Of a DNA stretch of 64,000 bases, positions 1 through 64,000 are shown piece after piece. Position 1 is the first letter of the stretch, and each line of letters begins with the position of its first letter. A program made the translations under genes and the position numbers. The stretch covers positions 434,001-498,000 of the forward strand of contig NZ_JAUHHC010000003.1 in NCBI RefSeq assembly GCF_030410485.1, read 5' to 3'. Source of the stretch: Roseateles violae (GTDB lineage Bacteria > Pseudomonadota > Gammaproteobacteria > Burkholderiales > Burkholderiaceae_C). The notes beneath the pieces are model-generated. The model ran no database searches. It was not told the DNA's origin and saw nothing but the letters and a program-made list of their open reading frames with translations.

Positions 1-269
1 ACAACCTGCTGACCCGTGCGGCCGACGTGACGCTGAAGGAGCGCCGCCGCCTGATCCTGATGGTGCGCGAGACGCCGCTGAACCTAGCGCATCTGCGCAA
101 TATGACCGCGGCGACCGAGATGGGCGCCATCGTCTTCCCGCCGCTGCCGGCCTTCTACCACCGGCCGCAGACCATTGGTGCGCTGATCGACGAGAGCGTG
201 GAGCGGGTGCTGGAGCTGGCCGGCGTGGCCGGCGCGGCACCGCAGTCCTGGCCCGGGCTCAAGGCCTAG
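1..269 (+). CDS. ubiX: Flavin prenyltransferase UbiX, C-terminal part
   Basis: UbiX joins a dimethylallyl group to FMN, making the prenylated flavin used by the UbiD decarboxylase in ubiquinone synthesis. The gene is cut by the window start; the reading frame is open from base 3 and ends at TAG 267-269. The visible 88 or so residues begin [15 protein letters not shown] and continue through [15 protein letters not shown] and [11 protein letters not shown], the conserved C-terminal signature of the UbiX/Pad1 family that forms the FMN and prenyl-phosphate site. The C-terminus is the normal family end, so nothing is lost at the 3' side. The last four bases overlap the stop of the convergent transglycosylase gene. 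The family is clear; the missing N-terminal half cannot be checked. Confidence 0.93.
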
Positions 270-886
270 CGTTCGGCGTCCAGCAGCCAGCGCTTGCGCG
301 CGCCAAACACGGCGTTCGGATATTCGGGCCGGCCGCGGCTGCCGTTGTAGCGGCCCAGGGCCAGGTAGAGATCGCCCTGCTCGCGGTCCAGATAGTGGCG
401 CAGGATCACGCAACCGAAGCGTAGATTGGTCTGCATATGGAAGAGCCGAGAGGCCTGGCCATCGCCGATCAGCTGGGTCCAGAAGGGCATCACCTGCATA
501 TAGCCGCGCGCGCCGGCGCTGCTGATCGCGTATTTGCGAAAGCCGCTCTCGACCTGGACCAGACCCAGCACCAGCGAGGGCTCCAGGCCGGCGCGCTTGG
601 CCTCGTACCAGACGGTCTCGAGGAACTCGATGCGGGTCTGCGGCTCGGTCTTCTTGGGCTTGAGCTTCTCGCTCATCGCGCCGAGCCAGCGCAGATAGGC
701 CAGGCGGTCCTCGATCTGCTCGAAGCGCGGTTTGGGCGGCGCGCTGTTGGCGATCGAGGCGGCCAGCGCCGAGCGCACCGCGTCCGCCAGCGGCTCCTCG
801 ACCTGGGCGCCGGCCCGCGCCTGCAGGGGCGGTAGCGCGCCCGCGCAGACGGCAGCGCCGGCGAGCAGGAAACCGCGCCGCTTCAA
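266..886 (-). CDS. Lytic transglycosylase (SLT family), exported
   Basis: Predicted 206-residue periplasmic murein lytic transglycosylase that cleaves glycan strands to 1,6-anhydro ends. Residues 1-25 form a signal peptide ending LQARA; it starts KRRGFLL, so a twin-arginine (Tat) signal is possible. The SLT domain spans about 85-200. It shows the catalytic glutamate in QVESGF (E113), the GYMQVMPF motif (128-135) and ALGRYNGS (176-183). The start codon overlaps the proS stop by 4 bp, so the two genes are probably co-transcribed and translationally coupled. This compact size and a proS neighbour are common in Burkholderiales. The family is certain; which numbered Mlt class it belongs to is not. 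Confidence 0.9.
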
Positions 887-2628
887 AGCTTCAGCTGCGC
901 CTTCAGATGGCCGACGACATCGGCCAGCGCCAGCTTGCTGGCCTCGGCTTCGCGGCGGCCCTGGTACTCGACCTGACCCTCCTTGAGGCCGCGGTCCGAG
1001 ATGACGACGCGGTGCGGCACGCCGACCAGCTCCCAGTCGGCAAACATCGCGCCGGGGCGCTCGCCGCGGTCGTCGAGCAGCACGTCGACGCCCAGCGCCT
1101 GCAGCTCCTCGTGCAGCTGGGTCGCGGCGGCCTTGACCTCCTCGCTGCGGTCCATGCCGATCGGGCAGACGACGACGGTGAAGGGCGCGATCGCGTCGGG
1201 CCAGACGATGCCGCGCGCGTCGTGGTTCTGCTCGATCGCTGCACCCAGGATGCGCGTCACGCCGATGCCGTAGCAGCCCATTTCCATGGGCTGCGGCTTG
1301 CCGCCCTCGTCGAGGAAGTTGGCGCCCATCGCGGCCGAGTACTTGGTGCCCAGATAGAACACATGGCCGACCTCGATGCCGCGCTGGATCGCCAGCAGGC
1401 CCTTGCCATCCGGTGAGGGATCGCCGGCAACGACATTGCGGATGTCGGCGATCAGGTCCGGCTCGGGCAGGTCGCGGCCCCAGTTGGCGCCGGTGTAGTG
1501 GAAGTCGGCCTCGTTGGCGCCGCAGACGAAGTCGGCCATGTTGGCGACCGTGCGGTCGGCGACGACCTTGACCGGCTTCTTGGTGGCGATCGGACCGAGA
1601 TAGCCCGGCTTGCAGCCAAAGTGCTCATCGATCTCGGCGACGGTGGCAAAGCGGAAGCCGCCCTTCAGACCCTCGAGCTTGCCGGCCTTGACCTCGTTCA
1701 GCTCGTGATCGCCGCGCACCAGCAGCAGCCAGACGGTCGTCTTCTTGATATCGCCGCGCTCGTCGAGCTCGTCGGTGGCCAGCACCAGCGACTTGACCGT
1801 CTGCGTGAGGTCCAGCTTCAGCAGCTGCGCCACATCGGCACAGGTGGCCTTGCCGGGCGTCGGCGTCTTCGCCAGCGCCTGGGTCGCGGCGCCACGCGTC
1901 GCGATCAGCGCGACCGCCTCGGCCAGCTCGATATTGGCCGCGAAGTCGCTGTCCGGGCAGTAGACGATCGCGTCCTCGCCGGTCTCGGCGATGACTTGGA
2001 ATTCATGCGAACGATCGCCGCCGATCGCGCCGGTGTCGGCCGCGACGGCACGGTACTCGAGGCCCAGGCGGTCGAAGATCTTGCAGTAGGCGCCGTACAT
2101 CGCCTCGTAGCTGCGGCCGGCGGCCTCCTTGTCACGGTCGAAGGAATAGGCGTCCTTCATCGTGAACTCGCGGCCGCGCATGATGCCGAAGCGCGGCCGG
2201 CGCTCGTCGCGGAACTTGGTCTGGATGTGATAGAAATTCTTCGGCAGCTGCTTGTAGGAGCGCAGCTCCTGGCGGGCGATATCGGTGATCACCTCTTCGC
2301 TGGTCGGCTGGATGATGAAGTCGCGCTCATGGCGATCCTTCACGCGCAGCAGTTCGGGGCCCATCTTGTCGAAGCGGCCCGTCTCCTGCCACAGCTCGGC
2401 CGGCTGGACGATGGGCATCAGGAGCTCGACGGCGCCGGCCCGGTTCATCTCCTCGCGGATGATGGCCTCGACCTTGCGGATCACCCGCAAACCCATGGGC
2501 ATGTAGTTGTAAATGCCGGCGCCCAGGCGCTTGATCATGCCGGCGCGCATCATAAGCTTGTGGCTGACGACTTCGGCATCGGCGGGCGCTTCCTTGAGCG
2601 TGGAGATGAAGAACTGGCTGGCTTTCAT
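883..2628 (-). CDS. proS: Prolyl-tRNA synthetase, bacterial type with editing insert
   Basis: Class II aminoacyl-tRNA synthetase that charges tRNA-Pro in the cytoplasm; 581 residues, the usual length for the bacterial form. Class II motif 1 lies around [15 protein letters not shown]. Motif 2 is in [17 protein letters not shown], and motif 3 in [18 protein letters not shown]. Between motifs 2 and 3 (about 225-395) sits the INS/YbaK-like domain that hydrolyses mischarged Ala-tRNA-Pro. The C-terminal anticodon-binding domain starts near VVVCPIGMD. The ATG at 2626-2628 (MKASQFFIS) is chosen because it matches family N-termini; an in-frame start 8 codons upstream looks spurious. It is divergent from rppH and overlaps the transglycosylase gene by 4 bp. 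Confidence 0.97.
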
Positions 2629-2748
2629 GGCTGAGCAAGGCCTGACCCTCAAGGGCCGGCTGGATTCAAAAGATGAGGGTTAGCGAGGATCGCGCCGAAA
2701 AGGCGGCCGAATGCAATAATCGATCCAACTAGAGATTCGAGGTTGATT

Positions 2749-3351
2749 ATGCTCGACCGTGAAGGGTTCCGCCCCAACGTCGGCATCATCCTGCTCAACC
2801 ACAGGAACGAGGTGTTCTGGGGCAAACGCATCCGCACCCATTCCTGGCAGTTCCCGCAAGGGGGCATCAAGCATGGCGAGACGCCCGAGCAGGCGATGTT
2901 TCGCGAGCTCCACGAAGAAGTGGGGCTCATTCCTGAGCATGTGCGCATCATCGCGCGCACCCGTGACTGGCTGCGCTATGAAGTGCCCGAGCACTTCATC
3001 CGCCGCGACGCGCGCGGCCATTACCGTGGACAAAAGCAGATCTGGTTCCTGCTGCAACTGACCGGACGCGACTGCGATATGAACCTGCGCGCGACCGATC
3101 ATCCGGAGTTCGATGCCTGGCGCTGGAACGAATACTGGGTGCCGCTGGACGCAGTGATCGAGTTCAAGCGCGGCGTCTACGAGATGGCGCTGACCGAGTT
3201 GGCCCGCTACCTGCCGCGCATCAACCATCACAACCGCTATCTGCGCTCCGGCATGCGGCCACAGCATCGCGATGGTGGCGGGCGGTCGCAGACGATGGAG
3301 CCGCAGGCGGCGCCGGCTGCCGACATTCCCGAGGCGGACAAGCCGGCTTAG
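2749..3351 (+). CDS. rppH: RNA pyrophosphohydrolase RppH
   Basis: Nudix hydrolase that converts 5'-triphosphate mRNA ends to monophosphate, opening them to RNase E decay. The 200-residue product starts [17 protein letters not shown], the family N-terminus. It carries the Nudix box at about 38-60 (GG-I-K-HGE-T then [10 protein letters not shown]), with the metal-binding glutamates in REL-HEEVG. The ATG at 2749 is preceded by an AGG at 2740-2742; an in-frame TTG at 2743 is less likely. The last 40 or so residues, after the Nudix fold, are charged and Ala/Pro-rich and probably disordered, a common extension in beta-proteobacterial copies. The gene is convergent with proB, and the gap between them holds two strong hairpins. 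Confidence 0.96.
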
Positions 3352-3372
3352 CCGCGCCCGGATTGTGGCTTC

Positions 3373-3399
3373 GGCTCACATCGCTGCGCGATATGAGCC
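3373..3399. repeat. Imperfect 12-bp inverted repeat in rppH-proB gap
   Basis: Arms GGCTCACATCGC (3373-3384) and GCGATATGAGCC (3388-3399) pair over 12 positions with one C-A mismatch (or G-U in the other strand's RNA), around a TGC loop. It lies just past the rppH stop, between convergent genes, so it may help end transcription in either direction. No T-run follows on either strand. Confidence 0.7.
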
Positions 3400-3421
3400 T
3401 TGCCGCAATCTGGTGCTCGCC

Positions 3422-5661
<2,240 letters not shown>

Positions 5662-5688
5662 TCAGGGCAAGGCCCGCCAGCGCAGCCT

Positions 5689-5720
5689 CAAAAAGCAAAA
5701 GCCCCGGCAAGCCGGGGCTT
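5689..5720 (-). terminator. Intrinsic terminator after rplU-rpmA
   Basis: On the minus strand a GC hairpin (GCCCCGGC pairing with GCCGGGGC, 5701-5718) is followed by TTTTGCTTTTT (complement of about 5690-5700). It lies between the rpmA stop and the obgE start, so it would end or partly attenuate rplU-rpmA transcription before obgE-proB. This can give the ribosomal proteins higher expression than the GTPase. Confidence 0.85.
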
Positions 5721-5774
5721 CAACTCACCAGCGGTCGGCTGCGACGCTGCCGCTGGCGATGCATTGCCGGCTGA

Positions 5775-6032
5775 TTAGACCGGCGTGACGATGACCGTCG
5801 AACGGCTCAGTTCGCCCTTGGTGGCAAACGACACCGTGCCGTCGACCAGCGCGAACAGCGTGTGGTCCTTGCCCATGCCGACATTCGTGCCAGCGTGGAA
5901 CTTGGTGCCGCGCTGACGCACGATGATCGAACCGGCCGAGATGGTCTGACCGCCGTAAACCTTCACGCCCAGCATCTTGGGCTTGGAGTCGCGGCCGTTC
6001 CGTGTGGAACCGCCGCCCTTTTTCTGTGCCAT
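5775..6032 (-). CDS. rpmA: 50S ribosomal protein L27
   Basis: Ribosomal protein whose N-terminus reaches the peptidyl-transferase centre. The 85-residue product begins [22 protein letters not shown], the standard L27 N-terminus without the cleavable Firmicutes extension. It contains the [22 protein letters not shown] core. It follows rplU by about 40 bp in the usual rplU-rpmA pair and is followed by an intrinsic terminator. Confidence 0.98.
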
Positions 6033-6075
6033 GGATTAGCTCCTTGAACTGTTGGCGAAGAAAAACCGCTATCGC

Positions 6076-6387
6076 TTAGCCGTTGACCGCGCTGATTTCC
6101 AGCTCGGTGTAGGTCTGGCGATGGCCCTGGCTCTTCTTGTAGTGCTTGCGACGACGCAGCTTGAAGATGCGCACCTTGTCGTGCTTACCTTGCGCCACAA
6201 CCGTGGCCTTAACGCTTGCGCCAGCAACCAAGGGAGTGCCAACCTTCAGTTCAGCGCCGTTTCCGACGGCCAGAACCTGGTCGATCACAATCTCTTGGCC
6301 AACATCCGCAGCAATCTGTTCTACCTTGATCTTTTCGCCAGCAGCAACCTTGTATTGCTTGCCACCGGTTTTTATGACCGCGTACAT
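6076..6387 (-). CDS. rplU: 50S ribosomal protein L21
   Basis: Ribosomal protein of the 50S subunit that binds 23S rRNA. The 103-residue product [20 protein letters not shown] ends [12 protein letters not shown] and contains the [16 protein letters not shown] basic motif; the length is exact for the family. The start ATG at 6385-6387 is fixed by the universally conserved N-terminus. It leads the rplU-rpmA operon, with a good sigma-70-like promoter about 115 bp upstream. Confidence 0.98.
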
Positions 6388-6500
6388 ATCAGCCCTTTCA
6401 ATAAAACAAGCCCGGCGCCGCTCAAACGGCCGCGCCTGGCCCCGACTCCGCAGCCCATCGGGCACGCACTGGACACACCCAAAAAGACGCAGAGCCGGCG

Positions 6501-6529
6501 AGTGTAGCATGAACGCGGGAAAACACCAA
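6501..6529 (-). promoter_or_regulatory. Sigma-70-type promoter for rplU-rpmA
   Basis: On the minus strand TTGGTG (complement of 6524-6529) and TACACT (complement of 6501-6506) are separated by exactly 17 bp, and TGC precedes the -10. The expected start is near 6494, giving a leader of about 107 nt before rplU. Confidence 0.65.
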
Positions 6530-6629
6530 GGGCAGGCCAGAGATGAGGGTGGCGGCTGCGGCGTCGGCGGCCCGCCCGCCGAGCACCCGCAGACCGGCCT
6601 GCCTCGCGACCGGCACTCGGCATGCTCCC

Positions 6630-6635
6630 TATAAT
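6630..6635 (+). promoter_or_regulatory. -10 element of the ispB promoter
   Basis: A perfect TATAAT hexamer lies 28 bp upstream of the GTG at 6664. No convincing -35 is visible. The expected transcription start is near 6642. That makes the in-frame ATG at 6622 untranscribed and supports the GTG start for ispB. Confidence 0.55.
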
Positions 6636-6663
6636 CCGTGATTCGTCAAAAAGAGAGTTGAGA

Positions 6664-7668
6664 GTGCACGCAGCGTCCGCCTCGCCCCCCGCCCCCTCCA
6701 ACACGCTGGCCGAAGTGCTGGCCGAGTTGGCCGCCGAGATGCAGCAGGTCGATGCCGTCATCGCCCGGCGCCTCAGCTCCGACGTTGCCCTGATCAACCA
6801 GATCTCCGCCTACATCGTCCACGCCGGCGGCAAGCGCATGCGCCCGAAGCTGGTGCTGCTGTTCGCCAATGCGCTGGGCTATGACCGGCCCGAGCGCTTC
6901 GAACTGGCCGCCGTCGTCGAGTTCATCCATACCGCGACTCTGCTGCACGACGATGTCGTCGACGAATCGTCGCTGCGCCGGGGCAAGCCGACCGCCAATG
7001 CGCTGTTCGGCAATGCGGCCAGCGTGCTGGTCGGTGACTTCCTCTACTCGCGCGCCTTCCAGATGATGGTCGGCGTCAACCGCATGCGTGTGCTCGAGGT
7101 GCTGGCCGAGGCAACCAATGTGATCGCCGAGGGCGAGGTCCTGCAGCTGATCAATATGCACGACCCCGACATCACGGTGGAGAGCTATCTGCGCGTGATC
7201 CGCTACAAGACCGCCAAGCTGTTCGAGGCCAGCGCGCGTCTCGGCGCGGTGCTGGCCGATGCCAGCCCGGCCGTCGAGGATGCCTGCGCCGGCTATGGCC
7301 GCGCGCTGGGCACAGCCTTCCAGCTGATCGACGACGTGCTCGACTACGAGGGCGATCCGCACGCGCTCGGCAAGAACATCGGCGACGATCTGCGCGAGGG
7401 CAAGACCACCTTGCCGCTGCTGATCGCGATGGAGCGCGGCACGCCCGAACAACGCGCGCTGCTGCGCCACGCGATCGAGCATGGCGAGCAGGAAAAGCTG
7501 GCGGAGATCGTTGCCATCGTGCGCGAGACCGGCGCGCTCGAGGCGACGCGCGAGGCCGCGCGCGCCGAGGCCAAGCTGGCCCGCGAATGTTTAAATCAGC
7601 TGCCTCTTAACAAGTGGCAGGAAAGTCTGCTAGAATTTGCGGCTCAGTCGGTTGAGAGATCTTTTTGA
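6664..7668 (+). CDS. ispB: Octaprenyl diphosphate synthase (trans long-chain prenyltransferase)
   Basis: Makes the all-trans polyprenyl diphosphate side chain of ubiquinone from farnesyl diphosphate and isopentenyl diphosphate. The 334-residue protein carries both aspartate-rich motifs: DDVVD at 96-100, followed by RRGKPT, and DDVLD at 223-227. It also has GGKRMRPKLVLL near 55-66. The GTG at 6664 is preferred over the ATG at 6622 because a perfect TATAAT overlaps the latter, and a purine-rich AAGAGAG lies just upstream of the GTG. It is divergent from rplU, its usual neighbour. C40 product length is inferred from the lineage, not from the sequence. Confidence 0.94.
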   Translation: MHAASASPPAPSNTLAEVLAELAAEMQQVDAVIARRLSSDVALINQISAYIVHAGGKRMRPKLVLLFANALGYDRPERFELAAVVEFIHTATLLHDDVVDESSLRRGKPTANALFGNAASVLVGDFLYSRAFQMMVGVNRMRVLEVLAEATNVIAEGEVLQLINMHDPDITVESYLRVIRYKTAKLFEASARLGAVLADASPAVEDACAGYGRALGTAFQLIDDVLDYEGDPHALGKNIGDDLREGKTTLPLLIAMERGTPEQRALLRHAIEHGEQEKLAEIVAIVRETGALEATREAARAEAKLARECLNQLPLNKWQESLLEFAAQSVERSF

Positions 7669-7704
7669 TCGGATCGAACGACAGAACAAGAAGTTGAGAA
7701 CAAA

Positions 7705-7719
7705 TCAGGGCTCCCCTGA
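7705..7719 (+). other. Small stem-loop before tRNA-Pro
   Basis: TCAGGG (7705-7710), loop CTC and CCCTGA (7714-7719) form a 6-bp hairpin between the ispB stop and the tRNA. There is no T-run, so it is more likely a processing feature of the tRNA precursor than a terminator. Weak call. Confidence 0.35.
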
Positions 7720-7733
7720 CTTGATCGACACAT

Positions 7734-7810
7734 CGGGGTGTAGCTTAGCCTGGTAGAGCGCTACGTTCGGGACGTAGAGGCCGGAGGTTCGAATCCTCTC
7801 ACCCCGACCA
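7734..7810 (+). tRNA. tRNA-Pro, anticodon CGG
   Basis: A 77-nt cloverleaf with encoded CCA. The acceptor arm is CGGGGTG/CACCCCG. The anticodon stem CTACG/CGTAG holds loop TTCGGGA, with anticodon CGG at 7768-7770. The T-arm contains GGTTCGAATCC. It reads CCG proline codons, which are frequent in this GC-rich genome. It lies 65 bp after ispB and is followed by an intrinsic terminator, so read-through from ispB is possible. Confidence 0.97.
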
Positions 7811-7840
7811 GAATTTTTCCTTGGTGACAAGGACTGCAGA

Positions 7841-7864
7841 AGCCGCGGACTCCGCGGCTTTTTG
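7841..7864 (+). terminator. Intrinsic terminator after tRNA-Pro
   Basis: AGCCGCGG (7841-7848), loop ACT and CCGCGGCT (7852-7859) form a perfect 8-bp stem followed by a TTTTT-type run into TTTGCTTTT. It ends the ispB/tRNA-Pro transcription unit before the convergent oxygenase gene. Confidence 0.88.
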
Positions 7865-7885
7865 CTTTTCGGGCCGCCTTCCCAA

Positions 7886-8908
7886 TCAGGGCGACAGCAC
7901 CGTCCCGCTGAGCTCGGGGAACACCTTGCCGACCTTGGCCAGCAGGTAGTCGCCATAGCTGCCTTCGAAGGCATGGACGTTGGCGCCGTCCCAGCGGCTG
8001 GCACGGTCGTCCTCGGCGGCGGGCAGGCCCTCGATAGCGGCCGGCCGCGAGAAGAAGTTCGGATCGAAGAACAGCGGGAACGACAGGCGGTCGCGACCGC
8101 TGCTGTTGAGCCGCACCCGATGCGGCGTCGAGCGGTAGAGGCCGCGCGTCATCCGGTCCAGCATGTCGCCGATATTGCAGACGAAGCTGCCCGGCAGTGG
8201 CGGTGCCTCGATCCAGCCGGCGCGCGTCCGGACCTGCAGGCCCCCGGTGGCATCCTGGTACAGCAGGGTCAGCAGGCCGTAGTCGGTGTGCTCGCCCACG
8301 CCCCATTGCACCGCCTCCGGCGCCGGCCGGCTCGGGTAGTTGAAGAGGCGAAACAGGATCAGCGGATCGGCCGTGTAGCGCGCCGCGAAGTAGTCGGCCG
8401 GCAGCGCCAGGCTCAGCGCGATGCCGCGCATCAGCGCATGGCCCAGCGCCGTGCCGGCCTGCAGATAGTCGAGCACCGCCTCGCGCAGCCCGGCCGGCCG
8501 CTCGGGCCAGAGATTGGGGCCATGCAGCGGCGTGCCGGCGCGCACCAGCGCATGCTCGGCATCCAGCTCGCTGCCGAGGTAGAACCCCTCCTTCCAGTCC
8601 GGCCGGCCCGAGGTCAGCTCGCCGCCAGTGCGGAAATAGCCGCGCCAGGCGCGGCCGCCGGCGCTCATAGTCAGGCGCAGCTTCTCGGCCTCGGGCTGGG
8701 CGAAGAACTCACGCGCCAATGCATCGAGGCGCTCGACCAGCGCCGCCGGCACGCCATGGCCGCGCACATAGAAGAAGCCATGCGCACGGCAGGCGGCGCC
8801 GATCTGCGCGGCAACCTCGGCCAGCGCCGTGGCGTCGGGCGTCGCGGCCACCAGCGGCGCCACGTCGATCACCGGCAGCTGGTGTTCGAGCGGAGACAGG
8901 GCAGTCAT
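7886..8908 (-). CDS. 2-oxoglutarate/Fe(II)-dependent dioxygenase of the isopenicillin N synthase-like family
   Basis: A 340-residue cytoplasmic non-haem iron oxygenase. The N-terminal DIOX_N-like region (about 11-125) has [10 protein letters not shown] and [12 protein letters not shown]. The C-terminal 2OG-Fe(II) domain (about 180-285) supplies the iron ligands H207 and D209 in [12 protein letters not shown] and H263 in STPHRV. R274 and S276 (RLSF) would bind 2-oxoglutarate. The fold and chemistry are well supported; the substrate is unknown. It stands alone, with a tRNA terminator on one side and a divergent amino-acid transporter on the other. A role in amino-acid or small-molecule oxidation is possible, but this rests on proximity only. 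Confidence 0.88.
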
Positions 8909-9073
8909 CGTCGGCAAGGGATGAAGCAAGCGGTTCGCATGCGCGACAGCATGCCGCAAATCCCGGCGCGGCCTGCACCGATTTGCGCCTAAGCATATGT
9001 GCAAGCCTTTGTTCCCGGCGCGGACAGGCCTTTCTAAGCTGAGGCCCTGTTCACTGCACCTAAGGAAAAGCCC

Positions 9074-9916
9074 ATGAGCCTGCTGCGCCGCCGCGCCTTT
9101 GCGATCACCGCCATCACCGCCACCTTGCTGGGTCTGGCCGCCCCGGCCCGCGCCGACCAGCTCGACGACATCCGCAAGAAGGGCGAGCTGGTCGTCGGCG
9201 TGCTCGGCACCGACGAGCCGAACAGCTTCATCGATCCGAAGTCGCGCGAGATCATCGGCTACGAGGTCGACCTGGCCCGCGCGATCGCCGCCCGGCTGGG
9301 CGTGCCGCTGAAGCTCAAGCAGCTGGCCGTGGCCGCGCGCATCCCCGAGCTGCAGCAAGGCCATGTCGATCTGCTGGCCGCCAGCCTCACGCACAACAAG
9401 GAGCGCGAGGCGGTGATCGACTTTTCGCTGACCACCTTCGTCACCGGGCAGAAGGTGCTGGTCAAGAAGGACAGCGGCATCAGGAACGTCGCCGAGCTCG
9501 CCGGCAAGAAGGTCGTCACCGTTAAGGGAGGCACGCAGGAGCCCAATATCCGCAAGGCGGTCGGCCAGGTGGAGGTGGTCACCTTCGAGACCGGGCCGCA
9601 GGCCTTCCAGGCGCTGCAGCAGGGCAAGGGCATCGCCTTCGTCAACGACGAGGTCTCGCTGCTGGACCAGTACGCCAAGCTCGGCGGCGCACAGGCGCAG
9701 TACGCGATCCTGCCGCAGAACATCAGCATCGAGCCGCTGGCCCTGGGGATCCGCAAGGGCGAGACCAAGTTCAAGGCCGTGGTCGACGAGGTGCTGCGCG
9801 AGCTGGAAAAGCGCGGCGAGGCCGAGAAGCTGTTCGTCAAGTGGTACGGCCCCGAGACGCGGCTGAAGTTCCCCAGCCGCGGCTTCAAGATCGACAGCGA
9901 CAAGGTCGAGAGCTGA
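9074..9916 (+). CDS. Polar amino-acid ABC transporter, periplasmic binding protein
   Basis: Extracytoplasmic solute-binding protein family 3. The 280-residue product has a signal peptide [20 protein letters not shown] ending APARA (about 1-27). The two-lobed SBP_bac_3 domain follows: [53 protein letters not shown] and [20 protein letters not shown]. An AAGGAAAAG ribosome site sits just before the ATG. Two permease genes follow, separated by an intrinsic terminator; this arrangement is known to keep binding protein in excess over permease. Likely ligands are glutamate/aspartate-type or other polar amino acids, but specificity cannot be read from the sequence. Confidence 0.9.
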
Positions 9917-9935
9917 TCCGGCTCGCGATCCTGAC

Positions 9936-9966
9936 GGCGCCCCGCGCAATCCGCGGGGCGCCTTTT
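9936..9966 (+). terminator. Terminator or attenuator between binding-protein and permease genes
   Basis: GGCGCCCCGCG (9936-9946) pairs with CGCGGGGCGCC (9952-9962), followed by TTTT. The 11-bp GC stem sits 20 bp after the binding-protein stop and 17 bp before the first permease, so partial termination would lower permease expression. Confidence 0.8.
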
Positions 9967-9982
9967 CCTTGTGCCTGACGCC

Positions 9983-10681
9983 ATGCCCCTGCTCGATTTC
10001 GGCCCGCTGCTGGCCGGCCCCTACCGCGACTGGCTGATCGCCGGCCTGCGCCTGTCGCTGCTGCTGACCGCCGTCTGCCTGCTGCTGGCGTTGCCGCTGG
10101 CCAGCCTCGTCGCGCTGGCGCGCCTGTCGCCGCTGCGCGGCCTGCGCGCGTTGGCCTGGGCCTATGTCGAGGGCATGCGCAGCGTGCCGCTGCTCGTGCA
10201 CCTGCTGTTCTGGTATTTCGCTGCGCCGGAGCTGCTGCCGGACGCCCCCAAGACCTGGCTCTATGCCGGCCAGATCGAGACCGCCAGCGCGATCGCCGCG
10301 CTGACGCTGTACACCGCCGCCTATATGGCCGAGGACATGCGCTCGGGTCTCAACGCGGTGCCGCGGACGCAGTTCGAGGCGGCGCGCGCGCTGGGCTTTA
10401 CCTTTCTGGCGACGATGCGGCTGGTGATCCTGCCGCAGGCGCTGCGCATCACGGTGCCGCCGCTGATCTCGCAGACCCTGAACCTGTGGAAGAACACCAG
10501 CATCGCCACCGTGATCGGCACGGCCGAGCTGATGTACCAGGCACAGCGGGTCGAGACGGCCAGCTTCCGCGGCTTCGAGACCTTTGCCCTCGCCACCGCC
10601 GTCTACCTGGGCCTGTCGCTGGCGATCAGTCTGGCGGGCTGGGCCTTTCAGCGGCGCTATCCGACCCGGCCCGCCGCATGA
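9983..10681 (+). CDS. Polar amino-acid ABC transporter permease (first)
   Basis: Inner-membrane permease of the His/Glu/Gln/Arg/opine family, 232 residues with about five hydrophobic segments. The conserved cytoplasmic EAA loop [20 protein letters not shown] (about residues 133-152) docks the ATPase. The ATG at 9983 ([10 protein letters not shown]) is taken as start; an in-frame GTG at 9971 is the alternative, and neither has a strong ribosome site. It overlaps the second permease by ATGA, so the two are coupled. No ATP-binding subunit gene is adjacent. Confidence 0.88.
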
Positions 10682-11379
10682 AGGAGCTGATCGACAGCTA
10701 CTGGCTGTACTTCCTGCTCGGTCAGTACCCGCATGGCCCGCTGGGCGGCCTGGCGCTGACCCTGCTGCTGGCCGGCAGCGCGATGCTGCTGGCCGCGCCG
10801 CTGGGCCTGCTGGTCGGCGTGGCGCGCATCAGCCCCTGGGCGGCGCTGCGCGTGCCGGTGACGGCCCTGGTCTGGGTGGTGCGCGGCACGCCGCTGCTGA
10901 TGGTGGTGTTCTGGGCCTATTTCTTCCTGCCGGTCCTCACCGGCCACAAGAGCAGCCAGCTGGCGACCATGCTGGCGGCGCTGGTGCTGTTCGACGCCGC
11001 CTATCTGGCCGAGATCGTGCGCGCCGGCCTGCAGGGCCTGCCGCGCGGCCAATTGCAGGCGGCGCGGGCGCTGGGCCTGACCTGGCTGCAGGCGCTGCGC
11101 CTGGTGCTGCTGCCGCAGGCGCTGCGCCAGATGCTGCCCTCGCTGGTCAACCAGTTCGTCACCACCATCAAGCACACCTCGCTGGGCACCATCATCGGCC
11201 TGTCGGAGCTGAGCTTCGTCGCCAACCAGATCAATATCCAGGTGCTGGTCAAACCGGTCGAGGTCTATGCCAGCCTGGCCGCCAGCTACTTCCTGCTCTG
11301 CTTCGGCCTGTCGCGCCTGGCCGGCCTGCTGGAGCGTCGGCCCGGCCTCAGGGCGACGGCGCCAGCGCCCACCAGCTAG
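10678..11379 (+). CDS. Polar amino-acid ABC transporter permease (second)
   Basis: Second inner-membrane permease of the pair, 233 residues. The EAA loop reads [20 protein letters not shown], and [18 protein letters not shown] follows it, typical of GltJ/GltK-type subunits. The start ATG at 10678-10680 overlaps the first permease stop. The 3' end runs about 30 bp into the end of the convergent helicase gene. The expected ATPase gene does not follow, so the energising subunit must be encoded elsewhere or shared. Confidence 0.9.
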
Positions 11380-13624
11380 GCAGCAGGCGCTGCACCTCGG
11401 CACGGCGATAGCGGTCATCGATCAGGTGCAGCACGCCCTCGTCGCTGGGCGTGCGGATCACGCGGCCGGCCGCCTGCACGACCTTCTGCAGGCCCGGGTA
11501 CAGATAGGCGTAGTCGTAGCCGGCGCCGAACAGCGCCTGCATGCGCAACCGGATCTGCTCGTTGACCGGGTTCAGCTGCGGCAGGCCCAGGGTCGACAAA
11601 AAGGCGCCAATCAGCCGCCGGCCCGGTAGATCGATGCCCTCCGAGAAGGCGCCGCCCAGCACGGCGAAGCCTATGCCCTGCCCGCCCTCGTCGAAGCGCT
11701 CGAGGAACTGGCGCTGCTCGGCCTCGCCCATGCGCCGCGACTGGCACCAGATCGGCAGGGTCGGGTGTTGCGCCGACAGCAGCTCGGCGACCTGCTGCAG
11801 ATAGTTGTAGCTGCTGAAGAAGGCCAGGTAGTTGCCGGGCCGCGCGGCGAACTGCGCCGCCATCAGATCGACGATGGGTGCCAGCGAGGCGGCGCGGTCG
11901 CGGTAGCGGGTCGAGATCGCGCCGGCGATATGCACCTGCAGCTGCGCGGCGCGAAAGGGCGAGTCCACATCCACCCAGACATGGCGCTCGGGCAGGCCCA
12001 GCAGATCGGCGTAGTAGTCGCTGGGCTGCAGAGTGGCCGAGAACAGGCAGCTGCTGTGCGCCGCCTCCAGCCGCGGCCGCAGAAAGGGCGCCGGCACCAG
12101 ATTGCGCAGGCTGATGACCGAATGACCCAGCTTGGCCGGCGCGGCCGGCCGGACCACGTCGACCAGCGAATGCGCGTCCAGCGTCTCGGTCAAGCGCAGC
12201 CAGTGCAGCGCCTCGAAGCCGAAGTCCAGCAGCGCTGGATCCGGCTCGGCCGCCTGCTCGACCAGATGATCCTGGATCGCCGTGCTGCATTGCTGCAACG
12301 CCTGCAGCAGGCGCTCGGGCACGGCGGGCAGCACGCGGTAGTCCTCGCCCGGCTCCTTGTCCAGCGCGACCCAGGCGCGGCGCAGCTTGTCCAGCGCCTT
12401 CTTGATCGCCGGCACGGCGGCCGCGGCGCGCGAGCGGCGCGCCGCCGTCAGGCTCTCGGGCCGCAGCTCGGCGCTGTACATCAGGCGGCCGCGCTCCACC
12501 AGATTGTGGGCCTCGTCGACCAGCAGGCCGACCCGCCACTGGTTTGCCTGCGTCAAGCCGTGCAGCAGGCCACCCAGATCGAAGTAGTAGTTGTAGTCGC
12601 CGACGACCACGTCCACCCAGCGCGCCAGTTCCTGGCTCAGGTAATAGGGGCAGACCTGGTGCCGCAGCGCCAGCTCGCGCAGCGCCGCCTGCTCCAGCGG
12701 CACGCCGGCCTCCAGCGCCGCCGTGCGCGCGGCCGGCAACCGCTCGTAGAAGCCGCGCGCCAGCGGGCAGGATTCGCCATGGCAGGCCTTGTCCGGATGC
12801 TCGCAGGCCTTGTCGCGCGCGACCAGCTCGAGCACGCGCAGCGGCCCGGCATCGAGGCGGCGCAGGGCGTTCAGCGCCAGTTCGCGGCCCGAGGTCTTGG
12901 CGGCCAGGAAGAAGATCTTGTCCAGGCGCTGCGCCGGCGTCGCCTTCAGCTGCGGGAACAGGGTACCCACCGTCTTGCCGATGCCGGTCGGCGCCTGCGC
13001 CAGCAGGCAGCGGCCGCCGGCCGCGGCGCGGTAGACCGCCTCGGCCAAGGGCCGCTGGCCCTGGCGGAAGCCGTCGAAGGGAAAGCGCAGCGCCGCCAGC
13101 GCCGCGTCGCGCGCTTCGCGATGCGCGATCTGCCGCTGCGCCCAGGCCAGGAAGCGCTCGCAATGCTGCTCGAAATGCTGGCGCAGCGCCGCGGCCGTGC
13201 AGTGCTCGCTGATCAGCGTCTCGCGCTGGCTGCCGATGTCGAAATAGACCAGGCCGACCTCCAGCTGCTCCAGGCCCTCCTGCTGGCACAGCAGCCAGCC
13301 ATAGATCTTGGCCTGCGCCCAGTGCAGCTGCCGCTGCGCCGGCGGCTGGCGCTCGAGCCGACCCTTGTAGGTCTTGACCTCCTCCAGCCGGCCGCGCGCC
13401 GGATCAAAGCCATCGGCACGGCCGCGCACCCGCAGCGGCCCATGGTCGCCGCTCAATGCCAGCTCGCTGCGATAGCCGGCGCCGCGCCGCGCGGCAACCA
13501 GGGCATGGCCGGCGATGCCTTCCAGGGCGGTCGGCGCCGGCGTGAAGCGCAGATCGAGATCGCCCTGCTTGGCGGTGAACTCGCAAAGCTCCCGCACGGC
13601 GACCGTGTAGCGGGGCTCGCTCAC
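11348..13624 (-). CDS. PD-(D/E)XK nuclease-XPD/DinG-like helicase fusion
   Basis: A 758-residue predicted DNA-repair enzyme. Residues 1-160 look like a RecB/Cas4-type nuclease domain: GRADGFD (D71, D74), EEVK (E82, K84) and QAKIY (Q104, Y108) match the catalytic D...(D/E)XK...QxxxY pattern. Residues about 180-758 are an SF2 XPD/DinG-like 5'-3' helicase with Walker A APTGIGKT (211-218) and DEAH box (370-373). It ends with GFAVLGGAFSEGIDLPGR and VVQAAGRVIRTPSDEG (motif VI). Four cysteines (C274, C281, C286, C325) between Walker A and DEAH are placed to bind the iron-sulphur cluster of this family. The GTG start overlaps the upstream gene's stop by GTGA. A LexA-type box precedes the operon, suggesting damage induction. 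Confidence 0.85.
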   Translation of the reverse strand: MSEPRYTVAVRELCEFTAKQGDLDLRFTPAPTALEGIAGHALVAARRGAGYRSELALSGDHGPLRVRGRADGFDPARGRLEEVKTYKGRLERQPPAQRQLHWAQAKIYGWLLCQQEGLEQLEVGLVYFDIGSQRETLISEHCTAAALRQHFEQHCERFLAWAQRQIAHREARDAALAALRFPFDGFRQGQRPLAEAVYRAAAGGRCLLAQAPTGIGKTVGTLFPQLKATPAQRLDKIFFLAAKTSGRELALNALRRLDAGPLRVLELVARDKACEHPDKACHGESCPLARGFYERLPAARTAALEAGVPLEQAALRELALRHQVCPYYLSQELARWVDVVVGDYNYYFDLGGLLHGLTQANQWRVGLLVDEAHNLVERGRLMYSAELRPESLTAARRSRAAAAVPAIKKALDKLRRAWVALDKEPGEDYRVLPAVPERLLQALQQCSTAIQDHLVEQAAEPDPALLDFGFEALHWLRLTETLDAHSLVDVVRPAAPAKLGHSVISLRNLVPAPFLRPRLEAAHSSCLFSATLQPSDYYADLLGLPERHVWVDVDSPFRAAQLQVHIAGAISTRYRDRAASLAPIVDLMAAQFAARPGNYLAFFSSYNYLQQVAELLSAQHPTLPIWCQSRRMGEAEQRQFLERFDEGGQGIGFAVLGGAFSEGIDLPGRRLIGAFLSTLGLPQLNPVNEQIRLRMQALFGAGYDYAYLYPGLQKVVQAAGRVIRTPSDEGVLHLIDDRYRRAEVQRLLPSWWALAPSP

Positions 13625-14421
13625 GGCCGCTCGTCGCCCAGCGCCGCCTGCGGCGACGCGTCCTCGTCGCTGCTCCAGGGCGTGGCCTTGGCCAGCGCCA
13701 GCCAGACGGCGAAGGGCAAGCTGCAGCGGCTGTGGCGGGCCGGGCGCAGCAGCTCGAAGCGGCCGGCGTCCAGCTCGCCATGCAGCACCCAGACGCCGAA
13801 CTGCTCGGGGATCTCCTCGGCCTCGGCCACGCCGGCCGGGAACACGTAATAGCACTCGCTGCACAGCCATTGATAGGCCTGGCGCTTGGCCGCATGGCGC
13901 AGGTCCGACAACAGGTCGGCGCGGCTGGCCTTGATCTCATGCACCATGGGCTGCAGATAGGCCTCCACCGTCGTGTTGCGCACCGAGAACAGATCGGGCC
14001 GGGCCATGCGCCAGACATTGCGCGCCGCGACCGCCGCCGCATCAAGCGGCTCGCCGCTCAGCAGGGGCGGCTGGCCCGCCGGCGCGGCGCCCTCCTCGAC
14101 CAGCGCCCGCAGCGAGAGCTCGCGCCAGACGATGCGGCCCGCGCCCGACAGCTGGGCGGCGAAGCGCTGTGCCAGCCGGTCATGGGCCGACAGCGCGCGC
14201 TGGCCCTGCTGGCGCGATCGGGCCAGCAGGGCGATGCCGGCCTCGGTCAGCGCCAGGGTCTCACGGCCGTCGAGGGCGAGGCGCTGCTCGAGCAGCTGCG
14301 CGGCGAGCAGGTCGATCTCGATGCCGTCGCGGCAGGGCCAGCCGGCCGAGCGCCAGACCTGCATCAGCCGGGTTCGATGCAGACGGGTCAGGACGGGCGC
14401 CGCGCGCAGATCACCGCTCAT
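13621..14421 (-). CDS. PD-(D/E)XK (MmcB-like) putative DNA-repair nuclease
   Basis: A 266-residue protein without a firm family name. The first 80 residues (VWRSAGWPCRDGIEIDLLA, then LALTEAGIALL) look like a winged helix. The C-terminal part holds a PD-(D/E)XK-like core: E101 in WRELSL, P142-D143 in ARPDLFSVR, E162-x-K164 in HEIKASRADLLSDL, then KRQAYQWLCSECYYVFP. That last stretch resembles the MmcB family of DNA-repair nucleases. The ATG at 14419-14421 (MSGDLRAAPV) is the first start after a TATAAT/SOS-box element; the TSS predicted from it falls almost on the ATG. It is coupled by 4 bp to the helicase fusion and probably acts in the same repair pathway. Function is inferred from motifs and context only. 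Confidence 0.6.
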   Translation of the reverse strand: MSGDLRAAPVLTRLHRTRLMQVWRSAGWPCRDGIEIDLLAAQLLEQRLALDGRETLALTEAGIALLARSRQQGQRALSAHDRLAQRFAAQLSGAGRIVWRELSLRALVEEGAAPAGQPPLLSGEPLDAAAVAARNVWRMARPDLFSVRNTTVEAYLQPMVHEIKASRADLLSDLRHAAKRQAYQWLCSECYYVFPAGVAEAEEIPEQFGVWVLHGELDAGRFELLRPARHSRCSLPFAVWLALAKATPWSSDEDASPQAALGDERP

Positions 14422-14422
14422 G

Positions 14423-14444
14423 CCACTGATTATAAATACAGTGG
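14423..14444 (-). promoter_or_regulatory. Putative LexA (SOS) box overlapping a TATAAT -10 element
   Basis: On the minus strand the sequence reads CCACTG, ten A/T-only bases, then CAGTGG: a CTG-N10-CAG element with perfect 6-bp inverted arms. The core CTGTATTTATAATCAG differs from the CTGT-N8-ACAG LexA consensus at one half-site base. The N10 contains a perfect TATAAT (complement of 14429-14434), so LexA bound here would block the promoter. It ends one base before the ATG of the nuclease-helicase operon. Confidence 0.72.
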
Positions 14445-14476
14445 TTCTTCGGCCCGTGCCGCAGCCGGCGCCTACT

Positions 14477-14866
14477 TCAGCCGGCGCCGGGGGCCGGGCC
14501 GGCAACCGGCGGCAGCAGCTTGCGCAGCAGCTCGCGGTCGACCGGCTTGCGCAGATAGTGGTCGAAACGGGCAAAACTTTCCGACACCCGTTCCTCGGCG
14601 CCGCCCCAGCCGGTGACGGCGATCAGCACGATGTCGTCGCCATATCGCTGGCGCAGCCGCTGCGACAGTTCATGCCCGCTGACGCCGGGCATATGGATGT
14701 CCATCAGCACGCACAGCGGCTGGAACTCCTCGATCAGCGACAGCGCCTGCACGCCGCTGCTGGCGGTGCGCACGGTGTAGCCGTCCATCTCCAGCACCAT
14801 CGCCAGGGTCTCCGCCGAGTCGGGCACATCGTCGACGACGACCACGCGGACTTCTTCCTTGCTCAT
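14477..14866 (-). CDS. Stand-alone receiver-domain response regulator
   Basis: A 129-residue CheY-like single-domain protein. VVVVDDVPDSAETLAMVL holds the acidic pocket, CVLMDIHMPGVSGHEL the phospho-acceptor aspartate in LMD, and AVTGWG and YLRKPVD the conserved Thr and Lys. There is no output domain. The ATG at 14864-14866 (MSKEEVRV) follows a GGGGG-rich ribosome site. No histidine kinase gene is adjacent, so the partner is unknown; such receivers often relay phosphate in hybrid-kinase circuits. The gene lies upstream of, and in the same direction as, the nuclease operon, but a separate promoter lies between them. Confidence 0.85.
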   Translation of the reverse strand: MSKEEVRVVVVDDVPDSAETLAMVLEMDGYTVRTASSGVQALSLIEEFQPLCVLMDIHMPGVSGHELSQRLRQRYGDDIVLIAVTGWGGAEERVSESFARFDHYLRKPVDRELLRKLLPPVAGPAPGAG

Positions 14867-15297
14867 CCCCCTGCCCCCTTTACTTTTCGCCAGCACCGAA
14901 CGGCAGCGCGGCCGGCATCATGGCAACCGAGCCTGCTTGGGCGACGCTCAGCCGTTCATCCAGTCCGCACCGCATAGGGCGCTCACACCGGCAGCATGCC
15001 GTGAAGAAAGGACGATAGCCAAAGCAAGCGTGCATTGTCCAGTATCGCCCGCTGCCGCGGTGTCGCCAGCCCGGCCAGCAGGCGCAGGCCCAGACAGGGC
15101 GCCAGCATCGGCATCAGCAGCCGGTGCGGCGCTGCTAGGCAAGCAAGGTACCCAGGCGGCCGGGCAGCGGGCGTCGTGGCGCTTGCGGCGCCAGCACGGC
15201 GCGCGGCAGATGGCCGACCGGCCGTGCCGTCGTCGCCGGCGGGAATTCCGCTTGCCGCTGCCGCAGCAGACCAGGACAGCCAGCGAAAGGACAGATC
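14867..15297. other. Intergenic stretch without a supported gene
   Basis: About 430 bp between the receiver gene and the acidic-protein gene. Short open frames on both strands (for example minus 14948-15142, 64 codons, Ala-rich) have no ribosome site, family motif or sensible composition. It must hold the promoters of two divergent genes, but no clear -35/-10 pair could be recognised. Confidence 0.5.
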
Positions 15298-15732
15298 ATG
15301 GGACGCAGCAGCCTGCTCGGCATCGACCGAGCCCCTCTCGAACCCAAGGGCCGCGACGAAGAGGCGCTGGGGCCCGGCGACAACTCGGACAGCGGCAGCG
15401 ACCGCGCCGGTACGGACAGCCTGCCCTCGGCCGATCCGGCCGAGCCGGTCGACGTGACCCTAGGCCGCGACCTTGCCCATGCGCCGCTGGAGACCCGCGA
15501 GCCGCGAGCACAGGAGGACGGCGCCGACATCTCGGTCGACCAGATCTTCGACGATGAGGAACTGCCCGGCGTCGACAAGGCCGAGGCGATCGACCGCGCG
15601 ATGGCGCCGGATCCCGGCGACGAGGAGGAGGGCGAAGAGGATGATGAAGACGAGGATGAGGATCGCCTGCGCCCGACGGGCAAGAAGGGAAGGACGACAA
15701 ACACCAAGCCGCGCGCCCGACGCGGGGACTGA
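15298..15732 (+). CDS. Acidic, intrinsically disordered hypothetical protein
   Basis: A 144-residue protein with no recognised domain. The start MGRSSLLGIDRAPLEPKGRD follows a GAAAGGACAG ribosome site. It has a Ser/Asp/Gly-rich segment (LGPGDNSDSGSD), then ADISVDQIFDDEELPGVDKAEAIDRAM. A run of Asp/Glu (about 107-122) and a basic tail (KKGRTTNTKPRARRGD) close it. The charge pattern suggests a disordered polyampholyte. I have seen similar MGxSSLLG...LGPGDxSDSGSD openings in Burkholderiales hypothetical proteins, but assign no function. It lies 236 bp upstream of pilB on the same strand; whether it has any link to pili is unknown. Confidence 0.6.
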   Translation: MGRSSLLGIDRAPLEPKGRDEEALGPGDNSDSGSDRAGTDSLPSADPAEPVDVTLGRDLAHAPLETREPRAQEDGADISVDQIFDDEELPGVDKAEAIDRAMAPDPGDEEEGEEDDEDEDEDRLRPTGKKGRTTNTKPRARRGD

Positions 15733-15968
15733 GGGCCCGACAAAGCCGCGTCGGAAGGTGAGGACGGCAAGAGCCGGAGCTCTGAGAGGCCGCCGGTTCG
15801 GGTAGACCCGCAGCCGCGGCCCCGACTGTTGCGCGGCGGACGACGCGGGCATTCAAGCCACGGTAAAAGCGGTGCAAAGCCACGCACCAGAAGGCTTTGC
15901 GGCTTGCGGCTGGGTTTAAAGTCTGACATCCCGCCCCGCAAATCGACCCTCGCCTGTCCGCCGAACCC

Positions 15969-17690
15969 GTGGAAACCACCCTGGTCCAACCGCCCCAGTC
16001 CGCCCTGTCCGGCGTCGCACGGATGCTGGTCCATGCCGGCAAGCTGCAGGCCAAGCAGGCCGAGGAGCTGGTCCGCCAGTCGCGCGAGAAGAAGGTCAGC
16101 TTCGTCAACTCGGTGATCGCCGCCGGCGTCGTCTCGCCGGTCGACCTGGCGCATACCCTGTCGACCGCCCTGGCCTTGCCGCTGCTGGACCTCGGCGCGG
16201 TCGATCCGCAGCGCATGCCGGCGAACATCATCGACGGCAAGCTGGCGGCGCAGTACCAGGTCGTCGCGCTGGGCCGGCGCGGCAACCGGCTGTTCATCGG
16301 CGGCGCCGACCCAACCGACCAGGAGGTGGTCGAGCGGATCAAGTTCGCGACGCAGCTGGCGCCCGAGTGGGTGATCGTCGAACACGACAAGCTGATGAAG
16401 CTGCTCGCCGGCAGCGGCGTCAGCGCCAGCGAGGCGCTGGAGTCGATGGCCGGCGGCGACATCGATTTCGACATCGCCGAGGAAGACGCGGCGCCGCAGC
16501 AGGACGCCGCCGAGCTGGCCGACGTCGAGGACGCGCCGGTCGTGCGCTTTCTGCAGAAGATGCTGGTCGATGCGATCAATATGCGCGCCTCGGATCTGCA
16601 CTTCGAGCCCTACGAATTCCACTACCGGGTGCGCTTCCGCGTCGACGGCGAGCTGCGCGAGATCACCCAGCCGCCGGTGGCGATCAAGGACAAGCTGTCC
16701 TCGCGCATCAAGGTGATCTCGCGGCTGGACATCGCCGAACGCCGCGTGCCGCAGGACGGCCGGATGAAGCTGAAGTTCGGCGCCAAGTCGATCGACTTCC
16801 GCGTCAGCACCTTGCCGACCCTGTTCGGCGAGAAGATCGTGATCCGTATCCTCGACTCCTCCTCGGCCAAGCTGGGCATCGACGCGCTGGGCTACGAGAA
16901 GATCGAGAAGGAACGCCTGATGTCGGCGATCCAGCGGCCCTACGGCATGGTGCTGGTGACCGGCCCGACCGGTTCCGGCAAGACGGTGTCGCTCTACACC
17001 TGCCTGAACATCCTGAACCAGCCGGGCGTCAATATCGCCACCGTCGAGGACCCGGCCGAAATCAACTTGCCAGGCATCAACCAGGTCAATGTCAACGACA
17101 AGGCCGGCCTGACCTTCTCGGCCGCGCTGAAGTCCTTCCTGCGCCAGGATCCGGACATCATCATGGTCGGCGAAATCCGCGACCTGGAGACGGCCGACAT
17201 CGCGATCAAGGCCGCCCAGACCGGCCATATGGTGATGTCGACGCTGCACACCAACGACGCGCCGAAGACGCTGACCCGGCTGCTGAATATGGGCGTCGCG
17301 CCCTTCAATATCGCGTCCAGCGTGCTCTTGATCACCGCCCAGCGCCTGGTGCGGCGCCTGTGCGAGAACTGCAAGGCGGCGGCCGACTATCCGCGCGAGG
17401 CGCTGTTGCGCGCCGGCTATCTGGACGAGGAACTGGACGGCAGCTGGAAGCCCTATCGCGCGGTTGGCTGTTCGAATTGCAACAACGGGTATCGAGGCCG
17501 GGTCGGCCTTTACCAAGTGATGCCGATTACCGAGGCAATCCAGCGCATCATCCTGGCCGAGGGAACGGCGATGGACATCGCCGAGCAGGCGCGCCTCGAT
17601 GGCGTGCGCGATCTGCGGCAATCGGGCCTGGTCAAGGTGCGATCCGGCGTGACGACGCTGGAGGAAGTGCTTTCGGCCACCAATGAATAA
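15969..17690 (+). CDS. pilB: Type IV pilus extension ATPase PilB
   Basis: Cytoplasmic hexameric ATPase that powers pilin polymerisation. The 573-residue protein has the N-terminal MshEN/GspE_N region (about 15-150) and the GspE ATPase core. Core motifs are the Asp box near HFEPYE (211-216), Walker A GPTGSGKT (332-339), Walker B DPDIIMVGEIRD (394-405) and His box STLHTND. A zinc-binding tetracysteine (C465, C468, C501, C504) is also present. The GTG at 15969 gives METTLVQPPQ; no strong ribosome site precedes it, so an internal start is possible, but the N-terminal homology begins soon after. It leads pilB-pilC-pilD. Confidence 0.95.
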   Translation: METTLVQPPQSALSGVARMLVHAGKLQAKQAEELVRQSREKKVSFVNSVIAAGVVSPVDLAHTLSTALALPLLDLGAVDPQRMPANIIDGKLAAQYQVVALGRRGNRLFIGGADPTDQEVVERIKFATQLAPEWVIVEHDKLMKLLAGSGVSASEALESMAGGDIDFDIAEEDAAPQQDAAELADVEDAPVVRFLQKMLVDAINMRASDLHFEPYEFHYRVRFRVDGELREITQPPVAIKDKLSSRIKVISRLDIAERRVPQDGRMKLKFGAKSIDFRVSTLPTLFGEKIVIRILDSSSAKLGIDALGYEKIEKERLMSAIQRPYGMVLVTGPTGSGKTVSLYTCLNILNQPGVNIATVEDPAEINLPGINQVNVNDKAGLTFSAALKSFLRQDPDIIMVGEIRDLETADIAIKAAQTGHMVMSTLHTNDAPKTLTRLLNMGVAPFNIASSVLLITAQRLVRRLCENCKAAADYPREALLRAGYLDEELDGSWKPYRAVGCSNCNNGYRGRVGLYQVMPITEAIQRIILAEGTAMDIAEQARLDGVRDLRQSGLVKVRSGVTTLEEVLSATNE

Positions 17691-17731
17691 AACGGTCCTG
17701 AGCGACCAGGGGCACAAGCCCGGGAGATGAT

Positions 17732-18949
17732 ATGGCGACAGCGGCAGCCAAAGGGGTGAAGGACTTTGTCTACGAGTGGGAGGGCAAGGACCGCAATGGC
17801 AAGATCGTGCGCGGCGAATTGCGCGCCGGCGGCGAGGCGATGGTCAGCGCGACCTTGCGCCGCCAGGGCATCCTGGTCAACAAGGTCAAGAAGCGCCGCA
17901 ACAGCGGCGGCAAGGCGATCAAGCAGAAGGACATCGCCGTCTTCACCCGCCAGCTGGCGACCATGATGCGCGCCGGCGTGCCACTGCTGCAATCGTTCGA
18001 CATCGTCGCCCGCGGCAGCACCAATCCCAAGCTGACCCGGCTCCTGAACGAGATCCGCCAGGACGTCGAGACCGGCACCAGCCTGTCCTCGGCCTTCCGC
18101 AAGCACCCGCTGTACTTCGACGCGCTGTACTGCAATCTGGTCGAGGCCGGTGAATCGGGCGGCATTCTGGAATCGCTGCTGGACCGGCTGGCGATCTACC
18201 AGGAAAAGACGGTCGCGATCAAGAACAAGATCAAGTCGGCGCTGACCTATCCGGTCGCGGTGATGGTGGTCGCCTTCGTGGTCGTCGCCGTCATCATGAT
18301 CTTCGTCGTGCCGGCCTTCAAGGACGTCTTCACCTCCTTCGGTGCCGATCTGCCGGCGCCGACCCTGATGGTGATCGCGATGTCGGAGTTCTTCGTCTCC
18401 TACTGGTATCTGATCTTCGGCGGCATCGGTGGCGGCATCTATTTCTTCCTGCAATCCTGGAGACGTTCCGAGAAGATGCAGAAGAGCATGGACCGGCTGA
18501 TGCTGAAGATCCCGGTGTTCGGCGACCTGCTCTACAAGTCGGCGGTCGCGCGCTGGACCCGCACGCTGTCGACCATGTTCGCCGCCGGCGTGCCGCTGGT
18601 CGAGGCGCTCGATTCGGTCGGCGGCGCTTCCGGCAATGCGGTCTTTTCCGAGGCGACCGAAAAGATCCAGCGTGATGTCTCGACCGGCGCCGCGCTGACG
18701 ACCTCGATGCAGCAGACCGGCATCTTCCCGGTGATGGTGCTGCAGATGGCCTCGATCGGCGAGGAATCGGGCTCGCTGGACCATATGCTGGCCAAGTCGG
18801 CCGAGTTCTACGAGGACGAGGTCGACGAGGCGGTCAAGGCGCTGTCCAGCCTGATGGAGCCCTTCATCATCGTCATTCTCGGCGGCATCATCGGCGGCAT
18901 CGTCGTCTCGATGTACCTGCCCATCTTCAAGCTGGGTCAGGTGGTCTGA
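17732..18949 (+). CDS. pilC: Type IV pilus inner-membrane platform protein PilC
   Basis: Inner-membrane platform that couples PilB (and PilT) to pilin. The 405-residue protein has two T2SSF domains (about 72-195 and 275-398; FTRQLATMMRAGVPLLQSFDIV and RWTRTLSTMFAAGVPLVEALDSV) and three hydrophobic segments near 170-200, 220-240 and 375-400. GGGAGATGAT precedes the ATG. It follows pilB by about 40 bp and precedes pilD by 3 bp. Confidence 0.97.
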   Translation: MATAAAKGVKDFVYEWEGKDRNGKIVRGELRAGGEAMVSATLRRQGILVNKVKKRRNSGGKAIKQKDIAVFTRQLATMMRAGVPLLQSFDIVARGSTNPKLTRLLNEIRQDVETGTSLSSAFRKHPLYFDALYCNLVEAGESGGILESLLDRLAIYQEKTVAIKNKIKSALTYPVAVMVVAFVVVAVIMIFVVPAFKDVFTSFGADLPAPTLMVIAMSEFFVSYWYLIFGGIGGGIYFFLQSWRRSEKMQKSMDRLMLKIPVFGDLLYKSAVARWTRTLSTMFAAGVPLVEALDSVGGASGNAVFSEATEKIQRDVSTGAALTTSMQQTGIFPVMVLQMASIGEESGSLDHMLAKSAEFYEDEVDEAVKALSSLMEPFIIVILGGIIGGIVVSMYLPIFKLGQVV

Positions 18950-18952
18950 GCG

Positions 18953-19885
18953 ATGCAAGCAAGCGAGATCGAATGGCTGCTCTCGCCCTGGGCGCTGGGC
19001 CTGCTGGGCCTGTGCGTGGGCAGCTTTCTGAACGTGGTCATCCACCGCCTGCCGCTGATGCTGGAGCGGCAATGGCTGGCCGAGGCCTGCGGCCAGCTGA
19101 GCGACGGCGCCGAGCTGAGCCGTGCCGCCGCGCTGCCGCGGCCCGAGGCCGACAAGCTGGCCGCCGCGGCGACCAAGCTCAGCGAGCAGGTCCAGAAGCT
19201 GCCCTATCTGGGCATCGCATTGCCGCGCTCACGCTGCCCGTCCTGCGGCCATCAGCTGGCCTGGCACGAGAATCTGCCGCTGCTGGGCTGGCTGCGTCTG
19301 GGCGGCAAATGCGCGGCCTGCAAGGCGCCAATCTCGCTGCGTTATCCGCTGATCGAGCTGGCCACCGGCCTGGCCTTTGCGGGCCTGTCCTGGCGCTTCG
19401 GCGCGCAGCCGAGCACCTTGCTGTGGTGCGGCTTCGTCGCGGCCCTGCTGGCCCTGGCGGCGATCGACTGGGACACCACCCTGCTGCCCGATGCCCTGAA
19501 CCAGCCGCTCTTGTGGGCCGGGCTGGCGGTCGCGCTGTTCGGCTGGACTGTTCCCCTGCCGAACGCGCTGATCGGCGCCCTGCTCGGCTATCTGTCGCTG
19601 TGGTCCATCTACTGGCTGTTCAAGCTGGCGACCGGCAAGGAAGGCATGGGCTACGGCGACTTCAAGCTGCTGGCCGCCCTGGGCGCCTGGCTGGGCTGGC
19701 AGATGATCCTGCCCATCGTGCTCGGCGCCTCGCTGATCGGCGCGATCGTGGGCATCGCGATGAAGATGAGCGCCTCGCTGCGCGAGGGCCGCTACGTGCC
19801 CTTCGGCCCCTTCCTGGCCGGCGGCGGCCTGGTCGTGCTGTTTGCCGGGCCGGAACGCGTGCTGGGCTGGCTCGGCTGGGCTTGA
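18953..19885 (+). CDS. pilD: Prepilin peptidase and N-methyltransferase PilD
   Basis: Inner-membrane aspartic protease that removes prepilin leader peptides and methylates the new N-terminus. The 310-residue, eight-helix-type protein has the zinc tetracysteine C95, C98, C120, C123. The two catalytic aspartates lie in [11 protein letters not shown] (about D172/D174) and GYGDFKL (D236). [12 protein letters not shown] starts the peptidase N-domain. The stretch between HRLP and the first CxxC is longer and more Ala-rich than I expect for PilD. It processes the prepilins encoded at 36.4-39.8 kb. Confidence 0.96.
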
Positions 19886-19895
19886 GCATGGCGCC

Positions 19896-20501
19896 ATGCG
19901 CATCGGCCTGACCGGCGGCATCGGTAGCGGCAAGAGCACCGTCTCGGCCTTCTGGGTCGAGGCCGGCGCCACCGTCATCGACACCGATGCGATCGCGCGC
20001 CAGCTGAGCGCCGCCGGCGGCGCGGCAATGCCGGCGATTGCGGCCGAGTTCGGGCCCGAGCTAGTCGCCGCCGACGGCTCGCTCGATCGCGCCCGCATGC
20101 GCGAGCTGGCATTCGCCGATGCCAGCGCCAAGCGCCGGCTGGAGGCCATCCTGCACCCGCTGATCGGCGCCGAGACGCAGGCCCAGGCCGCCGCGGCGCC
20201 CGGCGATCTGATCGTCTTCGACGTGCCGCTGCTGGTCGAATCGGGCCGCTGGCGCGCGCGCGTCGATCGCGTGCTGCTGGTCGACTGCAGCGAGGCGACG
20301 CAGATCCGCCGCGTGATGGAGCGTTCGGCCTGGAGCCGCGAGGCGGTCGAGGCGGTGCTGCATCAGCAGGCCAGCCGCGAACGGCGTCGCGCCTGCGCCG
20401 ATGCGGTGATCGCCAACGAGCAGGCCAGCCTCGCGCAGCTGCGCGAGCAGGTGCTGACGCTGGCCCGGCTGTGGCGCAAGGAACAAAGCCGCGGGCTGTG
20501 A
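19896..20501 (+). CDS. coaE: Dephospho-CoA kinase
   Basis: Last step of coenzyme A synthesis, phosphorylation of the 3'-hydroxyl of dephospho-CoA. The 201-residue protein starts MRIGLTGGIGSGKST, with P-loop at 7-15, and has the conserved VIDTDAIARQL and VFDVPLLVESG motifs. The ATG at 19896-19898 is used because it abuts the P-loop in all family members; an upstream in-frame start would lie inside pilD. The pilD-coaE-zapD-yacG order is standard in beta- and gamma-proteobacteria. Confidence 0.97.
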   Translation: MRIGLTGGIGSGKSTVSAFWVEAGATVIDTDAIARQLSAAGGAAMPAIAAEFGPELVAADGSLDRARMRELAFADASAKRRLEAILHPLIGAETQAQAAAAPGDLIVFDVPLLVESGRWRARVDRVLLVDCSEATQIRRVMERSAWSREAVEAVLHQQASRERRRACADAVIANEQASLAQLREQVLTLARLWRKEQSRGL

Positions 20502-20560
20502 AACAATCACCGCATCGCTAGCGCTCGCGCGGGCGGCCTTTGCGGACTTCATGCCTGAGG

Positions 20561-21325
20561 ATGACCACCTTGGTCCTTTACGAGTACCCGTTCAACGAGA
20601 GCATCCGCACGATGCTGCGTCTGGAGCATCTGTTCGACCGCCTCGGTCAGCTGATCGCGCGCGAAACCCCGCTGGACCATCATTTCGCCTTGGTGACGAT
20701 CTTCGAGATCATGGACGTGTCCTCGCGCGCCGATCTGAAATCCGATCTGCTGAAGGAGCTGGAGCGGCACAAGGCGCAGCTGAACAGCTACCGCGGCAAG
20801 CCCGGCGTCTCCGAGAGCGCGCTCGACGAGGTGATTGCGCGCATCGACCATGCCTTCAACGGCCTGAACCAGGTGCAGGGCAAGGCCGGCGCCGCGCTGA
20901 CCGGCAACGAATGGCTGATGAGCATCCGCAGCCGCATCAGCATCCCCGGCGGCACCTGCGAATTCGACCTGCCCGCCTATTACAGCTGGCAGCAACTGCT
21001 GCCGGTGCGCCGGCGCAATGACCTGATGCAGTGGACGCAGACCTTGATGCCCTTGGCCGAGGCCTTGCAGGTGCTGCTGGGCCTGCTGCGCGATTCCGGC
21101 TCTCCGCACAAGGTGGCGGCCAGCGGCGGCCAGTTCCAGCAGAGCCTGGCGGCCGGTCGGGTCTATCAGTTGCTGCGCATGCGCATCGATCCGAGCCTGG
21201 GGCTGATCCCCGAGATCAGCGGCCACCGGCTGATGGTCAATATCCGGCTGATGCGCCAGGACGAGGAAGGCCGGCTGAAACAGGCGCCCGAAGACGCCAG
21301 CTTCGAACTGACCTTGTGCGCATGA
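20561..21325 (+). CDS. zapD: Cell division protein ZapD (Z-ring associated)
   Basis: Cytoplasmic protein that cross-links FtsZ filaments. The 254-residue product has the family landmarks [21 protein letters not shown] at the N-terminus, [23 protein letters not shown] in the middle and [13 protein letters not shown] near the end. The ATG at 20561 (MTTLVLYEY) fits family N-termini; TTG 20540 is an alternative. Its last bases overlap yacG by ATGA. Confidence 0.93.
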
Positions 21326-21513
21326 GCGAACCCGTCACTCCGAAGATCGTCCGCTGTCCCACCTGCGGCGGCGACAGCGTGTTCGCGCCCAGCAATCCCT
21401 GGCGCCCCTTCTGCTGCGAGCGCTGCCGCCAGATCGATCTGGGCGCCTGGGCCAGCGAGAGCTTCCGCGTCGAGGCGAGCCCGCCGGTCGAGGACGATCA
21501 GCTACCGCACTAG
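21322..21513 (+). CDS. yacG: DNA gyrase inhibitor YacG (zinc protein)
   Basis: Small zinc-finger protein that binds GyrB and blocks DNA binding by gyrase in E. coli. The 63-residue protein shows the four-cysteine site C12-x2-C15-x15-C31-x3-C35 and the [19 protein letters not shown] core. Start and length are normal. It is translationally coupled to zapD (ATGA), and its stop overlaps the convergent HAD-gene stop by 4 bp. Confidence 0.95.
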
Positions 21514-22127
21514 CCGAGCGCGGCGAGCTCGCGGCGCGCCTGCGCCGCATCGCTGAACAGCAGGCCCTGCCAGCCCAGCGCCCGTGCCGCCTCGATATTG
21601 ACCGGATGGTCGTCGAGAAAGACGCAGCTCTCGGGTGCTACATCCCAACGCTGGCAGGCAAGCCGGAAGATCTCGGCGCGCGGCTTGGACTGCTTGACGC
21701 GGCCGGAGAAGATGCCGTCGTCGAACCACTGGTGCAGCGGATGGCTCTGCTGCAGATGGTCGGCAAAGGGCTCGGGCATGTTCGACAGGTAGAAGAGCCG
21801 GTGGCCCGCGCGCTTGAGCTCCTCGATCAGGGCCACCGTCTCGGTCTGCAGCTGCAGCTCGTCCGGCACCGCGGCGACGACCTGCGCAACCTCGGCCGCC
21901 GGCCAGCCGGTGCGCGCGGCGATGCGCTCGATCACCGTCGGCGCGTCGATCAGGCCCTGGTCGAAGTCGCCCCAGGCGCCGCCGTAGTTCTCGAAGAACT
22001 GGGCGGCGATCTCGCGGCCCTGCTCGGCATCGGCCGCCCGGTGCGGCCAGACGCGCGCCAGAAAACTCGGCGGATGCCAGCGGAACAGCACGCCGCCGAA
22101 GTCGAAGACGATGTTCTTTTTCATCAT
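21510..22127 (-). CDS. HAD-superfamily phosphatase (subfamily IA, YihX-like)
   Basis: A 205-residue cytoplasmic phosphatase. Motif [10 protein letters not shown] (nucleophile D9, with Gly at the usual second Asp, as in YihX-type HADs), motif [11 protein letters not shown], motif [12 protein letters not shown] and motif [11 protein letters not shown] are all present, with a helical cap at about 15-90. YihX of E. coli acts on glucose-1-phosphate; the position right after pgi, in the same operon, fits a hexose-phosphate substrate but does not prove it. The first of two ATG codons (22127) overlaps the pgi stop as ATGA. Confidence 0.85.
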
Positions 22128-23734
22128 CCGCGCAGCTTCTTCAACAGGCCCGCCGTCGAGCCGTCCAGGCCCGCCGTGTCGCCGCTGGAGAGCCGCGGCA
22201 GCAGGCTGTTGCACAGCGCCTTGCCGAGCTCGACGCCCCATTGGTCGAAGCTGTTGATGCCCCACAGCGCGCCGCTGGTGAACACGCGGTGCTCGTAGAG
22301 CGCGATCAGCGCCCCCAGCGAGCGCGGCGTCAGCGCGTCCAGCAGCAGCGTCGTGCTGGGCCGGTTGCCGGGGAAGCTGCGATGCCGCGCAATCGTCGCG
22401 GCGTCCAGCGAGGCCGAGGCGGTCGGCGCCTTTTCCTGCAGCGCCTCGTCGAAGCGCTTGCCCTGCATCAGCGCCTGCGACTGCGCCAGGCAGTTGGCCA
22501 GCAGCTTCTGGTGCTGGTCGGCCAGACGCTCGGCCAGTTCGCCGCTGGCGCCGAAATTCGGCGTCTTGACGGCAATGAACTCAACCGGGATCACGTCGGT
22601 GCCCTGGTGCAGCATCTGGAAATAGGCGTGCTGGCCGTTCGTGCCGGCCTCGCCCCAGACGACCGGGCTGGTGCCGTAGGGCAAGGGCTGACCCTCGCGG
22701 TCGACGCCCTTGCCGTTGCTTTCCATCTCCAGCTGCTGCAGATAGGCCGGCAGGCGGCGCAGGCCCTGGTGATAGGGCGCGACGCTGCGGCTGCCGAAGC
22801 CGTGGAAATTGCGGTACCACACGTCGATCAGCGCCAGTAGCACCGGCAGATTGCGTTCCAGCGGCGTCTCGGCGAAATGGCGGTCCATCGCATGCGCGCC
22901 GGCCAAGAGCGCGCGGAAGTTGGCGGCGCCGACGGCGATCGCGATGGGCAGGCCGATCACCGACCACAGCGAGTAGCGGCCGCCGACCCAGTCCCAGAAG
23001 CCGAAGCTCGTCGTGATGCCGAAGGCACCGGCCGCCGCGGTGTTGCTGCTGGTGGCGACGAAATGCTTGGCGATGTCCGTCCCACCGGCGGCGAGGAACC
23101 AGGCCTTGGCGGCCAGCGCGTTGGCCAGCGTCTCCTGCGTCGTGAAGGTCTTGGAGGCGATGACGAACAGCGTGGTCGCCGGATCGAGCTGGCGCAAGAC
23201 CGGGGCCAGATCATGCCCGTCGACATTGGAGACAAAATGCAGCCGGATGCCCGGCCGGCCGAAGGCCCGCAGCGCCTGCACGACCATGGCCGGGCCCAGA
23301 TCGCTGCCGCCGATGCCGATGTGGACCACGTCGCTGAAGCCGCGGCCGGGCACCGCCTCGGCGAAGTCCAGCATCGCGGCCAGCGAGGCCTGCACCTCGT
23401 CGCCGAACAGGCCCTCCCCGGCCGGCGCGCGCAGCGCCGTGTGCAGCACCGCGCGGCCCTCGGTCAGATTGATGGCCTCGCCGGCGAACATCGCGTCGCG
23501 CTGCGCCGTGAGGCCGCAGTCGCGCGCCAGTTGCAACAGCAGCTCCAGCGCCCGCGCATCGATGCGGTTCTTGGACAGATCGGCGAAGACCTCGGGCGCC
23601 TGGAAGGACCAGCTCTCGAAGCGCTCCGCCTCGGCGGCAAAGGCCTGGCGCAGATCGAAGCCGCGGCCGGCTGCCTCGTAATGCGCGCGCAGGGCGGCCC
23701 AGGCGGGGCTGCGGTCACAGCGCATGAAGCTCAT
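22124..23734 (-). CDS. pgi: Glucose-6-phosphate isomerase
   Basis: Interconverts glucose-6-phosphate and fructose-6-phosphate. The 536-residue protein carries both SIS-type sugar-phosphate domains, the [12 protein letters not shown] loop, [35 protein letters not shown] and [17 protein letters not shown] near the C-terminus, all classic PGI signatures. It is coupled to tal upstream and to the HAD gene downstream by 4-bp overlaps, in a tal-pgi-HAD operon divergent from zwf-hexR. Confidence 0.97.
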
Positions 23735-24684
23735 CGCAGGCTCTGCTCGATCATCTGGTCCAGCTTGGCCGAATCGACGGCAAAGGCGCGGATGCCCTCG
23801 GCCAGCTTCTCGGTGGCCATCGCGTCCTGGTTCAGCGCGAAGCGGAAACCCGCCTCGTCGAAGGCGACGGCCGGGATGTCGGCCGCGCGGGCCGATTCGG
23901 CGCTCAGCGCCGGCGCCAGCGGCGCGTCCGAGGCCTGCAGCTGGGCCAGCAGGTCCGGGCTGATCGTCAGCAGGTCGCAGCCGGCCAGGGCCTGGATCTG
24001 GCCGATATTGCGGAAGCTAGCACCCATCACCTCGGTCTTGATGCCGTGCTTCTTGTAGTAGTTGTAGATCTGCGTGACCGACTTGACGCCCGGGTCATTG
24101 GCGCCCGCATGGGCGGCCTCGTCCCAGGCCGCGCCGGCGCTCTTCTTGTACCAGTCGTAGATGCGGCCGACGAAGGGCGAGATCAGCTGGATGCCAGCGG
24201 CGCCGCAGGCAACCGCCTGGCAGAAGGCGAACAGCAGGGTCAGGTTGCAGCGGATGCCCTCGCGCTCCAGTTCGGCGGCGGCCTGGATGCCCTCCCAGGT
24301 CGAGGCGATCTTGATCAGCACGCGCTCGCGCTTGACGCCGGCCTGCTCGTACAGCGCCATGATGCGCTTGGCGCGGGCGATGGTCGCCGCCTTGTCGAAG
24401 GACAGGCGCGCATCGACCTCGGTGGAGACGCGGCCCGGCACCACCTTCAGGATCTCCAGGCCAAAGCGCACCAGCACCTGGTCGACGATCTGGTCCAGCG
24501 GCTCGCTCTTGTGGGCGGCGACGGCGTCTTGCAGCAGATGCGCATAGTCGGTCGACTGCACCGCCTTCAGGATCAGCGAGGGATTGGTCGTCGCATCGCG
24601 CGGCGCGAACTGCGCCAGCTGCAAGAAATTGCCGGTGTCGGCGACGACGGTGGTGTGGGTCTTCAGTTGTTCGAGCTGGTTCAT
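23731..24684 (-). CDS. tal: Transaldolase
   Basis: Transfers dihydroxyacetone units between sugar phosphates in the pentose phosphate pathway. The 317-residue protein has the TNPSLILKA motif, [16 protein letters not shown], and the Schiff-base lysine K125 in [12 protein letters not shown]. The ATG at 24682-24684 ([20 protein letters not shown]) matches family starts and follows an AGGAA; the longer in-frame extension upstream would overlap the promoter. It is first in tal-pgi-HAD and divergent from zwf. Confidence 0.97.
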
Positions 24685-24766
24685 ACGGCGTTCCTGATGG
24701 ATTTCCTGCAAGCCCTTATTAGAACCGCTGGGTGCGGCCAGATTGACCGGCGCAAGAAACTCGTGC

Positions 24767-24796
24767 ATCATAATTCCGGTAACTTCGTTACATCAA
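24767..24796 (-). promoter_or_regulatory. Candidate tal promoter
   Basis: On the minus strand TTGATG (complement of 24791-24796) and TATGAT (complement of 24767-24772) are separated by 18 bp. The spacer contains a GTAAC/GTTAC palindrome that also covers the expected zwf start region. Confidence 0.55.
24778..24792. promoter_or_regulatory. Palindrome between tal and zwf, candidate HexR operator
   Basis: GTAAC (24779-24783), TTC, GTTAC (24787-24791) is a perfect 5-3-5 inverted repeat. Read on the minus strand, TGTAACGAAGTTACC resembles the TGTAAT-N3-ATTACA type of operator known for HexR in gamma-proteobacteria. It sits inside the tal promoter spacer and near the likely zwf start; the hexR gene is the second gene of the zwf operon. 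Confidence 0.6.
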
Positions 24797-24821
24797 GTCA
24801 TTCTTCAGGACCCTGACCCGC

Positions 24822-26267
24822 ATGTCATTCGATCTCGTTTTCTTCGGCGGCACCGGCGACCTCACCTGGCGCAAGCTGATGCCGGCGCTGTTCCAGGCCT
24901 TCCGTCACGGCAAGCTGCCCGAGGGCGGCCGCATCCTGGCCGTCGCCCGCGACGACATGCCCGACGAGCGCTACCGCGAATGGCTGAAGGAACGCTTTCG
25001 CGAGGTCGACGGCCCCAAGCGGCCGAACGACGAGGAGTTCGAGAAGTTCGCCGCCCTGCTGCACTACCGCCGCATGGACCTGTCCCAGCCCGAGCATTAC
25101 CAGCGGCTGAAGGACTGGCTGGAGGAGCGCAATGCCGACACGGTGGTGCTCTATCTCGCCACCAGCCCGCACCTGTTCACCCAGATCTGCGAGCAGCTCG
25201 GCGCCGCCGGCCTGAACCATCCGCGGGTGCGCGTGGTGCTGGAGAAGCCGCTGGGCCATGACCTGGCCAGCGCGCAGGAGATCAACAAGGTCGTGCGCTC
25301 GGTCTTCGCCGAGACCCAGGCCTTCCGCATCGACCATTACCTGGGCAAGCCCTCGGTGCAGAACCTGATGGCCTTGCGCTTCGGCAATGCGCTGTTCGAG
25401 CCGCTGTGGCGGCGCGAGAGCATCGCCAATATCCAGATCACCCTGGCCGAGAGCCTGGGCGTCGGCACCCGCGGGCCCTTCTACGACGGCACCGGCGCGC
25501 TGCGCGACATGATCCAGAACCACGCGCTGCAGCTGCTGACGATGATCGCGATGGAGCCGCCGTCGACCGACGATGCCGACGCGATCCGCGACGAGAAGCT
25601 CAAGGTGCTGCGCTCGCTGAAGCCCTTCACCGCCGAGAGCGTCAGCCGCGACGTCGTGCGCGGCCAGTACCGCGCCGGCACCGTCGACGGCAAGGCCGTG
25701 GTCGGCTATCTGGACGAGGCCAAGGTGCCTGCCGGCAGCCCGACCGAGACCTTTGTCGCCCTGCGCACCGAGGTGCAGAACTGGCGCTGGGCCGGCGTGC
25801 CCTTCTATCTGCGCACCGGCAAGCGCCTGGCCGCGCGCGACGCGCAGATCGTCGTCAACTTCCGCCCGGTGCCGCACCCGATCTTCCCCGGCGCCAACCA
25901 GCCGAACCGGCTGATCATCAAGCTGCAGCCGGAGGACGGGCTGGAACTGCAGCTGCTGGCCGCCAAGGGCAGCGCCAGCGGCGAGGCGCTGACGCCGGTC
26001 TCGCTGGACCTGGACTTCGACAAGGCCTTTGCCAGCAACCGGGTCGGCGCCTACGAGCGCCTGCTGCTGGACGCGATCGCCGGCCGCCTGAACCTGTTCG
26101 TGCGCAGCGACGAGCAGGAGCAGGCCTGGCGCTGGGTCGAACCTATCCTGGACGCCTGGGAGCGCGACGGCAACGGCCCGCGCGCCTACAACGCGGGCTC
26201 CTGGGGGCCGGCCGCGGCCAGCGCGCTGGTCGCGCGCGACGGCTACGCCTGGGCCGAGGAACAATGA
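24822..26267 (+). CDS. zwf: Glucose-6-phosphate 1-dehydrogenase
   Basis: Oxidises glucose-6-phosphate to 6-phosphogluconolactone with NAD(P)+, the entry to the pentose phosphate and Entner-Doudoroff routes. The 481-residue protein has the dinucleotide motif GGTGDL (9-14), EKPLG (141-145), the catalytic RIDHYLGK (169-176) and the C-terminal G6PD domain ending in LDAWERD...YNAGSWGP. Length is normal. It overlaps hexR by ATGA, so enzyme and regulator are co-translated. Confidence 0.97.
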   Translation: MSFDLVFFGGTGDLTWRKLMPALFQAFRHGKLPEGGRILAVARDDMPDERYREWLKERFREVDGPKRPNDEEFEKFAALLHYRRMDLSQPEHYQRLKDWLEERNADTVVLYLATSPHLFTQICEQLGAAGLNHPRVRVVLEKPLGHDLASAQEINKVVRSVFAETQAFRIDHYLGKPSVQNLMALRFGNALFEPLWRRESIANIQITLAESLGVGTRGPFYDGTGALRDMIQNHALQLLTMIAMEPPSTDDADAIRDEKLKVLRSLKPFTAESVSRDVVRGQYRAGTVDGKAVVGYLDEAKVPAGSPTETFVALRTEVQNWRWAGVPFYLRTGKRLAARDAQIVVNFRPVPHPIFPGANQPNRLIIKLQPEDGLELQLLAAKGSASGEALTPVSLDLDFDKAFASNRVGAYERLLLDAIAGRLNLFVRSDEQEQAWRWVEPILDAWERDGNGPRAYNAGSWGPAAASALVARDGYAWAEEQ

Positions 26268-27133
26268 TGAGCATCCTCGAACGGGTCAAGGCGGCGCTGC
26301 CGGCGCTGCCGCCGGCGGAGCAGCGCGTCGCCAAGCTGCTGCTGACCGACGCGCGCGCCTTTGCCAGCCTGCCGGTCACCGAGCTGGCCGACCGGGCCCA
26401 TGTCAGCAAGCCCACCGTCGTGCGCTTCTGCCGCTCGGTCGGCTACGACGGCCTGGCCGACTTCAAGCTGAAGCTGGCCGGCAGCGTCAACGAGGGCGTG
26501 CCCTTTGTGCACCGCGCCGTCGACGAGGACGACAAGCCGGCCGATCTGATCGTCAAGGTGGTCGACAACGCGGTCGCCGCCCTGCTGCACTACCGCAACG
26601 ACGCGGCCAGCCATGCCTTCGAGCGCGCGATCGCGGCGCTGTCGGAATCGGCGCGCCAGGGCCGGCGCATCGAGTTCTACGGCGTCGGCAACTCGGGCAT
26701 CGTCGCGCTCGACGCGCAGCACAAGTTCTTCCGCCTGGGCGTCAATACGGCCGCCTGCAGCGACGGCCATGTGCAGCTGATGAGCGCGACCATGCTGCAG
26801 CCGGGCGACTGCGCGGTGATCATCAGCAATTCGGGGCGCAGCCGCGATCTGCTCGACGCGGCCGAGATCGCCCGCAAGAAGGGCGCGACGACCATCATCA
26901 TCACCGCCAGCGGCTCGCCGCTGGCAGCGCTGGCGCAAAGCCCCGGCCAGATCCTCTTGGCCGTCGACCATCCGGAAGACTTCGACCGCTACAGCCCGAT
27001 GGTGTCGCGGCTGCTGCACCTGACCGCCGTCGACATCCTGACCACCGGGGTCGCTTTGCGCCTGGGTCAGAACCTGCGGCCGATGCTGCAGGAGATCAAG
27101 CGCAATCTGCGCAGCAAGCGCTACGCACAGTAA
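26264..27133 (+). CDS. hexR: HexR-like transcriptional regulator (RpiR family)
   Basis: A 289-residue regulator with an N-terminal RpiR-type helix-turn-helix (about 1-77; VTELADRAHVSKPTVVRFCR) and a C-terminal SIS domain (about 127-255; FYGVGNSGIVA, IISNSGRSRDLL). The SIS domain senses phosphosugars; HexR responds to 2-keto-3-deoxy-6-phosphogluconate in species where it has been studied. Overlap with zwf supports the HexR name. The palindrome between tal and zwf is its most likely binding site. Confidence 0.88.
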   Translation: MMSILERVKAALPALPPAEQRVAKLLLTDARAFASLPVTELADRAHVSKPTVVRFCRSVGYDGLADFKLKLAGSVNEGVPFVHRAVDEDDKPADLIVKVVDNAVAALLHYRNDAASHAFERAIAALSESARQGRRIEFYGVGNSGIVALDAQHKFFRLGVNTAACSDGHVQLMSATMLQPGDCAVIISNSGRSRDLLDAAEIARKKGATTIIITASGSPLAALAQSPGQILLAVDHPEDFDRYSPMVSRLLHLTAVDILTTGVALRLGQNLRPMLQEIKRNLRSKRYAQ

Positions 27134-27146
27134 GCCGCCGCGCGGC

Positions 27147-27458
27147 TCAGGCGGTCGGCACCAGTTCCGGCCACAGCAGTTCGGCCACGCCGTAGACGCG
27201 GGCCAGCTCCTGCAGCTTGGCCGGCACCTCCAGCAGGCGCAGCGGGCGCCCCTCGGCGCCGGCCCAGCGGGCCGCGCTGAGCAGCAGGCTCAGCACGCTG
27301 GAATCGAACTCCGCCAGCGCCGCCAGGCTGATCTGCAGCGGCGCGCCGGGGCCGGCCTGCTCGGCCTGCGCCCGCAGCTCGCGCTGCAGTGCCGCCCACA
27401 GGGCCGGCACCTCGGCCATGCGCACGCGGGCCGGCAGCGCCTGCATCGTCGCCGGCAT
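27147..27458 (-). CDS. mlaB: STAS-domain protein MlaB
   Basis: Cytoplasmic STAS-domain partner of the MlaFE ABC transporter. The 103-residue protein has the conserved loop EFDSSVLSLLLSAARWA; the Ser-Ser pair sits where MlaB carries its conserved SerThr site. It is last in mlaF-E-D-A-C-B, sharing one base with the mlaC stop (TGATG). Convergent with hexR across 13 bp. Confidence 0.88.
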   Translation of the reverse strand: MPATMQALPARVRMAEVPALWAALQRELRAQAEQAGPGAPLQISLAALAEFDSSVLSLLLSAARWAGAEGRPLRLLEVPAKLQELARVYGVAELLWPELVPTA

Positions 27459-28117
27459 CAGGACTTGGCGGGCGCGCTGGCGGCCGCCTTGGCATTGCGA
27501 TCGGCCAGCGCCTTGATCAGGCCATCGATGCCGTTGGCGCCGATCTCCTGGGCAAAGCTGTTGCGGTATTGATCGGCCAGCCAGATGCCCAGCACATTGA
27601 CGTCGTAGATCTTCCAGCCGGCGGGCGTCTTCTCGAGTCGGTAGTCGAGCTGGATCGGGTCGCCCTTGCCGCGGATCTCGGTGCGCACGACGACCTCGGT
27701 GTCCTCGGCGCCGGCGCGCAGCGGCTTCAGCGCGATCGTCTGGTCCTTGACCTGGGTCAGCGCGCCGACATAGGTGCGCACCAGCAGCGCCTTGAACTCG
27801 GTCTCCAGCTTGGCCTGCTGCTCGGGCGTGGCCTGGCGCCAGAAGCGGCCGACCGCCGAAGCGGTCATGCGCTTGAAGTTCACATGCGGCATGACCTTGG
27901 TGTCGACCAGCTGCATGATCTTCTGCACATCGCCGCCCTGGATCGCCTTGTCGCTCTTCAGCGCCTCCAGCGTTTCCAGCGAGAGCTGGCGGATCAGCAG
28001 GTCGGGCGCGCTGTTGTCGGCGGCCAGCGCCGGGCTGCCCAGGCCGGCGGCCAGCGCCAGGGCCATCAGGCCGCCCATCACACGGCGGCGCGTGCCCACG
28101 AAATCGATAGCTCGCAT
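27458..28117 (-). CDS. mlaC: Periplasmic phospholipid shuttle MlaC
   Basis: Soluble periplasmic carrier that moves phospholipid between the MlaA outer-membrane complex and inner-membrane MlaFEDB. The 219-residue protein has a signal peptide ending SPALA (about 1-32) and the MlaC/Ttg2D domain (VMPHVNFKRMTASAVGRFWR, TPAGWKIYDVNVLGIWLADQYR). ATG 28117 is preferred for its AAGGAAG ribosome site; ATG 28144, nine codons upstream, is an alternative. A TRRR before the hydrophobic stretch leaves Tat export possible. Confidence 0.93.
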   Translation of the reverse strand: MRAIDFVGTRRRVMGGLMALALAAGLGSPALAADNSAPDLLIRQLSLETLEALKSDKAIQGGDVQKIMQLVDTKVMPHVNFKRMTASAVGRFWRQATPEQQAKLETEFKALLVRTYVGALTQVKDQTIALKPLRAGAEDTEVVVRTEIRGKGDPIQLDYRLEKTPAGWKIYDVNVLGIWLADQYRNSFAQEIGANGIDGLIKALADRNAKAAASAPAKS

Positions 28118-28181
28118 TGCTTTGCTTCCTTTCACTGTTTTCATGCGGACCCTGCTGCAACGCGCGAGCCCGTCATTCGGT

Positions 28182-28949
28182 TCACGGCCCGGCCTGCGGA
28201 TTCGGCTTCGAGCTGTCCTCTTCCGGCGTCAGCACCTCGTATTCCTCATCGTCATCGAAGCTGCCGCGCATCTGCAGATAGGCATCGCGGTAGAAGGTGT
28301 ACTTGTCCAGCGCGATGCCTTCCAGCATCTGGCCGGCACGCAGGAAGTTCGAGCGCGCATTGACCGTCTTCAGCGTGTAGATCGCCACCTTGCTGTTGCC
28401 GTCGGAGAAGACCCAGGACGGTGAGGCCAGCGCGTCGAAGGGCATGCCCAGCGAGTCCCGCACCGACGAAGGCCCGAACAGCGGCCAGACGATGTAGGCG
28501 CCGGTGGCGAAGCCCCAGCGGCCGAAGGTCTTGCCCATGTCCTGCGTGTTGCGCTCGATGCCGGCCTCCGAGGCCAGGTCGATCAGGCCGGCAAAGCCCA
28601 GCGTGGAGTTGACGGCAAAGCGGAAGCCCTGCAGCACGCCGGCCTTGGGCCGGCCCTGCAACATGAGATTCACCGCCGACCAGGCATCGCCCACATTGTT
28701 GAAGAAATTGTCGACGCCCTGGCGCACCGGCGAGGGGACCAGCTCGCTGTAGGCGGTCGCGATCGGCTTCAGCACCTGCTCGTCCAGCGCATCGTTGAAG
28801 GCGAAGACCTTGCGGTTCCACTTTTCCCAGGGATCGAGCTTCTGGCCCTGCGAGCCGGGCCCGCGCAGGCTGGCGCAGCCGCCGAGCAGCAGGCTTGCCG
28901 CCAGCAGCAGCGGCAGCGTCAAACGGTTCGTACTTCTTCGAGGATTCAC
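28182..28949 (-). CDS. mlaA: Outer-membrane lipoprotein MlaA (VacJ)
   Basis: Removes misplaced phospholipid from the outer leaflet of the outer membrane and passes it to MlaC. The 255-residue protein has a lipoprotein signal with lipobox LLGGC (C25), then the MlaA domain: DPWEKWNRKVFAFNDALD, NNVGDAWSAVNLMLQG and GFATGAYIVWPLFGPSSVRDSLG. An acidic tail follows. It starts with GTG, overlapping the mlaD stop (GTGA). In E. coli mlaA is unlinked; here, as in many beta-proteobacteria, it is part of the mla operon. Confidence 0.95.
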   Translation of the reverse strand: MNPRRSTNRLTLPLLLAASLLLGGCASLRGPGSQGQKLDPWEKWNRKVFAFNDALDEQVLKPIATAYSELVPSPVRQGVDNFFNNVGDAWSAVNLMLQGRPKAGVLQGFRFAVNSTLGFAGLIDLASEAGIERNTQDMGKTFGRWGFATGAYIVWPLFGPSSVRDSLGMPFDALASPSWVFSDGNSKVAIYTLKTVNARSNFLRAGQMLEGIALDKYTFYRDAYLQMRGSFDDDEEYEVLTPEEDSSKPNPQAGP

Positions 28950-29446
28950 GGCTTGCCGTTTCCGCTGGCCGGCGTCGAACCCATCTCGGCCGCCTTGCTG
29001 TTGAGGAATTGCCCGATCAGGTTCTCGAGCACGACGGCCGACTGCGTCTGCGTGATGCGGTCGCCGGCGGCCAGGTTCTTCTCGTCGGCGCCCGGCTCCA
29101 GACCGATGTACTGCTCGCCGAGCAGGCCCGAGGTCAGGATCTTGGCCGAGCTGTCCTTCGGGAAGGCGACGCCCTTGTTCAGATTGATGATGACCTGGGC
29201 CTGGAAGCTCTTGTCGTCGAAGCGGATCGACTCGACGCGGCCGACCACGACGCCGGCGCTCTTCACCGCCGCGCGCGGCTTCAGGCCGCCGATATTGTCG
29301 AAGCGCGCCGTCACCTGGTAGGTCTCGTCGAAATTCAGGCTCAGCAGATTGCCGGCTTTCAGGGCCAGGAACAGCAGGGCCGCGCCGCCCAGCAGCACGA
29401 AGAAACCCACCCACGCATCATGTCGAGAGGCTTGTTGTTGGCTCAT
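28946..29446 (-). CDS. mlaD: Phospholipid-transport MCE protein MlaD
   Basis: Inner-membrane anchored MCE protein whose hexameric ring gives lipid a path from MlaFE to MlaC. The 166-residue product has an N-terminal membrane helix (about 12-31) and an MCE domain (about 38-117; VTARFDNIGGLKPRAAVKSAGVVVG, LTSGLLGEQYIGLEPG). A Ser/Gly-rich end follows. It is in the middle of mlaFEDACB, 25 bp after mlaE. Confidence 0.95.
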   Translation of the reverse strand: MSQQQASRHDAWVGFFVLLGGAALLFLALKAGNLLSLNFDETYQVTARFDNIGGLKPRAAVKSAGVVVGRVESIRFDDKSFQAQVIINLNKGVAFPKDSSAKILTSGLLGEQYIGLEPGADEKNLAAGDRITQTQSAVVLENLIGQFLNSKAAEMGSTPASGNGKP

Positions 29447-29471
29447 CCTCTTCTCCCCAGATCTCTATCCG

Positions 29472-30251
29472 TCAAATCGAAAACATCATCGCGGTCAGCA
29501 CGAAGTCCAGCGCCAGCACCGCCAGCGAGGAAAGCACCACCGTGCGCGTCGTGGCCTGCGACACCCCTTCCGGCGTCGGCTTGCAGCTATAGCCCTGCAG
29601 CAGCGCGACGAAGGTGACCGTCACCCCGAACACCAGGCTCTTGATGACGCCGTTGCCGACATCGGCCCAGACGTCGACGCCGCCCTGCATCTGCGACCAG
29701 AAGGAGCCGGCGTCGATGCCCAGCAGCGGCACCGCGACCAGCCAGCCGCCCAGCACGCCGACGGCCGAGAACACCGCCGCCAGCAGCGGCATCGCGATGA
29801 AGCCGCCCCAGAAGCGCGGCGCCAGCACGCGCTTGAGCGGGTCGACGGCCATCATCTCCATCGCCGTCAGCTGCTCGCCCGCCTTCATCAGGCCGATCTC
29901 GGCCGTCAGCGAGGTGCCGGCCCGGCCCGCGAACAGCAGGGCCGTCACCACCGGGCCCAGCTCGCGCACCAGGCTGAGGGCAACCAGAAGGCCCACCGCC
30001 TCGGCCGAGCCATAGCGCTGCAAGGTGTAGTAGCCCTGCAGCGCCAGCACGAAGCCGACGAAGAGGCCCGACACGCCGATGATGGACAGCGAGCGGTTGC
30101 CCAGGAAGAAGACCTGCTCGCGCACCAGGCCGAAGCGCAGGAAGCTGCTGCCCGAGCGGGCCAGCAGCTGCGCGAACAGCCGCGCGCCGGCGCCGATGTC
30201 GACGAGCTTGAGCCGCAGCGCGCGGCCGATCTGGCTGGCGACGGCGATCAT
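29472..30251 (-). CDS. mlaE: MlaE permease of the phospholipid ABC transporter
   Basis: Inner-membrane permease, 259 residues, five or six hydrophobic segments. It shows the MlaE/YrbE signatures [52 protein letters not shown] and [17 protein letters not shown]. It overlaps mlaF by 4 bp, so ATPase and permease are coupled. Confidence 0.96.
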
Positions 30252-31099
30252 GCGCGCCCCCCCGTCGATGCAGCCAGGCCGAAGTCGCCGGCCACCGGTG
30301 CGGCCGGCTGGTGAAAGCGCACCGGCCCGTCGGCCTGCGCATTGACGAACTGGCGCACCAAGGGATCGTCGCTGTGCTGCAGATCCTGCGGCTTGCCCTG
30401 GGCGACGACGCGGCCGTTGGCGATCATCGCGACCTCGTCGGCGATGCCGAAGGTCTCGTGCAGATCGTGCGAGACGATCAGGCTGGTCAGGCCCAGCGCG
30501 TCGTTCAGGTCGCGGATCAGCCGCGCCGCGACGCCCAGCGAGATCGGGTCCAGGCCGGCAAAGGGTTCGTCGTAGAGCACCAGGTCGGGGTCCAGCGCGA
30601 TCGCCCGCGCCAGCGCCACGCGCCGCGCCATGCCGCCCGACACCTCGGACGGCATCAGATCGCGCGCGCCGCGCAGGCCCACCGCATTCAGCTTCATCAG
30701 CACCAGATCGCGGATCATGGCCTCGGGCAGCTCGGTGTGCTCGCGCAGCGGAAAGGCCACGTTCTCGAACACCGACAGATCGGTGAACAGCGCGCCGAAC
30801 TGGAACAGCATGCCCATGCGGCGGCGCAGCGCATAGAGCCGGGTCTGGTCGAAGCCGGCAATGTCCTCGCCATCGAACAGCACCTGGCCGGCGAACGGCC
30901 GGATCTGCCGGCCCAGCAGGCGCAGCACCGTGGTCTTGCCGCCGCCCGAGGTGCCGATCAGGGCCAGCACCTTGCCGCGCGGCACGGTCAGATTGACCTT
31001 TTCAAGGATCAGCCGGTCGCCATAGCCGCAGCTGACGTCGCGCAGTTCGATCAGGGGCGGGGCGTTGTCGGGAGAGGAAGAGGACGGATATGGGGCCAT
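30248..31099 (-). CDS. mlaF: MlaF ATPase of the phospholipid ABC transporter
   Basis: Cytoplasmic ABC ATPase, 283 residues. Walker [10 protein letters not shown] (49-57), signature [10 protein letters not shown] (151-160), Walker B LVLYDEPF (173-180) and switch His in SHDLHE are visible. The start ATG 31097-31099 ([15 protein letters not shown]) adds about 15 Ser/Pro-rich residues before the domain; longer upstream frames are less likely. It heads mlaF-E-D-A-C-B. A TATGAT lies about 46 bp upstream. Confidence 0.95.
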
Positions 31100-31144
31100 G
31101 AGCCGCAGGCGCTGGGCCCGGGGCCCGAATTTGGCAAAGGCTCC

Positions 31145-31150
31145 ATCATA
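31145..31150 (-). promoter_or_regulatory. Possible -10 of the mla operon promoter
   Basis: TATGAT on the minus strand, 45 bp before the mlaF ATG, preceded by CCCC. No good -35 at 16-18 bp. Weak call; it is the best candidate in the 109-bp gap between mlaF and the TonB-like gene. Confidence 0.35.
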
Positions 31151-31208
31151 GGGGAAACACCGGATATTCGCCGGCGACGGCCTCAACGATGGCTGCTGTA
31201 AAGAATCC

Positions 31209-31832
31209 CTAAGGTGCACCCTTCGCGCGTGCGACCGCCTCGGCGTCGAAGGCCACCTCGATGCGTATGCGCGACTTGACCTCGCGCCCCTGCAACTGTC
31301 CCGGCAGATAGCGCTGGCCCAGAAAGGCCTGGCGCGCCTGCTCGGCCAGCAGCGGCGGCAGGCCGCCCTCCTCGACGCGCACCTTCTGCACGATGCCGAA
31401 TTCGTCGATGAAGAGCGCGATGATGCCGCTGTAATGCCCGTCCGGCAGGCCGGCCTCGGGCCACTGCAGCAGCACCGCCTGCTGCGGCACCGGCGGCAGG
31501 GTCAGGAGCGGACGCGGGATATAGCCGTCCTCGCCCTCGGCCTCGCCCTCGGACGCTGCCGAGGCGATCGGCGTCAGCGCCGGCACCGCGGCCAGGCTGA
31601 GCGGCTCGGTCGGCGGCGCAGTGCCGAGCCCTGCCAAGGCCGGACCAGGCTCGGTGACCGCCTGCGCCGGCGCGTCGAGCAGGGCCAGCCGGCGCGTCGC
31701 CAGGGCCTTGGCCGCAGGACCCGGGCCGGGCGTCGGGCCGCCCTGCCAGGCGCCGGCCAGCAGCAGCGCATGCGCCGACAGCGAGGCCGCGACGCACAGC
31801 GACAGCAGGACGGAGCGACCGCTCGCGCGCAT
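31209..31832 (-). CDS. TonB-like periplasmic protein at the end of the pilus operon
   Basis: A 207-residue protein with an N-terminal hydrophobic anchor (about 7-27). A Pro/Ala/Glu-rich linker runs from about 30 to 110. A C-terminal domain (about 125-205; GHYSGIIALFIDEFGIVQKVRV, ARQAFLGQRYLPGQLQGREVKSRIRIEVAF) has the pattern of the TonB C-terminal fold. It starts 11 bp after the pilY1 stop, on the same strand, and so is probably the last gene of the pilE-to-pilY1 operon. ExbB/ExbD genes are not nearby. It may be a TonB used outside iron uptake, or a TonB-like structural protein; the name rests on fold pattern only. Confidence 0.65.
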   Translation of the reverse strand: MRASGRSVLLSLCVAASLSAHALLLAGAWQGGPTPGPGPAAKALATRRLALLDAPAQAVTEPGPALAGLGTAPPTEPLSLAAVPALTPIASAASEGEAEGEDGYIPRPLLTLPPVPQQAVLLQWPEAGLPDGHYSGIIALFIDEFGIVQKVRVEEGGLPPLLAEQARQAFLGQRYLPGQLQGREVKSRIRIEVAFDAEAVARAKGAP

Positions 31833-31843
31833 CGGCTGCTCGC

Positions 31844-34800
31844 TCAGTCGGCCAGCTCGCGCCAGGAGCTGCGGCGTGCCTTGGCGGCGCTGGCGATCGA
31901 GGGATCGACCGTCTTGGGCAGGGGCTCGGAGACGTCGGTCTTGGTCACGACGGTCACGCCCTTGCCGGTGGCCAGCTGCACCGTCGCCAGACCGGCGACC
32001 ATGGAGCTGAGCTTGTCGGCCGTGCCGGTGCCGCTGATCACATTGAGCTGGTAGAGCCAGGAGATGCCGTTGCCGGCCTCGGTGCAATCGGTCGCCGTCG
32101 TGCCGGGCAGATTGCCGGCCACGGTCAGCATATTGAAGGCCAGCTGCATGTCCACATTGACCCGCTCGCCGGCGCCGAGATCGACATACCAGCCGTTCTT
32201 CGCCGCCCAGTCGATTGGCGTGCTGGAGCTGATCGTGCGGGCGATGCTGTCGCTGGCCTGCTGGCTGGCCGTCAGCCGCAGCAGCGTCGGCCGCACATCA
32301 CCCAGGCTGGTATTGCCCAGCGTGTCCTTGATCGCATAGACCGATTGCAGCTCGGTATTGCCGACGTCGGAGCGGCCCAGATAGCGGCCGGTGCCGACAT
32401 AGACGACCTGGTAGTTCACATGGTTCGATTCGATCTCGGCCAGCTGGATCTGCGTCGTGATCGGCTGCGGCCGGCCCTCGACCAGCAACTGGGCCAGCTT
32501 GAAGGCGCTGTTCTCCGGGGCGACATAGCCGTCGATGTCGAAGCGCCAGACATTGCCCAGCAGGTCGCCGGCATAGAAGCGCTTGACCAGGTTCTCGCTG
32601 TCGAAATCGACCCAGGCGTTCAGCTTGCCCAGGCCGCTGGGCGAGCCGGACGAGCCCTCGCCGGTGTCTATCGTCGTCAGCAACTGGCCGGTCACCGCGT
32701 TGAGGACGAACAGATGGCCGCCACCGTCGGCATTGTTGTAGCCGGAGGTGAAGGCGACGATCCAGGTGCCGTTGCGGCGCTTGGTGATGATGGGATTGCC
32801 GAAGCTGTAGCCCATCTTCTGGCTGTCCTGGAATTCCCACAGCGCGACCGGATTCGCCGGGTCGGTCACGTCGAGCGCGTAATAGCCCTTGCCGCCGCCG
32901 TTCAGGCCGCCGACCAAGATCGTGCGCCACTTCGTGCCGTCGTAGATGTCGCCGACCACCGGCGTGCCGTCCACGAAGTACTGGTGCTTGGACTCGTAAT
33001 AGGCGTCGCCCAGCATGTACAGGCGCGGCATCACGATGCCGGGGATATAGGCCCAGCGCTCCTGGCCGTTGCTTGCATTGAAGGCGTGCAGCATGCCGTC
33101 GTTGGCGCCCACGTACAGCGTCGCCCCGCGGGCGGCCTGGGCCGTCTTGAAGGCGGCGTAGCCGTTCTCGGTGTAGTTGAAGCCCGGTGCGCCGACATAG
33201 ACCGGCGAGGAGTTGACGATGTCGCCCAGCACCTGGGTGCGCGTGCGGTACTGTGTCTGCGCCTGGCCGGCCAGGAAGCTGACCATATTGGCGCCGGAAT
33301 TGATCGACGAGGCCTGCGTCGCGGTCAGCCCGGTGCACTGGCTCAGCGACGGGGACTTGCCGCAGGCATTGTCGACCAGGCCATTCATCCCGTCGGCGGT
33401 CAGGTTGGCATAGCTGAACGGGCGCAGCGTGCCGGCATTGCCGGCGCCGGGCTTGAAGTAATAGATGTTGCGCGTGGTCGTCGGCGTCAGCTGCTCGGCG
33501 GCGGACCAGAAGCGCAGATCGACCTTGTTGCCGGCGGCATCCAGCGCCGAGATCGGCACCGCGCCGGTCTTGGTGTTCATGTGATAGGCCTTCAGATCGC
33601 CGACCCAGGAGTTCGAGGTGAACTGGGCGATGAAGACGCCGTCGTTGCCTTCCACCGGCTGCAGCGTGCTGGTCGCCGCCGCCGAGGACGAGCCGTTCTG
33701 GCCCGAGATCGTGTTCAGCGTGGCGGTCAGGCTGGCGGCCAGCGAGTTCGGATCGGTGGCGCTGAAGTAGCGGCCGCGGCCGTTGACGGCGGCATGCCAG
33801 AGGTCGTCGATATTGACCGCGCCACCGTCGCTGCTGGGCACCGGCCAGTTCTTGTTGCCGAGCACGATGTCGCGGTAATCGCCCGCGGGCTGGGTCTGGT
33901 AGTTCGGGTCGTAGGTCAGCGTGCCGCTCATGCCCAGGCTCAGGGTGAAGGTGGACATGTGCTGCCAGCTGGCCGAATCCTCGCCGACGCCCTTGATATT
34001 GTTGTCGCAGACCGAGGTGCCCAGCGCGCCGGTGCAGTTGGACAGGCCCGCGTCGCGCAGATCGGTCTTGTAGTAGTACATCGCCACGTCGGCCAGCGAA
34101 TCGCTGCTGCCGCCGCTGGTCGAGTTCGTCGTCGAGCTGCTGACCGTGCCCGGCGAGCTCGTCGTGTAGACATCGGTGTTGACAACGGTACCGTTCGTCG
34201 TCGTCGGACCGCTGGTGCCGACCTGGCTCGAGGCGCTGTTCGTCGTCGTTCCGGTACCGGCCACATCGGTATCGGCCGGCGCGGCGCCGGCGCTGCAGTT
34301 GTCCGTTCTCGGATATCCCGAGCTCGTGACCGGCGTCGTGTTGGTCGTCGTCGTCGTGCCGGTCGACGAGGCGCTGCTGTTCGTCGTCGTGCCGGTCACG
34401 ACCGTGGGGCCGCTGATCGTGCTGCCGACGGTGACCGTCGCCGTGCCGGCCGTCGTCGTGTCCGACTGCTGCTGGCCGTTGACGACGGTGATGACCTGGG
34501 TCATTGGCGTGCTGCGGGTGATGTTGTAGACGGTGGTGGAGGTCGACGGCGTCGTCGTCGTCACCGTCGTATCGGTCGGCGTCCGGTCCGTCGAGGTATA
34601 GGTCTGCACCGTCGTCACCAGCCGACCCTGGCCGGCGGTGCTGCAGCTATTGCTCTGGGGTGCCACCGTGCCCGAGATGCCGTTAGGGCTGCTCGGGCGG
34701 CTGCTCTTCGTGAAGGTGAAGGTGTTCGCATCGACGACGGTCACGCTGTAGGTCCCGTCGTAGTCGTTGTTGCTGGCGTTGATCGTGATGCTGTCGCCGG

Positions 34801-36394
34801 TCACGTAACCATGCGAGGTCGAGGTGTTGATCGTGATCGTGCAGGGCGAGGAGCCGCTGCTGCAGCGCGAAGCCGACGAAATGGCCGCCGTCATCTGCTT
34901 GCGATAGGTCGTCACCGTGTGCGGCGTCGTCACCGTCTGGGTGACGCGCGTCGTCACCGTGCTGACTGTGGTCCGGGGCGTTTCGGCAGTGCGCGTGCCG
35001 GTCTCGGTGACGGTCCAGGTTCTGGTCGTCCGCGAGGTGCTCGTGCCGCCGTCATACATCGGACGCGTCGTCGCGCCGCTGTCCTGGTTGCCGATCGCAT
35101 TGCCGGCCAGATCGCTGCCGGCCGTGCTGTTCCAGTAGCCGTCGGTCGACAGGATGTTGAAGTTCTTCTGGCAGGAGTACTGCACCGGGTCGGCCTGCCC
35201 CGTCAGCTTGTTGGCGTAGTACTTGCCGATCTTGGACAGGGCCATGCGCAGCGGCGTGTTGCCGCCCGGCGAGGCATTCGAGACCTGGCTGAAGAACTCG
35301 ATCTTCTGCGCCTTGCCGAAATCGGCCAGCTGCAGCGTCGGCAGCGCGCTGGCGCCCTCGTTGATCGTGCTTAGACCGATGCGGAAATCGTCGCCCAGAT
35401 CCCTGAACGCGCGCGACAGGCTGGTCTTCATCATCCGCATGCGGGTGCTGTAGTAGTAGTACCAGTTCGCATAGCGCTGCGCCTCGGCCGAGCTGGGCGT
35501 CACGATGTTCGCGGTGAAGACCGACTTGCCGGGATCGCTGCCGATCGCGCTATTGCATTCCCTGTAAAAGGTCGAGCTGGTCGTCAGCGTGTTGCCGGGA
35601 TAGGCCCAGGCCATCTTGGCCTGGCTGCCCGAATAGGTGTAGTAGACATTGTCGATCGGCGAGCCGACGCCGACGTACGGGGCCGACAGCGAACCGCTGC
35701 CGACCGACATCGCCACATTGATCACCAGCTGGCTGGAATTCCAGCTGCTGACCTTGCCGATCATGTAGGCGTTGCTGCTGTAGATCACGTTGCCGCGCGA
35801 GTCGGTCGTGCTGCCGAACACCGACACCACCATGCCGGGGTAATAGGAGCCCGACGAAGCCCCCGAGACGGTCACCGTGACGCTGCCGCTGCCGACGACG
35901 CTGGGATTGCTCGGGCTGGTGATGGCGCGGATGCTGGTCGTCAGATTGACGTCGCCGCTGCCCAGGTAACCGGGCTGGCCGCTGCCGCTGCTGACCGAGC
36001 TGCCGCTGAGGAAGGCCGTGCTGGCATCGGCGGCCGAGCCCATGGTCGCCGTCGTCGCGCCGGTGTCGCTGGCCGTCACCGGCTTGTCGTAGCTCGGGCC
36101 GCCGACGACGCTGGCCGGCACATAGCCGAGACCGTTGCACTGCGCGGCGCGGCGCCCGTAGCGGCTGTTGAAGCTGGAGGTGTTGAAATCCGCGTCGTCG
36201 GGCATGAAGTCCCAGGCCATACTGCCCGAGTCGTCCAGCGTGAACATCACGTTGGGCTTGACCTTGGTCGTCGTCGAGGTGAACAGCGGGGCCGTCGCCA
36301 GATCGGTCTGCTCGGCGCGCACGGCCGGCAGCGCCGCCAGGGTCAGGCCGAAGCCGAGAACAGCCAGTCGCGTGAGGTGCTTTGTTGTCGTCAT
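31844..36394 (-). CDS. pilY1: PilY1 type IV pilus tip adhesin/regulator
   Basis: A 1516-residue exported protein thought to sit at the pilus tip and control retraction and adhesion. It has a signal peptide to about residue 27 (AVRA). A von Willebrand A-like region carries the MIDAS-type DDSGSM (54-59). A very long Thr/Ser/Val-rich stretch follows (about 450-790). The C-terminal PilY1 beta-propeller (about 1000-1470) contains VGANDGMLHAFNASNGQERWAY, LDVTDPANPVALWEF and AGDLLGNVWRFDIDG. The start ATG 36392-36394 (MTTTKHLTRLAVLG) follows an AAGG. It is downstream of pilX, with about 28 bp between. Inside the Thr-rich part lies a small inserted beta-type module. Confidence 0.92.
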   Translation of the reverse strand: MTTTKHLTRLAVLGFGLTLAALPAVRAEQTDLATAPLFTSTTTKVKPNVMFTLDDSGSMAWDFMPDDADFNTSSFNSRYGRRAAQCNGLGYVPASVVGGPSYDKPVTASDTGATTATMGSAADASTAFLSGSSVSSGSGQPGYLGSGDVNLTTSIRAITSPSNPSVVGSGSVTVTVSGASSGSYYPGMVVSVFGSTTDSRGNVIYSSNAYMIGKVSSWNSSQLVINVAMSVGSGSLSAPYVGVGSPIDNVYYTYSGSQAKMAWAYPGNTLTTSSTFYRECNSAIGSDPGKSVFTANIVTPSSAEAQRYANWYYYYSTRMRMMKTSLSRAFRDLGDDFRIGLSTINEGASALPTLQLADFGKAQKIEFFSQVSNASPGGNTPLRMALSKIGKYYANKLTGQADPVQYSCQKNFNILSTDGYWNSTAGSDLAGNAIGNQDSGATTRPMYDGGTSTSRTTRTWTVTETGTRTAETPRTTVSTVTTRVTQTVTTPHTVTTYRKQMTAAISSASRCSSGSSPCTITINTSTSHGYVTGDSITINASNNDYDGTYSVTVVDANTFTFTKSSRPSSPNGISGTVAPQSNSCSTAGQGRLVTTVQTYTSTDRTPTDTTVTTTTPSTSTTVYNITRSTPMTQVITVVNGQQQSDTTTAGTATVTVGSTISGPTVVTGTTTNSSASSTGTTTTTNTTPVTSSGYPRTDNCSAGAAPADTDVAGTGTTTNSASSQVGTSGPTTTNGTVVNTDVYTTSSPGTVSSSTTNSTSGGSSDSLADVAMYYYKTDLRDAGLSNCTGALGTSVCDNNIKGVGEDSASWQHMSTFTLSLGMSGTLTYDPNYQTQPAGDYRDIVLGNKNWPVPSSDGGAVNIDDLWHAAVNGRGRYFSATDPNSLAASLTATLNTISGQNGSSSAAATSTLQPVEGNDGVFIAQFTSNSWVGDLKAYHMNTKTGAVPISALDAAGNKVDLRFWSAAEQLTPTTTRNIYYFKPGAGNAGTLRPFSYANLTADGMNGLVDNACGKSPSLSQCTGLTATQASSINSGANMVSFLAGQAQTQYRTRTQVLGDIVNSSPVYVGAPGFNYTENGYAAFKTAQAARGATLYVGANDGMLHAFNASNGQERWAYIPGIVMPRLYMLGDAYYESKHQYFVDGTPVVGDIYDGTKWRTILVGGLNGGGKGYYALDVTDPANPVALWEFQDSQKMGYSFGNPIITKRRNGTWIVAFTSGYNNADGGGHLFVLNAVTGQLLTTIDTGEGSSGSPSGLGKLNAWVDFDSENLVKRFYAGDLLGNVWRFDIDGYVAPENSAFKLAQLLVEGRPQPITTQIQLAEIESNHVNYQVVYVGTGRYLGRSDVGNTELQSVYAIKDTLGNTSLGDVRPTLLRLTASQQASDSIARTISSSTPIDWAAKNGWYVDLGAGERVNVDMQLAFNMLTVAGNLPGTTATDCTEAGNGISWLYQLNVISGTGTADKLSSMVAGLATVQLATGKGVTVVTKTDVSEPLPKTVDPSIASAAKARRSSWRELAD

Positions 36395-36422
36395 GGGAAA
36401 CCTTCGCTGTCGCTGGGCCGGA

Positions 36423-37091
36423 TCAGAAATGCACCAGGGTCTCGGTGTAGCTGACGGTGCCCCGCACCCCCTCGGTGCGGGTGATGATGCGGTAGTAGGT
36501 GCCCTGGGTCTGGCTGCCAAAGCGCGCAATGCTTTGGCCATAGCCGAGGCTGCCGCGCTGCGTCGTCGAGCCGGTGCTCTGGCTGGACACCGGCGCGACG
36601 CAATCATTGGTCGAATCGGCCGGCCCTTCTTTCTCGCAGAGCCGGGTGATGAAGTAGCGCACCTTGTTGCTGCCCTGGGCATCGATCTCGGCCGAGGGCG
36701 TCGCGCAGACGGTGTTGTCGTTGGCGACGCAGCTGCCGGTCCAGTTGATCAGCGTTGCCTTGGTCGCGCCGGCGGCCACCGTGCGGCCGGTCGGGTCCAC
36801 TGCCGTCATCGCAACGGCCGAATAGCCCTTGGCGGCCTGGCTGTTGTCCAGGCCGGTGCCGGCATTGGCCTGCAGCCAGGAGATCGCCGTCTCGGTGCCG
36901 ACCGAGCCGGCCGCCAGCGCGTCCTGCTTGAAGCCCAGATTGCCCAGCACCAGCAGACCGGTGTCGACCGAACGCAGCAGCGCGACGGCGCCCAGCGACA
37001 GCACGATCAGGGCCATCAGCGCGAACAGCAGTGAGACGCCGCGCTGCGCCCGGCGCAGCGGCCGGACGATCAGGCCTTGGCGGATCTCCAT
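36423..37091 (-). CDS. pilX: Type IV pilus minor pilin PilX
   Basis: A 222-residue minor prepilin. The leader ends RRAQRG and the hydrophobic helix is VSLLFALMALIVLSLGAVALL; PilD cleaves after G18. Position +5 is Phe, not Glu, the usual exception in this pilin type. A Cys-containing globular domain follows. The ATG 37091 is chosen; a TTG 37097 is in frame but overlaps the pilW stop. It lies between pilW and pilY1 as in most T4P gene clusters. Confidence 0.9.
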   Translation of the reverse strand: MEIRQGLIVRPLRRAQRGVSLLFALMALIVLSLGAVALLRSVDTGLLVLGNLGFKQDALAAGSVGTETAISWLQANAGTGLDNSQAAKGYSAVAMTAVDPTGRTVAAGATKATLINWTGSCVANDNTVCATPSAEIDAQGSNKVRYFITRLCEKEGPADSTNDCVAPVSSQSTGSTTQRGSLGYGQSIARFGSQTQGTYYRIITRTEGVRGTVSYTETLVHF

Positions 37092-37093
37092 CG

Positions 37094-38236
37094 TCAATTC
37101 CCCCCCGCCGGCGGCGTCGGCGCCGCGGCGCGGCTGAAGTCGGAACGCCAGACCTGGTTGCGCAGCGGCACCAGGGTGTCGAAGACCTTGTAGCGGTAGT
37201 GCTTCCAGTCGTCAGCGGCCAGATCGGCGCGCAAGGCGATGCACTTGCTGTCGCCGCAGGCGGTGGCGCCGGCGATGCTGCCGACGCTGCCGACATCCCA
37301 TTGCGGCATCGCGGCGGTGACCTCTTCCTTCTCGTACTGGGCGCTGCGCGCCAGCACCGCGACGCGCACCGCGCGCACCTGCAGCCAGCCGGCATTGTTG
37401 GTCGGCGTCACCGTGTCGTAGGTGTCGACGACATCGTCGTTATTGGTGTCCTTGCCGTAGAGCGCCTTCATCGCCACGATGTTGGACTGCAGATCCTGGC
37501 TACCGCCTGTTTGCTGCAGATGATTGAATGTTGTTTGGCGCAGACGACGGTCGGCCGTCAGCGTGAAGCTGATGTCGCTGAACGTGCCTAGATTGACGAG
37601 AAAGGCGCCTTCGCCGGCGGCAGCGTCCGGAAAGCGGCTGGTATTCCAATTGCCAGCCGTTTCACGCCCGATCTTTCGGCCTTCCGGCGGCAGCGAACTG
37701 ACCTGGAAGACCTGGCAGGCGCCGTCCTTGGCGTAGACCAGGGCCATCAAATCGCCGACATCGACACCCAGCGCCGAGACCACGGCAATGTTGCTCGCCT
37801 TGTCACCCACGACATCGTTCGGATCGTAAAACGACGAAATCAGCTTCGTCGGCAGCGAGAAACCGGGCTTGGAGCTGGCCAGGATGCGCAGCGAGTCGGA
37901 GGCGCCGTTGGCGCCGGCCGTGATGATCACCGGCGCCAGAGTCGGCGGCATCGTCGCCGTGCCATAGGCCGAGCTCAGCGTGCAGCCCTGGGCCGCGCCC
38001 TCGGTGACCAGGCCGTAGCCGGCCATCTTCAGCTGGCGCTGGATCGCGTAGATCGACAGGCCGCCGTTGATCTGCGCATCGGACCCGGAGGTCGCGCTGC
38101 GCTTGAAGCCTTCCGCCGTGCTCAGCACCTGGGCGATCACCAGCGTCGCCAGCAGGCCGACGGCCATGCCGACCATCAGCTCGATCAAGGTGAAGCCGGC
38201 GACGGCGCGCCGCGGGAGCGGGTGTGCGGAGCTCAT
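37094..38236 (-). CDS. pilW: Type IV pilus minor pilin PilW
   Basis: A 380-residue minor prepilin with leader MSSAHPLPRRAVAG, helix FTLIELMVGMAVGLLATLVIAQ (Glu at +5) and a long C-terminal domain typical of PilW. Start ATG 38234-38236 overlaps the pilV stop (ATGA). It is processed by PilD and joins the minor-pilin priming complex with PilV, PilX, FimT and PilE. Confidence 0.93.
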   Translation of the reverse strand: MSSAHPLPRRAVAGFTLIELMVGMAVGLLATLVIAQVLSTAEGFKRSATSGSDAQINGGLSIYAIQRQLKMAGYGLVTEGAAQGCTLSSAYGTATMPPTLAPVIITAGANGASDSLRILASSKPGFSLPTKLISSFYDPNDVVGDKASNIAVVSALGVDVGDLMALVYAKDGACQVFQVSSLPPEGRKIGRETAGNWNTSRFPDAAAGEGAFLVNLGTFSDISFTLTADRRLRQTTFNHLQQTGGSQDLQSNIVAMKALYGKDTNNDDVVDTYDTVTPTNNAGWLQVRAVRVAVLARSAQYEKEEVTAAMPQWDVGSVGSIAGATACGDSKCIALRADLAADDWKHYRYKVFDTLVPLRNQVWRSDFSRAAAPTPPAGGN

Positions 38237-38676
38237 TGCTGCCATTGGATGGACGAGGAGTAGGAGTTGCGCTCCTGCCCTCCTTGTTGCCAGGAGATCA
38301 CCAGCGCCACCGTGCCGCTGGCCGCCGTCGTCGTCAGCGTCGCCTGGCCGCCGGGCAGATTGGCGGCGACCTTGCGCAGCCAGTCGGCGCAGCGCGCGTA
38401 GCCGGGGCAGCCTGCGGTCGTGTAGCTACCGAGATTGGCGAAGTTGTCGGTCTGCACCAGGCCGAACAGGTCGGCGGCGAGCACCGCCGCGTCGGCGCGG
38501 AACTTGGAGCCGGTCTGCGCCTGCGTCATCGAGGCTTGCAGGCCGACGAGGCCCAGCACGCCAAAGGCGAAGATCAGGACCGCGATCAGCACCTCGATCA
38601 GCGCGATGCCGGACTGGCCGCCAAGGCGCGGAAGCCGCTGCCATTGGCGCACGGGGGTCGGGATTTGCTGCTTCAT
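38233..38676 (-). CDS. pilV: Type IV pilus modification protein / minor pilin PilV
   Basis: A 147-residue minor prepilin. The leader ends GGQSG, the helix begins IALIEVLIAVLIFAFGVLGLVG (Glu at +5), and the C-terminal domain contains two Cys in GCPGYARCADW. It has an AAGGAGCGG ribosome site before ATG 38676. It lies between fimT and pilW. Confidence 0.92.
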   Translation of the reverse strand: MKQQIPTPVRQWQRLPRLGGQSGIALIEVLIAVLIFAFGVLGLVGLQASMTQAQTGSKFRADAAVLAADLFGLVQTDNFANLGSYTTAGCPGYARCADWLRKVAANLPGGQATLTTTAASGTVALVISWQQGGQERNSYSSSIQWQQ

Positions 38677-38687
38677 CCGCTGCTCCT

Positions 38688-39329
38688 TCACAGCGCCGGG
38701 CAGGCGCGCGGATCGCTGCTGGCGACGTCGCGGTCGCACATGCGGATCGCGCCGCCGCTCTCGACGACGACGCGCAGCCGGCGGCCGCCGCTGCTGCTGG
38801 ACGAAACGTCGATCGTCTGGATGCCATCGGCGGTGCTCTGCACCTGGCCGAGGCCGTTGAAGGTGACCGAGCTGACGGCGGCGCCGCCGGCCGAGAGCGC
38901 CGCGACGCTCAGGCCGTCCGCGCTCTCGCTGGCCTGCGAACGCTGGACCAGTTGCGGCCCCGCGCTCAACGACGGTTCGGCGCCGCAGGCACCGCTCGGG
39001 TCGCTCACGCTGACGACCCAGGCCGGCGAGCCGGTGGACAAGGCGCAGCCATTGCCGGGCACCCTGGAATTCGCGTCGGCCACCATCCAGAAGCTGACGC
39101 GGGTGTTGCGGCGCAGCGCCTCCATCCGCGCGATCTCGACGCCATTGCGCAACGACTCGGCGGCGCCGCGCACGCGCAGGCCCGCCATCCAGCTGCCGAC
39201 CTCCGGCATCGCCGCCGCCAGCAGCAGGCCCAGCAGCACCAGCACGACGATGATCTCGATCAGCGACGCGCCGCGCGAGGCCGCGCGCTTGCAACGCCTC
39301 GGATGCGCCGGCGCGGCGGCTGTCAGCAT
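38688..39329 (-). CDS. fimT: FimT/GspH-type minor pilin
   Basis: A 213-residue minor prepilin with basic leader ending RAASRG, helix ASLIEIIVVLVLLGLLLAAA (Glu at +5) and a GspH-like domain with two Cys near the C-terminus (MCDRD, ACPAL). It starts seven bases inside the end of pilE. FimT/FimU proteins help start pilus assembly; DNA binding is reported for some FimT, but no comparison was possible here. Confidence 0.88.
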   Translation of the reverse strand: MLTAAAPAHPRRCKRAASRGASLIEIIVVLVLLGLLLAAAMPEVGSWMAGLRVRGAAESLRNGVEIARMEALRRNTRVSFWMVADANSRVPGNGCALSTGSPAWVVSVSDPSGACGAEPSLSAGPQLVQRSQASESADGLSVAALSAGGAAVSSVTFNGLGQVQSTADGIQTIDVSSSSSGGRRLRVVVESGGAIRMCDRDVASSDPRACPAL

Positions 39330-39763
39330 TCGTCCCCCTTGATCAGCCAGCAGGCCTTGGTGACGGCATTGCCCTTGAACTGGGTCGTGCCCTGGGCATT
39401 GTTCTGGTTCAGCGTGTAGACATGGCCGGTCGCGCGGCCGCTGGCGCCGGTGGCGGTCAGCGTGTAGGTCTGGCCGTCGGTCGTGCAGCCGTAGCTGAAG
39501 TACTTGCCGCTGGTCGCCAGCGCGCCGCCGGCGCAGCTGGAGCCGCTGCCGTAGTTGCGGTTGTCCTGGTAGTACTGCTCGAGCTTAATGCGATAGTTGG
39601 CCAGCGTCGAATGCGCCTCGGGCAACTGGCCGCGGCGCACGTAGTCGGTGTAGGCCGGCAGCGCCACCGCGGCCAGGATGCCGACGATGGCGACGACGAT
39701 CATCAGCTCCACCAGGGTGAAGCCACGCTGGGCCGCGGAAGTGAAACGCTGGACTTGTTGCAT
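39323..39763 (-). CDS. pilE: Type IV pilin (PilE-like)
   Basis: A 146-residue prepilin with leader MQQVQRFTSAAQRG and the canonical helix FTLVELMIVVAIVGILAAVA. A TDYVRRGQLPEAHSTLANYR segment follows, and the C-terminal loop is closed by Cys residues (SCAGGA, YGCTTDG, ACWLIKGDEC). It heads the pilE-fimT-pilV-pilW-pilX-pilY1 unit, so it is more likely a minor PilE pilin than the major pilin PilA. No clear promoter was recognised upstream. Confidence 0.9.
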   Translation of the reverse strand: MQQVQRFTSAAQRGFTLVELMIVVAIVGILAAVALPAYTDYVRRGQLPEAHSTLANYRIKLEQYYQDNRNYGSGSSCAGGALATSGKYFSYGCTTDGQTYTLTATGASGRATGHVYTLNQNNAQGTTQFKGNAVTKACWLIKGDEC

Positions 39764-39990
39764 GACGAGAGCCTTGTCGTGATGCGCCCACGTGTCGACC
39801 GCGTGGCGCTTGTTGCCGTGCATTCTCTGCCTCGCCCCCCTGCCCGGCTGTGCACTATTGCGCAGATTGGACGGGGCGGTCGATGGACGCGAGCGGTCCG
39901 GCGATGAATGGCCAACACAAGTAAGCAAGTGCTACAGCCGACCCGCAAGCCGGCATGATCCTGCCTTCGGGCCGGCGCCGCAATCGCATG

Positions 39991-40014
39991 AAAAAAGCCG
40001 CCTTGCGGCGGCTT
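39991..40014 (-). terminator. Intrinsic terminator after gltBD
   Basis: On the minus strand AGCCGCC-GCAA-GGCGGCT is followed by TTTTTT, about 35 bp after the gltD stop. A clear rho-independent terminator. Confidence 0.88.
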
Positions 40015-40049
40015 CTCGGATCCCGGGGGCCGGGTCGTGCTTAGGCGTC

Positions 40050-41516
<1,467 letters not shown>

Positions 41517-41531
41517 GGTTGTTCTCTTTCC

Positions 41532-46289
<4,758 letters not shown>

Positions 46290-46326
46290 GGCGCTCTCCA
46301 CGGCGGAAGGGAATACGGGAGCGCAG

Positions 46327-46355
46327 AGATTACTGCGCCGCAGCAATTGATTCAA
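46327..46355 (-). promoter_or_regulatory. Sigma-70-type promoter for gltBD
   Basis: On the minus strand TTGAAT (complement of 46350-46355) and TAATCT (complement of 46327-46332) are 17 bp apart. The expected start is near 46320, about 30 nt before the chosen GTG. The end of the transposase element (repeat at 46362) lies 6 bp upstream of the -35. Confidence 0.6.
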
Positions 46356-46361
46356 GAACGA

Positions 46362-46379
46362 ATAATTAGGGTCAGACTC
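46362..46379 (+). repeat. Left terminal repeat of the RAYT element
   Basis: ATAATTAGGGTCAGACTC, inverted copy (16/18) of 47129-47146; direct copy (14/18) of 46412-46429. Confidence 0.75.
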
Positions 46380-46411
46380 TTATTGACCGAATTCTTTGAG
46401 CAAATCGGCAT

Positions 46412-46429
46412 TTAATTGGGGACATACTC
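46412..46429 (+). repeat. Inner left repeat of the RAYT element
   Basis: TTAATTGGGGACATACTC, same orientation as the left end, 50 bp further in. It overlaps the transposase stop codon. Confidence 0.6.
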
Positions 46430-47117
46430 AAGCCAGGCGGGGCGGACGGCCGCGCCGACGCGGCTGGATCGGGCGTTCGGTGTCCTCCGCCAGCATTTGC
46501 AAGAAGCTTGCCGAACCGAGTGGCCAGCCCTTCAGCGCCGCATCGCCGAGACGCCGGGCCTCGTCCTCGGCGACGCCCTGCTCCAGCCAGGCCTGGTAGG
46601 CGGCCTCGCGCTCGAATGGGGTGTTGCCGATGGCCCAGAACAGGGCATGGTCGAAAAGCAGCGGATCGCGGCGCCGGCCCAGGTGATGGGCGGCACTGGA
46701 CCAGCGGTAATCCTCCGGCCGGCCGGCTTGGCCGAGACGCTGTGGATTCAGCTCGATATAGCGCATGCAGGCCAGCAAGTGAGTGGCCGCCTCCAGCGGC
46801 GCCGCTCTGAAGCGGCCATCCCAGAGTGTGCCGCTGCGGCCATGGCGCTTGTTGAAGGCCGCCACATAGCGCCGGCCCAGCGACTGCATCATGCGGCTCA
46901 GGCCCTCCGCCGTCTCCGGCGTCGCCAGCAGGTGCAGGTGGTTGTCCATCAGCACATAGGCGTGGATGGCCACCCGGTGAAGGGCCGCCGATTCGCGCAG
47001 CTCGGCCAGCAGCCGCTCGCGGTCGACATCGTCGGCAACGATGGCCTGGCGGTTCAGGCCGCGCTGGATCAGATGGTGGGGCAGGCCTGCAACGGTCAGG
47101 CGGGCGAGTCGGGCCAT
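46428..47117 (-). CDS. REP-associated tyrosine transposase (Y1/HUH family)
   Basis: A 229-residue single-strand transposase related to IS200/IS605 TnpA. The HUH metal motif HLH (H60-L-H62 in MDNHLHLL) and the catalytic tyrosine Y84 in LGRRYVAAFN are both present, as is the N-terminal ARLTVAGLPHHLIQRGLNRQ. The C-terminal RPIQPRRRGRPPRL has an AT-hook-like RGRPP. All catalytic residues are intact, so it may be active. These genes are usually single-copy domesticated elements that mobilise or maintain REP-type repeats. Confidence 0.9.
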   Translation of the reverse strand: MARLARLTVAGLPHHLIQRGLNRQAIVADDVDRERLLAELRESAALHRVAIHAYVLMDNHLHLLATPETAEGLSRMMQSLGRRYVAAFNKRHGRSGTLWDGRFRAAPLEAATHLLACMRYIELNPQRLGQAGRPEDYRWSSAAHHLGRRRDPLLFDHALFWAIGNTPFEREAAYQAWLEQGVAEDEARRLGDAALKGWPLGSASFLQMLAEDTERPIQPRRRGRPPRLA

Positions 47118-47128
47118 GAGGGTCTCTT

Positions 47129-47146
47129 GAGTCCGACCCCAATTAT
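47129..47146 (-). repeat. Right terminal repeat of the RAYT element
   Basis: GAGTCCGACCCCAATTAT, reverse complement of the left end with 2 mismatches. It lies 12 bp upstream of the transposase ATG. Confidence 0.75.
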
Positions 47147-47169
47147 CAGCCGGGCCAAGCCGGCGTGTA

Positions 47170-48309
47170 TCAGAACAAGGTCTTGCCCGTCAGACGCTGG
47201 TGTTCCTTGACCGCATAGCGGTCGGTCATGCCGGCGATGTAGTCGGCACAGGCGCGCGGGGGCTCCGGCGCCAGCGCGAGGTACTCGGCCGGCAGCAGGG
47301 TCGGATCGGCCATATAGAGGGCGAAAAGATCGCGCAGCACCGCTTCTGCCCGCTGGCGCGTCTCGGCCACCTGCGGGTGGCGGTAGAGATTGGCAAACAG
47401 GAAGCGCTTCAACTCGGTGCTGGCCGCGCGCATCTCGGCACTGAAACGCAGCAGGGCCGGCGCGGCGCGCACCGCATCCGCATCCGCATCGGCCGGCGCC
47501 GACTCGGCCAGGCCCAGCCGGGTCGCGTCGATGATGTCGTAGACCTGGGCGGACAGCATGCGCCGGATCGTCTCGGCCAGCAGGCGCTTGCCCGTGAGGC
47601 CCGGGTATTCGGCCAGCGCCTCGCGCAGATGGCGGCGCACCAAAGGCACGGCGGCCTCCAGCTGCTCCAGTTCCAGCAGGCCGGAGCGCACGCCATCGTC
47701 GATGTCATGGGCGTTGTAGGCAACCTCGTCGGCCAGATTGCAGAGCTGAGCCTCGAGACTGGGCTGGCCGCCATGCAGAAAACGCGCGGCGATGCCGCCC
47801 GGCTCGGCCGCCTCGATCTGCAGCGCATTGCGCCTGGCGCAATGCTTGAGGATGCCCTCGCGCGTCTCGAAGGTGAGATTCAAGCCGTCGAAGGCCGGGT
47901 AGCGCTGCTCCAGCAGGTCGACCACGCGCAGCGACTGCAGATTGTGTTCGAAGCCGCCGTGCGGCTTCATGCACTCGTCCAGCACGTCCTGGCCCGCATG
48001 GCCGAAGGGCGTGTGTCCCAGGTCATGGGCCAGCGCCACCGCCTCGACCAGGTCCTCGTCCAGTTGCAGGCTGCGCGCGATCGAACGGCCCAGCTGGGCG
48101 ACCTCCAGCGAATGGGTCAGCCGCGTGCGGAACAGATCGCCCTCGTGGTTCAGGAAGACCTGGGTCTTGTAGACCAGGCGCCTGAACGCCGTGCTGTGGA
48201 CGATGCGATCACGGTCGCGCTGGAAATCGCTGCGTGTCGGTGCTGGTGGCTCGGGATGACGGCGGCCGCGGCTGCGCTCGGGGTGGCTGGCGTAGGCGGC
48301 GCGCGTCAT
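47170..48309 (-). CDS. dgt: Deoxyguanosinetriphosphate triphosphohydrolase-like protein
   Basis: HD-domain hydrolase that splits dNTPs, mostly dGTP, to deoxynucleoside and triphosphate. The 379-residue protein shows the family start SDFQRDRDRIVHSTAFRRL, HEGDLFRTRLTHSLEVAQ (metal His) and AHDLGHTPFGHAG (HD). The ATG 48307-48309 (MTRAAYASHPER) is 16 bp after the aroB stop, in the aroK-aroB-dgt order common in Burkholderiales. Confidence 0.95.
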   Translation of the reverse strand: MTRAAYASHPERSRGRRHPEPPAPTRSDFQRDRDRIVHSTAFRRLVYKTQVFLNHEGDLFRTRLTHSLEVAQLGRSIARSLQLDEDLVEAVALAHDLGHTPFGHAGQDVLDECMKPHGGFEHNLQSLRVVDLLEQRYPAFDGLNLTFETREGILKHCARRNALQIEAAEPGGIAARFLHGGQPSLEAQLCNLADEVAYNAHDIDDGVRSGLLELEQLEAAVPLVRRHLREALAEYPGLTGKRLLAETIRRMLSAQVYDIIDATRLGLAESAPADADADAVRAAPALLRFSAEMRAASTELKRFLFANLYRHPQVAETRQRAEAVLRDLFALYMADPTLLPAEYLALAPEPPRACADYIAGMTDRYAVKEHQRLTGKTLF

Positions 48310-48325
48310 TGAGTGACTGATCGGC

Positions 48326-49447
48326 TCAGGCCGTATGCGCGTCCAGCACCTGGGCGACCAGCGCGTCGGGCGCGCCGCGCATGCCGGCCTTGCCGAGCCC
48401 CTCGATGAGGACAAAGCGGATCTCGCCGCCCTCGCTCTTCTTGTCGACCCGCATCAGTTCCAGATAGCGCTCGACGCCCAGCCGGGGGCCGACGACCGGC
48501 AGGCCGGCCCGCTCGATCAGCCGGCGCATGCGCGGCAGGAAGTCGGCCGGCATCAGGCCCAGGCGCACCGACAGGTCGCTGGCCATCACCATGCCGCAGC
48601 CGACCGCCTCGCCGTGCAGCCATTCGCCATAGCCCAGGCCGGTCTCGATCGCATGTCCGAAGGTGTGGCCGAAGTTCAGGATGGCGCGCAGGCCCTGCTC
48701 GCGCTCGTCCTGCCCGACGACCCAGGCCTTGATCTCGCAGCTGCGCTTGACCGCATGGGCCAGCGCCGCCTTGTCGCGCGCCAGCAGCGCGTCGAGGTTC
48801 GCCTCGATCCAGGCCAGGAAGTCGGCGTCGGCGATCGGGCCGTACTTGATGATCTCGGCCAGCCCCGCCGCCAGCTCGCGCGGCGGCAGGGTGTCCAAGG
48901 TGTCTAGGTCGGCGATCACGCGCGCCGGCTGATAGAAGGCGCCAAGCATGTTCTTGCCCAGCGGATGGTTGATCGCGGTCTTGCCGCCAACCGAGGAATC
49001 GACCTGGGCCAGCAAGGTCGTCGGCACCTGGACGAAAGGCACGCCGCGCATATAGATCGCGGCGGCGAAGCCGGTCATGTCGCCGATGACGCCGCCACCG
49101 AGCGCGACGAGCACCGTCTTGCGGTCCGAGGCCGTCGCCAGCAGCCGGTCGACGATCGCATTCAGCGAGTTCCAGTCCTTGTGCTGTTCGCCGTCCGGCA
49201 GCAGCACCTTGTCGACGCGGCCGTAATGCGCAGCCAGCTGTGCGCGCACTCGATCCAGATACAGCGGCGCCACCGTCTCGTTCGTGACGATCAGCGCAGC
49301 GGCCGCCTTCGGCAGGCCCTGCCAGCTGGCCGGCGCATCGAGCAGGCCGGGGCCGATCAGGATGTCGTAGCCGCGCTCGTCGAGCGCGATCGCGACGGTT
49401 TCGGTGGACGGGGGGAGAGAGAGGGAAAGAGGAACTGCGACGCTCAT
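48326..49447 (-). CDS. aroB: 3-dehydroquinate synthase
   Basis: Second step of the shikimate pathway, converting DAHP to 3-dehydroquinate with NAD+ and a metal. The 373-residue protein has [40 protein letters not shown], and the metal-binding His region [11 protein letters not shown] followed by [11 protein letters not shown]. It overlaps aroK by 4 bp, so both shikimate genes are coupled. Confidence 0.97.
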
Positions 49448-50040
49448 GGGCCCGAGTGTACGGGGCCGGCCGCTGCCGCCGGTTCGGCGCCGACGGTGGC
49501 CGCGACCCTGGCCGGATCGACGACACCGGCCAGTTCCAATTGCATCAGCGCCATATTGACCAGGCCGTGGACCGAGGGCCGGCCGGTCTCCAGCACATAG
49601 TGGGCGCAGCGGCGGTACAGCGGATCGCGCTGCGCGAACAGCTCGCGCAGCTTGGCCAGCGGATCGCGCACCTGCAAGAGCGGGCGCTGCGTGTCGTGGC
49701 GCAGGCGCCGGAACAGCTCTTCCGGCGTCGAGCGCAGATAGAGCACCGTGCAGCGCCGCTGCAGCAGCTCGCGATTGGCTTCGCGCAGGACAATGCCGCC
49801 GCCGGTGGCCAGGATCAACTCACCGGGACCGGACAGGATCTCTGCCAGCACCTCTGACTCGATCCGGCGGAAGGCATCCTCGCCGGCCCGCTCGAAGAAG
49901 CTCCTGATCGGCTCGCCGAGCCGGGCTTCGATCTCGGCATCCGAGTCGACGACGCGGATGCCCAGCTGTCGCCCCAGCTGGCGGCCGACGGTGGACTTGC
50001 CACCGCCGGGCATGCCGACCAGGGCGATGACGGGCAACAC
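49444..50040 (-). CDS. aroK: Shikimate kinase
   Basis: Phosphorylates shikimate at O3. The 198-residue protein has P-loop GMPGGGKST (9-17), [20 protein letters not shown] and [14 protein letters not shown] (substrate Gly loop), with RPLLQ as the lid. It starts at GTG 50038-50040 (LPVIALVG follows), eight bases after the Ig-repeat gene stop. The C-terminal Ala-rich tail is longer than in E. coli AroK. Confidence 0.95.
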
Positions 50041-50048
50041 GACGACGC

Positions 50049-52403
50049 TCAGTCCTTGTTCGTGCAGTACACCAGGTCGCTGCTCTTGCGGTTGCTACCG
50101 TAGGGGCTGGCGACGAAAGCCGGCGGCGGGCTCTCGGTCTTCAGCGCGGTGGCCAGCACCGGCAGGATGCCGGTATAGCTCGCCGGCGGGCTGACGACGC
50201 CGGCCGCGGCGGCCGTGATCGTGAAGCCGACCCAGCCGGCCACGCTCTTCGGGTACTCGATCTTCAGCACGGCCGTGCCATTGGCATCGGTACGGGTCGA
50301 GCCGACCATCGTGATCGAGGCGTCCGACTTGCGCGGCTCCAGCTGATTGCTGCTGTTCCTGTCCTCGCCCGCGTCGATCGAGCCATTGCGGTTCAGGTCC
50401 TCGGCCAGGCAGACCGGCGCCAGGCCCGCCGTGGGGGTCGCCGAGCCATCGAGCGTGTAGTACACCTTCCAGCTGCTGGCCGCGGCGTCCCAGAGGTAGA
50501 AGCCCTTGTAGTAGCCGGTCAGGTCCAGCGAGGGCGTGATCTGCACATCGGACTTCGGATTGCCGGCCGCATCGACGACCAGCAGCACATAACGCTTCAC
50601 ATAGGTCAGCGTGCTGTCGCCGACCGCCAGCGTCTCGTCGGTGCCGATCGTGATCGACAGCGGATCGGAGACGACGGTCAGGCTGGTCAGCACCTGGTTC
50701 GGGCAGCTGCCCGCGGCGAAGTCGTTGTAGTCCCAGCAGGCGCGCACCGAGACGCCGTTGGTCGGGCTCGAGCGGGTGGACGGCGTGTAGTTCGTCGTCG
50801 CCGCGCCGCCGGCGTCCGAGTAGACGATGGACGTGCCGGCGCTGATCGTGCCGCCGATATTGTTGACGTCGCCGTTGAGGTCGAAACGCACGCGCACGTT
50901 CTTGATCGGCGCATTGTTGGCGCCGAGGAAGAGCGCACGCAACTCGGTCCGGTTGGCCGTGTCGGTGCTGTTGACCTTGACGACGTTCGGCGAGGCCGAG
51001 ACCGAGGCCGAGACCACCGTCGGCGAGGCCGGCGGCACCGTCGAGGCGCCGGCCGACACGGTCACGGTGACCAGGGACGATGCACCGCCGGCGCTGGCGC
51101 TGACGTCGATCGCGCCGGGCGTGGTCGGCGCCGTGTAGCTGTAGACATAGGCGCCGTTCGAGTCGGTCTGGCCGCTGGCCGCGGGCAGGCCGGCGGCGCT
51201 GATCGTGATCGGCACGCCGATCATCGGGTTCTTGTTGACGTCGGTCAGCAGGTACTCGACCTTGTTGCCCGCACTGCCGGCAGAGGGCAAGGTCGGCAAG
51301 GCGGTGCCCTGCAGCTTGGCGCCGGTGACGACGAAGCTGGCCGTGCGCACCAGGGTCTCGCTCTTGGCGGTGACAGTGATCAGGCGGTTCGAGCGATCGC
51401 TGCCGATGCCCACCGCCGCCGTGACCTGGCCCTGCGCATTGGTGGCATTGCCGCTGGGCGCGATGACCGCGTTGCTGTCGACCGAGAAGGTGACCGGGAT
51501 GCCGCTGATCGCATTGCGCGAGGCGTCGACCGCCGTCACCGTCGCCTGCACCGTGCGGCTGCCGGAGTTGTCGATATTGCTGCTGTCCAGCGCGATCGTC
51601 AGATCGCTGGCCTTGGGCTTGGTGATCAGCGCGTCGACGACGTCGAAGCTGATCGTGCGCTGCACGGTGCCGCTGGTCGCCGTCACCGAGATCGTGCGGT
51701 TGGTGTGATTGGCGGCCAGCGAGACGGTGGCGGCGATCTTGCCCGTGCTGTTGTCGGTATTGGTCGCGCCGCCGGTGCTGATCACCGCGTCGCCGACATC
51801 GGTCAGCTTGAAGCTGACCGGCGAGCCGCCGACGGCCAGGCGATTCGCGTCGACCGTCGTGACGGTGACGACGGCCGACTGGCTGCCGTCGTTGGCGATC
51901 GTGGTCTTGTCGACCGTCATCGCCAGATCGGCGACCTTGCCGCCCGACACGCTGTCGACGACGTCGAAGCTGACCTTCTTGGAAATCGAGCCGCTGCTGA
52001 CGGTCACATTGATCGTGCGATTGGTGCGGTCGGAGCCGATCTGCGCCTTGGCCGTCAAGGTGCCGGCGGTCTTGTCGGTCGCCGTGCCGGCCGGCGTGAT
52101 GACGCCGCCGTTGTCGATCGCGAACTTGACCGGCACCTCGCCGACGACGCTGCGGTTCGCATCGATCGAGGTCACCGTCAGGGTCACCGCGTCGGTGCCG
52201 GCATTGGTGATGCTGGTCTTGTCCATGGTCACCGACAGATCGGCCACCGTGCTGGGCGTGCTGCCGCCACCGCTGCCGCCGCCAACAACCGGCTTGCCTG
52301 CATCGCCGCTGCCGCCACCGCCGCAAGCGGCCAGCGTCGTCGCCAGCGCCACGCCGGCGATCGCTTGCACGAATCGACGGCTCCAACCCACAAACTTGCT
52401 CAT
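50049..52403 (-). CDS. Ig-like-repeat lipoprotein between pilQ and aroK
   Basis: A 784-residue predicted lipoprotein. The signal has lipobox LAAC (C27) followed by a Gly/Ser linker. Three tandem Ig-like repeats of about 100 residues (about 54-156, 160-268, 269-366) each run from ADLxxxxD through VTxxDAxR and SxRTNRTIxVT to SFDVVD. They belong to the bacterial Ig-like/invasin-type family. More Ig-like modules (about 370-480) and a unique C-terminal part with a putative calcium-loop-like DLNRNGSIDAGED follow. ATG 52403 is preferred over 52421 because GGAG lies 9 nt upstream. It lies on the pilQ strand, 73 bp after pilQ, and eight bases before aroK. Function is unknown; surface adhesion or secretin support is possible. 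Confidence 0.82.
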   Translation of the reverse strand: MSKFVGWSRRFVQAIAGVALATTLAACGGGGSGDAGKPVVGGGSGGGSTPSTVADLSVTMDKTSITNAGTDAVTLTVTSIDANRSVVGEVPVKFAIDNGGVITPAGTATDKTAGTLTAKAQIGSDRTNRTINVTVSSGSISKKVSFDVVDSVSGGKVADLAMTVDKTTIANDGSQSAVVTVTTVDANRLAVGGSPVSFKLTDVGDAVISTGGATNTDNSTGKIAATVSLAANHTNRTISVTATSGTVQRTISFDVVDALITKPKASDLTIALDSSNIDNSGSRTVQATVTAVDASRNAISGIPVTFSVDSNAVIAPSGNATNAQGQVTAAVGIGSDRSNRLITVTAKSETLVRTASFVVTGAKLQGTALPTLPSAGSAGNKVEYLLTDVNKNPMIGVPITISAAGLPAASGQTDSNGAYVYSYTAPTTPGAIDVSASAGGASSLVTVTVSAGASTVPPASPTVVSASVSASPNVVKVNSTDTANRTELRALFLGANNAPIKNVRVRFDLNGDVNNIGGTISAGTSIVYSDAGGAATTNYTPSTRSSPTNGVSVRACWDYNDFAAGSCPNQVLTSLTVVSDPLSITIGTDETLAVGDSTLTYVKRYVLLVVDAAGNPKSDVQITPSLDLTGYYKGFYLWDAAASSWKVYYTLDGSATPTAGLAPVCLAEDLNRNGSIDAGEDRNSSNQLEPRKSDASITMVGSTRTDANGTAVLKIEYPKSVAGWVGFTITAAAAGVVSPPASYTGILPVLATALKTESPPPAFVASPYGSNRKSSDLVYCTNKD

Positions 52404-52476
52404 TTCCTGAAACTCCTGCATTGCCGTCGTCGCGTGCACGCGGCCACTCCCTTTATTGACCGTCAAGCGCCGTCGC

Positions 52477-54648
52477 TCAGCGCACCGCCGCCCGCTCGCT
52501 GACCACCTTGGGGGTCAGGAAGATCAGCAGCTCGGTCTTGACCGAGGTGCGCGCGGTGTTCTTGAACAGATGGCCCAGATAGGGCAGATCGCCGAGCAGG
52601 GGCACCTTGGAGATGTCCTCGCGCTCGTCCTGCGTGAAGATGCCGCCGATCACGACGGTGCCGCCGTTCTCGACCAGTACCTGGGTCTGCACATGCTTGG
52701 TGTTGATCGCGTAGCCCTGCGGGGTCAGCGAGCCGCGGCTGTCCTTGTTGACGTCGACGCTGAGGATCACATTGCCCTCGGGCGTGATCTGCGGCGTCAC
52801 CTCGAGCTTGAGGTTCGCCTTGCGGAACTGGATCGAGGTGGCGCCGCTGGAGGTGGCCACCTGGTAGGGCAGTTCCTCGCCCTGCTCGATCAGCGCCTTG
52901 ACCTGGTCGGCGGTGATCACGCGCGGGCTGGACACGATCTTGCCCTTGCCGTCGGCTTCCAGTGCCGACAGTTCCAGGTTCAGGAAGCGGTTGGCCGTGG
53001 CGCTGAACAGCGACAGCGCGAAGGAGGCCGCATTGGCGCCGCCGAAGCTGTCGGACGAGACATTGGCCGGCAGATTGACGAACTGGGTGTTGTTGTAGTT
53101 CGCCGCCGGGCCCTGGTTGGTCTGGTAGCCGATCTGGTTGTAGTTGCCGCCGGCCGTCAGATAGCTGTTGCCGCCGACGTTGTAGCCGGGGATGCCGCCC
53201 TGCACGCCGCGCAGATCCTGCGAGCCCAGCTTGACACCCAGCGAGCGGCCGAAGCGGTCGTCGGCCTCGACGATGCGCGCCTCGATCAGCACCTGGCGCA
53301 CCGGGATGTCGATCTTGGCGATCATCGCCTGGATCTCTTCCAGCTTGGACGGGATGTCCGAGACGAAGAGCTGGTTGGTGCGGGTCTCGTAGATGACGCT
53401 GCCGCGAGTCGACAGGATGCGGCTGTTGTTGGTGCCGCTGCCACCGCTGGAGTTCTGGCCGGTCAGGCCCTTGGCGACCTCCTCGGCCTTGGTGTAATTC
53501 AGCTGGAAGGCCTGGGTGCGCAAGGTCTCCAGCGAGGCAATCTGCGCCTTGGCCTCGAGCTCCAGCTTCTCCTTGGCCGCCAGCTCGTCCTTGGGCGCAA
53601 TCAGCAGCACATTGCCGGACTTCTTCAGGCCCAGGCCCTTGGCCTGCATGATGATGTCCAGCGCCTGGTCCCAGGGCACGTCCTTCAGCCGCAGGGTCAC
53701 ATTGCCGGTGACGGTGTCGCTGGTCACCACATTGAAGTTGGTGAAGTCGGCGATCACCTGCAGCAGCGCGCGCACCTCGATGTTCTGGAAGTTCAGGCTC
53801 AGCTTGTCGCCGGCATAGCCAGGGCCCTGCGTCAGCTTGTTCGGGTCGACCTTCTGCGGCCGCACCTCCAGCACGAACTGGTTGTCGCTCTGGTAGGCGC
53901 TGTGCTCCCAGGAGCCCTTGGGCTCGACCAGCATCCGCACGCGGTCGCCGACCTGGGTGGTCGTGATCGTCTGCACCGGGCTGCCGAAATCGCTGACGTC
54001 GAGCTTGCGGCGCAGGTTCTCGGGCAGGCTGGAGCGCAGGAATTCGACCACCAGATTCTGGCCCTGCTGCTGGATGTCGACGCCGACCTGGTTGTTCGGC
54101 AGATTGACGATCACGCGGCCCGCGCCATCCTGGCCGCGGCGGAAATCGATCTCGCGCAGTGCCAGCGAGGTGGTGTTCAGGCTGGGCGCGAAATGGGTCG
54201 GCTCATTGGCCGCGCGGGCCGGGCTGGCCACCGGCTCCAGCACCAGCAGCAGCGCGTTGTCCTGCAGCTCGGCGCGGTAGGCGGCCGGCTGGCGCAGATT
54301 CAGCACCACGCGGGTGCGCTCGCTGGCCTGGGCCACATTGGCCGAGCGCAGATTGCCCTGGTTGATCTCGACGAGCGAACGGCCGATGCCATTGGAGACG
54401 CCGGGCAGATCGATGGCGATGCGCGGCGGCGTCTGCACGGTGAAGCCCTTGGGCAGTTCCTTCAGCGGCTCGGACAGCTCGATGCGCACCACCTCGGCGC
54501 CGGCCTGCTGCACGCTATTGATCGAGCGGATCGTCGCCTGCGCCCAGACCTGCGTGGTGGCCAGCAGGCCGATCGAGAAGGCCGAGGCCAGCACCCACGA
54601 CTTGCGCCAAGCACCCATCCGGGAGGTCTCCTGCAATGCTTTTTTCAT
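52477..54648 (-). CDS. pilQ: Type IV pilus secretin PilQ
   Basis: Outer-membrane secretin through which the pilus passes. The 723-residue protein has a signal peptide ending VWA (about 36), one or two AMIN domains (about 50-260; LPKGFTVQTPPRIAIDLPG, PNNQVGVDIQQQGQNLVVEF) and an STN/N0-N1 region (ISLNFQNIEVRALLQVIADFT-like). The secretin core (about 480-715; VLIEARIVEAD, LSALEADGKGKIVSSPRV, VIGGIFTQDERE) and the C-terminal FLTPKVV complete it. It is coupled to pilP by 4 bp. Confidence 0.97.
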   Translation of the reverse strand: MKKALQETSRMGAWRKSWVLASAFSIGLLATTQVWAQATIRSINSVQQAGAEVVRIELSEPLKELPKGFTVQTPPRIAIDLPGVSNGIGRSLVEINQGNLRSANVAQASERTRVVLNLRQPAAYRAELQDNALLLVLEPVASPARAANEPTHFAPSLNTTSLALREIDFRRGQDGAGRVIVNLPNNQVGVDIQQQGQNLVVEFLRSSLPENLRRKLDVSDFGSPVQTITTTQVGDRVRMLVEPKGSWEHSAYQSDNQFVLEVRPQKVDPNKLTQGPGYAGDKLSLNFQNIEVRALLQVIADFTNFNVVTSDTVTGNVTLRLKDVPWDQALDIIMQAKGLGLKKSGNVLLIAPKDELAAKEKLELEAKAQIASLETLRTQAFQLNYTKAEEVAKGLTGQNSSGGSGTNNSRILSTRGSVIYETRTNQLFVSDIPSKLEEIQAMIAKIDIPVRQVLIEARIVEADDRFGRSLGVKLGSQDLRGVQGGIPGYNVGGNSYLTAGGNYNQIGYQTNQGPAANYNNTQFVNLPANVSSDSFGGANAASFALSLFSATANRFLNLELSALEADGKGKIVSSPRVITADQVKALIEQGEELPYQVATSSGATSIQFRKANLKLEVTPQITPEGNVILSVDVNKDSRGSLTPQGYAINTKHVQTQVLVENGGTVVIGGIFTQDEREDISKVPLLGDLPYLGHLFKNTARTSVKTELLIFLTPKVVSERAAVR

Positions 54649-55199
54649 CGTCCCTTCTCCTGAAGCTGGAGGGTACTGGTCCGCTCGATCCATTCGCCGG
54701 CAGCGTCCTGGACGACTTCTCGCAATGTGATATCGGTTTCGCTGATCTTCATGACTCGACCAAAGTTCTGGCCCAGATAGTCGCCGTTCTTGACCTGGTA
54801 CAGCAGGTTGTCGACGCGCAGCAGCGCATAGCGCTGGTTCTGGCGGTTGATGCTGCCTACCATCGACATGCTGTCGAGTGGATAGGCCTCCAGCGGCTCG
54901 CGCCGGCGATTCATTTCGGCCGTCAGCAGGGAATTCGGCTGCGCCGCCTCCTGCTTGATGGCGACGCTGAGCTTTTGTGTGCTGAAAGGCTCGACCGCCG
55001 CGCTTGCCTCATAGGGCTCGGGCAGGAAACGCTTGGGCGCGACCAGCGGCTTGATCGTCGCCTTGGCCTCGCGGCGCTGCTGCTCCATCCATTGGCGGAG
55101 CTCGTCCAGATCGGCGGTGCAGCCGGCCAGCAGCAGCAGGCCGGTCAGCAGGGCCAGGCCGGCGCCGCGCAGCGATTGAGGATGACTGGCTTGTCGCAT
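54645..55199 (-). CDS. pilP: Type IV pilus lipoprotein PilP
   Basis: Inner-membrane lipoprotein that links PilNO to PilQ. The 184-residue product has lipobox LLAGC (C27), a flexible segment and the C-terminal PilP domain (LDSMSMVGSINRQNQRYALLRVDNLLYQVKNGDYLGQNFGRV). ATG 55199 shares a base with the pilO stop; an in-frame GTG lies one codon upstream. Confidence 0.95.
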   Translation of the reverse strand: MRQASHPQSLRGAGLALLTGLLLLAGCTADLDELRQWMEQQRREAKATIKPLVAPKRFLPEPYEASAAVEPFSTQKLSVAIKQEAAQPNSLLTAEMNRRREPLEAYPLDSMSMVGSINRQNQRYALLRVDNLLYQVKNGDYLGQNFGRVMKISETDITLREVVQDAAGEWIERTSTLQLQEKGR

Positions 55200-55885
55200 C
55201 ACTTCTTGGCCCCCGCGGCCTTGGCCGCGCTCTTCTTCTGTTCGGCCAGCTCGCCGGCATCCAGATAGCGATAGGTGCGGGCCGTCGCCTCCATATTCAG
55301 CGGCCCGCCCAGATCCTTGCCGGTCGGCGCGACCACGCTGAGGTTGTGCAGGGTGACGATGCGCGACAGATTCGACACATCGGCGGCGAAGGCACCGATG
55401 TCGTGATAGCGGCCGGAGACGCGCAAGGCGATCGGCAGCTCGGCGTAGTAGTCCTTGACGATCACCTGGCCCGGGCGGAACAGCTCGAACTGCAGGCCGC
55501 GGCCCAGGCCCGCCTGGTTGATGTCGGACAGCAGCGCATCCATCTCGGCCTTGCCAGGCAGCTGCTTTTCCAGCTGCGTCACGTATTCCTCGACCTGGCT
55601 CTTCTGCTTGCGCAGCTCGGGCAGATTGACCGCCTGCGCCAGCTTGTTCTTGAAGTCTTCCTTCAGGGTCGGTTCACGCGCCTGCTCGGCCTCCAGCGCC
55701 GACTGCACATCGGACAGCATGAAGATCCAGCCGAGCACGACGACCAGCACCGTCGCCAGCGCGAACGCCGCCAGCTTGGGCAGCAGCGGCCATTGGCCCG
55801 GCTCCTTGGGATTGAGACCGCGGAACTGCTCCGCGACACCCTCGAACCAGACGTTCAGATCGAATTTGGGGGCCTTCGTTGCCAT
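55199..55885 (-). CDS. pilO: Type IV pilus alignment protein PilO
   Basis: Bitopic inner-membrane protein, 228 residues, membrane helix about 38-57, then a coiled-coil (LKEDFKNKLAQAVNLPELRKQKSQVEEYV) and a ferredoxin-like domain. It dimerises with PilN and binds PilP. It sits nine bases after pilN. Confidence 0.95.
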   Translation of the reverse strand: MATKAPKFDLNVWFEGVAEQFRGLNPKEPGQWPLLPKLAAFALATVLVVVLGWIFMLSDVQSALEAEQAREPTLKEDFKNKLAQAVNLPELRKQKSQVEEYVTQLEKQLPGKAEMDALLSDINQAGLGRGLQFELFRPGQVIVKDYYAELPIALRVSGRYHDIGAFAADVSNLSRIVTLHNLSVVAPTGKDLGGPLNMEATARTYRYLDAGELAEQKKSAAKAAGAKK

Positions 55886-55894
55886 GGGTCTCTT

Positions 55895-56509
55895 TCAGGA
55901 CTTCTTGGCCGGGGCCGGGCCGGACGCCGCGCCGGCGGGCGCCTCGACGGCCGGCGCCTTGATCGACACCCGCAGCGAGAAATCGAACAGGCGCTTCTGG
56001 TCGCGGCTGTTGGTGCTCAGATTGGCCGCCTTGATCTCGACCAGCTCGGGCTTCTCCAGCCATTCCGAGTTGCGCGAGGTGTTGCGCAGGAATTCGGACA
56101 CCCGTTCATTGGTCTGGGCGATGCCGTTGACCGTGACGACCTTGTCGGCCTGGCGGATGCTGGTCAGGTAGATGCCCTCGGGCACATGGCGCACCAGTTC
56201 CTTCAGCAGGTGCACCGGCGTGTTGCGATCGGTCTGCAGATCTTCGACCGCGCGCTGGCGCGACTTCAGCGATTCGATCTCGGCGCGCAGATTGGCGATG
56301 TCCTTGATCTGGATCTCCAGCGCAGCAATCTCGGTGCCCAGGTACTGGTTGCGGCGCTGTTGCTCGGCCGTCAGATATTGCAACAAGGCGTAGATGGCGA
56401 CGACCAGGGCGGCGCCGATCGCCGCGGCGATGCCCATCCCGGCGATGAAGGCGGCCTTGCGGCGTCTGCGCTTTTCCTCACGGTAGGGCAGCAGGTTGAT
56501 CAGGATCAC
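55895..56509 (-). CDS. pilN: Type IV pilus alignment protein PilN
   Basis: Bitopic inner-membrane protein, 204 residues, with the conserved cytoplasmic INLLPYREE (about 4-12) that binds PilM, a membrane helix (20-47) and a coiled-coil. The C-terminus carries a Pro/Ala tail. It overlaps pilM by ATGA. Confidence 0.95.
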   Translation of the reverse strand: MILINLLPYREEKRRRRKAAFIAGMGIAAAIGAALVVAIYALLQYLTAEQQRRNQYLGTEIAALEIQIKDIANLRAEIESLKSRQRAVEDLQTDRNTPVHLLKELVRHVPEGIYLTSIRQADKVVTVNGIAQTNERVSEFLRNTSRNSEWLEKPELVEIKAANLSTNSRDQKRLFDFSLRVSIKAPAVEAPAGAASGPAPAKKS

Positions 56510-57585
56510 TGGAAAAACCTCCGCATCGCCAGGCCGCAGGCCGTCAGGTATGCGGGCGCCTCGCGCCGCAGCTTCGGCTCACGCACGGCCGAGCCCAGCG
56601 CCATGCCCTCGAAGGGATTGACGACCATGCAGGCGAAGCCGGTCAGCTCGGTGACGCGCTCCTTCAGCCCGGGCAAGGTGGCGGTGCCGCCGGCCAGCAT
56701 CACGTAATGCACCTTGTGGTGCGGCGTGCTGGTGAAGAAATACTGCAGCGCACGGCCGATTTCCTGCGACAGGCTGTCGACAAAAGGATTCAGCACCGCC
56801 TGCTCATAATCGTCCGGCAAATCGCTGGAGAGTTTCTTCTGCTCGGCCTCTTCGAAAGAGAAACCATATTGGCGCGAAATCAGTTGGGTCAGCTGCGAGC
56901 CACCAAAGGCCTGGTCGCGGTCGTACAGCATCTCGTCGTCACGCAACACCTTGAGGCTGGTGGTGTCGGCGCCGATCTCGAACAGCGCCACCAGCGCGTC
57001 CTTGCCGCCATTGGGCAGATCGGCGATCAGCCGGCCCATCGCCATCCGCGAGGCATGCGATTCGATGTCCAGGATCACCGGCCGCAGGCCGGCGGCCTCG
57101 GCCAGGCCCTGGCGGTCCTCGACCCGGTCCTTGCGTGAGGCCGCGATCAGCACTTCGACATCGCCGACCGAGGTCGGGCTGGGACCGATCACGCAGAAAT
57201 CGAGACTGACCTCGTCGAGCGAGAAGGGAATGTACTGATTCGCCTCGGCCTCGACCTGCAACTCCATTTCCTCGTCGCGCAGGCCGGCCGGCAGCATGAT
57301 TTTCTTGGTGATGACGGCCGATTGCGGCATTGCCAATACCGCATCCCGCGTGCGGCTGCCGCTGCGGGCAACCACGCGGCGAACGGCATCGGCGACCTCA
57401 TCGAATTTCTCGATTTGGCCGTCGGTTATCCATCCCTTTTCAAAGGATTCGGAGGCAAAGCGCTCCAGCACAATTTCACCGCTGGCGCTCTGGCTCAGCT
57501 CCACCAACTTGACACTGGATGAACTGATATCCAGGCCAATCATGGGCGGATGCTTGCGCCGGCGCAGTACGTCAAGTATTCCCAT
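56506..57585 (-). CDS. pilM: Type IV pilus actin-like protein PilM
   Basis: Cytoplasmic actin-like ATPase that binds PilN's N-terminus and links the alignment complex to the motor. The protein is about 359 residues. MIGLDISSSSVKLVEL opens the fold, and GADTTSLKVL, FGGSQLTQLIS and VMLAGGTATLPGL are phosphate-loop motifs of the actin/FtsA fold. ATG 57585 (MGILDVLRRRKH) has GAGGG 9 nt upstream; ATG 57594 has no useful spacing. It heads pilM-N-O-P-Q. Confidence 0.95.
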   Translation of the reverse strand: MGILDVLRRRKHPPMIGLDISSSSVKLVELSQSASGEIVLERFASESFEKGWITDGQIEKFDEVADAVRRVVARSGSRTRDAVLAMPQSAVITKKIMLPAGLRDEEMELQVEAEANQYIPFSLDEVSLDFCVIGPSPTSVGDVEVLIAASRKDRVEDRQGLAEAAGLRPVILDIESHASRMAMGRLIADLPNGGKDALVALFEIGADTTSLKVLRDDEMLYDRDQAFGGSQLTQLISRQYGFSFEEAEQKKLSSDLPDDYEQAVLNPFVDSLSQEIGRALQYFFTSTPHHKVHYVMLAGGTATLPGLKERVTELTGFACMVVNPFEGMALGSAVREPKLRREAPAYLTACGLAMRRFFQ

Positions 57586-57606
57586 GACGCTCATCCCTCA
57601 GGCTTC

Positions 57607-57698
57607 AGCCCCAACGCGTTTGTGTTTTTGGGCGCAGGCCATTTAATAAGTTACTTGAATGCTAGCAGCAAAGCCGTTGAGCCCCAACGCTTTTGGGG
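57607..57698. promoter_or_regulatory. Repeated and palindromic motif upstream of pilM
   Basis: AGCCCCAACGC occurs twice as a direct repeat (57607-57617 and 57680-57690), 73 bp apart. The second copy is part of an inverted repeat CCCCAA-CGCTT-TTGGGG (57682-57698). The two copies bracket part of the 278-bp gap between pilM and ponA. It may bind a regulator of pilMNOPQ. Confidence 0.45.
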
Positions 57699-57836
57699 TC
57701 ACAGCAAGTAACACGGCGTTGCGTAACAAACACGAGACAAAAGCATTGCCGGGCTTGAAAAAAAGCAGCGAAGCGGCATTTGTTGGCGAGTTTCAAGCTC
57801 GATTCGCGGAAACCGGGCTTGACCCGGCGGGCTTTC

Positions 57837-57842
57837 TATAAT
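57837..57842 (+). promoter_or_regulatory. -10 element of the ponA promoter
   Basis: A perfect TATAAT 21 bp before the ATG. TTGACC at 57819-57824 is only 12 bp upstream, too close to pair in the usual way; a CCGGG-CTTGA-CCCGG hairpin (57813-57827) overlaps it. Confidence 0.45.
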
Positions 57843-57863
57843 CGCTCACCGCAACGGAGGCCC

Positions 57864-60266
57864 ATGAGCGACGCCAAGACGAAGACCCCCCCCCGGAAAA
57901 ACGCTAAGCCATCCGACGAGGGTAAAACCGAAGCCCCCCACAATCCCGCCCTCGCCTTCGCCGGCCGCGCGCTGGCTTGGCTGCTGGGCATTGCGCTGGC
58001 CGGCGCGCTGAGCATCGTGCTGCTGGTGGCACTGGCGCTGGCCATGGCCTACCCGAACCTGCCCGATATCAGCGGGCTGACCGATTACCGGCCCAAGCTG
58101 CCGCTGCGCGTGCTGTCCAGCGACGGCCAGTTGCTGGGCGAATTCGGCGAGGAACGGCGCAGCTATCTGGCGATCCAGGACATCCCCAAAGTGATGCAGG
58201 ACGCGGTGCTGGCGATCGAGGACGCCCGCTTCTATCAGCATGGCGGCGTCGACTACCTGGGCGTGATCCGCGCCGGCCTGGCCAATGTCGGCGAATCGCG
58301 CAGCCAGGGCGCCTCGACGATCACCATGCAGGTGGCGCGCAACTTCTACCTGTCGACCGAGAAGACCTTCACCCGCAAGATCTACGAGATCCTCTTGGCG
58401 CTGAAGATCGAGAACGCGCTGTCCAAGGAGCAGATTCTCGAGATCTATATGAACCAGATCTTCCTCGGCCACCGTGCCTATGGCTTCGCGGCAGCCAGCG
58501 AGGTCTATTTCGGCAAGTCGCTGAAGGACGTCACCATCGCCGAGGCGGCGATGCTGGCCGGCCTACCCAAGGCGCCCTCGGCCTACAACCCGATCAACAA
58601 CCCGCGCCGCGCCAAGATCCGCCAGCAGTACATCATCGAGCGCATGCTGGACAACGGCTTCATTACCGAGGAGCAGCGCGACGCCGCCAAGGCGCAGCCG
58701 CTGCGCCTGCGCCCGGTCGTCGAGGCGCCGGCCCACGGCGAATACGTGGCCGAGGCGGCGCGCCAACTGATCTTCAACCAGTACGGCGACGAGGCCTACA
58801 CCCGCGGCCTGAATGTCTATGTGACCCTGCGCGCCGACGAGCAGAACGCTGCCTACCGGGCGCTGCGCCGCGGCATCATGGACTACGAGCGCCGCCAGGT
58901 CTACCGCGGGCCCGAGGCCTATGCCGATCTGCCGGCCAATCCCTCCGACCTGGACACCCGCATCGCCGAGGCGCTGGCCGACCATCCGGCCAATGACGAG
59001 TTGCTGGCCGCCGTCGTGCTGGAGGCCGATGCCAAGAAGGTGGTCGCCGCCTTGCAGAGCGGCGAAACGGTGACCATCGTCGGCGAGGGCCTGAAGCCCG
59101 CGACCTCGGGTCTGACCGAGCGCGGCAACCCGAAGACGCGCATCCGCCGCGGCGCCATCATCCGCGTGATCAAGTCGGTCAACAAGGCCGGCAAGGATGA
59201 GTGGACGATCACCCAGTTGCCCGAGGTCGAGGGCGCCTTCGTGTCGATGGACCCGCGCAACGGCCGCCTGCGCGCCCTGGTCGGCGGCTTCGACTACGCG
59301 AAGAACAAGTTCAACCATGTGACCCAGGCCTGGCGCCAGCCGGGCTCCAGCTTCAAGCCCTTCATCTACTCGGCGGCGCTGGAGAAGGGCTTCACGCCCA
59401 CGACCGTCGTCAACGACGCGCCGCTGTTCTTCGACGCCGGCACCACCGGCAGCCAGCCCTGGGAGCCGAAGAACTACGACGGCACCTTCGACGGCCCGCT
59501 GCCGCTGCGCAAGGCGCTGGCCAAGTCCAAGAACATGGTGTCGATCCGCGTGCTGCAATCGATCGGCGTCCATTACGCGCAGGACTGGCTGACCCGTTTC
59601 GGCTTCGACGCCGACAAGCACCCGGCCTATCTGACGATGGCGCTGGGCGCCGGCTCGGTGACGCCGATGCAGATGGTGCAGGGCTATGCGGTCTTCGCCA
59701 ACGGCGGCTACCGCGTCGCGCCGCAGCTGATCGCCAAGCTGACCGACAACAAGGGCCGCGTGCTCTACGAGGCGCCGACGCCGCTGGTCGGCGAGGACAA
59801 GCGCGTGATCGAGGCGCGCAATGCCTTCCTGATGACCAGCCTGCTGCAGGAAGTGACGCGCAGCGGCACGGCGGCCAAGGCCCAGGCCTTGCTGAAGCGG
59901 CCCGACATCTACGGCAAGACCGGCACCACCAATGACTCGATGGACGCCTGGTTCGCCGGCTACCAGCAGGAGGTCGTCGCCGTGGTCTGGATCGGCTATG
60001 ACCAGCCGAGGAAGCTCGGCGACCGCGAAACAGGCGGCGGCCTGTCGCTGCCGGTCTGGATCGAGTACATGGGCTTCGCGCTGCGCGGCGTGCCGGTCAG
60101 CGAACCGTCCGCGCCCGAGGGCATCGTCAATGTCAACGGCGAGTGGTACTACGACGAGTACAGCGGCGTGTCGGGCGTGCGCGAGCTGAGCGCCGAGGAG
60201 TCCAAGGCGCCGAAGACGGCCACCGAGGACGAGAAGAAGAGCATCCTCGATCTGTTCAAGCGCTGA
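57864..60266 (+). CDS. ponA: Penicillin-binding protein 1A (bifunctional peptidoglycan synthase)
   Basis: Inner-membrane class A PBP, 800 residues. A cytoplasmic Lys/Pro-rich tail (1-36) and a membrane helix (37-62) precede the glycosyltransferase domain (about 90-260; E119 in IEDARFYQHGG, GASTITMQVARN). After the OB-like insert comes the transpeptidase: catalytic S495 in GSSFK (495-498), SKN (555-557) and KTGTT (685-689). The ATG 57864 is preceded by GGAGG and TATAAT. It is divergent from pilM, as in many proteobacteria, and its 3' end overlaps cyaY by 11 bp. Confidence 0.96.
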   Translation: MSDAKTKTPPRKNAKPSDEGKTEAPHNPALAFAGRALAWLLGIALAGALSIVLLVALALAMAYPNLPDISGLTDYRPKLPLRVLSSDGQLLGEFGEERRSYLAIQDIPKVMQDAVLAIEDARFYQHGGVDYLGVIRAGLANVGESRSQGASTITMQVARNFYLSTEKTFTRKIYEILLALKIENALSKEQILEIYMNQIFLGHRAYGFAAASEVYFGKSLKDVTIAEAAMLAGLPKAPSAYNPINNPRRAKIRQQYIIERMLDNGFITEEQRDAAKAQPLRLRPVVEAPAHGEYVAEAARQLIFNQYGDEAYTRGLNVYVTLRADEQNAAYRALRRGIMDYERRQVYRGPEAYADLPANPSDLDTRIAEALADHPANDELLAAVVLEADAKKVVAALQSGETVTIVGEGLKPATSGLTERGNPKTRIRRGAIIRVIKSVNKAGKDEWTITQLPEVEGAFVSMDPRNGRLRALVGGFDYAKNKFNHVTQAWRQPGSSFKPFIYSAALEKGFTPTTVVNDAPLFFDAGTTGSQPWEPKNYDGTFDGPLPLRKALAKSKNMVSIRVLQSIGVHYAQDWLTRFGFDADKHPAYLTMALGAGSVTPMQMVQGYAVFANGGYRVAPQLIAKLTDNKGRVLYEAPTPLVGEDKRVIEARNAFLMTSLLQEVTRSGTAAKAQALLKRPDIYGKTGTTNDSMDAWFAGYQQEVVAVVWIGYDQPRKLGDRETGGGLSLPVWIEYMGFALRGVPVSEPSAPEGIVNVNGEWYYDEYSGVSGVRELSAEESKAPKTATEDEKKSILDLFKR

Positions 60267-60612
60267 AGTCCAGCGCCTTGCCGGCCTGGGCCGAGCCCTC
60301 GCGCGACAGCACCGCGTGGAACTCGGTCGCGTCCTTGGTGTCCAGCCAGGCGCCCTCGCAGAAGCGGAAGTGGTAGCCGCCGCCACGCGCGGCCAGCCAC
60401 AGCTCCTGCAGCGGCGGCTGGGTGTTGATGACGATCTTCGTGCCGTTCGGGAAGCTGAGCTCCAGCAGGCCGCCGCTGCGGTGGCTGTCGATGTCGATCA
60501 GGTCCTCATCCAGCCAGCGGTCGACCAGGGCCTCGATATGGTCGAGCACCGCGCGGGCGCGCGCATGGTAGTCAGCGTCGGACAGGGGCGTGGCGGCGGG
60601 AGCGGCGGACAT
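60256..60612 (-). CDS. cyaY: Frataxin-like iron-binding protein CyaY
   Basis: Iron donor or regulator of Fe-S assembly on IscS. The 118-residue protein has the acidic first helix (ALVDRWLDEDLIDIDSHRSGG) and the frataxin sheet with LELSFPNGTKIVINTQPPLQELWLAARGGGYHF. It is divergent from lptM and overlaps ponA by 11 bp at the 3' end. Confidence 0.95.
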   Translation of the reverse strand: MSAAPAATPLSDADYHARARAVLDHIEALVDRWLDEDLIDIDSHRSGGLLELSFPNGTKIVINTQPPLQELWLAARGGGYHFRFCEGAWLDTKDATEFHAVLSREGSAQAGKALDFSA

Positions 60613-60631
60613 GGGCGATAAACTTCCAGCA

Positions 60632-60805
60632 ATGAAGACAAACTCGTTGCTCCGAAGTGTATGCCTGCCCTGCGCCGTGCTGGCCCTGGGGCTTCTGGGA
60701 GCCTGCGGTCAGAAAGGCCCGCTGACCCTGCCCAAGCCTGCCTCGGCGGCTTCGGCCCCGGTCGCCGCGCCGGCCTTGCCGCCCGCCTCGACGCCGATCC
60801 GCTGA
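60632..60805 (+). CDS. lptM: LptM (YifL) small lipoprotein
   Basis: A 57-residue lipoprotein with lipobox LLGAC (C25) and the CGQKGPLTLP motif of LptM, which helps LptD mature and form its disulphides. The C-terminus is Pro/Ala-rich. The ATG at 60632 is chosen because the motif lies just behind the signal sequence. In many Burkholderiales lysA follows; here an oppositely oriented transporter gene follows. Confidence 0.88.
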   Translation: MKTNSLLRSVCLPCAVLALGLLGACGQKGPLTLPKPASAASAPVAAPALPPASTPIR

Positions 60806-60818
60806 TCGCGTCGCCGGT

Positions 60819-61817
60819 CTAGAGCCGGCCTTCCTCGGCCGCGTGGCAGGCGACCTTGACGCCGCGGATCTCCAGCAGCGCCGGCCGCTCGCTCTTGCAG
60901 CGCTCGTTGGCATGCGGGCAGCGCGGATGGAAGCTGCAGCCGCTGGGCGGATTGAGCGGGTTCGGCACCTCGCCCTGCACCGGCGTGCGAGCGCGGCCCG
61001 TCATGTGGATGTCGGGAATGGCGTCCAGCAGCATCCGTGTGTATGGATGGCGCGGCCTTGCGAACAGATCGGCCTTGTCAGCCAGTTCGACCAGGCGGCC
61101 GAGGTACATCACGCCGACCTGGTCCGACACATGGCGCACGACCGCCAGGTTGTGCGAGATGAACAGATAGGTCAGGCCCTGCTTGCGCTGCAGGTCCTTC
61201 ATGATGTTGAGCACCTGGGCCTGCACCGACACGTCCAGCGCCGAGGTCGGCTCATCGCAGACCAGGAACTCGGGCTCGGTCGCCAAGGCACGCGCAATCG
61301 AGATGCGCTGGCGCTGGCCGCCGGAGAACTGGTGCGGGAACTTGCTCGCATCGGCCGGGTTCAGGCCGACCGAACTCAGCAGCCCGCCGACGCGCTCGCG
61401 CAGCGCCGCCGGACTCGAGATCAAGCCATGCTCGCGCAGCGGCTCGGCGACGATGTCCTGCACCTTCCACCGCGGGTTCAGCGAGGCATAGGGATCCTGG
61501 AAGATCATCTGCATGCGCCGGCGCAGCGCCTGCGCGCCGCTGGAGGCCAGGGTCTTGGCGTTGTCGGCGCCGTCGAACAAGACCTGGCCCCGCGTCGGCG
61601 CATAGAGCCCGACCAGCAGCCGCGCGACCGTGCTCTTGCCGCAGCCGGACTCGCCGACCAGGGCCAGGGTCTTGCCGGGCTCGATCTGGAAGCTGACGCC
61701 GTCGACCGCGTGCACATACTGGCGCGGCTTGCGCTCGACGACCCGGTTCAGCCAGGGCGGCGAGACATCGAAGATCTTGGCGAGGTCCCGCACCTCGACC
61801 AGCGGATGGCCGCTCAT
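60819..61817 (-). CDS. Oligo/dipeptide ABC transporter ATPase (OppF/DppF type)
   Basis: A 332-residue ABC ATPase: Walker [10 protein letters not shown], signature [15 protein letters not shown], Walker [13 protein letters not shown], switch His in ISHNLAVV, then the C-terminal oligopeptide-binding extension with Cys-rich [15 protein letters not shown], typical of OppF/DppF. It overlaps the OppD gene by ATGA. Confidence 0.93.
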
Positions 61818-62800
61818 TCCAGCTCCTCGACTTTCTGCACCGCATGCAGCCAGCAGGCCGCCGCCGTGCGCTCGACGCGCTCGAGCTCGGGCCGCTCGAC
61901 GCGGCAGCGCGCGAACACCTTGGGGCAGCGCGGGTTGTAGGCACAGCCCGGCGGGATGGCATTGAGCCGCGGCATCGCGCCATCGATCTGCAAGAGCCGC
62001 TCGCGGTCCTCGTCCATGGCCGGGATCGAGCCCATCAGGCCGGCCGTGTAGGGATGCGCCGGGCGGTGGATGACCTCCGCCACCGGGCCAATCTCGGCGA
62101 TGCGGCCGGCGTACATCACGGCCACGCGGTCACAGGTCTCGGCGATCACGCCCATATCGTGGGTGACCAGCATGACGGCAGCGCCCTGCTCCTTGCAGAC
62201 CCGCTTCAGCAGCGAAATGATCTGCGCCTGGATGGACACGTCGAGCGCGGTCGTCGGCTCGTCGGCGACGATCAGCTTCGGGCTCGCGGCCAGGGCCAGC
62301 GCGATGACGACACGCTGACGCATGCCGCCGGAGAACTGGTGCGGGTACTGGTCGATGCGCTGGGCGGCGGCCGGGATGCCGGTCTCCTGCAGGAGCTCGA
62401 TGGCGCGCTTGCGCGCCTGCGATTCGGAGAGGCCCAGATGCGTCGTGATCGTCTCGACCAGCTGGCGGCCGACCGTGTACAGCGGGTTCAGCGAGGTCAG
62501 CGGATCCTGGAAGATCGCGCCGATCTGGCGGCCGCGGATCCTGCGCATCTGCTCGTAGGGCAGATTGTCGATGCGACGGCCTTCCAGCAGGATCTCGCCG
62601 CCGGCGATGCGGCCGGGCGGGTCGAGCAGGCCGATGATGGACGCGCCGGTCAGCGACTTGCCGGCACCGGATTCGCCGACGACGCCCAGGATCTCGCCCG
62701 GCGCGATGTCGAAGGAGATGTCGTCCAGCGCCAGCAGCGTGCCGCGCCGGGTCGGGAATTCGACGCGCAGATGGCGGACTTCAAGAAGAGGTGTCGTCAT
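61814..62800 (-). CDS. Oligo/dipeptide ABC transporter ATPase (OppD/DppD type)
   Basis: A 328-residue ABC ATPase: Walker [10 protein letters not shown], signature [15 protein letters not shown], Walker [22 protein letters not shown] and the C-terminal [15 protein letters not shown] motif. It lies four bases after the permease gene and is coupled to the second ATPase. Confidence 0.93.
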
Positions 62801-62804
62801 GGTA

Positions 62805-63722
62805 TCAACGCAGCCGCGGGTTCAGCGCATCGCGCAGCCAGTCGCCCAGCAGGTTCACCGACAGCGCGATCAGCACCAGCATCACGCCGGGCCAGATCGT
62901 GATCCACCATTCGCCGGAGAAGAGGAAGTCGTTGCCGACACGGATCAGGGTGCCCAGAGACGGGCTGGTCGGCGGCACGCCGACGCCGAGAAAGGACAAG
63001 GTCGCCTCGGTGATGATGGCCGAGGCCACCTGGATCGTCGCCAGCACCAGCACCGGGCCCAGCACGTTCGGCAACACATGCTTGCGCATGATGCGCAAGG
63101 GGCTGACCCCGATCACGCGCGCGGCCTGCACATATTCCTTGCTGCGTTCCACCATGGTCGAGCCGCGCACGGTGCGCGCGTACTGCACCCAGCCGGTCAA
63201 GGAGATCGCCAGGATCAGCACCATGAAGGCCAGCGTGTCGTGTGCGTTCGGGAAGATCGCACGGCCGACGCCATCGATGAGCAGGGCGACCAGGATGGAC
63301 GGGAAGGACAGCATCACGTCGCAGATGCGCATGATGAAGGCGTCGACGCGGCCGCCGACGAAGCCGGCCAGCAGGCCCAGGCCGACGCCGATCAGCATCG
63401 ACAGCAGCACCGAGGCCAGGCCGACGAAGAGCGAGATGCGCGCGCCGTACATCAGCGCGGACAGGATGTCGCGGCCCTGGTCGTCGGTGCCGAGCAGGTA
63501 TTTGCGCGAGCCCTCGTCCATCCAGGCCGGCGGCAGGCGGGCGTCCATCAGCTCCAGCGAGGCCAGATCGAAGGGGTTGTGCGGCGCGACGAACTCGGCG
63601 AAGGCGGCGCAGAACACGCAGACGAAGGCGATCACGGCGGCCAGCATCGCCACCGGGGAGCTACGGAAGGAATGCCAGACGTCGCCGTCGAAGAATCTGG
63701 TCAGCGCGGAAGTCGTCGCCAT
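62805..63722 (-). CDS. Oligo/dipeptide ABC transporter permease (OppC/DppC type)
   Basis: A 305-residue permease with an N-terminal membrane segment, the LLGTDDQGRDILSALMYGARISL motif and an EAA loop (EYVQAARVIGVSPLRIMRKHVLPN). It ends ITEATLSFLGVGVPP. It shares one base with the stop of the upstream permease. Confidence 0.93.
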   Translation of the reverse strand: MATTSALTRFFDGDVWHSFRSSPVAMLAAVIAFVCVFCAAFAEFVAPHNPFDLASLELMDARLPPAWMDEGSRKYLLGTDDQGRDILSALMYGARISLFVGLASVLLSMLIGVGLGLLAGFVGGRVDAFIMRICDVMLSFPSILVALLIDGVGRAIFPNAHDTLAFMVLILAISLTGWVQYARTVRGSTMVERSKEYVQAARVIGVSPLRIMRKHVLPNVLGPVLVLATIQVASAIITEATLSFLGVGVPPTSPSLGTLIRVGNDFLFSGEWWITIWPGVMLVLIALSVNLLGDWLRDALNPRLR

Positions 63723-64000
63723 CAGTGCGCCTTGCCCTCGATGCGCAGCCGGGGGTCGACCGCGAAATACAACATGTCGACCAGCAGATTGATGCTGACG
63801 AAGATGAAGGAGATCAGGCACAGATAGGCCGCCATCACCGGGATGTCGGCGAACTGCACCGCCTGGATGAAGAGCAGGCCCATACCCGGCCACTGGAATA
63901 CCGTCTCGGTGATGATGGCAAAGGCAATCAGCGAACCCAGCTGGAGACCGGTGATCGTGATCACCGGCACCAGTGTGTTGCGCAGCGCATGGCCGAAATA
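63722..64000 (-). CDS. Oligo/dipeptide ABC transporter permease (OppB/DppB type), C-terminal part
   Basis: The gene continues past the window end. The visible 90 or so residues begin YFGHALRNTLVPVITITGLQ and contain IITETVFQWPGMGLLFIQAV and SFIFVSINLLVDMLYFAVDPRLRI, the standard C-terminal end of the B-type permease. It should be the second gene after a substrate-binding protein that lies outside the window. Confidence 0.9.
   Translation of the reverse strand, partial: YFGHALRNTLVPVITITGLQLGSLIAFAIITETVFQWPGMGLLFIQAVQFADIPVMAAYLCLISFIFVSINLLVDMLYFAVDPRLRIEGKAH

Follow-up and report, generated by a model that had tools for sequence, protein, structure and literature searches.

A predicted SOS-controlled gene pair of Burkholderiales, in which an MmcB-like nuclease appears to take the place of FAN1 before an EndoDinG helicase

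FAN1 is a nuclease that frees cross-linked DNA. In Pseudomonas aeruginosa, FAN1 (PA1865) is induced by damage and takes part in the unhooking of interstrand cross-links (PMC12796719), and a plant FeS helicase of the FANCJ type cooperates with FAN1 to repair cross-links (PMC6550410). MmcB of Caulobacter is an SOS-regulated nuclease that protects against mitomycin C and has been proposed to act on interstrand cross-links (PMC9578287). Among the helicases, the EndoDinG type, which includes Bdellovibrio and Finegoldia magna DinG, was described in a 2025 review and is characterized by an N-terminal RecB/Cas4-type PD-(D/E)XK domain, FeS cysteines and an XPD-like core (PMC11981726). Furthermore, the P. 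aeruginosa genes PA1044-PA1045, a hypothetical gene followed by a DinG helicase gene, are directly regulated by LexA, although they are barely induced (PMC12796719), and a 2012 study lists betaproteobacterial 'Helicase c2' genes with predicted LexA sites (PMC3323433).

Here, we analysed a gene pair in a stretch of 64,000 nucleotides (the window) from the 5.2 Mb genome of a member of the Burkholderiales. Gene A (13621-14421, minus strand) encodes a 266-residue protein with a winged helix and an MmcB-like PD-(D/E)XK nuclease region, and gene H (11348-13624, minus strand) encodes a 758-residue EndoDinG. The two reading frames share the four bases GTGA (13621-13624, minus strand), where the GTG with which gene H begins runs into the stop codon of gene A; this arrangement predicts translational coupling. 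The earlier note had described this junction correctly, and the 4 bp overlap also occurs in most relatives. With a probability of roughly 60%, we regard A-H as a LexA-repressed module that is induced to deal with interstrand cross-links and with branched intermediates of replication related to them. The box and its conservation, the coupling of the genes, their domains and intact active-site motifs, the alternation of A with FAN1 and the LexA boxes before FAN1 are observed, whereas LexA binding, induction, the enzyme activities and the cross-link substrate are what we infer. The EndoDinG helicase class, the SOS control of DinG-like helicases and MmcB itself are already known, while a search of the open full-text literature, which leaves most subscription journals outside its scope, found no mention of the gene A family, of its pairing with an EndoDinG gene in one operon or of its exchange with FAN1.

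The promoter region carries the first line of evidence. A CTG-N10-CAG element with perfect 6-bp arms and an internal TATAAT, which the earlier note had placed next to the ATG, is indeed present: positions 14423-14444 read CCACTGATTATAAATACAGTGG on the plus strand, with the inverted arms CCACTG/CAGTGG. On the coding (minus) strand, this LexA (SOS) box reads CCACTGTATTTATAATCAGTGG and has the form CTGT-N8-TCAG, hence it differs from CTGT-N8-ACAG by one mismatch and retains seven of the eight core bases. Its spacer consists of A/T throughout and the box ends one base before the ATG of gene A at 14421. With the -10 hexamer TATAAT lying inside the box, LexA bound there would be expected to block the promoter. 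The hexamer comes to an end just seven bases ahead of the ATG, and the gene A mRNA of this genome is therefore predicted to have no leader, or almost none. No good -35 element is visible upstream of this -10, and the site is absent from the list returned by a strict promoter scan. On the same strand, a single-domain response regulator gene (14477-14896, minus strand) terminates about 33 bp ahead of the box. This gene was found in none of the relatives' loci, which sets it outside the conserved unit; it is probably a chance neighbour of A-H, and the pair may be co-transcribed with it.

The fit to LexA was judged against the genome's own SOS sites. The genome encodes a LexA repressor and contains twelve places of the form CTGT-N8-ACAG, of which seven are AT-rich and precede recA, umuD, imuA, two radical-SAM repair genes (of the PA0069 and TIGR03916 families), an integron integrase gene and a phasin gene. 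A symmetric matrix built from these seven boxes, with the gene A box left out, gives the latter 18.9 bits; the training sites score 30-35 bits, and no other place in the window exceeds 7.8 bits. The box is thus a correct observation and lies far above chance. A whole-genome search with the box revealed no other copy at fewer than three mismatches; among the matches with three mismatches, one is situated upstream of lexA. The box of lexA itself, CTGGATAGATATTCAG, is also imperfect, which indicates that a box that departs from the consensus and ends in TCAG is nothing exceptional in this genome.

Two of the other sites deserve a remark of their own. The chromosomal integron integrase gene (L007, G000:C8:753979; 374-1417, minus strand; NF011946, E 7e-158) is preceded, at a distance of about 100 bp, by a perfect LexA box, and cassette recombination is probably SOS-controlled in this genome too. 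In addition, the gene for a phasin of PHA granules (PhaP6; L010, G000:C11:362275) has a perfect LexA-like box, CTGTATGAACATACAG, 130 bp upstream and is thus a candidate SOS target, if a surprising one.

From the GTDB genome collection, sixty A-encoding loci were retrieved; within the window's bacterial family, about half of the genomes sampled contain gene A. The box was found upstream of gene A in 42 of the 60 loci, across many genera. When these 42 regions were aligned with the window (n=43), the CTGT and CAG columns were 100% conserved, compared with mostly 30-65% in the flanks and 88% and 81% for the bases touching the box. The earlier note had proposed scanning the upstream regions of relatives with a LexA matrix; at a threshold of at least 13 bits within 200 bp of gene A, 34 of 57 relatives carry a LexA-like site, whereas the rest of the same DNA predicts 0.24 loci. 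The common form among relatives is CTGTATTTATAATCAG, which retains TATAAT and would thereby explain the one departure from the LexA consensus.

The inclusion of TATAAT could also mean that the palindrome is simply an AT-rich core promoter, its symmetry being accidental or serving another dimeric regulator, and one A-H clade does lack the palindrome. This is extremely unlikely, however, given that the matrix derived from other SOS boxes fits the site, that several relatives (L083, L108, L112, L115 and L123) have a perfect CTGT-N8-ACAG without TATAAT at the same place, and that some box-less relatives carry the pair behind other SOS genes. In L093, A-H lies 0.8 kb after lexA; in L087 and L091 it follows a run of box, tag and racemase gene; and in L109, L114 and L122 gene A comes after a box and a gene for an SRAP (SOS-associated peptidase) protein divergent from umuDC, although in L114 and L122 no gene H was detected after gene A. 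Such settings lend support to SOS control of the pair.

According to the earlier note, absence of the box from relatives that keep the gene pair would speak against its reading. Such absence is restricted to a minority, namely a few other loci and one clade with Rhizobacter and Rubrivivax members (L104, L107, L110, L111 and L188), which is genuinely devoid of a LexA box. The helicase of this clade branches apart from the other A-partnered helicases, which suggests a second acquisition or a transfer of the A-H arrangement. Moreover, gene A has a near-perfect or perfect box and no gene H within 5 kb in L115 and L119, which indicates that, as far as its promoter sequence goes, gene A can be an SOS gene by itself. 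With LexA encoded in the genome, boxes at recA, umuD and imuA, and the gene A box present across genera, the earlier proposal of an SOS-induced repair module gains support, at the level of prediction. A-like proteins with about 30% identity, annotated as hypothetical, are also encoded on conjugative plasmids of Polaromonas, Burkholderia and Paraburkholderia (L142, L143 and L144); neither the helicase gene nor a LexA box lies near these plasmid genes.

Protein A as a single sequence gave no match in Pfam, NCBIfam or PADLOC scans. Its AlphaFold (AF2) model (pLDDT 85.5) has a winged-helix-like N-terminus and a nuclease half, and in the alignment of orthologues P142, D143, E162 and K164 are invariant and E101 is conserved in over 90%; E101, D143, E162 and K164 are the candidate catalytic residues. 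The best fold match, and the only PDB match below E 0.001, is 3dnx (E 5e-6), an MmcB-family protein according to the MmcB protein profile (E 6e-48). The homology between A and MmcB is bridged by L170, a protein from a different proteobacterium, which is recognised by the A profile (E 5e-15, with a small search space) and also passes the Pfam MmcB model PF06319 (36.5 bits, cut-off 22). In addition, PHROG family 5429, annotated as a DNA repair protein, matches A directly (E 7e-12). Direct comparison of the A and MmcB profiles is modest (hhalign probability 32%, E 5e-4), and no match to PF06319 was listed among 31 A orthologues at E<=1. On the basis of the fold match to 3dnx, the bridging protein and PHROG 5429, A is placed as an MmcB relative; judged by these comparisons, it is a divergent one with an added winged helix, which has the MmcB fold and catalytic motif and stands outside PF06319 as drawn. 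A and MmcB (PF06319, formerly DUF1052) share a PD-(D/E)XK fold with an E...D...E-x-K motif, LexA control and a place in DNA repair, the latter two being predicted for A. They differ in that A has the extra winged-helix N-terminus, a linker within the nuclease half and a helicase gene coupled to its own, and scores below the Pfam model. The earlier note had called the first gene a PD-(D/E)XK protein of no established function; the nuclease fold is borne out by the model, to which a second PD-(D/E)XK domain at the helicase N-terminus has to be added, and the protein can now be described as MmcB-like by fold, motif and bridging protein.

Protein H matches Pfam Helicase_C_2 and DEAD_2. Its N-terminus is a RecB/Cas4-type PD-(D/E)XK nuclease domain (H40, E54, D71, E82-x-K84 and Q104xxxY108), followed by an XPD-like SF2 helicase core (Walker A at 212-218, DEAH at 370-373) with the four FeS cysteines C274, C281, C286 and C325, and these motif residues are invariant in 21 orthologues. 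From its first domain to its last, H can be aligned to F. magna DinG, for which a crystal structure exists (9kqh; profile E 1e-157, Foldseek E 6e-58, both matches covering the full length). With the N-terminal H, E, D and E-x-K residues and the four-cysteine FeS motif and SF2 core in place, H is, on motif and alignment grounds, an EndoDinG, in which an XPD-like FeS helicase carries a fused nuclease domain of the RecB/Cas4 type. The XPD/DinG-like helicase of the earlier note therefore keeps its XPD-like core, but it is not the E. coli-type DinG. The only other Helicase_C_2 gene of the genome is DinG/YoaA-like, and it was rejected as an alternative SOS helicase because it has no box. The nearest relatives of H are from Sphaerotilaceae, e.g., Paucibacter and Methylibium. 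The section of the 2025 review on EndoDinG mentions neither a nuclease partner nor a LexA operon, whereas A-H has both, the latter by prediction.

A DinG-like helicase next to a restriction-like nuclease might instead serve in defence against phages or plasmids, with damage induction being secondary. H is strongly matched by the PADLOC model of type IV-A DinG, and A homologues reside on conjugative plasmids of Burkholderiaceae, as would suit such a role. Nevertheless, we found no CRISPR-like array at 6000-22000 of the window and recognised no cas genes on inspection of the neighbouring ORFs, for which reason H was rejected as a type IV-A CRISPR CasDinG. Furthermore, the neighbours of A-H look like housekeeping genes, and neither the presence of A in about half of the family's sampled genomes nor the conservation of the box in most fetched relatives favours a defence function, which we consider highly unlikely.

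The partner of H in other lineages hints at a role in cross-link repair. We searched 399 Burkholderiales genomes for H and inspected the region upstream of it; outside the window's lineage, the preceding gene usually has a VRR-NUC-like stretch at its end. Three of these upstream proteins were scanned and proved to be full FAN1 (FAN1_HTH, SAP and VRR_NUC), one of them matching P. aeruginosa FAN1 (4r89) at E 3e-189. In about 20 other genomes, one of them within the window's own family (G133), FAN1 is the gene immediately before H, and a LexA box is present at the FAN1 start in 12 of the 19 FAN1-H genomes for which larger flanks were fetched. A was considered as FAN1 itself and rejected: it has no FAN1_HTH, SAP or VRR_NUC domain, and the hhalign probability against FAN1 is 0.1%. 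Like A, bacterial FAN1 (PA1865; 4r89, 5y7g) is a PD-(D/E)XK nuclease whose gene directly precedes the same helicase, commonly with a LexA box; A differs from it in being half the size and sharing no detectable homology. In the H tree, the A-partnered state needs two changes, which are enforced by well-supported branches. As other Burkholderiales have the same helicase after FAN1, FAN1 and the MmcB-like A appear interchangeable in the slot before H, which hints that two different nucleases are able to do one job.

It is also conceivable that the pair is SOS-controlled and serves double-strand-break ends or stalled forks generally, through resection or R-loop removal, with A being some other structure-specific nuclease. 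This main rival draws on the N-terminal domain of H, which is of the RecE/EXO5/Cas4/AddB type that trims DNA ends, and on the action of DinG helicases on R-loops and forks (PMC11981726). It is, however, rather unlikely in our judgement, as FAN1 and the MmcB-like A, the two partners between which H alternates, each belong to a family tied to cross-link repair.

In three genomes of another family (f32), H stands without a partner and has a strong box of its own, in agreement with the LexA sites predicted in 2012 (PMC3323433). Those 'Helicase c2' genes share with H the order, the kind of helicase and the regulator and may be its counterparts; the section of that study on them describes no partner nucleases. 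PA1044-PA1045 is a possible equivalent of A-H, likened to it by description (PMC12796719). A sparse phylum-wide profile search gave one match of the same class, L168, which was considered as a possible PA1044 and rejected, as it is an MmcB-like gene in another setting and not part of an A-H-type pair.

Taken as a cross-link module, A-H would work as follows. LexA bound to the box overlapping the -10 would repress the operon; upon DNA damage, activated RecA would lead to LexA cleavage, and A and H would be made together. Protein A would bind DNA by its winged helix and nick branched or cross-linked DNA at its MmcB-like PD-(D/E)XK site, while H, a predicted 5'-3' FeS helicase with its own Cas4/RecB-like nuclease, would open and trim the DNA around the lesion. 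A would then fill the slot held by FAN1 in other Burkholderiales. More tentatively, and with somewhat less than even confidence, we propose that the non-orthologous FAN1 and the winged-helix MmcB-like enzyme swap before one EndoDinG under LexA, forming together with it an SOS-induced cross-link-unhooking machine analogous to eukaryotic FAN1 and FANCJ.

To our knowledge, bacterial repair of interstrand cross-links beyond UvrABC and recombination is poorly defined. On the present reading, a nuclease family that is unannotated and carried by about half of the genomes sampled from its bacterial family would gain a specific role that experiments can address, and MmcB, FAN1 and EndoDinG would be tied into one functional slot with predicted SOS regulation. 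An operon in which FAN1 can be swapped before an XPD/FANCJ-type helicase may thus offer a simple system for studying how a nuclease and a helicase share the unhooking step.
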